Positions 1 through 64,000 of a DNA stretch of 64,000 nt are shown here, in pieces; position 1 is the stretch's first letter; the number at the start of each line of letters is the position of its first letter. Origin of the DNA: Sacculina carcini (taxonomy: Eukaryota > Arthropoda > Thecostraca > Sacculinidae); assembly GCA_916048095.2 (NCBI GenBank), contig OU696593.1, positions 5,312,830 to 5,376,829 of the forward strand, read 5' to 3'. The notes below the pieces were generated by a model. That model ran no database searches. It was not told where the DNA came from and saw nothing but the letters and a program-made list of their open reading frames with translations. A program made the translations under genes and the position numbers.

Positions 1-252
1 AATTCACTATTCCGGTTATAATAAGATATATTGAAATTTCATTCTCTGGGTGATACAAAACATCAACAGCAAAATTTCCAAGCTAAATCAACAGGATATA
101 AATCAGTCTTTGTTTCGGCTTTGTATCAGTATTGACAAACAAGTAAGCACCTTACAACTGCAACATTAAACTCTTCCAAGAAGGAAAACTGACCACAAAG
201 CCTCAACAATTCGGTTCAGATGGCTAAGACACTGCTCTCAATTTTTTCACAG

Positions 253-1253
253 TATCGTCAATTGTCGACCATCCCAGGGATCTGGAGAAACCGCGGTCGA
301 GCTTGTGGGACGGCGAGCAGATCTGGGACGGCGAGACCGAATGGGACGAAGACCCTTCAGGAAACTGGGCCGTGTCCGAAGACGAGGTGATGGCCGTACA
401 TTACAGCACTGACAGAGCCAATTCCCTCAAACTATTCGACAGCAAAGACCAGCAGAACACGGCACAGCCAAACACTCAGCAGAGTATCTTGCCAACGTCG
501 GAAACGCCACGTGAAAATAAAGAACGCATCGGGTCAACCAGCGACGCCAAGGAAGTGATGCTAGTGAAAGGAAAGGAGGCCGGTGATGAACCTGTGACAC
601 TGCAGAATTCGCTTGTGCCCTCGCAAGTCAGCACCGGAATCAATAACGGCCAAGGTGCTGCTGGAAAACTGGCCTCCTCAGAGAGAGAAGGTGATCACGT
701 GATGCCATCAAATAGCAAGACGGAAGTGAGTGCAAACAGCAACGATGCAGCAATCGGCGGCGAAATGACAAAAGAAGACAAAAATTCAACACATGACATA
801 CAATCCACTAACGACTCAGAGACCGTGGTCCGTCTGATCAGTATTACCGATAAAAAAGCTGACGACCACAAGGTCTGTATGCCGGAGATGAGTGGAACTG
901 AGGGACGGCCGCGGACACCGTCGTTTGATCACACCGACACGGCCACCGTGGGATCGTCGCGCCCTCCGTCCGTTTTCTCCACGATGACAAATGCTCCGAG
1001 CATCATCGAGGACGACAACAGGAACATTATCACGGAGCTGCCGAAAGATCCGCAAGATCACAACGAGGAGCTCAGTCGGTCCAAGTCGCTGCTGACAATT
1101 CCGCGCGTCAGTGAGTCGGAGACTGACGAAGCTCAGGTGATGAAAACAGCCAGACAGTCTGCTGATACGACACGTCCGACCAGTCAGAAGCAGAAGCCGG
1201 GCGACAGCGATCAATCAAGCAATAGACACTCCATGACGAATAAGAGCAGCTGA
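253..1253 (+). CDS. Terminal exon (partial gene) of an unrecognised acidic, disordered protein
   Basis: An open frame ends at a stop at 1251-1253 and runs back through 303 without a Met to a good 3' splice site (pyrimidine run then ACAG ending at 252). I therefore read it as the last coding exon of a gene that begins left of the window. The N-terminal part is tryptophan- and acid-rich with a repeated W-D-G-E motif (residues near positions 306-330). The rest is rich in Ser, Thr, Asp, Glu, Gln and Asn with no membrane segment, so it is probably intrinsically disordered, perhaps a cytoplasmic tail. Base composition is more GC-rich than the flanks, which supports real coding. I do not recognise the family. 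The minus-strand ORF across 816-1214 is its shadow. Confidence 0.5.
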
Positions 1254-2149
1254 ATAAGATGCACTAAGAAACACGCGGCTATAAACCAATAACCTCTAAC
1301 TAAAACAGGCCCATGAAATCAATGTGGACTTTTTTTTGCTAAAGCAAAGCCGATGTATGTAGCCTTTGATAACATAGCGAGTAACATTGATAACATGGCC
1401 GGACTAAAACTATTCAAATATTGAGTTCATTCACATAAACGCAAAGTACAGTTTACAAAAAACCACAAAGAAAGCAGCGTATGGTTTTGCACAATTTCTT
1501 GCACATTTCACCACATCGCCGCTGTGGTGGGGAATCATTGTTGAATTACAGCAATACCAACCGTAGAGTATTGTGCACTGCATGTACAACACGATTGTGC
1601 GCACCGGGAAATCCATATTAACACGTCGTGTATGCAAAAACTACACTCCAGCGAAAAGCTGTGACGCACGTGCAACTGTAAGTGACGACAAGTCAGCTAG
1701 TCTGTCCCAACTTCAAAATGAGACAATCACCTTCAGAATGACGCTTCTCAATTTCAGGAAGACACCTCAAAAAGAGATCAACTACGAATATGACGTTGTA
1801 CTGAAGGTTTTAATGAATGAGGGACATTCATAGATAATATTGCTCGTACATTCACGTTTTTCGAGCTCGGAATAATCCGCTGACGTGCAGTCAATGGTCT
1901 ACATTGATACAGGACAGTTTCATTTTGAAATTGGAACGGAATGATCACTTGGCAAACATCGTTGCATACGTTGATAATTGAGCCAGAAAATATACAGTGT
2001 GTGGAAATATATTTTACGAACTCATTCAGTGTTTGCAGTGTACACTGGCAGATGAGGCCAGAACGCAGTTGAGCCACAACAACAGAGTGGTGCGTGTCCA
2101 ACACGTAATATAATATATTTACGCATTTGAACACAGCAGTAGAGAAGGC
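1254..2149. other. Intergenic, nothing recognisable
   Basis: AT-rich sequence after the stop of the first gene. It would contain that gene's 3' UTR, but I see no clear AATAAA close to the stop. The short ORFs here have no recognisable content. Confidence 0.4.
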
Positions 2150-2402
2150 TGTGTTCGCGTGTAATTTCGCGGGGGCAAAGCCTCACGGCCCCGGCTGGCA
2201 CACCGCAGATCCGGCCGCCACACGGGTTTCCGCAGTCACGGCCAGCACAGAAAACTGAACGGCTGCGTGCACACGAAACCCGTCTTGCGGCATTTTGGCT
2301 ATCACTTAAAGAAGCGAACCCATCCGTTTCACCTCGCCGGGGAATCGAACCCTGGACCTTTCGTGCACAAAACGTGCGTATTAGCCACTCGGCTATGAGG
2401 CG
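2150..2402 (-). repeat. tRNA-derived SINE (or degraded tRNA copy with a tail)
   Basis: Read on the minus strand from about 2402, the sequence has a tRNA-like head with an intact RNA polymerase III A box (TAGCCGAGTGG) and a consensus B box (GGTTCGATTCC, complement of 2344-2354). The acceptor arms are mostly complementary. The anticodon stem is short and imperfect, so it is unlikely to be a working tRNA gene. About 180 bases of GC-rich non-tRNA sequence follow down to about 2150, as expected for a SINE body. Boundaries are approximate and no second copy is seen in this window. Confidence 0.6.
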
Positions 2403-5048
2403 TACACAAGCTCGTGATACAAAAGCTCAAGGTTCAGATCCACGCACAGATTCGGTTAAGACAGTGGTTGCCAACCTTTTTGTGACTGAGTACCACTTGG
2501 AGTTGCTGTACAGTCCCCGCGTACCACCTGATTCCACTCAGTTCGGTCAGATCGATCACTTTATTTACATAATTGTACAAGTAGAACACACAAATCAACT
2601 GAAAACAACAACTCAACTGACGTTGGAACTTATTAGATGTTGGATGTTGGAAGCTAGATAACAATCTAGAAAGAGCACCACAATAGGGGATGACGGAGCT
2701 GAAAACACAGACATTTTAACATCAGTGACCTATAAGTTTGAAGGCCACTTGAAGCTAAATGTCAAGTGTTGATGGTTTATTATTGTGAGTCAGTAAATCG
2801 AACACTTCCACTCTTCCGTCTTGAAATTGCACCGTATGTATAATCATCTTCAATTTTCTTAGTTCCGGGGAGAGAGGCAAATTACAGTGACAGTAACTCA
2901 GACAGCTCATCGCCCTAAAATATCAAATATTCAAATTTAATCTGCAAAAATACTTGACACTCGCTTAAAGACGCGTGTGTGCGTGTGTTTGCGTGCTGGC
3001 GTGCCTGAATGTGTGTGTGTGTGTGCGTGTGTGTGCAAGAGTGGATATTGAGTGATGTGTGGGAGTTTAACAGGTAAACAAAACCCACATATGAATTGCC
3101 AAGGTCTTGGTCATTCGGCCAGACGAGGCTAAATGTCAACATTAATCGATACCTCTCAAATGGCGTGCCATTGTATACTCAAGCAATTGTTAAAGCTGCA
3201 AACGAAGTGTCCCAATAGCAAACAATCGCCCCAAACGCCCACACGCACACACCCGCGCGTCCTGTGGTGTGTCTATGGGGAAAATGAGGAAAATGAAGTC
3301 CCCTAGACCAGTGATCACCTACCTTTCACAGCTACCTTACCCTTTTTATTGTATTATCATATTTTGTATATCTAATCATTTGATTAATCCAGGTACTTAA
3401 TTGGTACGACAATGCTTTTTCCATTTTCATTTATTTTATTCATTCATTCATTAACATTTTTCTGTCAGTTCTCTAATACCCCGAAACATTGATATATTAC
3501 CCACAGGGGGTAATTAACCCCGGGTTGATAACCAATACCGTAAACCTTTTCTGGTCGTTGTCCCAATGTTTGGGTTAAGCTAAGGGTTGATACAATAATC
3601 GATGTGTATGGCGCCATAAAGCGCTCTGAACCAGTTTTAAAAACAATGCAGCAGAAATTCAAGAATTTCAATTAAACTTATTCATCATTAATTGATCTTA
3701 ATCAGTCCGAAACGATGGCTATAATTAATTCAAACTGGATATTCGAAAACAACACAAAAAACGAGAAGAATTCCAAACACGCCTTCTGATAACAGCACAA
3801 ACGTATAATTTCCAACACTCTGTGATAGAATTAATCATAAACTATTAGCAGAACAAGCACACACACACACCCACACACACACACACAGACAATGGCCCAC
3901 TGAAAGATGACTAGGAAACAACACTGCAAATAATATTCCAATAACATACGCAAATAGTATAAATTAAACACGATGGCTAGATTTGAATAGTAAATTTTCT
4001 AACATTGAAAAGCATGTTTGAAGCAAATGACAGCGGGGTTCATGCGCCCAAAAAAACTAACTTAGAACTGCAGTCATTTATATATTTATATATAATATTC
4101 ACAATTGTACATTGAATGGAATCTCGATAAATTTGCACGGAGATATTTTTGTTTTTCTTGTACAACACATGCTAAACATATACCGATGACGATTCTCTTG
4201 ACAAAAAATTAATGAAAAATTTAACTGTTAAATGCTGGTCACATAGGAATTCCAGACACAAATAACTTGGCAATCCCTGGCTTCTATATAGAATACATTG
4301 CTTGCGGCAAACGAGAATGCAAAGCTTATTGTGCGTCAAGCGACGGAATACGCCAAGCTTGGCCGAAATAAAAGAAAATAGACGAACAAGATGAAATCAA
4401 ACAAGATCGGCAGTGAATCAAGAGTTTTAACAAATACCAGTTATACAGCAAATATCCCAAATATTAAGCAGTTAAAATAATTAATCAATATATGGTTGAA
4501 TAGTTCAATCTGTGACAGCATTTCCCTTCAATCCGATGGAAACTAAACAAAGAGCTTAGCAAATGACTGCAAAAACAATAAAACATCAAGGTATTTGTAC
4601 AGGTTGGATGACATTACTAGAGTTCAACACACAACACACACACAAAAATGCCCAGAACAAATAACATCCATCCCTACACGCAAATATACCTTCAATAACT
4701 GCAGGTTTCAATGTGTACAAGATCAGAGCATCTCAACACAGAAATGTTGGCAATTTAAATATAGAAACAATTTGCTCATATAGGTGAGGGTACAATATAA
4801 TGGAACGTAAATATCGGAACAAACGTTGTGTTGAAATGATAAAAACAAATCGCGTCAGATGTCAAAAAACCAGCTCTAAATGTTGCTGGAGATTTTTTGG
4901 ACAGAATCAGGCCCGATTATCATCACAGGCTCGACCCAGGTCATCAACAATCACCAATCCGTCATCTTGTATTTCATCCTCATCATCAACAAGAGAATGA
5001 GATGACGAAGCCAAACAATCCTCCTCATCGTCCAATGAGAAAAAACTG
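2403..5048. other. Intergenic AT-rich DNA with small microsatellites
   Basis: No gene is visible. There are GT-rich tracts at about 2972-3040 and an AC tract at 3861-3892. Short ORFs across this stretch lack any family signal. Confidence 0.4.
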
Positions 5049-5137
5049 AACACACACACACACACACACATACACATACAAACATAACCACACACACACA
5101 CACACATACAAACATAACCACACACACACACACACAG
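5049..5137. repeat. (CA)n microsatellite with an internal duplicated interruption
   Basis: CA runs separated twice by the same CATACAAACATAACC interruption, giving a small higher-order repeat. Confidence 0.8.
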
Positions 5138-5165
5138 ACGCGTAAGAACATGACAATAAGAAAAT

Positions 5166-5282
5166 ATTATGAATATTTTTATTTTTATTAATTACAGGCA
5201 AATCCAGTAGCATGAGGGAAGAGAGCAAGTGCACTATTACCACCCTGCGGTGGTCCCATGTGTACTGGAAGCACCCAAAAGA
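5166..5282 (-). mobile_element. LINE 3' end fragment, family with an AAT-rich tail
   Basis: The reverse complement carries the block (T/C)GGGGCCACC...GGTGGTAATAGTGC followed by CTACTGGATTTGCCTG and an AT-rich tail. The same block occurs at 9582-9682 and 17430-17533 in the other orientation, each ending in TAA/AAT repeats. This is the dispersed 3' end of one non-LTR element family. No coding sequence remains here. Confidence 0.6.
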
Positions 5283-5601
5283 TGTATACAGAGAGAGTTT
5301 GAAAAATTAAAGTTCAATAAAAAAGATGAAAGCTAAGGAAGAAAGAAAAATCGAAATCAGAGGCGGATTTAGAAGGGAGAATATGAGATGAGATAACGGG
5401 AAGGATATAATGAGATGTGTTTTCAAGTTCAAAATGAATGGTCTCTATACAAGATCTATACAAATCCCCTGAAATCATCAAGTAAATTTTTGGAAAAATT
5501 CTCCATCCGCTTCTGATTCAGACGTGTCTGAGCGAAAAATGAGCCTTGTTTATAATTCAACAGCATTGGTAGCCATCCTGGTGGTATATTACCCCCTAGT
5601 G

Positions 5602-5921
5602 CAGCGGTTCTTACCCGGCGGTGCTCTCACACCTAGGCGATGAGAGACTAGTTCCTAGGGGGTGCGAGGATTTCTGTGATATCTAAGAAAATTATGTGTT
5701 AAACATATGCCTTATATTTTTCTTGAAAAATGCAGTTTTGCTTAATCTTCTTAATAGACTTGTATGAATGAATATTGAATAACAAAATTCTGTTATTACG
5801 TCGTTTGTATTTTTATATTTTCGTATTTTCTTATAACTATATATCAATAATCCAGGGAGTGCGAGAGCTGACTGCTAATTTGAAAGCGGTGCCTGAACAC
5901 TGAAAATGTTCAGAAACACTG
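5602..5921. mobile_element. hAT-type MITE, family A
   Basis: The left end CAGCGGTTCTTAC and the right end GTTCAGAAACACTG are degenerate inverted termini of the hAT type. They are flanked by CCCTAGTG (5594-5601) and CCCTAAAG (5922-5929), a decayed 8-bp target-site duplication (6 of 8 match). There is no ORF, so it is non-autonomous. The copy at 9159-9420 is related and lies in the opposite orientation. Confidence 0.65.
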
Positions 5922-5952
5922 CCCTAAAGCTAAATAAACTATCTTGTTAGAG

Positions 5953-6287
5953 CAGTGGTTCCCAACCTGGGGGTAAATTACCCCCTGGGGGAAATTTAGC
6001 AATTGTTCGGGGGTAATGTAGGGGTGACAGGAAAATGTTAATAATTCTCAAATTCAAGAAAACATTGCGGTACCTTGTATTGGGATTAATGTTAACTTAG
6101 CATATTATGTTTATTGTTTGCATTGTGTGGATATTGTATTGCTCATATGGCGTGTTATATATAGTTGTGTGTGCACGCGTGCGTGTGTGTGTGAAGCTTA
6201 CAGTAACATGTACAGTAGCAAAGGGGTAACATGCGTAATATGGGATGCTAAATTGGGTAACAAGCTGAAAAAGGTTGGGAACCACTG
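5953..6287. mobile_element. hAT-type MITE, family B
   Basis: The termini CAGTGGTTCCCAACCT and AGGTTGGGAACCACTG are perfect 16-base inverted repeats. The flanks TGTTAGAG (5945-5952) and TGTTAGAC (6288-6295) are an 8-bp target-site duplication with one mismatch. The element is 335 bp without coding capacity. Length, TIR and TSD size all fit a hAT non-autonomous element. Confidence 0.85.
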
Positions 6288-6295
6288 TGTTAGAC

Positions 6296-6425
6296 GGTAA
6301 TTATCTCTAGTGTTTTAGTTTAGTCATACATTTATCAATGCTGACAGCATTTTGTGAAAGAGGTAGCATGCTTAACGTGACAGGCTAAATTGGGCGCCAA
6401 GCTGAAAAAGAGTTGGGAACCACTG
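6296..6425. mobile_element. Partial hAT-type MITE (right end)
   Basis: Ends in GAGTTGGGAACCACTG at 6425 and shares a body (AGGTAGCATGCTTAAC region) with the inverted fragment at 7197-7345. Together they look like two remnants of one MITE family separated by a TG-rich array. Confidence 0.5.
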
Positions 6426-6607
6426 GTCTACAGTAATTCAACAGGAAAATTCGACAGTTACCACAAACGACACACACACACACACACATATACAAACACA
6501 AGTCGTTCAACATGGTCGGACCATATTGCTGTAGCCCCATTGAACCACTGCGCTGTATCCGACCATGACTGACGAGAAGCTATATTGGTGATCAATAGGA
6601 AAGTGAT

Positions 6608-7045
6608 TTGCACACAAACAAACAAACAAACACGCAAACACGCACACCCAACACGTGTGTGTGTGTACGTGTGTGTATACGTGTGTGTATATGTGTTTGT
6701 ATGTGTGCATGTGTAAGCGTTTATGTGTGTGTGTGTATGCGTGTGTATATGTGCATGTTTGTGTGTGCGTGTGTATGTGTGTATCTATGTGTGTGTATGC
6801 GCGTGTGTTAGTGTGTGTGTGTCAGTGTGTCAGTATGTGTATGTATGTGAGTGTGTGTATGTGAGTGTGGGTGTGAGTTTGTGTCAGTGTGAGTGTGTGT
6901 GTATGTGTATGTGTGTGTATGTGAGTGTATGTGAGTGTGTGTGAGTGTGTGTCAGTGTATGTGAGTGTGTGTGTCAGTGTGTGTGAGTGTGTGTCAGTGT
7001 ATGTGAGTGTCAGTGTGTGTGTGTGTGTTTGTATGTGAGTGTATG
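6608..7045. repeat. TG-rich microsatellite array, about 440 bp
   Basis: Near-continuous TG with TATG, CGTG and TCAG variants. Long ORFs of Cys-Val or Thr-His in both strands are artefacts of the dinucleotide repeat. Confidence 0.9.
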
Positions 7046-7196
7046 TGCCTAGTAATATCATTTGTTGTCATATTATACACAGTACAATATGTACGTAAAC
7101 GGAGCAAACAAAAACACGACAGAAAAATTCAACGATAAAAAACTGGGAAAACAATCAATATAGAATCAAGAATCAGAAACAAATTGCCACATAGAG

Positions 7197-7269
7197 CAGT
7201 GGTTCTCAAACTTTTTTCCAGCTTGTTAACCAATTCAGCATGCTACCCGTTTCACAAAATGTTGTAAAC

Positions 7270-7302
<33 letters not shown>

Positions 7303-7345
7303 TATGGCTAAACTAAAATACTAGAGTTAATTCCCGTCCCTAATT
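7197..7345. mobile_element. Partial hAT-type MITE (left end) containing a (TA)n run
   Basis: Starts CAGTGGTTCTCAAAC at 7197. Its following bases match the reverse complement of 6296-6425, including the GCATGCTACC block and the GGCTAAACTAAAA block. A (TA) run at 7268-7297 interrupts it. Confidence 0.5.
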
Positions 7346-8112
7346 GCACGTTAATTTAGGCAAGATGAGAAACCAATGATAAAGAAAGATGACAGATTAA
7401 GCTAAGAAGCGGAAGCAAGGTGTAGATAATATAAAATATATATTTTTTCACAATCACATGACAAAACCGTTGAAAATCAAGTAATGTAATGTAAATATAA
7501 ATTTAAAATGTACTTATAATGTAATGAAGGAAAACATTTTGTCAATAATAATAAAAATGCTAATTTAGACCTCCAAACCTCTAGACTTTTATATTGGTTT
7601 CGTTTATTGCTGCTTAATTTGGATTCCTTTTGTTCTATGAATTGTTCCGCACGAAAAATATATGAATCAAGTTTCGTGCATGGGTGTAGCCAGAAAAATC
7701 ACCGGGTGGGCTATGGGGAAAATTGGAACATATCAAACCCCATAGGGCTATATGAACTTACTTGCTTGGGGGCCATAGCCTACATTAACTAGGGTCACCC
7801 TACATAATATTTTATCCGGATATACAGTCATTTTGGACACTCTCCGTCCAGTCCGGATTATTTTTGTAATGCTCCAAATGTCCGGCGTTTACAATATATT
7901 TGGCCTGAAAAAAGTACAATGAAACATTTGACATATGAAAAGATAAGTTCTAAATAAAAACATCAAATTTTCGAGCGCGCTTTCAAGATAATCGAATTCA
8001 GCTCAGCCAACCTTAACCCCAAATGTGGTTACGCCCATAGTTCAGGCCCTGAAGGGGGTAGCAAACTGTAAACGCCAAGACAAGTGTGTCAACATGGTGA
8101 CGTACTTTGCAA
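7346..8112. other. Intergenic, probably decayed transposon DNA
   Basis: No gene is visible. The stretch around 7790-7890 (GGGTCACCCTA start, repeated TCCGGA motifs) resembles the ends of old DNA transposons, but I cannot define borders. Confidence 0.3.
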
Positions 8113-8173
8113 AAACACACACACACACACAAACATACATACACATACACACACAAAGAAAAATTGCGAAAAG

Positions 8174-8212
<39 letters not shown>

Positions 8213-8308
8213 AACTGATGACATGCAAAATCTGATAAGGATGTCTTGTCTCATATTTTGGGTGCCTATGGGAAGATTAATCGTTGGCGTGTTAATGGGA
8301 GGAATGTT

Positions 8309-8360
<52 letters not shown>

Positions 8361-8425
8361 TCGATCAAAACACAGCTGCCCGCACAACACAAAGCCAAAC
8401 AAGTGTAAACAAACATAATAAACAA

Positions 8426-8465
<40 letters not shown>

Positions 8466-8552
8466 CTGACAAGCAAACACACACATACACAAACACACAC
8501 ACACAACCGACAAGTACACACATACACACACTAACACACACACACACACGCA
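8113..8552. repeat. Cluster of (CA)n and (GT)n microsatellites
   Basis: (CA) at 8117-8212, (GT) at about 8310-8357 and (CA) at 8427-8552. The opposite-strand composition of neighbouring tracts means they can pair with each other as an imperfect inverted repeat. Confidence 0.9.
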
Positions 8553-8755
8553 CACATAATGGAAATTCTTGCGAACATTACTCAGTTAAATTGTATTAAT
8601 TTCTACCGAAGATTGGCCATACAATCTTAAAGAACGCCATTTTTATAAAGACAAGATATAATATATTTTAGTACGTGGAAACTAATTTGCTAGCATTAAT
8701 AACAATTTAAAATGTTAATATTAATTCAACAATTATGCCATTTGTGTGTTTAGAT

Positions 8756-8850
8756 CAGTGGTTGGGAACGTGTGGGAAATTCAATTACCCACTGGTGGGG
8801 AATTGACCGGTTGTCAAGTGGGAAAATAAATGTCGCACAGAACAGGACAA
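8756..8850. mobile_element. hAT-type MITE left end, family B-like
   Basis: Starts CAGTGGTTGGGAACGTG at 8756 and continues with a CCACTGGTGGGGAATTG-type segment parallel to the start of the family-B element at 5953. I cannot place its right end. Confidence 0.4.
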
Positions 8851-9158
8851 ATGTGTGTGTTTGTGTGTTTTTTATCAATCAGAATTATTTTATTTTCGTG
8901 TGCAAAGCCGATGATTCAACGCAGGAGTAAACATAAGCCGTAAAAGGTCTATTTGAATTGCATGTCGGTAGAAAATAGGGTAAATTTTATGGATGAAAAA
9001 ATAGCCAGTTAACGTATGCACATATATTTATTTAACAAAATACACTTATACATGATGATTACTGGTAATTAGTCGATTAAATTCACTAATAAAACTTAGT
9101 CAGTCATAGCTATTGCCAAAAATAGAGAAGAATTAATCAAAGCGACTTTTAATTAGAG

Positions 9159-9420
9159 CAGTCGTATAAAACATTTCCAGTATTGGCACCCTTTAAATAA
9201 GCTATATGAAATAATAAAATATATAATATATTTCTAAATAAGCTATATGAAAAATATAATAATACCAAACGATGCAATAACAGAAGATATTTATTCAATA
9301 CTCATTAATACAACTTAAATTTCCATATATTTAATTCATACATATATTTTCTTAAATACATCACATAAATATTCGCACCCCTTAGAACCCCAAGTTAGCA
9401 CCTCCTATTAAGAACCGCTG
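9159..9420. mobile_element. hAT-type MITE, family A, inverted relative to 5602-5921
   Basis: Begins CAGTCGTATAAAACATTTCCAG, diverged from the reverse complement of the right end of the 5602-5921 copy, and ends TAAGAACCGCTG at 9420. The flanks AATTAGAG (9151-9158) and AATTATAG (9421-9428) match at 7 of 8 positions, an 8-bp target-site duplication. Confidence 0.6.
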
Positions 9421-9485
9421 AATTATAGGGTACCATTCAAATAGAGCCTCTACGATACTTCAAAATGAACTTACTTCAAAATGAA

Positions 9486-9520
9486 ATTTTATTATTTATT
9501 GTTATTTATTTATTATTTTC
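9486..9520 (-). terminator. Possible polyadenylation signals for the SLC35F5-like gene
   Basis: Several TTTATT motifs on the plus strand (AATAAA on the minus strand) lie about 180-210 bases past the minus-strand stop at 9695. The region is T-rich, so this is weak evidence. Confidence 0.3.
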
Positions 9521-9581
9521 TTTCCAACTCTCTTTCTAGACTTTTTTCTTTTCGAACTATCTTTATCTCTGAATCTTTTGG

Positions 9582-9682
9582 GCGCTTCCGGTACATGGGG
9601 CCACCTTAGGGTGGTAATAGTGCTTGCACTCTTCCCGTGCTACTGGATTTGCCTGTAATTAATAATAATAGTAATAATAACT
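9582..9682 (+). mobile_element. LINE 3' end with TAATAATAAT tail in the SLC35F5-like 3' region
   Basis: Same 3' block as 5166-5282 and 17430-17533, ending in AATAATAATAGTAATAATAA just beyond the minus-strand stop codon at 9695. It is therefore inserted immediately downstream of the transporter coding sequence, probably within its 3' UTR. Confidence 0.6.
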
Positions 9683-9694
9683 GAAATACTTAAA

Positions 9695-12600
9695 TCAAGC
9701 TGGATAATATAGATGGCAGCACCTGTCAGACGTCTCGAACACAAGAGGAGAGAAGGATGTTTCATTGTCAGAGGGGGCGTGGCTAGCGGCGGCACACGAC
9801 TGCTGATTGGTCGACGGCTGACTGATCGACTGCTGGCTCCGCCCACAACAGCAGGCGTGAGAATAGAGCCGCCACACAGCCTCGCCCAGCGGGTCCCAGT
9901 TTTGGCGATAGGCAATATAGGTGGCGCTAGCTGACGTCAATACCGCGACGGTGGCGCCGCCATAAAACAGCGGCGAATAATGTAACGACCGCCAGAGCAC
10001 GTCGACGAGCATTGTAAGAGGAACGGTTAGTGAGAGCGACATGGTGGCTATCAGAGATGAAGTCAACATACACCCCCTGCCACACGCGCACACACACATA
10101 CATACATAGGTCTAGGCTAAATGTGTAAGGATTCAAGAACATAAAAAACGCACAAAAACGTTTCTATATTTTTCATAGATTTTAGGTTAGGTTAGGTTTA
10201 GCTGGTTAGGTTTAGTTAGGTTAGGTTAAGACTGAAAGAAATTCGTTAAATCAAATTTTCGAAATCTAATGTTCTTGATTCCTGACACCTATAGCTTCAG
10301 CCCACATACATACACATACACATGCTTGTGTGAAAACTCTTTCGTGAAAATTTCTCAATTTTCCAAATTTGTCTTGGATGATGGGTGTTTGTAGTGAGGT
10401 TTGAATGGAGGTGTAAGCAGATAATAGATAATTTAAAAAAAACTATTCAGATAGTTTAAAATATAACAATAAAATCGATTGGTTATCGTTAACATTATCG
10501 TCAAATATAATAATATTAACCACGTGTGTTCTACTGTATGCGTTATTGTGTATTTTATAATTGGACAATAAGCGAAAAACAAAACACACACACACACAAA
10601 TATATGAATGCGGTTAGCAGAAAACATTAAGTGATTAGTAAAGTAACGAATATGAGACCTGAAAAGCAAAACAGGATAATTAATTAAATTAAAACATAAG
10701 AATACAGCTTACCAAAAACAGATATACATGAATATCGGGAATAATTATGGTAGAATCGTGTATTTTAACCAAAAAGCGAAGAAAAAATATATTAAATTGG
10801 GGTTTGGAGATATTACACATGTAATCTAACTAATTTACATAGTACATACACTCACAGACAGACAGACAGACATACACACTCACCACATCCACATGAGCTC
10901 GGAGACGACAGTGCCTAGAAGACCGTTGGCCAGCAGAAAGACCAGCTGTCGTCGTGAAGGAAGTTGCAGGCGTTCAACACCGCTCCAATGAGCCGCCAGC
11001 AAACACGGCCAATACAAGCCAGCCACACACACGCCCACAAATCCTGCAACAATGCAGACACACACACACACACAAACCATGCAACAATGCAGACACACAA
11101 ACCATGTAATAATGCAGACATACACAGACCATGCAACAATGCAGACATACACACACACAAACCATGCAAAAATGCAGACACACACAAACCATGCAACAAT
11201 GCAGACACACACACACAAACCATGCAACAATGCAGACACACATACACACAAACCATGCAACAATGCAGACACACACACACACACACAAACCATGCAACAA
11301 TGCAGACACGCACACAAACCATGCAACAATGCAGACACGCACACAAACCATGCAATAATGCAGACACGCACACAAACCATGCAACAATGCAGACACACAC
11401 ACACAAACCATGCAACAATGCAGACACACACACACACACAAACCATGCAACAATGCAGACACACACACAAACCATGCAACAATGCAGACACACACACACA
11501 CAAACCATGCAACAATGCAGACACACACACAAAAACTACCAAATAATGCAAACCATGCAATAATGCAGACATACATACACACAAACCATGCAATAATGCA
11601 GACATACACACATACATACATACACACAAGCCATGCAATAATACAGACACACACACACATAAACCATGCAACAATGCAGACACACACACAAACACACACA
11701 AACCATGCAACAATGCAGACACACACACAAACCAAGCAACAATGCAGACACACACACACACAAGCCATGCAATAATGCAGACACACACACACAAACCAAG
11801 CTACAATGCAGACACACACGCACACACACACAAGCCATGCAATAATGCAGACACACACACAAACCATGCAACAATGCAGACACACACACAGACCATGCAA
11901 CAATGCAGACATACACACAAACCATGCAACAATGCAGACACACACACAGACCATGCAACAATGCAGACATACACACACAAACCAAGCAAAAATGCAGACA
12001 CACACAAACCATGCAACAATGCAGACACACACACACAAACCATGCAACAATGCAGACACACACACAAACCATGCAACAATGCAGACACGCACACAAACCA
12101 TGCAACAATGCAGACACACACACACTCACACACACACAAACCATGCAACAGTGCAGACACACACACACACACACACACACACAAAACATGCAACAATGCA
12201 GACACACACACATACATAGTTTGGCGTGAAGTTGTGCAAGATAGACATTTGTAATTGTTGCGGATCTAGCTGCGATCTTTGGCTTCTCATTGTTGACATG
12301 TAGAAAATGTGCGTTTAGTGTGTTAATGCCCAATCACTGTACTTTTCAGTGAATAAGAGATCCATCGAATTATTAGGTACAAATTAGGTAGAAATGTTTT
12401 TTTAGCAATCAATAGCTGTATTTATTTTGGATATAATTGAATTCCTATATCACACTCTCGTCAGACATATCAACGTTGGAGTGTTTCAGCAATACCAGCC
12501 AGTTGAAGGTTAAAGGTTAAATGCCTAAGTGACAGCTGCTACACGGGAAGAAGCCGAAGCTTATGAACACACACAGGTGTGTTCCGTGCAGCTCGCTGTC

Positions 12601-15600
12601 ACCGCAGAACCGACCCTCTCCACGCTATGACGCCACAAGGACGGAAGACGTATTAGAGAGGGCCACCTCCCCAGAATGCATGACACAACACATGACTGAT
12701 ATCTGGTACCATCATTTACTGCTGGGTGGACAGGGGCTGTTGGATGATATAATTCGCCCAATGAAATTCTGCTCCGCGGGGTTTCGAACCACGGACCTCC
12801 CGCTTGTGAGGCGGGTGTGCTAACAACTACACCACGGAGTCCACTAAGTCCACACAGTTCTTCGTCATCATCAGAGGAGTCATCAAATGATACCTGATTA
12901 AATGTCTCATCATATATATCATTATATACTGGGGTTAAATCACATACTCCCATGTAAAACCCGGCGGAGCAGAATTTCTTTGGTTGAATTCTATAATCCA
13001 ACAGTCCCTGTCCACCCAGCAGTAAATGATGGTACCAGATATCAGTCATGAGTTGTGTCATGCATTCTGGGGAGGTGGTCCTCTCTAATACGTCTTACGT
13101 CCTTGTGGTGTCATAGCGTGGAGAGGGTCGGTTCTGCGGTGACAGCGAGCTGCACGGGGCACACCTGTGTGTGTTCATAAGCTTCGGCTTCTTCCCGTGT
13201 AGCAGCTGCCACTTAGGCATTTAACCTTTTTATTTATAAGAAGCCCCATATTTTTAAGCGTGACATTTTAGGCCGAAAATGGTTATCTTATACACTAGAG
13301 AATACGGTTTGTTCATAATTTGTAAAATCCAAACAATTTCGTCTTAAAAATGAGGCTTAAATTATGAATTTAGTTCCACTTTATCAACTTATTCACTACA
13401 TTACTTATACGGGCTGTGTTTTAGCGTGCATGTTTGACCGACCGAAAAACATGCACAGATTGACGTCGGCGTGTTGCTCTTGTTGCAGCCGATCAATACG
13501 GGCTTGCAACATGACCACATAGACACTGTAACATAGCGCGCCGGCCAGCGACCACAAGGCGCTGACTGGCACTTGCAATGAAGTCTGCACGCCAGATAAA
13601 CTCACACATACCTGCATGCAACACACACACACACATACATACATACTTACAGTGTCAGGTGATAACGATACGGACAATTAGCAGACAAACGGATAACACG
13701 CACGGATAAAAGAAACGGATATTGACAAACATAAGCGTAAAGAGATTAAGGCCAAATAAACGACTGGGAAGAAGCGAGAATGAAGCGAGGAAATTTGGCA
13801 ACAATAAGAAAATGGGAGACAAAATGAAGAAAATAGAAGATAAATTAAGAAAAAGAGAATTAGCATAGAGGCGAGGGGAGAAATGGAAACACAAGATTGA
13901 TAGAAATGAAGACAGAAAGAAGAGCAAGCAAACAGGAAACAGAGGGAGATGACGAAATAGACAAATATTAGCCAGACAAAATACAAACATGAGAAAACGA
14001 TCAGATAAATAGAAGACAGGACCAGGGGAGAGACATATGAGAGAAAGCTAGGAAATGCACAAACAGATAGCACAGCCAAACGGGAGAGTTGTGGAAGAAA
14101 ATCAGGAGATAAATAAGAAATAGACACAGAGATAGACATTAGAGATTGATGGCTGCTGCTGGTCTTCATAATATGTTCATCATCACATGTGTTGATTATT
14201 TCAAGCCTGTCTGTTCAACCTCTCATTATTGCTCTGTTTGGAATCTACTTTATAAATTGATTGTGTTGATTGTTGTTGCGTATGTGTGTTGTATATTTTG
14301 TGTAAACGTATGTGTGTGATAGTTTTGCTTGTATGCTCGTACGTATGAGCAATCTTGTGTATATGTGTGTATGTATGTATAGGTACATGCGTGTGTGTGT
14401 GTGTGTGTGTGTGTGTGCACGAGTGAGTGTATATCTAAATGTTGTGAAGTTTGTTACTGCTGCTGCAAATTATTGCTACCTTGATGTGCTATTTCCTATA
14501 TAAATTGTGGTTCTGCGAGCTCCTCCGGAGAAATAGAACTAAAACATTCATAAAGAATAAAGAATAAAAGAGATATGAGAGAGCACAGGGACTGACGGCT
14601 GCGATCACGTTGGCCAAAGTGATGAACGATGTGGTGGCGGTGAGTGTGTCTGTAGGCCGCGACCCTGCCACTGCCGCCAGCAGCAGGGTGAACAACGAGG
14701 AACAGCCGCTAAGAGCGTTCACATAGCCAGCGTGTGCGCCGGCGTCACCGCTCAAAGCCAACTGATAACAATACTGACCGCCAAAAAACTGACAAACACA
14801 CACATACACACACACATACAGCATATAGCATATACACGCATATAGCATATACACGCATATAGCATTATTTCCACCTGTACAAGTGAAATGTAAGCCTGTC
14901 TATGAGCATTAGCTCGACGGGTCTTTTGCCAATTGTGATATTTATTGTTTGAACATTGTATATATATTTGTTTGTGGCAATATATGGTTAAATACATAGG
15001 TGCGTGTCTCTTTGTTAGTTGTTTGTGTTGGAGCACATCTGTATGTATGTGTGAGTGTGTCTGTATGTGCTCGTTTATAGGTGTAGGTGTGTGTGTAGGT
15101 GTGTGAATTTGTATGATGTGTATATATTTGTGTATACGTGGTATATTGTCAATATTGTATTATTGTGAATGTTTATTTTGTATGACGTATATTTGTGCAT
15201 GTGTGTTTGTGTATTTATGAAAAAGTTTGTGTATGTATGTATGTGTGTGTGTAAGTGTGTAAATGTGTATATGTCAAGTGTATGTGTGTATGTAAGTGTG
15301 TGCTTAATTTGTTATTGTTCAATGTTTTGGGGCAATAAACTAATACTAATACACACACACACACACACACACACAAAATTGACAGTCGTATGTTTCAACA
15401 TAAACCAGACATTATCAACATAATTCGGCAGCGAGACAAAATATAATGTTATAATGGTCCGCTTATAATAGCCATGATAAGACTAGGCATAATGCATCTT
15501 GATTATTACAATATCTAATTATGGTATATTTTTGTGCCGAGATAATTATATTCTAAGAACAATTATCGACACAATAAAATGGCTCAGCGACTCAAGTTTG

Positions 15601-17632
15601 GGTCGCACCCCCAGGGTTGGGAGCCACCGAAATCAACGACCCTCCAAGTGTATGTTTGTGTGTATCATGCATGCGAAACAGTGGCAGCGAAAACTCACGG
15701 GCAGTGAAAACTGTAACGCCAGCAGTGCCACCTTTACGGGAGACATAACAACCACAGCTTCATGTTGCGGCCGCTGCAGGCGCTGCTGTAGCAGTCGCAG
15801 TTGTTGCGAGGCGGAAAACGAGCGGCGAGCAGCGCGTGCATGCGCCGCCTCGCGCGAAGGCAATCGCCGCACCTCCAGCAGCCGATTAAAACTGACCGAA
15901 CGTCGCTGTTCCTGCTGCTGTTGACTAAACAATTGGCAATGCGCCAACTCGTCTGACGTCACACTCGCCGAGCCGTTTGATTGGCCAGCGACCGATGACG
16001 TCAGCAGTGGCGCGTGATCTGATTGGATGTCGTCCGGTGACGTCACCGGCAGCAGCCGATCTGATTGGTCGTGAGTGTATGACGTAAACAGAAACGACTG
16101 CTCTGATTCGCTCTCGCAGCCCGACGATTTCTCGTCGTCGCGAGGGAGAGGTACAAACTGAGATTCACTCTAATGAAGGCACACACAAGCACAAAATTAT
16201 AATACAATAAGCGTTTTTTGCTGCATACTACTTGTACAATTACACTCGAGCTTCTTACTTACACCGTGTCATATCGGACATTTGTAATTACCTTTAACTC
16301 TCAATGACTACTTTAATAAAAAACAGATAAAATTTATTTGAATTAATGTTAATACACATGAAGATACACATGTTAATACACATGTTAAGGCACCTGAACA
16401 ACGCCAAAAATTGAGACCTGTGAATATGACAGATTGCAGTGGTTCCCAAACCTCTTCACTCTCGAGTACTCTGATTGCTTCCAGGAGCAGCTTACCAGCG
16501 GATGTCGTGGTGATCCAGATGCCACAGGACTTTCCACGGATGAAACACTCAGCTCTCCGTCAGAGTTCATCTCCAATGGCTACATACACACACGCACACG
16601 CGCATACAGATGCACACTATATTGCGTCCAAATTTATACGCCAACCAAGCGTATTTTGTAGTTAAACGAATAAAAATATATTTGGCAAAGTATCAATTGC
16701 ACACCTTGACTAAACAGAAGATAGACGTCTGGAACATATGGGAATTGGCGTCTCATATGCTCAATCAATAACCATGCCCTCCGAAATTAATCAAATTTGT
16801 CAAAATGTGGTGAAATAGTTATATACTAGTTGTTAGTGTTCAGTAAAGCAAGAATTGACAGAACTATTTTATTATTCTTGGTAGCAGTCAAAAATAGACC
16901 CTTATCCATGTGCAGAACGATTTTCGAACAAGTTACAACCCGCAGTTCATAGCTGACAGACATTTGTTTACAAGTAATTAATATGGTATCGCTAGGAGGG
17001 AATAGGTTGATGAAAGGAAACAGCAGCATTATTTGTGCTCCGACTCACGGCGTAATAATCTCGCTCGGTCCAGCAGGAGTCTCGCCATGATGAGCGTAGT
17101 AGAAAGCCGAGCAAGTAGAGCGAGAAGAGGGCGTTCTTCAGATAAGTCGAGAACAAGGGCTTGTTGTAGCCCTCCGATTTGAAGACATACTGCAACCAAT
17201 TAAAGCGTATAATTAGCAGACAGTCAAATATTACACAAGCGAAAAAAACAAGCATAAGTAGGAACATATACGTAAACCATAGTCAATGCGTTCATCGGCA
17301 TGTCATATACCAGAACGACCGTATTTTGTTTCCACAATGTGATAAAATCATAGAATGTAGAACAAATAGTAAATAGTTGAGAAAACTAGAATGTCACACA
17401 GGTGCTAACACAGATAATACAGACACGAATGGGCACTCCGAGGGTGCATGGGGCCACCGCATGGTGGTAATAGTGCCTATACTTTTCTCATGCTACTGGA
17501 TTTGCCTGAATTAATAATAATAATAATAAAGAATACCTCGGTGAGTTCAGAAGACACCACCCAGATGACATCAACCAGGATCAAGACGAAGCCGCCTAAA
17601 ACCAGCCTTTGTCCGTCGGAAAGAACCATTGG
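9695..17632 (-). CDS. SLC35F5: SLC35F5-like solute carrier (EamA-type multi-pass membrane protein), 5' end not found
   Basis: Eight exons in transcript order: 17632-17537, 17189-17049, 16579-16496, 16169-15699, 14788-14597, 13611-13443, 11043-10884, 10076-9695. They join in phase (1695 nt, 565 codons with stop). All introns are GT-AG; the donors after 14597 (GTCAGT) and 13443 (GTCGGT) are weak. Family landmarks in order: LVDVIWVVSSELT in the first TM segment, YNKPLFSTYLKNALFSLYLLGF, a long hydrophilic loop ending VSFNRLLEVRRLP, SSLFTLLLAAV, WSLAGALCYSVYVVML, CMFFG, NGLLGTVVSELMWMWG, and NWDP near the C-terminus. These match my recollection of vertebrate SLC35F5, an orphan transporter of the drug/metabolite superfamily. 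The Met at 17629 could be the start, but a good acceptor precedes it, so an upstream exon is likely. The C-terminal tail is Cys/Ser-rich and diverged. Confidence 0.88.
10109..10226 (+). repeat. Dispersed repeat with TTAGG-like run
   Basis: From GGTCTAGGCTAAATGTG to the TTAGGTTAGGTTTAG-type run. The reverse complement is found at 47061-47187 and 62718-62840. Here it lies in the last SLC35F5-like intron, about 30 bases upstream (in transcript sense) of the last exon. Confidence 0.75.
11044..12215. repeat. Minisatellite of about 36 units (about 30-bp unit) abutting a 3' splice site
   Basis: The unit is ACCATGCAACAATGCAGAC followed by a variable (AC)n and AA. I count about 36 copies of AATGCAG. 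The rightmost unit in transcript sense is the splice acceptor itself: plus-strand CCTGCAACAATGCAG at 11043-11057 differs from the other units mainly by CTGCAAC replacing CATGCAAC. The intronic array therefore appears to have amplified from the 3' splice-site region. Long ORFs of Cys-Val-Ala-Trp or Thr-His-Asn-Ala type are artefacts. Confidence 0.9.
12509..12842 (-). repeat. tRNA-Val-headed SINE, copy 1 (minus orientation)
   Basis: On the minus strand the head at 12842-12770 has a D arm GTG...CAC, an anticodon stem CCCGC/GCGGG around loop CTCACAA (anticodon CAC, valine) and a T arm with GGTTCGAAACC. The acceptor stem is broken (5' GACTCCG versus 3' CGGAGCA pairs only partly), so it is not a normal tRNA gene. 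The body continues to a GGTTAAAGGTTAAA tail near 12509. The same body recurs at about 12900-13229 (plus), 46616-46975 (minus) and 62258-62610 (minus). Confidence 0.8.
12770..12842 (-). tRNA. tRNA-Val(CAC)-like SINE head, not a functional tRNA
   Basis: A cloverleaf with anticodon CAC can be drawn except for the acceptor stem, which fails at its outer pairs. The sequence is contiguous with a repeated SINE body. I list it because a tRNA scan would probably flag it as a pseudogene. Confidence 0.5.
12900..13229 (+). repeat. tRNA-headed SINE, copy 2 (plus orientation, head degraded)
   Basis: From about 12957 (CCCGGCGGAGCAGAATTTC) to 13229 it is the near-perfect reverse complement of the body of copy 1. 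The head side, 12900-12957, retains only a weak B-box-like GGGGTTAAATC. Copies 1 and 2 lie head to head, making a palindrome of about 270-bp arms with a spacer of about 175 bp. Confidence 0.75.
13660..14590. other. Intronic sequence of the SLC35F5-like gene, purine-rich then GT-rich
   Basis: 13680-14130 is strongly purine-rich (GA-rich) on the plus strand, followed by a TG tract at 14387-14419. There is no sign of an exon; the flanking exons are in phase without one. Confidence 0.5.
15200..15376. repeat. LINE-like tail and (CA)n in an SLC35F5-like intron
   Basis: TG-rich DNA, then GGCAATAAACTAATACTAATAC followed by (AC)n at 15350-15375. The GGCAATAAA plus short tandem tail resembles the 3' end of the LINE at 38700 (GGCAATAAATGATACAATACA). 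Confidence 0.45.
17430..17533 (+). mobile_element. LINE 3' end with (TAA)n tail next to the first recognised SLC35F5-like exon
   Basis: Carries GCATGGGGCCACCGCATGG, GGTGGTAATAGTGCC and CTACTGGATTTGCCTG, then AATTAATAATAATAATAA. It ends only a few bases from the 5' splice donor of exon 17632-17537 on the other strand, so the insertion landed right at the exon border. Confidence 0.6.
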
Positions 17633-18578
17633 CTATAGAAAGAGTAACGTAATAAAAAATGAAAATAAACCAGCCGGTGCTACTCTCAGCTACGCCGGAG
17701 ACGATTGGTTCCGCGTTTCTGATTTTTTAATGTATGAAGAACAGTGAGAAATTAACATTTTAAATTGGAATTGAGTAAGCCCAGCTGCCACTATATCCAC
17801 AAGAACGCACAGTAAATGAAAAACAGGTTACAATATATTTGCATTTTGCCAATGAACGGACACATTTGAAACAAATATACCTTGTTGAATTTTTAATATT
17901 CAAGTCAACAATATTTGCAAATGCTAATTGTATTACTATTATTATCATAACAGCAATTTCGTATATATCTGTAAGTGTATTAGGTGTAGATATTTTAATA
18001 TATATTATATTTCTGCATGTGACGAGACAAACGCGCATATGATGTATACTCCGTTATAAAGTAGATAAGGTCGGATAAATTTCCTTATTTCTATGGTAAT
18101 TTTGTTTTAATGAAATATGGCGCGAAGCAATTGTTGTCTGAAATAAAAGGGTAGTTTTTTACATAGTATAGTGCAATATTTATTGTGCTTGCTGGGGTGT
18201 TCATTTGAGCTCAACCGTACTGTTTGGCCATTTTCAAACAGTTATTATTCTTTTTAGCGTGATCAGATATATTTTTGAGCATGTGTGCATGAGTACATTG
18301 TCTGCGTATTTCATGACGTTGTAATGTGTAGGTAAGTGTCTAATTGAAAATGACTGTTGGTGTTATCAGTTTCCTTTACATTTTATATTGCTATTGTTAT
18401 TGTATTTTACTTTATTTGCGCATTTCTTTATATTTTTACATGCGCATCAAAAGCTTGTGCTTGTATGTGAATTTACAATATAATTTTTGTTGTCCTGTAC
18501 CCGTCATCCGCTTCTGTCAGCCAATTGATATTGTCTCAAGTTGCCAAGCTGTCGTGGTTGTGAGTTGCTGGCGTCGAG
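17633..18578. promoter_or_regulatory. Divergent intergenic region between SLC35F5-like and DDI-like genes
   Basis: 946 bases separate the first recognised minus-strand exon from the plus-strand DDI start codon. The 5' exon(s) of the transporter and the 5' UTR of DDI must lie here or upstream. No convincing TATA box or CpG-rich core is visible; the sequence is AT-rich. The bidirectional promoter is inferred from gene order only. Confidence 0.4.
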
Positions 18579-21500
18579 ATGAGGGTGACCATCACCACGC
18601 AGACCGACGAGCTGTATCATCTTGATGTGAGTGGTGATCTCGAACTGGAGAACTTCAAGGCCTTCATTCAGGTGCGTGTCTGTGCAGTCAATATTGATAT
18701 CATTGTTTTTATTTTCAATATTATTGTTAATATTGTTATTATTATCATTGGTATTATTATTTTTAATGCACAAAACGAACAAAGTAACACAGAAAGAGCG
18801 CACAAAGAGCGTTATTAGCTGCCTCATGCCGCCCTACACACTGCACATGCAAAAATTGGAAGGAGGATAAAAATATATACAGGGGCGAATACGACACAGA
18901 AAAAATAAATCACGAATCACACACACATGTGGGCACTAATAAAATCATCACAAGCATTATGTATTTGGTAAAGTTTGTATCATATATTTTCAAATTTTAC
19001 AAGCGGGACTGGTTGAAGCCGAAAAAACTCAGGTAGCCCACAAAACAAAACGTAAAGACGCGACAAACTGATAGATAGATTTAATTTCATAATAAATCTA
19101 CAAAATTGAAGAAATGTTGAAAAAAGTATAATAACGCGGCACAGGGAAACAATTGTACTTATATCGAACGACTAATAGCCCACCGACTAACAATTGTACT
19201 TATATCGCACGACTAATACCATACAAATGACTAATATGACATTATTTTACGTTTATATGTACAAAGGGTTTTATAAAGGGTAATTCTTGGAAATCCGCAT
19301 TTCGTGTGTTGCTTTGATCTCAATTAACCGCGCAGCGGCGGACCAAGGGTGCGATTTTTTTTTGGGGGGGGGGGCTGAATTATGTATGAGTGACTAGGTA
19401 GCGTGTGAATGTCATGACTTGGACATTTTTCAATGATTTATACACACACATTTACACAGACAATAATGTGCGAATATGTTTTGAGATAATGCTTACATCA
19501 GCAAATTTCACAGAAAGATATTTTTCTTGACTTCTTTTAGTGAATCTCTCGGTTATTAGATGATGCAAACATTTTTTGGGGGGTCTTCAGTTCCCTGAGC
19601 CCTCCTCTCGATCAGCCAGTGTAGTAGCGATATACGGGAGTGCACTGTACGCATAGCTTTATAAAAACGTGTGTTCTTACCTTACCTAGTTGACTCGGCA
19701 GGAATGAGTCAAAGACTCGTCACTCCTGCCTTCCAAGTATCATATTTTATTTTGAATGATTGTATTGTTTTTTTATTTAGGATCTCCTCTGGTAGCTTGT
19801 TCCAATCATCTTTCGCCCTATTGGGGAAACTAAATTTGTGAACGTCTCTTTTTATTCTACGTTTTTGTAGACCAAATTTGTGACCTCTTTTTTAGTTTGC
19901 CAATTAGAATAATCTTGATTTTGTACCACTTCTTTTTTCGAAAGATATTTATAGATTGCAATTAAATCCCCTCTTTTTCGCCTTTCCTTCAATATCCACA
20001 GACCTAATTTACTCAATCTGTTTTGATAAGATAAATCTGGGATGCTGCTCAAATTTTTTGTGGCCGATCTTTGTACTTTTTCCAATTTCTTCTTGTGTGT
20101 TCGTGTGTGTGTGTGTGTGTCTGCTGGCGTGCAGGTGGAGACGAACATTCCGTCCGGCGAGATGTTACTGGTGCACAGTGGCCGTCATTTGACCGACAAT
20201 TTGCAGACTCTGTCCAAACTGGGCATCACCGACAATGACGTCATTCTGGTACAAAGACTGGCAGGTAACTCCCTCCCTCTCACACTCACACACTCTCACA
20301 CACTCTCTCCATCACTTGCAAACACACATACATGTATTTTTCTGTTTTCCTATTGTGCTGTGCATTTTGGACGATTAATAATGAATATGTATAAACTAGA
20401 AGTGCGGTTGAGTGTGTGTCTATGTGTATATATGTGTGTATTTATATGTGTGTGTGTGTGTCTATGTATATATGTATATGTCTATGTGTATATGTATGTA
20501 TATGTGTGTGAGTGTCTGTGTATATGTATGTGCCTGTGTGTACTTTTGTATGTGGGTGGGTGTCTATGTATATATGTATCTGTCTATGTGTATATTTATG
20601 TATATGTGTGTGCGTGTCTATGTATATATGTATGTGTCTATGTGTATATTTATGTATATGTGTGTGCGTATCTATGTGTATATGTATGTGTCTGTGTGTA
20701 TTTATGTATATATATATGTGTGTGTCTATGTGTATATATATATATATATGTGTGTGAGTGTCTGTGTATATGTATGTGTGTGTATGTATGTATGTGTCTG
20801 TGTGCTTGTGTACATGTATGTGTGTGTATGTATTTGCAGGTGACAGGTCATCTTCCGCCGGCCGACCGACCATTTCTCAATCACTACCACCGCCCCTACC
20901 AACAGCCACCGCCTCCTCCCCATCATCTACTACTACTACTTCATCCGCCTCTGCCGCCGCTGCGCCGACGACGGCCGCTGCAGAGGCGGCGGCAGGACGC
21001 GGCGAAAATGACCCGGCCTTTTTGCGCGACATGTTCTTATCCAACCCCCATCAGCTGGCTCTGCTAAAGCAGAACAATTCTCGACTGGCCGATGCCCTGT
21101 TGTCGGGAGACATGAGTGAGTGTGTTTTATTGTCTGTTATTTCTTTTAGTTTTCATTACTGTCTCTATTGGTGTTTTGTATCTTTTTCGTATTCAATCGT
21201 AGTGGATTTTCTTGTATTTTTGTGAGTTCATACTTGCTAATTTGTATATATTTTATAGTTTATACTTCGTATTTATTCATTGTTGATTTAATTATATTTT
21301 TAAAGTTCATATTTGCTTCATAGTTCATTTTTGCTCAATAGTTCGTAAGTGTTCAATAGTTCATAATTGTTCAATCATTCATTTTTGCTCAATAGTTCAT
21401 ATTGTACACACACGGAAACATACACACACACACGGACACACACACACACTTACTTACTGATGATGGCTGATGTGATGATAATTATGGTGATAGGTCGGTT

Positions 21501-22710
21501 TGAGGCGGTGTTGGCCGAACAGCAGACGGCTATGGCGCAGCGGCAGCGACTGCGTTCACGCATGCTGGCCGCCGATCCGTTTGACCACGAGGCGCAGCGA
21601 CTAATCGCCGAGGAGATTCGGCTGAGCAACATCGATGCCAACATGGAGGCGGCTATCGAACACAATCCGGAGAGTTTCGGCGCCGTCATCATGTTGTATG
21701 TCGACTGCAAAGTCAACGGACATCCAGTGAAAGCGTTCATTGATTCAGGTGCGCGCGCCTGTGTTGGTCTGTGTTGGTCTGTTTTGGTCTGTGTGGGTCT
21801 GTGTTGGTCTGTGTTGGTCTGTGTTGGTCTGTGCTGGTCTGTGTTGGTCTGTGTTGGTCTGTGTGGGTCTGTGTTGGTCTGTGCTGGTCTGTGTTGGTCT
21901 GTGTGGGTCTGTGTTGGTCTGTGTTGGTCTGTGCTGGTCTGTGTTGGACTGTGTTGGACTGTGTTGGTCTGTGTTGGTCTGTGTTGGTCTGTGTTGGTCT
22001 GTGTTAGTCTGTGTTGGTCTGTGTTGGCTTGTGTTGGTCTGTGTTGGTCTGTGTTGGTCTGTGTTGGTCTGTGTGGGTCTGTGTGGGTCTGTGTTGGTCT
22101 GTGTTGGTCTGTGTTGGTCTGTGTTGATCTGTGTTGGTCTGTGTTGGTCTGTGCTGGTCTGTGTTGATCTGTGTTGGTCTGTGTTGATCTGTGTTGGTCT
22201 GTGTTGATCTGTGTTGGTCTGTGTTGATCTGTGTTGGTCTGTGTTGGTCTGTGTTGGCCTGTGTTGGTCTGTGTTGGTCTGTGTTGGTCTGTGTTGGTCT
22301 GTGTTGGCCTGTGTTGGTCTGTGTTGGTCTGTGTTGGCTTGTGTTGGTCTGTGTTGGTCTGTGTGGGTCTGTGTTGGTCTGTGTTGGTCTGTGTTGATCT
22401 GTGTTGGTCTGTGCTGGTCTGTGTTGATCTGTGTTGGTCTGTGTTGATCTGTGTTGGTCTGTGTTGGTCTGTGTTGGTCTGTGTTGATCTGCGTTGGCTT
22501 GTGTTGGTCTGTGTTGGTCTGTGTTGGTGTGTGTTAGTCTGTGTTGGTCTGTGTTGGCTTGTGTTGGTCTGTGTTGGTCTGTTTGTTTCTATATATGTGT
22601 GGATTGTATGTGATTGTTTCTGTAGTCTTGTGTGTATGTATAGATATATTGTGGTGAATGTATGTATGTTCGTGTTAGTGGGTGTGTGTGTTGGTGTGTA
22701 TATGTGTGTA

Positions 22711-22785
<75 letters not shown>

Positions 22786-23268
22786 GTGTGTGAGTGTGAG
22801 TGTCTATGTGTGTGTAAAGTAAAGTAAGTAAAGTAAATTGCTTTATTGTACTCCAATAATTTGGCTTTTCAGTACAAACAACATAAACACAAACATAAGC
22901 ACATACTATGTGTGTGTGTGTGTGTGTGTGTGTTTATGTGCGTGTTTAGCAGCGTACTCACATTCTAGACATTCTATTATCACTAATATTAATAATTAAT
23001 CAGTTATTTATTGTTGATACTGCAATGTTGCAGGCGCGCAGACCACTCTCATGTCTCAGGCTTGTGCAGAGCGATGCAACATCATGCGTCTGGTCGACAC
23101 TCGCTTCAGCGGCTTGGCCAAGGGCGTCGGCGTGCAGAAAATTCTCGGTCGCGTGCACATGGGCCAGATTCAGATAGAAGACTGTTTTCTCTCGTCGTCG
23201 TTTGCCATTCTCGAAGATCAGCCGATGGACATGCTACTGGGACTCGATATGCTCAAACGACACCAGGT

Positions 23269-23306
<38 letters not shown>

Positions 23307-24095
23307 GCTGGTGTGTACGTGTATGTGTACGTATTGTACGTGTACGTATTGTGTGTGTGCATGTGTGTGTTTGTGTATGTTTGATTGTATGTGTTTACAT
23401 GTTTGTGTTTGTGTATGTTTGCTTGTGTGTGTTTGGTTGTGTGTGTGTGTATGTGTACGTATTGTACGTGTACGTATTGTACGTGTACGTATTGTGTATG
23501 TTTGATTGTGTATGTTTGATTGTGTGTGTTTACATGTTTGTGTTTGTGTATGTTTGCTTGTGTGTGTTTGATTATGTGTGCATGTGTTTGGTTGTGTGTG
23601 TGTTTGATCGTGTGTGTGTTTGCTTGAGTGTGTTTGTGTATGTGTGTGTGTGTTTTTGCTTGTGTGTGTGTTTATGTTTGTGTGTTTGCTTGTGTGTGTG
23701 TGTGTGTCTTTTTTTGCTTGTGTGTGTTTGCTTATGTGTTCAATCAATGAATCAATGTTTTTATTGCAATCGCTCAATATGCACGTTTCATTGCAATTTA
23801 ACTACGTACAAGCATGTGTGTGTGTGTGGCTTTGTATGGATTTAGCGTATCTGTTGGTGTGTGTTTGGGTGTGTGTGTGTGTGTGTGTATTAGATACATT
23901 TGGATGTAAAGCGCGATATAATAATAAATCTATATTGTACTGTATGTGTGTGTGTTTGTATGTTTGTTTGTGTGTTTATCAGTGTGTGATCGACTTGAAG
24001 CGTAACGTGTTAACAATAGGCACCAATGGTCGAGCTACTCCGTTTTTGTCCGAGTCTCAACTACCAGCCTGTGCCAGACTCAGCAACAAGTAACA

Positions 24096-24139
<44 letters not shown>

Positions 24140-26951
24140 ACACACATATATACACACACACACACGTGGCAACGCCGCCTCCATTGTTTTATGGTAGTAT
24201 TGTGAATATGTGTACGCCTTTGTAAATATATTTGTTTGTGTCTCAAAAAAAATAACAAAAAAAAACACAAAAAAACACACACACTCACACACACACACAC
24301 TCACACACACACACACATACACATACATACATACAAATAAATTATTTTTCATACTAACTATATTTTCCCCCTAACCACTCTGGTCTGCCTAAGGCATTTA
24401 TTGTGTCCCCTTCGATCTCTCTCACTCCAAACTACCCAACCTTTTCTATCCAGTTTGTCTTTGCCAATGCTATGCTTAAAAACGTTTATTCAATCACCCC
24501 TTAATCTTCTCATCGCTAATGTAGCTAACCCAACTCTCTCTAGCCTCTCCTCATAAGTTAATGTCGTAAATTTTGCTACTAACTTGGTTGTTACTTGTTG
24601 TACTTTATCTATTCTTGCTATATGATTTTTCTTGTACGGAGCCCATATTACTCGAGCGTATTCTAATGGTGGCCTAATAATACTCATCATCAATTTCCTT
24701 ATCATCTCTTCATCCAAGTGATTAAATGAAGCTCTAACATTCTTTATTGTTCTGAAGGCCGCATTCACTATTCTTGTAATATGCCTCTCCGGCGACAGTG
24801 TTTGATCAACTGTGACACCCAAGTCTCGTTCAACGTTGACCTTATGTAGACTGTGATCGCCCAACTTATAACACATCGACGCTCTGCATTCACTTCTGCC
24901 AAATTTCACCACGTGGCACTTGCTAGCTATGTATGTATGTGTGTTTGTGTATGTAGGTTTGTATATATATATGTGTTATGTGTATGTATGTATGTTTTTG
25001 TATATATGTATGTGCTTGTGTATGTATGTTTGTATATATATATATGTGTTATGTGTATGTATGTATGTTTTTGTATATATGTATGTGCTTGTGTATGTAT
25101 GTGTGTTATGTGTATGTATACATGTGTTTGTACACTTGCTATGTATATGTTTGTGTGTGCTTGTTTGTGTGTGTATCATTGTGTATTTGTTTGTAGGTGT
25201 GTTTTTTGTTTTTTGTTGATGCGTTTATTGCACTCCTTTTGTCAAACAAAACGGCTTTTCAGTGCAAAATTACTGTGCAAAAGATACATATATATGGGTA
25301 TATATAGTCTCACCATTCACACACACACAATCACACACAAATATATATGTTCGCTAAGTATTTGAGTTTTACACGAATACACAGATCTCATTGTGTACAG
25401 TTTTGCACGCCCACTACCGTATTACTTAGTGTGTGTGTCTGTGTGTACAGCGCCCTAGAGACCCTCTAAGTGTAGGGCCCTATATACATATCTACCTAAT
25501 GTAATGTGATCTAATGTGTCTGTGTATATGCATGTATGTGTGTGTATATGCATGTATATGTGTGTATATGCATGTATGTGTGTGTGTATATGCATGTATG
25601 TGTGTGTGTGTGTGACAGTGACGAGGAAGCGGTTCAACAGAGTGTACAAGATGCCGAAGACCAGCAGATGCGTGATGTTGTGCAACACAGCGGTGCCACC
25701 ACACACGCCACCAACAAACCATCAACGTCTCGATCTACTGAAACAACAGCCAATACTCCCTCTGGTGTGTATGTGTGTGTGTGTGTTCAAGTTCAAATTG
25801 TATTTTGTCCACAAAAAAATAACAAATAGCATAACAACAATAAATATAGAAAGTGGATATAGAGTCTGTAGTGAGACATTGTCTCTTTTTGCAGACTCTT
25901 ATGTAATAATGATAATTTTTACATTGGCAAGTGATTAGATAATGAGTATATGATTAAGTGATTAAACATTGTTATATATATAGGAGTGATTAAATAATGA
26001 TGTATATATATATATATATATATATAATAATGTGTGATGTATGATATGCTATATTATATAGATTTAATGACAACAACAATATTACCATGTGTGTGTATGT
26101 GTTATTGTGCGTGTATGTGGTATTGTGCGTGTGTGTGTATTAATGTTTGTGTTCGTGTGTATATGTGTGAAAAAACTAAACTATTCTTTACGTTGTGTTA
26201 ATTTTTATGTTTTTTTATCCGTGTTATTCTTTTTATGTGTGTCTATGTATAGTCGTCTACATTCTGTATATCAATGTTTGTCTATGTATCCTTATGCATG
26301 TATGATTTGGGTGAGTATGTATGTATGTGTGTGTGTGTGTGTGTATGTCAGCGGAGAGCGGAAGCGACGTGTTTCCGGAGTCCAGCATTGATACAGTGGT
26401 GAAAGGCGGCTTCACCAGACAACAAGTGAGTTCACATCACCATGATTTTGTGTGTCTGTGTGTGTTTGTAATATATTTTGTTTGTTTTTCTGGGTTATGC
26501 AGTGCATATGTGTATTTGCGTATGTCTATGTGTACGTGCGTGTGGGTTTGTATATGTTATGCGTATATGTATGTATGTGTGTGTTCCTATCTAGTTGTTA
26601 TTCACAGGTTAATGAGCTAAACAATTGTGTGTCCTTTGTTTCATTCCATTTATCATAATATCATTGTTAAATAAATGTGTGTGTTTGTGTTTGTATTGTC
26701 TTCTGGTTGACAATTTATTCTGCTATTATATTCCACTCATTAATGCGCTCCTCTCAGGAAAACTGTATTTTTACTATCTTTTTGAGCTGCTCTTCTTATA
26801 AGCTGTTTGCTATTAACTCTTTGAGTGTGTTGTGTTGATGTGTGTGTGTGTGTGTTTGTAGGCTGTTGAGGAGTTGCGTCGTTTCAATGGCGACGCTACA
26901 CAGGCATTGGGCTCGCTGTTTGCCAAATCGTTCAGCAAGCCGTTCAACTAA
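18579..26951 (+). CDS. DDI1: DDI1/DDI2-like ubiquitin-shuttle aspartyl protease, complete nine-exon gene
   Basis: Exons: 18579-18671, 20135-20264, 20840-21115, 21494-21748, 23034-23266, 23983-24089, 25619-25764, 26352-26425, 26862-26951. Phases agree throughout and the total is 1404 nt (467 aa). The N-terminal ubiquitin-like domain spans residues about 1-75. An Ala/Ser/Thr-rich linker is followed by the helical DDI domain ([22 protein letters not shown]). The retroviral-type protease fold has the catalytic motif D250-S-G-A, then [16 protein letters not shown] and [17 protein letters not shown] short acidic segment ([15 protein letters not shown]) might be a ubiquitin-interacting helix. A UBA domain closes the protein ([23 protein letters not shown]). 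In the family the enzyme carries ubiquitinated clients to the proteasome and cleaves NRF1-type factors. The protease core follows my recollection of vertebrate DDI2 closely. Introns are unusually TG-rich. Confidence 0.95.
19685..20100 (-). mobile_element. LINE 3' coding fragment in DDI intron 1
   Basis: Minus-strand frames give the end of a reverse-transcriptase [43 protein letters not shown] and, after frame changes, WNKLP...[15 protein letters not shown]. These are C-terminal motifs of Jockey/CR1-like elements also seen at 24490-24912 and 31200-31659. The fragment stops about 35 bases before the exon 2 acceptor. Confidence 0.75.
20405..20838. repeat. Compound TG/TA satellite in DDI intron 2
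   Basis: Almost the whole intron is TGTGTATATGTATGTGTCTATG-like variants, with a unit of roughly 60-70 bp around 20560-20700. The open frames through it are artefacts. Confidence 0.85.
21764..22590. repeat. Decamer satellite (TGTGTTGGTC)n in DDI intron 4
   Basis: About 82 tandem copies of TGTGTTGGTC with point variants (GGTC, GATC, GGCC, GGAC, GGCTT). It begins about 15 bases after the exon 4 splice donor. The periodic frames encoding Cys-Val-Gly-Leu-Cys-Trp-Ser on plus and Thr-Asn-Thr-Asp-Gln-His on minus are by-products of the 10-bp period. Confidence 0.95.
22712..22790. repeat. (GT)n microsatellite in DDI intron 4
   Basis: About 30 or more uninterrupted GT units from about 22716 to 22777, followed by TATG variants. 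Confidence 0.9.
22812..22905 (-). mobile_element. Short LINE 3' tail, (TTTAC)n terminus
   Basis: On the minus strand, GTACTGAAAAGCC...GTACAATAAAGCAATTTAC is followed by TTTAC repeats. The same GGCTTTTCAGT...CACTCC...TTTATTG block recurs at 25212-25290. It looks like a very short 5'-truncated non-LTR insertion. Confidence 0.5.
23267..23740. repeat. TG-rich array with CGTGTACGTATTG repeats in DDI intron 5
   Basis: GT runs give way to ACGTGTACGTATTGT units (23317-23492) and a duplicated segment TGTTTACATGTTTGTGTTTG (first at about 23391, again at about 23528). Confidence 0.8.
23737..23806 (-). mobile_element. Short LINE 3' tail, ATTG-type terminus (tentative)
   Basis: Minus-strand GCGATTGCAATAAAAACATTG followed by ATTCATTGATTG, the same layout as the other short tails (an AATAAA-like stretch, then a tandem tail). 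Confidence 0.35.
24380..24912 (-). mobile_element. LINE reverse-transcriptase C-terminal fragment in DDI intron 6
   Basis: A 140-codon minus-strand frame from 24912 to 24490 shows the post-catalytic region of a Jockey/CR1-like ORF2: [30 protein letters not shown] and [13 protein letters not shown]. It is flanked by TG repeats and is 5'-truncated. It is antisense to DDI and not an exon. Confidence 0.85.
24931..25200. repeat. TG/TATG array in DDI intron 6
   Basis: Two near-identical about 90-base units (TGTTTGTATATATATATGTGTTATG... at 24956 and 25027) inside a wider TG-rich stretch. Confidence 0.8.
25206..25290 (-). mobile_element. Short LINE 3' tail in DDI intron 6
   Basis: Minus-strand GCACTGAAAAGCCGTTTTG...GAGTGCAATAAACGCATC, sharing the 3' block with 22812-22905. 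Confidence 0.45.
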
Positions 26952-28081
26952 ACCCACCTTCCATCAACACACACACACACACACACACACCCACTCGTAC
27001 CAACCAGTAAGTTAATTTATGTTGTCGTCCTTATAAGAAGTGTGGAAAATCAGAATGTGCATATTGTGGAGTCTTAATGGTGTTTCAACGTTGAATCCTG
27101 CTGTGTGTGTGTGTGTGTTTTATACAGCGGTGGTATGGTTCTATATTGTGGCCACTATGCCGCGTGTCCTAGACAAATTCGACGCTATATCCATAACATG
27201 TGTGTGTTTGCGAGTGTGTGTATGTTTGTGTTGTTTTGTTTAATAACGAGTAAAGTTGGTCAAAGTCGATTGAGTTTTGATTACCATTTTCTGAAAATAT
27301 TGCGATGTTCACACGAGGGGGAAATTGGCCACTTTAGACAGACAAACATTCACTTGCGGTCATTTGGCAATAAACTTTAAAAGCGGAACCATAACAAGCG
27401 GTCAGGGGTTCAAATCTGACTTGCGGCTGGAATTTTTAACAAATCAACTTGCACCAAGATTATCGGGCTATAGTTTGTCTCCCGGCAGGGCGCCATAGAA
27501 CCCAGTCAGGGCGGTGAATATTTGAATGACAGACAAAATCAGTGAAACACAATCTATTATTCAATGCGAATTCAAGAAAGTGGGCTGATGAAGCTGCTGA
27601 ATTAAACGGGAATATTCATTAAACATTAAATATATTGATTGCTCTAAACATTCATGTCAAATCGGCACTAGGAAATTTAAGTATCTCCAAATGATAACTG
27701 CGTTCGTACAGTCTGCAAATTGAGAAAGTCTAACCTAAACTTAAATGTGTTTACTTTGGAACTGAATTGAAACGATAATAATATAGCTATGTCTTGCTCG
27801 TTTCCCGAGCCAGAAAACACACAAAGCCAACAGTGACACACACACGTCACAAAATATCCCTTGGAAATACAAATTCACCCACATTTGCGTCATAATTTTT
27901 TCATACAAACATACACGCCTTACATAACATACGCCATACATAAACATAAACACAACAGCGTTCTTTGAGCTTGCACTGAAAAAAACAATGACACGAACTT
28001 ACAACATTTCAACCACAAAATGGCAAGACAAATTCTCAAATTCCCACACACACACACACACGCGCACAGACAGACAGACAT
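26952..28081. other. Convergent intergenic region between DDI-like and TMEM19 3' ends
   Basis: 1130 bases between two stop codons facing each other. A CA tract lies at 26966-26990. I see no gene. An AATAAA at 27369-27374 is a possible DDI polyadenylation signal. No matching signal for TMEM19 stands out on the minus strand. Confidence 0.5.
27369..27374 (+). terminator. Possible DDI polyadenylation signal
   Basis: AATAAA 418 bases after the DDI stop. It is the first clear hexamer on the plus strand there, but no transcript evidence is available. Confidence 0.3.
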
Positions 28082-39560
<11,479 letters not shown>

Positions 39561-40770
39561 GTCACGCTGAAAAATAGCAATCGGCAGCACAAATCACCAA
39601 ACACAATTGGAATTGAAAACGAGTTTGAAGTGCAATTTTACACCAAATAGTCCACATCACAAACTGTAACAAACGCGTAATATATACAATATATTGTAAA
39701 ACGTTTCCAAAAATGGCGCATTTAAGACGATTTGAAATTTCGATTTTGTTCTGTGAATTGAGAATACAAATAAAATTTTGAATTGCAAATAATTTAGCAT
39801 CAATAATACTGGTAGCACTACGTATCACATAACAAACGTACTAGGTATAATCAACATTTCTAGTACACGAACATCAATCACCAATGCTAAGCGACAGGAT
39901 ATACGGAAGCCTAGGAATAATTGTGGGGATCGGCCCCTCTATAATTGCTTCCGGATTACTGATTTAAGTCATCAAATTATTAATTATATTTAACAACTCA
40001 TTGCATGCTTCGATACCTGTCTTGTCTTGTATTATCCGTGAACCAAATCCAGCCCAGACAAGTCCAGTGATTGTTCAAATGAAAGCCAACCCCCGAATAT
40101 AGAGCACCGTTTTTCATATGCATCACACGCTCTGGTCGATGTAGCTGAAACAAGTTTAGCAGCCTGCATCAATTCAAATCACATCAAAATCGTTCACGAT
40201 TAGGCGAGCCTGAACTTCGTGTGTATACCACGTGCGAGAAATGAAAGCTAGCCACCGACCTCGACCAAAAACCTCGACCAAAAAACACGATTTTTATGTT
40301 TTTTTGAAGAGTCATGTAAATAATTCAAATTATGGAAATGATATATTTGGGATGTTGAATGAATTATTTTTATCAACACATGAGTTATTCATGCTATTAG
40401 TCACCCTATCAAATTGAATTATCATTAAGTATGTACAATAAAATGGTTATAATTTGTCTGAAAGCCCTAATATCATTGTTTGCACGGTACTGTGCGGCAC
40501 TTCTATGTACAGTACAGCTTAGCATTCAATTATTGAGTTAATCATTGTGTAAAAAAGCAGGGTTTGAGAACCGTTTTTTATGCTAAAACCGAAATTGTTT
40601 AAAAAAGCAACAGGCTCCATATTATTTTTATACATATTATACCTATATATTATTTTAATTTTATACCTTTTTCCTACCAGAAATGAACTATGTTGATTAC
40701 AATCGCTTTCATCATTTCATTCAGTGTTGTAGATTGATCTACTGATTATAGAGGGCAATTCAAGTTTATT
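39561..40770. other. Upstream region of TMEM19, no gene seen
   Basis: Holds the TMEM19 5' UTR and promoter (minus strand, above 39560). It is AT-rich with no recognisable core promoter motif. Short ORFs have no family signal. Confidence 0.4.
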
Positions 40771-40778
40771 GGCTGATT

Positions 40779-42613
40779 GTGGTATTCTTGATTGCCAAAG
40801 ATCCGACTCCAATTGTTGGCGGTGCAGTGCTCGGTCTGAGAGTGCAGAGAAATGCAGCGGGCTTGCTGGAGTTTCGTCGGGGAAATGAGTTACCGCAGGT
40901 AGATCGTACACTGACTAAACGCCAACTGTTTTCTTTATGTGGGAAATTGTTGGGCCACTATCCCATTGCCGGGTGGCTCAGACCGGCGTGCAGCTATGTC
41001 AAACGTCATTCATCCGATGGTGGCTGGGATGACACAGTCCGGGAGGAAGTTCTGTCTGTTACACACGACATGCTAGAACAAGTGAAAAGCGATGATCCAG
41101 TGCAAGGAAAGTGGTCGGTTTCAGAATCGAAATCTGGTGTTGTGTGGTGTGACGCCAGTAATCAGGCTATTGGAACAGTAATCGAAATCGACGGAATCGT
41201 AGTGGAAGATGCCTCGTGGCAGAGGAAAAAAGATGACTTCAATCATATAAACGTCGCTGAGCTTGAAGCTGTATCCAGAGGACTCAATCTTGCAATAAAG
41301 TGGGGATTAGAATGTATAGAAGTACGCACCGACTCCGCTACAGTTTTTGGCTGGCTGCGTGCCACACTATCCGACGAGAACAGAGTGAAGACAAAAGGAG
41401 CTGCAGAAGTTCTTGTGAAACGACGACTGGGAGTAGTCAAGGAGTTAATTGATGAATTGCGTCTCGAAGTGAGATTGATTCTTGTTCCTACAGCAAGTAA
41501 CAAATCAGACTCATTGACGCGCATCAACAGGCAATGGATGCTGAAGCTCGAGAGAAAACCGGTAAACGAAACATGCGGCATGGCGTTGGAAAGAGTGAAA
41601 GATCTCCACCGTAGTCATCATATGGGCGTTGACCGAACGTTATCTCTCGCTAAGCAAGTGGACCCTACTGTGACACGTGAACAGGTGAAACGTGTGGTGA
41701 AGAGCTGTCTGGAGTGTCAGTCTATCGATCCTGCGCCGGTGACTCACGAGGCGGGCGAGCTGCACGTGCCAACAGTCTGGACAAGATTGGCAGTCGATGT
41801 TACTCATTTCAGATATCGTCCATTTCTGTCTATTGTTGATTGCGGCCCTGGAAGGTTCGCGATATGGCGAGAGCTGCGTGCAGAGTCGGCAAATGAGATT
41901 TCAAATATCCTGAACCAAGTATTTTATGAGCGAGGGCCTGTTGAACAAGTGCTGATGGACAATGGAACGGTGTTCAAGTCAGAATTACTCAGGGAAACCC
42001 TCGATGGCTGGAAAATCAGCAGGTTTTTCCGAGCGGCTTATCGACCCAGCGGAAACGGTATTGTCGAACGGCACCATCGTACGATAAAGAGGATAGAGCT
42101 GGCATCTCCCCGCTCGAGGCAGTATTTTGGTACAACATGGCGCCCAAATCGGATCGAATTGAAGACAAGGCGCCGCATCACAGTGTCTACACATATGCCT
42201 GGCGACATCCGGAGGTTTTGCCAGCCCACAATGACGACGGCGAGAAGAACTCGGGCATAGAAGTCGGCGATGAAGTGTGGGTAAAGCCACCTGGGGCAAG
42301 ATGTACGTCGCATTGGTCAAAAGGAAGAGTGACCGGGATTCAGTCCTCAAACAATGTATCGGTGGATGGAGTACCGAGGCATCTACTAGATCTGCGGCGT
42401 GTGTATGATGAAGACAATAATCGAGATGACGCCGGTGGTCAAGACGTGGACAATCAGACTCCAGATGACTGTGCAGCGGACACGAACGAAGTGCTCGAGA
42501 CAACTGACATACATAATGGAGCCGAAGAGGACCGGAGTGAGCACATTCTTCGGAGATCTACCAGAGAGAGGAGACGTCCGCCTTGGATGGACGATTATTT
42601 CGTAGGTGATTGA
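40779..42613 (+). pseudogene. Frameshifted RNase H/integrase polyprotein remnant
   Basis: One frame runs 40779-42260, but after the integrase glutamate (about 42070) it loses sense. The neighbouring frame, ending at 42613, picks up at about 42100 with ISPLEAVFWYN and continues through VGDEVWVKPP to an acidic tail. A single-base-type frameshift near 42085-42100 explains this. The start is not a true start codon because the element is truncated at its 5' side. Confidence 0.8.
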
Positions 42614-42636
42614 TTGATCTTGAGATCAAGGGGGAG

Positions 42637-42784
42637 TGTGGTATTGTTGGTCAGAAATTGAACGCCATGCGAAGGAATGAATAGGGGTGTGAATGCGTTT
42701 GCTGAGTTGAGCGAGAGTGTAGGAGAGCGTGTGCGCTTGCGAGCGTAGACTTGTGTGTGTACCTGTGTGTGACTGAGCGTAGAC

Positions 42785-42831
<47 letters not shown>

Positions 42832-43162
42832 TCACTGTATTCATGCGTGTGATTCTACTTCGTGTTTGTATGTTTGTATGCAGCGTGTACTGGTGTTAGC
42901 GGCTGGTATGGAATGACGGGAGTGGTGTTGTAGTGCTCATCGTGCGTTCTGTTGTTATGTGTGGACTGGTCGGTGTAGTCTTCTGTGTGCTGTTTGTGTG
43001 GATATAATTTATGCCAGCCTAGAGAGAGATTATTGCTCTACTGTGTATGTGTGAGTTTTCATCCTGTTGTTGTTAAATCATATTTGTTGTCGTCATCAAT
43101 AGAGTTCATCATTTTACAAGGTAGTTTTGTTTTCGTGGTGTAAAAATGGACATCAAACCACA
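42637..43162 (+). repeat. Putative 3' LTR, 526 bp
   Basis: Starts TGTGGT directly after the polypurine tract and ends ACCACA, perfect 6-base inverted termini. It contains a (GT)n at 42785-42823. No second LTR is in the window, so the right border rests on the termini alone. Confidence 0.55.
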
Positions 43163-45765
43163 CTGATCCAATTGATATTTAGTATTGGATACGTTTTTCT
43201 GTATTTCATAGTTATATATAGTATTTAACATTGTATTTCAATGTGAATTTAACTTGAGTGTAAACCGTCTGTTTTTGTAATTCTTGGTACACCACGCTTG
43301 TTTGGTGTGAGTTGCGCGTGTGTTGCGAGGAAGAAGGAATTGTCGTTGTTGGAATATATGATTGATGTTGAAAGCTTTGTGTTATGGACTATTGGGGTTG
43401 AAAGTCTATAATACTTAGTGTCCCTAATGAGCTACGATTAAAAACATTTATCAGAGTGGCAATCCTGACCAGAAAAACGGACAATATTTTCGTGTAGGAA
43501 AAAAACGGCTGAGCAAATATATTTAATGTACAAAAAGGTATTTGAACACAAATAAGTACATACTTTCCTAACTAGATACTACTTTGCTAACTACTTTACT
43601 TCACTTATTAACTAACTACTTTACTAACTTCTTTCCTTGATCTGCCGCCAATATTTTTCCTAAATCCACATCTACCAAAACCGTTTTCCAAAAAAATTTA
43701 TTTTGAAAAAACCATGGTTAAAAAAATAGTTCAAATCAAGTGGTTTAACCAGCCGCTTATACCAGCGGGCTACTTGCTATCCAAAAGATATTTGAACCTA
43801 AACCAATCAAATCTATCTTCCATAGAGACTGTTCTAGAAAGCATTGTTTCATTAAAGAAACGTTAGTTTAAATATACGTTTGTAAAAAAACACTTGACCA
43901 ACCAATTAACTTGTCTTGTTCTGCTGTCAACATTTTCTGAACCTGTACATTGATGAAACAAATTTAAAACCAGTTTGAAAAACATCATTGCATTTTTTCA
44001 TAAAAAACATTGTTTCTCTAAAAAAAACTCATGGTTACTCAATGAATTTGTTTTGTTCTGCTGACAAAGTATTTCAAATATCCACCTCATTGAAACCATC
44101 TTTAAAAACATGACTTTTCTCAATGAAAAAATCTAAACCAACGGACCCGGATGCACTTTCAAACAGTCTCCTTAGGTATTTATTGATAAATATTCTAGTT
44201 TTTTATACTATCATCAAATTATCTTTGAAACAAGACACGTAAAGATGTACAAAACATCAATTAAACTCATTTCTATGTACTAAAATCCTACATCCGATGA
44301 CAATTGGGGCTAATTCTAAAATACCGAAAAAACAAAAAAAGCTAAACACATGTTTTTTGCAAAAAAAAACCTCAACCAAAAAAACGTTTTTTTGCATCAC
44401 TACGTGCAAACCGTCATACTCGCTTTGCACGTGCACAGACATACACACCTTGCACACTAACACAAACCGTAGTAGTATCGATCACATGTTTGACAATTGA
44501 AATGATGATGAAACGATATCCACCACAAACCGCCATGATGGTGATTGATGTTTCATTTTTAATCATTTGTCTGCATCACAGGGTATTTATCAAGTCCAAA
44601 TCGATTCGGTCAATTAAAATTGCAGGACGACGCCCAGCCAGACCAGTCAAGCATAGACGGTCACATCGAGCTCACATTTCCCCCGGGAAGTGTCGAATTT
44701 CCCCCTGGGGGAAAATTTTCCCCCGGTTAAGAACCGCTGCTCTACACAGACACACGCTCTGCCACCACAACGAGTGCAAGTTCGTGGTATTGCCGGGGGC
44801 AACTTCCAGTGAACTCAGCGATATTTGATATCGGTCTGAATGAGCGGGGGATATAGGCGAGTGTAGAACTTTCGATGTCGCTCGTGCAGACTGGTCATTC
44901 AGCAGCGACACTCTTCACGCACCGCTTCTGCCCCCGCGCTGCACTAATCGCACGGTGTTGTGTCAACGCTAAATTTTGTTTGACAACCTAGGCTGTGATG
45001 AAAATATAAAGTGAACCCGTGCCAAATTTTCTGTGCTTGAGCTAGAACAAGTCAGCTTCTGACTCCTTGTTACTGGCTGCTATGGCTATTAACAGCGTAA
45101 TAACATCGAACTATCCAATGACATCTCATGCTCTCAATTCACCAAGCAAGCGATATAAACGAATCTACTGCGACCGAATCGTCAGACACAGAACAAGTAT
45201 AGATTAAATACAATAAAACCACAGATAGATAATTACAGTATGAACTGTCGCCACAGATAACCAAAAAAACAAAATACGTTCATAAAAAAGTCCAGAATTA
45301 AACACAAAATCTATCAAACATATCTTGTTCAGTGGGATGGATGAGCTGGTCGGCTCCTACACAGTTAATCAATGCGGGGTTTGACGTCACCAAAGTGAGA
45401 GAAACCTCACCAAAGTGAGAGTACCTTCCATCCTTTCTCCTAAGGTTGGCGGGAGAAGTAGTGGAACCACCAAGTGTCCGAGGACCCTAGATTGGGAACC
45501 TCTGATTTAACACAGACACAAGCTTGGTAGCCGGGTGAATCTCTAACAATACTGCACAAGTGCCAGAGTAAAACGACAGTAATGACCGATTTGGTCAACA
45601 TGGCGGGCAAACTGCGGCGCAGTTATCGCTGGTAACTGCATAAAGACCATCGGCGGTGATTACTACCACTGTGCACTGAATCACGCGCATTGAATATTTA
45701 TGAAGATTAAAACTGTATTAATGAACTCATTTACTACTTCTGAAAACATTTGATCATTCCTATAT
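43163..45765. other. Intergenic, AT-rich, with decayed repeats
   Basis: No gene is visible. 43640-44130 has repeated AAAAAACATGG-like and TTTAAACCA-like motifs also found at 45790-45870 and 61720-61800. A hAT-type right end with CCCCCTGGGGGAAAATT and GGTTAAGAACCGCTG lies at about 44690-44740, and another possible one (TTGGGAACCTCTG) at about 45492-45504. Confidence 0.4.
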
Positions 45766-46049
45766 GAGAAAAATCATTTCTGTCAAAGAAACAATTTTCA
45801 AAAAACCATGTTTTTTATATAAAAAAACATGGTAAACCATGGTTTAAACCAAATAGTTTAAACCAAACAAACCCTGCTTTGGAAGTCAAAGCCCAAGTAC
45901 ACATCTGTTCTACAGTGGCTGATACCGTCAATTTCGTCTGAATATCCTTCGTCTCCGTTGATCACAATTAATTTCGTTTTTGAGTCATTAATCTGCATAC
46001 CATATTCCGAACAGTTGACTCCGAGATTCGTTCTGGATGTGGCCTATAT

Positions 46050-46358
46050 CAGTGGTCCCCAACCCCCGGGCCGAGGACCGGTACCGGTCCGTGGGTCGTT
46101 TGGTGCCGGGCCGCACAGAAATAATAAATGACTTACATTGCTTCTGTTTTATTGATTTCGGAATCTGAACGATGTTTTATTTACTGTTTTTATTAGATGT
46201 TTTATGTATTTTTATTGTTTTAGAAAATACAACAGTTTTCATGCAGGTCATATCATGTTATTTTGTTGTATTTATGCGCCACACCTCAAAGGCCGGTCCC
46301 TGAAAATATTGTCTGACATTAAACCGGTCCGTGGCGCAAAAAAGGTTGGGGACCGCTG
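46050..46358. mobile_element. hAT-type MITE with perfect target-site duplication, absent from copy 2
   Basis: Termini CAGTGGTCCCCAACC and GGTTGGGGACCGCTG. GCCTATAT is duplicated exactly on both sides (46042-46049 and 46359-46366). The corresponding place in copy 2 (about 61974-61981) reads GCCGATAT once, with no insertion. The internal CCGGGCCG/GGTCCGTGG motifs are typical of this MITE group. Confidence 0.92.
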
Positions 46359-46615
46359 GCCTATATAACAGTATCATCAGCATGAGCACTCATATGTGAA
46401 GCATTTCGGAAATCCGTCCCATTTTATTCTCGGTCTAATCATTTCTATCAGTTCTCGTTGTCAGTTGATATCAGTTGATATGTCTCACTCCGATACATAT
46501 TGTTACTATTGATTTTATTTAATGTTACTTTCTGTGACGGCATACATTGTTCCAAGAGCTCCACACAAACATACACACACACACACACTGACACATACAC
46601 ACACATATTTGTTAA

Positions 46616-46975
46616 TATGTGTTAAAAGGTTAAAGATTATGAGTCTCAAGTGACAGCTGCTACACTGGAAGAAGTTGAAGCTTATGAACACACACACAGG
46701 TGTGTCCCGTGCAGCTCGCTGCCACCGCAGAACCCACCCTATCCACGCTATGGCGCCACAAGCACGGGAGACGTATTAGAGAGGGCCACCTCCCCAGAAT
46801 GCATGATACAACACATGACTGATATCTGGTATCATTTACTGCTGGGTGGACAGGGGCTGTTGGATTATAGAATTCACCCCAAAATAATTCTCCTCCACCG
46901 GGATTCGAACCGCTGACCTCTAATCATCAGTATTTTACGTATTTTACGTCTACTCCACCAGCAAAAATCATTTGT
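46616..46975 (-). repeat. tRNA-headed SINE, copy in duplication copy 1
   Basis: Same body as the 12.5-13.2 kb pair, from the GTTAAAAGGTTAAAG tail to a head with GGTTCGAATCCC (complement at about 46898-46909). The head has a different anticodon-arm sequence with a duplicated TATTTTACG, so the family carries diverse tRNA-like heads. Confidence 0.75.
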
Positions 46976-47060
46976 AAGCGACCCTTGCAGATTTAACTAC
47001 ATTGAAGAGGTGAGTCAGTTAAGCTTTCACAGTGCTGCAAATTTGCACATTACATTAGAA

Positions 47061-47187
47061 CGCTAAACCTAACCTAACCTAAAATCTATGAAAAATATAG
47101 AAACGTTTTTGTGGGTTTTCCAAGCGTTTTTTTTTTATAAATTAGCGTTTTTAATGTTCTTGAATCCTTACACATTTAGCCTAGACC
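47061..47187 (-). repeat. Dispersed TTAGG-like repeat
   Basis: Reverse complement of 10109-10226, with CTAAACCTAACCTAACC at its left side. Confidence 0.75.
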
Positions 47188-47727
47188 AAAAAACTCGGCC
47201 AACCGATCCCGAACTTCGAGGTCTGTGAGTACGCCCAATTTCTCCTGACATAAGCACGTTGTCACGGAAATTGGTGTGACCCATGATACAGGAGGACGGT
47301 GTAACTCAATTTGATCTTCACTCGGTATCGGAATGCTCATCTCAATCGATGTTGCTAAAGCTCGCCTCGAAAAGGTGGATGCTAATACACGATGTCGCCG
47401 ACTGCGCTGATGAGATGGAATTGGATGAAAATTTAAAATTCGACGGATACAATGACCTTTTCGAATGAGAATTATAAAAAACGTACGAGTTTTTATTATG
47501 TCATTTATTTACGAGGAAACATTTAGACATATTTAGAAATAATTTCTTTCAACCGCAAGTGCCGATTGGTTGTTCATCACGAGTTTTCATTAGATAATGA
47601 TTTACGAGGTCACTAGTATAGTAATTGTGTTAGATGCAGTCATTTCTGAACTGGATTTCAGCTGTGGAACATCGTTCTCACACACCGTCAGTTCAGTTTC
47701 TGTTGAAGGTGAATACCTGAAGACAAC

Positions 47728-49881
47728 ATGCAAGATATGCGCAAAAAGATCACTATTGAGGAGGCGTTTGCCAAACACCTAGCCTGGACCGGTGTTACCG
47801 AAAAGGCAGCAAGGCTATGCGTCCACTATAACAACACTTCAAAGTGGAGCATGTTTTCCAACTGGAAGAAGACCATTCGCCAGTGTCCCGCGTACTGTGT
47901 GCGCAATCTCAAAAAGTACTCGGCAAAAATGACCACCAAGAAGCCCAGCAAGGTTCTCGTCAAGTGTAGCCAGCATACCACTTTGCTGCAAAACCTGGAG
48001 ATCTCGCTGCGTATGTACACCAGACGTTGGCTTCTGGATTTCGTGGAGCAGCAAGGAGTCATTGTTCTGCTCGACTACATGAATATCATACTATCGGCCA
48101 AAGAACGTCTTGACCAAGAAGAGGAGACCACCACTTGCTGTATGCCGATATTCTGCAGATCTAAACCAAACACCAATAAGTCCATTCTTATTAAAAATGC
48201 ACACCAGGTGTTAAAACAATGTGTGCTTTGTCTCAAAGCAATAGTGGGAGATAAAATATCCATCTATAAAATAGTCCTGAATCGGGAAAATATCCTAGTG
48301 CTGGTACGTTGCGTCGACTTTATCGTACAAGAGTCTTCGGCAACGATCATTATTGATCCAACAGCATCTACGATCATGGGCATTTTAAAAACGTTGGCGA
48401 TAAACGACCCACATGTCCGCAATGTGCTTCAAGATTTTCGCTACAATGATCTCTACACCCGTCAAATGGGCAGATTAAGTGATTTGGTCAATAATTTCGA
48501 TGAGCCTGGGCCTCAATCGCCATATATTGAGATGCAAGATCCTGATACCAAAACTCAAACGGTCAGTGCGGACCTGGTGCCTGCGGCGGCGGCGGCGGCC
48601 AGCTCAATTGAGGCGGCAACATGTCCCACCAAGTATTCGCTGGCCGATTTTGAGCTGATTAGCGTGATTGGACGCGGCCGCTACGGCAAAGTGATGATGG
48701 TGGAGCTGCGACGCACTCGGCGCGTGTACGCTATGAAGGTGATCAGGAAGGAGATACTAACCAGCGACTTTCTCATCAAATCAGTAAAGATCGAAAAGAA
48801 CGTCCTTCAGACAGTATCCAACCATCCGTTCCTGGTTGGACTGCACTCGTGCTTTCAGAGTTTCAGTCGGCTGTTTTTTGTGATTGAGCTTGTGAGCGGT
48901 GGTGACCTCATGTTTCACCAGTATCGCCACGGCAAACTGCCCGAGGAGCACGTCAGGTTCTACTCGGCTGAGATTTGCATAGCGCTCAAATTTCTACACG
49001 AGAACGGTATCATCCACCGTGACCTGAAGCCGAGAAATGTGCTGATCGACCACGAGGGCCATATCAAGCTGACGGACTACGGCATATGCAAGGTGGGAAT
49101 TCGGCCGGGCGACAGGACGCTCACATTCTGCGGCACGCCCTGGTACATAGCACCGGAGATTCAGTTTGGCGAGGGTTACGATTTCAGTGTGGACTGGTGG
49201 GCGCTGGGTGTGCTCATGTACAAGATGATGACAAATTACTATCCGTTCGAAATTTTCAATCATTCTGGCTGTACCACTGATATACCAGAGTTACTGCTGT
49301 TGATGTCTATGACCCACAGGATCCTATGCCTTCCGCAGTCTTTGTCGGTGGAGACGCGCAACATCCTCAAGGGATTTATCGAGATAAACCCGCTGAAGCG
49401 ACTGGGATGTCATTCGGATACCGGTATCCAGGACATACTGGAACACGCGTTCTTTGAGAGCATTGACTGGCAGCTACTGGAGCAGAAAGAGCTGACACCG
49501 CCGTACAAGCCGTACATCAAGACCAAACGTGACCTGGCCAACTTTCCGCATCCGTTAACCCACCAACCGGTGTGGATGGCACCTAACAGACCAATCAATA
49601 AACGGTTTCAATACATCGACCAGAGCCATTTTGACGGATTCGACTATGTCAACCCGTCGCTGATATCCGATGAAGGTCATACACACATCGATAAAGGTCA
49701 CACAGAAAGATGTTATACCACCGTTATTATTGAACCAAGCAGTGATGCAGCCAGTGAAACGGTGACACCAGCCAGGATCAGTACCTCGGCCAGGACCAGA
49801 ACGTACCCGGTGACATCGGCCGTGTTCAACATTGACAGGTCACATCTCGATCGCTGTGTCTCTTGTCCATCTAACATCTAA
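47728..49881 (+). CDS. Intronless chimeric kinase: FMNL-formin GBD/FH3 fused to an atypical-PKC catalytic domain
   Basis: 717 aa in one exon. The ATG follows an in-frame TGA (47710-47712), so the start is secure. Residues 1-270 read as the GTPase-binding/FH3 region of an FMNL formin: KARL...YNN.SKW near residues 27-40, LEISLR at about 90, FVEQQGVIVLLDYM, then CVLCLKAIVGDK. A poly-Ala linker lies at about 283-290. The kinase domain, about 308-575, has the glycine loop GRGRYGKV, lysine in YAMKVI, HRDLKPRN, DYG (an aPKC hallmark), TFCGTPWYIAPE and FSVDWWALGVLMYKMM. A C-tail with IDQSHFDGFDYVNP matches the aPKC hydrophobic motif with an acidic residue. PB1, pseudosubstrate and C1 domains of aPKC, and FH1/FH2 of formins, are absent. 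Key catalytic residues are all present. In formins the first part binds Rho-family GTPases; direct GTPase control of the kinase is my inference. The lack of introns suggests retroposition. Confidence 0.85.
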   Translation: MQDMRKKITIEEAFAKHLAWTGVTEKAARLCVHYNNTSKWSMFSNWKKTIRQCPAYCVRNLKKYSAKMTTKKPSKVLVKCSQHTTLLQNLEISLRMYTRRWLLDFVEQQGVIVLLDYMNIILSAKERLDQEEETTTCCMPIFCRSKPNTNKSILIKNAHQVLKQCVLCLKAIVGDKISIYKIVLNRENILVLVRCVDFIVQESSATIIIDPTASTIMGILKTLAINDPHVRNVLQDFRYNDLYTRQMGRLSDLVNNFDEPGPQSPYIEMQDPDTKTQTVSADLVPAAAAAASSIEAATCPTKYSLADFELISVIGRGRYGKVMMVELRRTRRVYAMKVIRKEILTSDFLIKSVKIEKNVLQTVSNHPFLVGLHSCFQSFSRLFFVIELVSGGDLMFHQYRHGKLPEEHVRFYSAEICIALKFLHENGIIHRDLKPRNVLIDHEGHIKLTDYGICKVGIRPGDRTLTFCGTPWYIAPEIQFGEGYDFSVDWWALGVLMYKMMTNYYPFEIFNHSGCTTDIPELLLLMSMTHRILCLPQSLSVETRNILKGFIEINPLKRLGCHSDTGIQDILEHAFFESIDWQLLEQKELTPPYKPYIKTKRDLANFPHPLTHQPVWMAPNRPINKRFQYIDQSHFDGFDYVNPSLISDEGHTHIDKGHTERCYTTVIIEPSSDAASETVTPARISTSARTRTYPVTSAVFNIDRSHLDRCVSCPSNI

Positions 49882-50527
49882 CATCTAGCATCAGCGTTGT
49901 GCTTCAAGTGCAAATCAACGCAACAAATCTGACGGAAGACACGTCACATTTCTGCTTCTCTCTCTATCTGTCCTACTCTCTCTATCGTTTGCCGTAATCT
50001 CAAGCTGTGAAGACAGGGCGAGGAGATGAATGGTGGCAGCGGCAATTATTGCCGTCTCCACAGTCCTAACATCTTTCCGAGAACAATTATGACGTCACAA
50101 TGAGCTTGTGCACATCGCACAAATATGGCCGATATTGTCGACATTCATTGTGAGCATGAACGAATGTAGTGAGCTTTGAGCTTGCTAAAAGAAAAACACT
50201 CATTGAACCGACAATATGAAGATGTGACATTATTTGAATATGACCAATTTTGATTGAGTGAATGTATCATAAGTCAGACTGCTCAAGATTACGTTTGGTG
50301 AAATTATGGAAAAAAGTTTGCCCACTGATAACACAGAAAGCAGGCAACAATGAGTAGCTTGACAGCTATGATACCCCCGCCATATGAGCGGATAATACTT
50401 TCCTCTGGGAAAGGGGGACCTGTAGTCACAGGCCAAAATAATTACATTAGCAAGTAGTGTATTTAACCTTTGTATTAGCTATTTGTAGAATGACACAACA
50501 TAACTTAAAAAAGATATATTAAAAGAC
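49882..50527. other. 3' flank of the kinase gene
   Basis: No gene. CT-rich at 49960-49990. No poly(A) run or clear AATAAA near the stop is visible, so there is no retroposition scar at this end. Confidence 0.4.
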
Positions 50528-50563
50528 AGGCGCGCGTGGGACATCGCTGTCCCACGCGCGCCT
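50528..50563. repeat. Perfect 16-bp GC-rich inverted repeat (hairpin)
   Basis: AGGCGCGCGTGGGACA, loop TCGC, then the exact reverse complement. It stands alone in AT-rich surroundings. Confidence 0.9.
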
Positions 50564-51550
50564 ATACGAACACACCGCACAGCAAACACGCCCGAACACG
50601 ACTCCTCACCTACACATCCTCACATCTCAACACGACACCCGATCACCGCCACGCAGAGTATGGGTACGGTATGGTACGAAATTACGGTACGAAAATTTTT
50701 CCCAAGTACGGTTCGGTACGAAAGTACGAAACAAATATTCGTACCGTACCGTACCTTTTTCGTACTAAAGAGAATGGGTCAAATGTGAGCTCGATATAGA
50801 AAACTAAATTCAACAGAATCGGTGGGAAGCTAAAATTAATAATTCCTGGGGGACCAGAGTCAGATAGATGTTTTAAGACGTTCATAATTCTATTTCGATA
50901 CATGGATCATCATTCTGTTTCGATACTGTAGTATGTGCATGCATGAGTGTGTGCATCATCTGCCTGTGCAACATGAGCTCACTGTTGCTGGGGTGTATGT
51001 GCACGTGCAGCAGTTGACTGGTGTATAAGTCCAGGTGTATGGTGTTCCAGGTATGTCCTGTCCTTGCAAGTGTGATCGGTGGTGACGCATGGTTCGTTGC
51101 TGGTGTGTAATGTCGTGTGAGTGTGGATGAGTTGGTTGTAGGTTGTCGTTGTGTGTGGTCGTTTTGACTGAATAAAGTGTTTTTGCGTTGTGCTCGTGCG
51201 TCTTTTACAGATACATTTTGCGAGCCTGAACGCATACGCGTTCAGATACACATGTAAATCAATCATAGCGCGCGCACAGATGAGTCAGATGACACACGCA
51301 TCACGAGCACATAAGCACACAAACCAATATTGCCCGCACAAAATCCATTCCATTTGAAAGTGCAGACAAGCATACATCTCGCATTTGTAAATGCCAGCAA
51401 AATCGGTTCTTCCGCTGCAATATAAGGAGTACATTCATAATTCTATTTTTATACATTTTGCAAGCCTGCGCACATAGACATTCACATGCAGACATGTGAA
51501 TCATTCATAGCGCGTGAACAGATTAGTCAGATGACCACGTAGTAGGGCTG
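50564..51550. other. Intergenic with TACGG-rich patch
   Basis: 50656-50765 is dense in GTACGGTAC and GTACGAAA motifs in both orientations, as in an eroded palindromic transposon. Two segments share CATACACATGT-, GCGCGC- and CATTCATAATTCTATTT-type sequence (around 50880-51250 and 51430-51520), suggesting a local duplication. No gene is visible. Confidence 0.35.
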
Positions 51551-51554
51551 GGCA

Positions 51555-51785
51555 GGAACCGGTTCCGGAACCGGTTCTGACGATTCTTCTACATGGATAT
51601 TGGAACCGGGTCCGAGACTCGGAACCTGTTCTGGAACCGGGTCCACACGGTTACGATTCTCGGATCCGAGTCCACACGGTTCCGATTCTGGGACCCTGGT
51701 CCACACGTATCCGAGTCCACACGGTTCCGATTTTCGGACCCGGGTCCACACGGTTCCGATTCTCGGACCGGGTTCACACGGATCT
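51555..51785. repeat. GC-rich minisatellite, unit about 28-33 bp
   Basis: Tandem copies of TCCACACGGTTCCGATTCTC followed by a GGACCCGGG-type end, about six to seven imperfect units. It is preceded by a GGAACCGGTTCC double palindrome at 51556-51576. Confidence 0.85.
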
Positions 51786-52265
51786 TAGTATCAGGACTGA
51801 CAGGAAAAACTATGCGCATTGCGAACACACTACATGAACACTACGGTGCGTCGGTTTTAGAATTAATGCTATTATATAATTACGGTGAATGCAGTTTTTC
51901 ACGTTTGGTTAAAAATGCGTATTATATTAAGTAAGTCTGCGTACAGATGCATATTACACGAGGTATAATACTAAATTAAATACATATTATTTATTACACA
52001 TATTTTATTAAGTATATTATTAATCTATTATATTTTGGCGTATGATTACCCGAATTTTATTAATTAACGTCATTTTCAGCTAATTTGAGCGAAAAAGAAT
52101 CGCATGAATGTTGATACAGCATTTTCTAAATCTGTGTGAAAACTGCATCATTTCCATGTAGACTTCAATTACAATTCAACAATCAAACAAACAAAACAAA
52201 CAAAAAACAACAATAATTTTATAATCAAAGGCAGCCAATTAATCGCAACACGATCGCAATTTTGC
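51786..52265. other. AT-rich intergenic DNA
   Basis: No gene or repeat recognised. Confidence 0.4.
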
Positions 52266-52319
52266 GGCAAAATGGATGTTTCAGCATAACTGTGTCGCTG
52301 ATGGGCATGATGCCGCTAG

Positions 52320-52736
52320 CGATCAGTCCCAGTGGCTGTGGCAGCAGGTGTGCCGTGAACCAGTGGCGTAGTGTACGAGTGACGGAGGGTGTGAGACCCG
52401 GTCACTCACTAACGCCAACTGCAGCGCACTGGAACGACAGGCTGTGCCCTGTCTGTCGACCCGAAATCGACTACCCGACAGCGCGACGCTCGGTATAAAA
52501 ACCTTCCGTCTTGCTAAGAGACGTCCGAGCTGGGAGTGCACCGCTAAGTGACACTAGCCAGACTCGACGGTTTAAAGCGAACGTCTGATGCCTCAGAATC
52601 AAATGTGCTCAAGCCCACCTCTATGGGTGTTGTCTCGGAGGAATAACCGGCTACGGTATTCAGTCCAAGGCAGGCGGCAGAGCACAATCTATCCTTGGCA
52701 AAACGCTGTGAGGGCGATGTGGTCTTTAAAAAGACC
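52320..52736. other. Unexplained GC-rich block with TATA-like motif and stem-loop
   Basis: Much more GC-rich than its surroundings. A GGTATAAAAACC motif lies at about 52491-52502 and a perfect 6-bp stem with loop TAAA (GGTCTTTAAAAAGACC) at 52721-52736. No long ORF is convincing. It could be the internal part of an LTR element or another transposon. Confidence 0.35.
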
Positions 52737-52739
52737 GAA

Positions 52740-52990
52740 ATGTATATTGCGTAGGTTAACTCGCTAATTTTACAGGGAGCGGGAGCGGCACCGTGGAGAC
52801 CAGTAAAACTCAGAGCCGACGACGTGAAAGAGACGTTTATTGCCGAAAGTGCACGCTTTATATACCGCACGTTGTAACCGTACGGTGTGGTGTTACACGT
52901 GACGTCACTGCTATCGTGTGCAACATGATTAATGTGTATGTGTATGCGTGTGTGTGTGTGTGTTTGTCTGACGCGCATGCGCGTCTAACA
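52740..52990 (-). repeat. Candidate LTR-like segment
   Basis: On the minus strand the order is TGTTAGACGCGCATGCGCGTC (itself partly palindromic), then a TATATAA box (about 52857-52863), then AATAAA (52836-52841), towards an ACA terminus at about 52750. TATA followed closely by AATAAA within a TG...CA-bounded segment suggests a compact LTR, but no target-site duplication or second copy is seen. Confidence 0.3.
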
Positions 52991-54593
52991 TTTTTCAATA
53001 AATAAAACAGCAATAACAATCAAAAGCATATACAAACACCGTGCACACATAATTGTTATATAACGGAATTAATACGTAATGATACTCGCGGTAATACAGT
53101 GACAGTTATATAGTGGCATTCATATAATTGGCAAATGCAAATACAATAAGACAGTGTACACATTTGACATACATGGAACAGAATTGATGTGTGTGGCTAC
53201 AACTTCCCGCAAAGGTTTTCTCATTGAATCCAACAAAATATATATTTTCGGAATCAGCATGAAAAAAATGTATATACAGCAACTTGGCACTAGTTAAACT
53301 TTTGAAAAATTAAAGAATCCACCCATTCTAATGCACACACGCATACATGACTAGAGCTGTGATCACGGCACATCGATCACATTTGACGTATCGCCCACAT
53401 GGAATTTGAAAACCCATACAGGTGTGAACCAGGCGAGAAAGATGCCTCCTAAGTTTGTTTGCATCCAACGAAATGTACGTAAAAATCATGGATGGAAGTG
53501 AGCCAGTGTGGACATTAATGAATCTGGTCATATTTGTGCGGAAACCGTGTTTTCACTCAGAATCTGTTATGACTGAAATCAGCAGGCTGACATGGTTGTA
53601 GGCGGCTAAGAAAAATAGTTTGTCAGTTAAACTGCCAGCGTCAACATCTCAACTAGTGTTTGAGCTGTTTAGTTGAATCTAGTGAGGTCCACCGTGTACA
53701 CTTGAGTGGTGAGTAAAATTTTTTTTGCCATATATTTATACATTAGCGTGCATAAATGTTTAGTATTAGAAATTGTTTGTACTTATTAAAATGGCATGTT
53801 TATCAATTTCAATCTTTTTTTCTTCAATTTATTCTTGTAGTGCTCCAACATTAGTAGCGTAGCAGATGGGCCTGAGTGACCTTGCGGTTATTACGAAAAT
53901 GTTCGCAATGTTCATCCTTATATCTCATAATGATCACTCAATGAGGGTGTTGAGGGGAAAATAACTCTTTTGTTGAACTCGGCGTATATTCTATCAATTA
54001 AGCATTTAGTCATACTAATGACTAACATACTTCTTCCCAAATATAGCTTTATTTCAACCCGAGACCGCCCAATATATCGCTAATAGGGAAATTGAAATTG
54101 GGATGGGGATAGATAACGATAGATGGGATGGGATAGGGAATCGCTAATAGGGAAGTGAAATTGCCAATATGCCTCTGTCTAATATAGAACTATTCAAGTT
54201 CATATTTTTCGTATTTTCCATTTCACCGCAGCGGTTTTCACCGCAGCGGACTCGGTTGTATCCGCGGGCTGAGAGGACTCGGCCAACGCCACCTAGATAC
54301 AAGGCCCTTCCATCCCCTCCCCATGGGGGGTGTTACGTCAGCCCGTCCGTCCTAACGCTACCTGGGTATCACAGCTTGCTATGACTCATCTATAAACCGA
54401 TGCTAATGACTCAGCTACAAACCATTGAAACGCTGACGCTGCATCGCTGATCACGTGATCAGTTCGTTGTCAGTGTCGAGTGTCGTTGTCAGTTCGTGGT
54501 CAGTTAGTGTAGCGTTGCGCGTGTTTGTGGTGTTGTGTGTATTTGTAGCGTTGCGCGTTTTGGGATTTTACGTGTGTTCGCTGTGATAATTAT
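52991..54593. other. Intergenic, nothing recognisable
   Basis: No gene is visible. A GATAGGGAT-rich patch at 54080-54170 has local duplication (CGCTAATAGGGAA twice), and a CACCGCAGCGG motif is repeated at 54223-54250. Confidence 0.4.
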
Positions 54594-56660
54594 TTGTGGC
54601 GTTGTGCGCATTTATTTTCAGTGCAGCGTAGTTGGTTCGACGTCGGCGTTATCTTCAGTTCTTTCCTTCACCTTAATCAACTGCCTGATATATCATTTAC
54701 CTCTCTATCTTTTGAATATATTGCACTTTACCTTTCACTACCTGCATCACGTAGGCTCGGCATAATCCTTATATATCGCCACAACAATCCAGGTTCTTCT
54801 TCACAATTCATTTCAGATTTTGACACTCTCATCTCTATTATATTTGAAAAATTCTCCGACAATTTCATTCTTCTTGGCGATTTCAATTTCTGGGCAGATT
54901 CTTCTTCACTTCATACACCTACTCAAAACTTTCTTTCCCTGCTAAATTCCTGGGATCTTTCAGTCCTGAACTCAGGTAGCACACATCTATCCGGTCATTC
55001 CCTCGATCTAATCATCTGCACCGAAGCTTCTGCTAAATTTATTCCTCCTGGTTTGCTTACTTATCCTCCCGATCCCACGATTTCCGACCACAGTCTGATA
55101 TCATTTAAATTGTTTCTTAAACGCCAGGAAGCAAATCCTTCACCGATAACTCTTTTCACACGTGATTACAAAAACTTTGACTCATCCATTTTCAGTTATC
55201 TCGTGTCAATTTCTCTTGCTCCCAACAACTATCACTTCCTGTCCCCTTCATCGCTGCTACCCTTCTTCGACAATTCACTATCCATATTTAATGACACATT
55301 ATTCCCATTACGTCGTTGTACCACCAAACCTTCATCTTCACCCCAGCCGTGGTTGACTCCCGAACTGCGCCGCCTTCGTGCCAATTCTCGAGCTCATGAG
55401 CGTTCCTGGCGACGGTACCGGACCGACGCTAACTGGTCTATGTTTTGTCAGGCTCGTAAATCTTTCCTATCAGCCCTTGATGCCGCAAAGTCTCTTTTTT
55501 ATCGTTCTAAGCTTTCTTCGTGTACTTATTCTTCCCGCTCCAGATGGTCGACCCTGAAATCTATCACTGGCTCATAGAATTCTAGCCCTTGCTCAATATC
55601 TGCTTCCTGTTTTTCATCCTTCTTTCGAGACAAGATTGCCACGGCCAAATCCAAATTACCTCCGTCCTCCCTTCCACTATCTTTTCCTTCTTCAAACACC
55701 TCTTTATCTTCTTTCTCTCCAATTTCTCCAGCCATGACTGCCAAATTTCTTAAAAAACTTCAATCCTCCAGGTGTCCATCTGATCCAATTAACTTCCGGG
55801 CTCTTTCCGACTCCATCATACTCTTTTCCCCATTTCTTACTCATCTGGTGAACACTTCTTTCCTCCACGGTACTTTCCTGGCCTCTAAACACGCTGTTAT
55901 TTCTCCTATTCTTAAAAAGCCTTGCCTGGATACTAGTACTCCATGTAGTTATAGGCCTATTTCCTTGCTTCCACTACCTTCTAAGCTTCTGGAGGCTGCC
56001 ATCCTTCCTCAACTCCGCCCTTGCATACTTTCTGCCCTAGACCCCCGTCAATCCGGTTTCGTTTCTAATCACTCAACTGAGACTCTCCTTCTATCTTTAT
56101 TGAACGACATCTTCGCTTCCTTTTCCTCAGGCAACTCCGTAATATTCATCTCTCTAGATTTCTCTTCCGCCTTTGATCTCGTGGATCACTCGATTCTTTG
56201 TAAAGATCTTGCCCATATTGGTGTATCTTCTTCAGCTCTATCTCTTCTAACTTCCTATCTTACAAATCGTTCATATACAGTTCGCTGCAACTCCGAGTTT
56301 TCCTCTCCTCTTCCATTGGATTCAGGTGTCCCTCAAGGTTCTCTTCTCGGCCCTCTTCTGTTTAATCCGTATATTTCATCCCTCTGCCCCATACTCCGGT
56401 ATTACCCCATATCGTTTCATATATATGCAGACGATATACAGATTTACTTCCCCTTTTCCTCCTCAAAAATTGGTCTAATTTCTCAACTTCTATCACACAT
56501 CGCTGCCTGGGCGTCCTCAAGAAATATCCTTTTGAATCCTGAAAAAACTGAATATTTCTTATTTCATCCTCCCAGTATTGCTCCTTGTTCTGTCAACTTG
56601 CCTCTTTCATCTCATATTCGTAATCTGGGTGTTGTTCTTGATCCCTCTCTAACATTCTAA
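54594..56660 (+). mobile_element. Degraded LINE ORF2 (second lineage), truncated at both ends
   Basis: One frame runs from about 54594 to 56660 with a single in-frame TAG at 55575-55577. It has endonuclease remnants (LGDFNFWADSS, SDHSLISF) and a reverse transcriptase with RPISLLPLPSKLLE, SSAFDLVDHSIL, SGVPQGSLLGPLLF and YADD (YADDIQIYF). The codon make-up is CT-rich and unlike the other LINEs here, marking a separate lineage. It stops at 56660 shortly after the post-RT motif LGVVLDPSLTF, followed by short TATGTTTGTTATGATATGATG repeats. Confidence 0.88.
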
Positions 56661-56689
56661 TATATGTTAGTTGTCAATATGTCAATATG

Positions 56690-56990
56690 AGTTAATTTTA
56701 TGTTTGTTATGATATGATGAAAATTATGTGTTAATTTTATGTTTGTTATGATATGATGAAAATTATGTGTTAATTTTATGTTTGTTGTCAATATGTGTTA
56801 TGTTTATATGTCAATATATGTTTATGTCAATATATGTATACTTATGTATATACGTGTGCGTATGTCTATGTGTATTCGTGTGTCCATGTTTATATGTCAA
56901 TATATGTTTATGTCAATATATGTATGCTTATGTATATACGTGTGCGTATGTCTATGTGTATTCGTGTGTCCATGTTTATCTGTGTGTGTT
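56690..56990. repeat. Tandem repeats after the LINE fragment
   Basis: Two copies of a unit of about 60 bp (TTTTATGTTTGTTATGATATG) at 56697-56775, then a unit of about 85 bp with TATGTCAATATATG and ATACGTGTGCGTATG, present twice at about 56811-56980. Confidence 0.8.
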
Positions 56991-57147
56991 TTGTACAAAA
57001 TAACCCGGATATATAGGAGAACCCCGGTTATATAATAGAGTATTTCTTCCTGGCCCGTCTTCTATACTTTACGTGTAATTCTCACCGGTTATAAGAGACT
57101 ATTTCTCCTCTCCCGACAAACCTCTTATATCCGGGCTACATTGTACC

Positions 57148-57180
<33 letters not shown>

Positions 57181-57189
<9 letters not shown>

Positions 57190-60100
57190 AAATTGTAAAT
57201 TGTAAATGTATTGCCAGGAAAAAAACAGTTCACACGAAAATCATCAGAAAAAAACAGACATACGGCTATGTTCGTCGAGCAACTGCTCTTAGACGAACAT
57301 GTAATAATGAATGAAACGGATTCAATTAACAATCAATTATCACGCGACAGAATATTTACACATGCATACATATACACACACATATACACATATATATATA
57401 TATATACACATATGCACATATATATACATATATACACACATGCACATATATATACATATATACACTCATACATACACACATACATACGTACATACATGCA
57501 TACATATGCCCAGATCGCATTAAACGCAGAAAAAGATAAACAATCAATACGCGGGAAAATATGAAAATGAATCCGTTCTCATTGCAGGAAAATGTTAATG
57601 GTCGACGTCAGCTTTATTCAGGAAGTGATTTTTCAGTTTCTTTTTGAGCTGTTTTAGTGAGGTAGATGTTTCTATGAAATCTATTTCCGAAGATAAATTA
57701 TTCCAAATGTCTGCTCCTTGATATATTAGGCTGTTTTGAAGAAGTTTTGTTCTGAACTTTGGAACCGCAAGGTCATTATTGTTTCTGATATTGTGATAAT
57801 GGTTGTCCAAGCGATAGAAAATTTTATTGATCTCCTTATGTTCGTATAGTAGCCGATAGACAAAAAGGATTATGAAGTATTCGCGTATAGAGCCGAAACG
57901 TAGTAATTTCATTGCTGAGTAAGAATTTGTTGTTGAATCAAACTTTTTTAGCTTCATAATACATCTAATAATTTTGTTTTGTGCAACTTTTATTCGTTTA
58001 AAATAAGATGGCCACGTGCATGACCAGATTGGTACTCAATATATGAGGTGGAGGTAAATGAGAGTGAAGTATATACTACGCATGCATTCCTGTGTAAGTG
58101 AACGTTTAACTTTGTGTAATATACCACATGTTCTTGAAATTTTATTTGAGACGTTTTCAATATGTGCATACCAATTCATATTTTCATCAATGGTGACTCC
58201 AAGAAATTTTGTTATTTGAACTTGTTTCAGCAATCTACCGTCCAGTGTTAAAGGAGGAAATGTCAATTTTCTCGATCTGTTTTGGACGAAAATATATTGA
58301 GTCTTGTTCAAGTTTAATTTGAGCTTATTTGAAGAAATCCACTGATAGATGTTATTGAGTTCGTTTTCTGCGACAGAATGTAAATTGTGTAAATTTGGAT
58401 CGGTTAATGTGAGTGTCGTGTCATCTGCGTATATCTGCGTATGCGTGAATTTGAATTTGGAACTGGCTCTCACAATGTCATTGAATTAAATAAGGAATAA
58501 AATTGGACCAAGCACTGACCCCTGTGGAACACCATTGCTTATTGATTTAGATGAAGAAAATTCGTTGTCATAAAAAACAGATTGAGTTTTACTATCAAGG
58601 TAGCTTTTGAATAAATCAAGACATACCCCTCTTATACCGAGTTTTTCAAGTTTTTTGAAGAGAATATAGTGATCCAGTGAGTCGAACGCCTTGGAAAGGT
58701 CCAAAAAGATACCAAGTATGTGATTGCCGTCATCTAGTTGTTGGTAAACTTCAGTAACAAAATTAAAGACCGCATCCTCTGTAGATCTATTGGTTCTGAA
58801 ACCGAATTGATAGGGGATTATTAATTTATTCGTTTCCAAGTACGAACTTAAACGCGAACATATACATTTTTCAAATATCTTATTGAAGGCGGGTAAGAGT
58901 GAGATAGGCCGAAAATTATTGATGTCATTGAGATCGCCAGATTTGTGAATGGGAATAATTTTAGCTTTCTTAAGTAAATCAGGGTATGAAGCGTTTGCGA
59001 AAGATAAATTGATAATATGAACGAGTGGAATGGCTACTTGCAAACTGACTTTTTTATGAGTTGCGGAGGAATATCATCATACCCAGGAGAATTTGATGTG
59101 GTTTTATTCAGGTAACTAATAACTTCGCTACTGTCTACTGGTTTAAGAAACATAGATTCAGGAACACTCTCTGTGAGATAACTATCAAACGGGATATGGC
59201 TATCAGGTTTATCAACAGGTGAGCTCAGTTTTATGAAATTATTATTGAAAACATTTGCGCGGCTGACATTTGCTTGTTTAAAGTGTGGGAGATATTCAGG
59301 ATTATTTGTTTTCCTACCCAGAATAGAATTGATTATGTTCCAATGAGATTTAGGATTCCCTTGGTTTTCACCCAGTTTTACCTTCAGATAATTTTCTTTT
59401 GCTTGACGGATTGTAAAATTCAATTTATTCCGAAATTTTCTATACGAGTCTCTGTACGTTATCGGCCATTTCTGAGCTAGCCTTTCCAGACGGTGTTTTT
59501 CTCTGATATCTTTTTTTATTTCTTCCGTAATATATGGTTTGTCCAATCGTTTTCTGTTGAACTTGACGTTGGTGCATGGAAAATATTTCTCAAATAAATT
59601 GTGGAAGAGATTGAAGAAACAGTTATATGCATGATTAGGACAGCTTGATGCCATCACCGGCTCCCAGTCCAAGGTTCCGAGTTCATCGCTGAATAATTCA
59701 ATGTTTTCATCTTTCATAATTCTTTTGCGAACAAATCGTTGTGCATTTTTATCCATTTTAATGCCAGGTTTTATTTCGAATCGTGAAATTGTTAGATAGT
59801 GGTCCGAGATGTCATTTTTCACTACGAGATTTGCAATATTGTGTTCGAAATCGGTAGTCCAAATGTGATCTATCAAAGAAGATGATGTTTCTGTCACGCG
59901 AGTAGGAAGACATATTAGAGGCATAAATGAATATATACTCATCAGGTTGGATAAATCATTTTTGGTGAGGCTGGTTTTTAATAGGTCTATATTTAAATCA
60001 CCGAAGAGATATATTTTTTTGAATTTTTTGCTTGCTAAATACAAAATATCTTGAAATGTTTCGAAAGATGTGTTCAAGTTTGCATTGGGTGGTCTGTAAA

Positions 60101-61600
60101 TACACATTAGGAGTGATGAATCACCAGAGTGTGAAATTTCAACACCGAGACATTCCATTGCATCATGCAAGCAAGACAGTTCATTTAACGATTGTGCGCT
60201 AAATTTGTCCGATACATAAATAGCCAGTCCTCCACCTGATCTGTTTCTTTTCTTGGTGAATAACGTATAGCCGGGGAGCTGGTAAAGGTTGAAAATATCT
60301 TCATCAAGTCTTGTTTCAACAAAACCAATGACGTCAAGGTCAATTCCGATATTCAACATTATATAGTCCTGGAAAAGTTGAAAATTAGCTGGGATACTCC
60401 GAATATTCATACTGCAGATATTGAACGTGGAAGGGATTTTATCGAGCGGAAAATCATCAGCAAATACATATTTAGATTGAGGAATTTTTAACTTTCTTAA
60501 TTTTTCATAAAAGTAAATGTCATCGTAATTAAATTGTTTTTCGTTATCCTCTATATCGGATGTCGATATGTCAGATATCATTATGGGGCAGGAAACTGGG
60601 AGAAACTTACAGATTTTAGGGTTCTACCGCTTTCTTGACGGCTTCTTTTGCTGCTTGATTGGCGATCCGACAGATCCTCCAGCAGCTCCCCGTGTTTCTG
60701 TTATATGTTCGACGCCAGCCGACTGGACGCGATTTTGTGACGCCAGGGCAACGCCAGGGTCGTGTGACGTCAGAGCAACGTCGCGTTCACGTGACGGAGC
60801 CGAGTCCGTATGACCTTGCTGTGACTTCACAGTAGTGCGACCAGTCGAAGCAGGCGGATCTAGAGAGGTTGATTGGGAAGCAACAGGCGGCGTGCGGTCC
60901 TTGATGATTAACTTGGTGTGGCGAAAATATGCCACCTTACCCTCAAGTCTGGCTTGTTTCAGTTTCGGTAACTGTTCTTGTCGTTTTACGTTTGACGCCG
61001 CACAGAGGTCCTCATTGACGAAAATCTTTGTCCCTCTGAGCTTCCTGACGTTTCTCATGACGGTGTCCCGATCCCCCAGCTTGTCGAATCTTACGATGAT
61101 GTTCCTTGCGCGAGAAGATCCGGTACCAACTCGGTGTGCTTTGTCGATTTTCAGCTCAGGCAATTCCATTACGTCCTTCATGACATTGGTAACCAGCTCC
61201 GTGGTTTGCTCAGCAGTTTCATGAGGTTTTTCATCAATACCTGAGAAACGCAGATTTTTACGCCGGCTGAAATCTTCCTGGGCATCAGTTCTCTCCTGCA
61301 GCTTGAAGTAATCTTGATGCAGCGAGTCAAAATTCTTCTTATGATGAGACTCACTCTCCTGCAGGGACTTGACTTGCGCTTTTAGATCAAGCACCTCCGC
61401 CTGTGTGAACTCGAGACTCACACGAAGATCGCTCACTGTTTTTTCCAGGTATTCGATTCTTGATCGGGTGTTAGTCTCTATCACATCTAGCGCTTGTTTG
61501 AAGGCGCTATTTTGTGAATCTAGTAACGCTTTGATGACTCCTTCCCACTCCATAATACACTTCACTTCACACCACACGAGCAAGCAATTGGGCTGTTATC
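57181..61600 (-). mobile_element. Two-ORF LINE (CR1/L2-like), nearly full length, inactivated
   Basis: In transcript order: ORF1 (61583-60624, likely starting at the Met near 61552) with a long coiled coil and an L1-ORF1-like RNA-binding domain ending in a basic Ser/Lys tail. ORF2 starts at 60581, 43 bases later, with endonuclease motifs VETRLD, YRPPNA, FGDLNIDLL, DHIW and SDH. It shifts frame near 59040. The RT continues with SKAFDSLDHYIL, NGVPQGSVLGP and YADD (about 58430), interrupted by in-frame stops at 58486 and 58036. A 3' UTR ends in TTTACAA units (57181-57208) joined to (CA)n. The gene order gives the layout that the intact ORF2 at 35-38 kb lacks. Confidence 0.92.
60624..61583 (-). 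CDS. LINE ORF1 protein, intact
   Basis: About 310-319 codons. Residues about 30-120 form a heptad-rich coiled coil (EYLEKTVSDLRVSLEFTQAE), followed by an RRM-like segment (FSRRKNLRFSGIDE, KAHRVG, RNIIVRFDKLGDRDTVM) and a C-terminal domain. ORF1 proteins of this type bind element RNA as multimers. The tail is basic. Confidence 0.85.
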   Translation of the reverse strand: MLVWCEVKCIMEWEGVIKALLDSQNSAFKQALDVIETNTRSRIEYLEKTVSDLRVSLEFTQAEVLDLKAQVKSLQESESHHKKNFDSLHQDYFKLQERTDAQEDFSRRKNLRFSGIDEKPHETAEQTTELVTNVMKDVMELPELKIDKAHRVGTGSSRARNIIVRFDKLGDRDTVMRNVRKLRGTKIFVNEDLCAASNVKRQEQLPKLKQARLEGKVAYFRHTKLIIKDRTPPVASQSTSLDPPASTGRTTVKSQQGHTDSAPSRERDVALTSHDPGVALASQNRVQSAGVEHITETRGAAGGSVGSPIKQQKKPSRKR

Positions 61601-61618
61601 ACGTCAACGACTCGACAC

Positions 61619-61622
<4 letters not shown>

Positions 61623-61684
<62 letters not shown>
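61623..61684. repeat. (GT)31 microsatellite at the duplication border
   Basis: Pure GT between the 5' end of the minus-strand LINE and the left border of duplication copy 2 (61698). Confidence 0.95.
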
Positions 61685-61686
<2 letters not shown>

Positions 61687-62257
61687 GTTAGTCGGTTGAG
61701 AAAAATCATTTCTGTCAAAAAACAATTTTCAAAAAAACATGTTTTTTATATAAAAAAACCATGGTAAACCATGGTTTAAACCAAATGGTTTAAACCAAAC
61801 AAACCCTGCTTTGGAAGTCAGAGCCCAAGTACACATCTGTTCTACAGTGGCTGATACCGTCAATTTCGTCTGAATATCCTTCGTCTCCGTTGATCACAAT
61901 TAATTTCGTTTTTGAGTCAATAATCTGCATACCATATTCCGAACAGTTGACTCCGAGATTCGTTCTGGATGTGGCCGATATAACAGTATCATCAGCATGA
62001 ACACTCATATGTGAAGCATTTCGGAAATCCGTCCCATTATATTCTCGGTCTAATCATTCCTATCAGTTCTTGTTGTCAGTTGATATCAGTTGATATGTCT
62101 CCGATACATATTGTTACTATTGATTTTATTTAATGTTACTTTCTGTGACGACATACATTGTTCCAAGAGCTCCACACACACTGACACACACAAACATACA
62201 CACACACACACTGACACACACGCACACACTGACACATACACACACATATTTGTTAAT

Positions 62258-62610
62258 ATGTGTTAAAAGGTTAAAGATTAAGGGTCTCAAGTGACAGCTG
62301 CTACACTGGAAGAAGTTGAAGCTTATGAACACACATAGGTGTGTCCCGTGCAGCTCGCTGCCACCGCAGAACCCACCCTATCCACGCTATGGCGCCACAA
62401 GCACGGAAGACGTATTAGAGAGGGCCACCTCCCCAGAATGCATGACACAACTCATGACTGATATCTGGTACCATCATTTACTGCTGGGTGGACAGGGGCT
62501 GTTGGATTATAGAATTCACCCCAAAATAATTCTCCTCCACCGGGATTCGAACCGCTGACCTCTAATCATCAGTATTTTACGTATTTTACGTCTACTCCAC
62601 CAGCAAAAAT
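62258..62610 (-). repeat. tRNA-headed SINE in duplication copy 2
   Basis: Counterpart of 46616-46975. Confidence 0.75.
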
Positions 62611-62717
62611 CATTTGCAAGCGACCCTTGCATATTTAACTACATTGAAGAGGTTAGTCAGTTAGGTGAGTCAGTTAAGCTTTCACAGTGCTGCAAAGGCA
62701 GCACATTACATTAGAAA

Positions 62718-62840
62718 GCTAAACCTAACATAACCTAAAATCTATGAAAAATATAGAAACGTTTTTGTGGGTTTTCCAAGCGTTTTTTTTATAAATTAGC
62801 GTTCTTAATGTTCTTGAATCCTTACACATTTAGCCTAGAC
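62718..62840 (-). repeat. Dispersed TTAGG-like repeat in duplication copy 2
   Basis: Counterpart of 47061-47187, with one CCTAACCTAACC unit changed to CCTAACATAACC. Confidence 0.75.
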
Positions 62841-63381
62841 GAAAAAACTCGGCCAACCGATCACGAACTTCGAGGTCTGTGAGTACGCCCAATTTCTCCT
62901 GACATAAGCACGTTGTCACGGAAATTGGTGTGACCCATGATACAGGAGGACGGTGTAACTCAGTTTGATCTTCACTCGGTATCGGAATGTTCATCTCAAT
63001 CGATGTTGCTAAAGCTCGCCTCGAAAAGGTGGATGCTAATACACGATGTCGCCGACTGAGCTGATGAGATGGAATTGGATGAAAATTTAAAATTCGACGG
63101 ATACAATGACCTTTTCGAATGAGAATTATAAAAAACGTACGAGTTTTTATTAAGTCATTTATTTACGAGGAAACATTTAGACATATTTAGAAATAATTTC
63201 TTTCAACCGCAAGTGCCGATTGGTTGTTCATCACGAGTTTTCATTAGATAATGATTTACGAGGTCACTAGTATAGTAATTGTGTTAGATGCAGTCATTTC
63301 TGAACTGGATTTCAGCTGTGGAACATCGTTATCACACACCGTCAGTTCAGTTTGTGTTGAAGGTGAATACCTGAAAACAAC

Positions 63382-64000
63382 ATGCAAGATATGCGCAAAA
63401 AGATCACTATTGAGGAGGCGTTTGCCAAACACCTAGCCTGGACCGGTGTTACCGAACAGGCAGCAAGGCTATGCGTCCACTATAACAACACTTCAAAGTG
63501 GAGCATGTTTTCCAACTGGAAGAAGACCATTCGCCAGTGTCCCGCGTACTGTGTGCGCAATCTCAAAAAGTACTCGGCAAAAATGACCACCAAGAAGCCC
63601 AGCAAGGTTCTCGCCAAGTGTAGCAAGCATACCACTTTGCTGCAAAACCTGGAGATCTCGCTGCGTATGTACACCAGACGTTGGCTTCTGGATTTCGTGG
63701 AGCAGCAAGGAGTCATTGTTCTGCTCGACTACATGAATATCATACTATCGGCCAAAGAACGTCTTGACCAAGAAGAGGAGACCACCACTTGCTGTATGCC
63801 GATATTCTGCAGATCTAAACCAAACACCAATAAGTCCATTCTTATTAAAAATGCACACCAGGTGTTAAAACAATGTGTGCTTTGTCTCAAAGCAATAGTG
63901 GGAGATAAAATATCCATCTATAAAATAGTCCTGAATCGGGAAAATATCCTAGTGCTGGTACGTTGCGTCGACTTTATCGTACAAGAGTCTTCGGCAACGA
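63382..64000 (+). CDS. Second copy of the FMNL-aPKC chimeric gene, 5' part only
   Basis: The first 206 codons of the formin-type region are present and open; the kinase part lies beyond the window. Compared with the copy at 47728 I find three base differences in 619, giving Lys to Gln (codon 33), Val to Ala and Gln to Lys (codons 78 and 82), and no synonymous change. No stop or frameshift occurs. The short upstream frame at 47283-47468 in copy 1 is broken by a TGA at 63058-63060 in copy 2, so that frame is not part of the gene. Confidence 0.85.
   Translation, partial: MQDMRKKITIEEAFAKHLAWTGVTEQAARLCVHYNNTSKWSMFSNWKKTIRQCPAYCVRNLKKYSAKMTTKKPSKVLAKCSKHTTLLQNLEISLRMYTRRWLLDFVEQQGVIVLLDYMNIILSAKERLDQEEETTTCCMPIFCRSKPNTNKSILIKNAHQVLKQCVLCLKAIVGDKISIYKIVLNRENILVLVRCVDFIVQESSAT

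Follow-up and report, generated by a model that had tools for sequence, protein, structure and literature searches.

The window examined here is a stretch of 64,000 nucleotides of the Sacculina carcini genome. On its plus strand, at 47728-49881, lies the uninterrupted frame that the initial annotation had described: 717 codons plus stop, running from ATG to stop without an intron. Given the base composition of the window, chance alone would yield about 3e-17 frames of 717 codons in a stretch of this size. Elsewhere in the window are exons of a DDI2-like gene at 21460-22164 and 23051-23842 (Asp_protease and a weak Ddi2_HDD match), a tRNA-Val (CAC) gene on the minus strand at 12769-12841 (ARAGORN), and retroelement reverse-transcriptase/endonuclease ORFs at 35428-38478, 29639-31147, 55734-56660 and 59034-60581 (-). 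The retroelement ORFs include one endonuclease-RT frame of 1016 aa and an integrase-bearing frame at 41070-42260. Tandem-repeat arrays at 11064-12212, 21759-22582 and 31947-33178 (periods 29, 10 and 8/90/278, respectively) give rise to long spurious ORFs.

Pfam searches with the 717-aa translation returned Drf_GBD at residues 7-197 (47746-48318, +; E 1.8e-12; score 47.6 bits, threshold 30.1) and Pkinase at residues 309-576 (E 3.6e-60), and gave no match at E<=1 to Drf_FH3, Pkinase_C, PB1 (PF00564), C1 (PF00130) or FH2; of the domain models by which the initial annotation had proposed to check its reading, Drf_GBD and Pkinase were significant, and Drf_FH3 and Pkinase_C were not found. Compared with PDB sequences, the N-terminal part matched FMNL2 (4yc7, E 6e-8) and FMNL1 (4ydh, E 5e-6) ahead of Diaphanous (E 0.2), and the C-terminal part matched PKC iota (3zh8, E 1e-128) with PKC beta next (E 1e-94), which bears out the proposed aPKC kinase half. 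A profile of 19 GBDs from the same genome aligned to FMNL1 with E 1.5e-23 over chain residues 36-290, corresponding to the GBD and the start of the FH3 armadillo repeats. An FMNL-type GBD is present, as claimed; the FH3 region, also claimed, is there only in part, since the profile match stops at FMNL1 residue 290, before armadillo repeats 4-5, which are absent from the fusion. The rest of this shortened FH3 region was placed at 48319-48537 (+) from the alignment of the 19-row profile to FMNL1. A structure model of residues 1-300 built without an alignment was poor (pLDDT 40.6). The kinase domain and C-tail occupy 48652-49665 (+), as delimited by the Pkinase and PKC iota matches and by motif tables, and are followed by a subfamily-specific C-terminal extension at 49666-49878 (+); homology to distant copies ends at 49664-49667, where the frames of those copies end.

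The segment between the two halves, 48538-48648 (+), holds the fusion joint and the aPKC hinge. Homology to the most distant fusions breaks at 48528-48540 and restarts at 48547-48553 (blastn), and the stretch initially taken as an Ala-rich linker turned out to be the hinge of the host's aPKC. The host aPKC at C8:6.619 Mb (C denotes contigs) comprises a frame encoding PB1, the pseudosubstrate and the first part of C1, and then one exon from C1 to the end of the kinase; in that exon a hinge with TETVSVD and an Ala-rich stretch lies between C1 and kinase, and the homology of the fusion to host aPKC begins inside this hinge. Since the host kinase lies within one exon, retroposition is not needed for the kinase half. 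In a kinase tree of 50 rows, built without one Artemia aPKC, a branch (100/99) set all 42 fusion domains apart, with the host aPKC nearest beyond it, and the host aPKC and the fusions together split from the protein P0002, Pollicipes and five other arthropods. The set behind this tree, used also for the dN/dS estimates, excluded nine loci (partial or duplicate), L013, and kinase matches shorter than 300 residues. Kinase and hinge are, judged by homology and tree position, those of the animal's own aPKC, and the tree is consistent with a single capture of both, although it is no proof of one. P0002, an aPKC with a similar hinge, was considered as the host's own aPKC and rejected; because the host exons are only 70-73% identical to it, it comes from another, related animal, and among the best 120 proteins it is nearest to the Pollicipes aPKC (81%, next about 75%). 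The host aPKC itself sits beside P0002 and Pollicipes in the kinase tree, which puts the genome with the barnacles or close to them. Domain searches and host comparison agree with the swap of PB1-C1 for a formin GTPase-binding region that had been proposed for this ORF, and the claim stands with the significant Drf_GBD match. The ORF is, by its domain content, a true FMNL-GBD/aPKC chimera in which the formin region replaces PB1 and C1.

The initial annotation treated the chimera as single; it proved to be one member of a large family. In the genome of the same animal (264 Mb, 43 contigs), at least 141 matches to the fusion protein were found, and 135 to Drf_GBD. Of the latter, 110 fall within open frames of >=600 aa, and 45 within frames of >=1000 aa; GBD matches are not equivalent to genes, as three frames on C9 hold two GBDs each and a handful of matches look like exons of conventional formins. 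Fusion clusters lie on C4, C11, C15, C21, C25 and C26, and more copies on C2, C3, C7, C8, C10, C18, C19, C23 and C35. Architectures were read for about 46 of about 130 GBD frames (hand count). Dozens of copies in the genome are the same GBD-aPKC fusion and carry between one and three kinase domains after a single GBD: single-kinase fusions measure about 700 to 925 aa, two kinases occur in L024, L030 and L048 (L denotes loci), and three in L021, L022, L023, L027 and L047. In L023:2007-7181 (C35) and L021:1245-6191 (C15) three tandem aPKC-type kinases lie in one intronless frame each, with DYH in some domains only, and in the 2897-aa frame of L047 (C20) the aPKC hinge (RSDSxxG...ETVSVD) is repeated several times between the GBD and the three kinases. 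The same module also precedes other C-termini. L051, L052 and L054 (C18, C24 and C6, respectively) join it, without introns, to a Ulp1/C48 SUMO-type protease (Peptidase_C48, E 3e-15 to 8e-13; the genome holds 18 matches to this domain, only part of them in fusions), and L053 (C15:6641300-6644900) joins it to a PI-PLC-like domain, a weak match (best PDB E 2e-4) that a Pfam search did not return as a PLC hit and that has three copies in the genome, all on C15. L058 (C25:6167050-6169700) is an intronless mini-formin made of GBD, poly-Pro stretch and FH2; L039, L040 and L045 (C9) carry two GBDs and a Pro/Ser-rich tail, and L055 a GBD alone. Among the frames read, L013, L014, L017 and L034 are broken copies.

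A GBD tree was built from 45 rows, after the same nine loci and identical GBDs had been dropped. The 32 aPKC-fusion rows and six double-GBD rows formed one clade (99/99), the double-GBD rows falling inside the aPKC fusions with weak support (80/29); the three C48 rows made a separate clade (100/100), PLC grouped with FH2 (98/92), and the GBD-only and FMNL2 rows were long branches of unsure placement. The likely canonical FMNL is split over C20:8159024-8189714 (about 30 kb), with its GBD/FH3 and FH2 pieces in separate short frames, whereas the frames of the fusion copies are uninterrupted. Because the canonical gene is spread over this region while the copies are open, the comparison suggests that the founder was a processed formin transcript, and L058 may represent the founder type. 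An FMNL identity was also considered for the GBD exons at C9:4597229 and was rejected, since these read as a Diaphanous/DAAM-type formin.

The window copy itself belongs to a segmental duplication of about 15.65 kb, seen as repeat families D1, D2 and D4-D9 with 91-98% identity and a spacing of 15.6-15.9 kb. The duplicated block begins at 45765 or earlier, and homology 3' of the gene reaches about 54832. Repeat analysis and blastn matched the 5' flank at 45765-47727 (+) to 61697-63381, directly before the start of the second tandem copy, L002 (63382-64000, +), which runs past the window end, is 97% identical and has HRDLN for HRDLK. Homology of distant copies mostly starts at 47485-47504, so that distant subfamilies have about 240 conserved bp in common ahead of the ATG; 3' flanks are unconserved between them, and the homology of distant copies ends with the ORF. 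The conserved upstream block at 47485-47727 (+), defined by blastn and by an alignment of 19 upstream regions without L040, L051, L053 and L058, is a candidate promoter or 5' UTR and is probably non-coding, because its indels are not multiples of 3. A whole-genome pattern search with its 28-bp core (47556-47583, +) gave 97 matches at <=3 mismatches, and the reversed control gave 0. Ninety-three of these matches lie 152-383 bp (median 168) upstream of the start of a GBD match on the same strand and serve 79 distinct GBD starts of the 134 listed; those at C11:5490970, C20:3308323, C20:3308498 and C9:8457378-8457405 have no GBD partner. The core at <=3 mismatches is missing from 55 of the 134 listed starts. 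Among these are the C48, PLC, FH2 and GBD-only genes read, in agreement with their position apart in the tree, and also 14 starts on C15 (within or among aPKC fusions), three on C7 and C10, and the C9 double-GBD genes; in L021, L024 and L035 the alignment revealed the upstream block in diverged form. Most simply, the element would be a promoter or 5' UTR that the genes of the kinase branch have in common.

Coding sequence in the family is mostly under purifying selection. The median dN/dS was 0.34 for the GBD (681 of 741 pairs used, 0 above 1) and 0.42 for the kinase (822 of 861 pairs used, 8 above 1). Within the window subfamily, which comprises 12 loci (two on C26, nine on C4 and one on C10), pooled pN/pS was 0.55 (GBD) and 0.77 (kinase); the corresponding values for subfamily B (L015/L016/L018) were 0.65 and 0.20. 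Measured against the host kinase, the window subfamily gave dN 0.22-0.23 and dS 0.62-0.74, and L015/L016/L018 gave dN 0.14 and dS 0.59-0.60. The kinase of the window subfamily is more relaxed than that of L015/L016/L018.

Relatives outside this genome were sought in a collection of 5.8 billion proteins. With the full protein as query, no GBD protein was present among the best 120 of 6604 matches (7980 candidates scored); with the N-terminal part alone, none was found at E<=1e-3 among 2287 candidates; and the 19-row GBD profile, in a search reaching proteins of similar length only, returned one distant match, P0121, at 20% identity. A pattern-based scan of viral contigs, with a reach of close relatives only, confirmed no relative. 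The initial annotation knew of no described family with such an architecture, and accordingly no fusion appeared among the matches listed from the protein collection, nor did searches of open papers find a formin-GBD/aPKC fusion in print. The Sacculina carcini genome paper (PMC9582164; draft of 298 Mb) reports in its main text that the two most strikingly expanded families carry protein-kinase domains, and that main text does not contain the word 'formin'; the expanded kinase families are possibly the GBD-aPKC genes. The word 'kinase' is absent from the main texts of PMC9664023 and PMC8917513, and 'formin' from that of PMC9664023.

We favour, with a probability of roughly 0.55, the reading that these genes form an amplified, lineage-specific superfamily built on an intronless formin module, whose kinase branch was derived from the animal's own aPKC and would provide a GTPase-docked kinase. 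The founder would have been an intronless, probably processed FMNL N-terminus, and one branch would have captured the hinge and kinase of the animal's aPKC, most simply once; the fusion would then have spread by duplication, with some clades gaining a second and a third kinase and the upstream element being largely retained. If expressed, the GBD and first armadillo repeats would dock the protein on an active Rho-family GTPase at membranes, and the kinase, with its T-loop primed and without PB1, C1 or pseudosubstrate, would phosphorylate aPKC-type targets locally. In its action such a protein would resemble PKN or MRCK, or a PAR6-aPKC complex condensed into a single chain. The family would also be a clear example, in an animal, of a single docking module combined with enzymes of unrelated kinds, and it would offer definite candidates for the expanded kinases of Sacculina; the surprise lies in the repertoire and not in the single ORF. 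Against this reading count the lack of any fusion among the listed matches of the protein collection, the loose GBD of subfamily B (0.65) and the core missing at 55 of 134 GBD starts.

The residues expected to contact the GTPase bear on this reading and on its first alternative. As described in PMC4432619, the GTPase in the FMNL2-Cdc42 structure is touched by all five armadillo repeats; contact residues include H222, R261 and E111, and the Cdc42 insert helix is contacted by repeats 4-5. E111 is kept in 17 of 19 GBDs, including the window copy; H222 is kept in 10 of 19 and is K in the window copy; and R261 aligns with Ser in a by-eye reading of the profile alignment. With E111 and H222 partly kept and repeats 4-5 absent, GTPase binding by the fusion GBD is plausible, without pointing to any one GTPase. 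The kinase half is likewise uneven across the family. The catalytic kinase residues of the window copy are kept, as had been claimed: the G-loop, VAIK-Lys, HRDLK, DYG and T-loop Thr are all intact, as is the acidic hydrophobic motif FDYVNP. In the turn motif, however, LTP has become MAP and the Thr is gone, as in 6/6 tabulated members of the window subfamily (L001-L004, L010 and L011). L002, L003, L004 and L011 have one change each in the core catalytic motifs. The T-loop Thr is replaced by K or N in the C4 copies, L011 excepted, and L011 has HHD for HRD. DYH stands for DYG in one or two domains of L021-L024, L027 and L030, alongside DYG domains in the same chains; every kinase domain of L047 and L048 has DYG. 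By analogy, the multi-kinase proteins could possibly combine active and altered domains as a JAK-like pair, and some copies may be scaffolds.

A tentative alternative, to which we give about one chance in four, is that the N-terminal part has ceased to sense GTPases and serves as a dimerising or localising scaffold, with the kinase or pseudokinase half competing with aPKC complexes or positioning them. The partly kept contact residues, the missing armadillo repeats 4-5, the degraded motifs of some kinase copies and the DYH domains of several multi-kinase proteins would suit it, and the same observations, together with the relaxed kinase (0.77), the lost turn motif and the copies without T-loop Thr, HRD Arg or HRDLK Lys, weigh against a GTPase-docked kinase. 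However, a scaffold would not lead one to expect a GBD whose median dN/dS is not looser than that of the kinase (0.34 and 0.42), or E111 in nearly every GBD compared.

Somewhat more doubtful is an effector repertoire of a parasitic barnacle at the host interface, in which one docking module would be set on kinase, SUMO-protease and PLC heads. Unlike C-terminal enzymes do stand behind the same module, the expansion is large and has a common upstream element, the similarity of the host aPKC is nearest to barnacle, and the two families singled out as most expanded in this animal carry protein-kinase domains (main text of PMC9582164). No delivery signal was apparent by eye at the N-terminus, however, and the kinase half stems from an intracellular polarity kinase and could act in the animal's own cells. 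In its widest form, and at similarly long odds, the proposal would be that about 100 or more intronless genes combine the formin docking module with kinase, SUMO-protease, phospholipase or actin-nucleating heads as a host-interface repertoire, the kinase branch being co-regulated. If true, this repertoire would parallel, in an animal, the modular arsenals of effectors. Bacterial effectors and the multigene families of bracoviruses offer the analogy.

That the copies are for the most part dead retrogene clutter, spread by tandem duplication and with little or no function, we regard as unlikely. The relaxed kinase of the window subfamily (pN/pS 0.77), the four broken copies and the lack of a transcript-derived relative in the protein collection searches would be explained by it, but 110 of 135 GBD matches lie in frames of >=600 aa, median dN/dS is 0.34-0.42, and the upstream core stands at a similar distance before 79 of the 134 listed GBD starts. 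An origin of the copies from an integrated virus or some other mobile element, for which intronless frames and dispersed clusters might speak, is highly improbable, given that the kinase is the animal's own, that distant copies share about 240 bp upstream and the ORF with homology stopping where the ORF does, that retroelements and a DDI2-like gene account for the neighbouring ORFs in the window, and that the viral-contig scan, within its reach of close relatives, returned none.

The GTPase-docked kinase that we prefer can be set against several known systems. The aPKCs (PKC iota/zeta) resemble the fusion in kinase domain, hinge and acidic hydrophobic motif; they have PB1, C1 and pseudosubstrate, whereas the fusion is without all three and has a formin GBD in front, and they keep the turn-motif Thr that the window subfamily has lost. 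With the FMNL formins (1-3) the fusion shares the GBD and the first part of the FH3 armadillo region; FMNL proteins have FH2 and five armadillo repeats, whereas the fusion is intronless, lacks FH2 and any match to repeats 4-5, and starts with MQDM in place of the MGxxxS of FMNL2. The PAR6-aPKC-Cdc42 module likewise ties an aPKC kinase to a Rho-family GTPase, but its coupling needs PB1 and PAR6, whereas the fusion would achieve it in one chain. PKN and MRCK/ROCK unite a Rho-GTPase-binding domain and an AGC-group kinase in one chain, and PKN and MRCK show that such a combination is workable in principle; they bind through HR1, CRIB or coiled coil, whereas the fusion would bind through a formin GBD of independent origin, and in that case a GTPase-coupled AGC kinase would have been invented independently out of polarity components, with more than one kinase per chain in some members of the amplified family.
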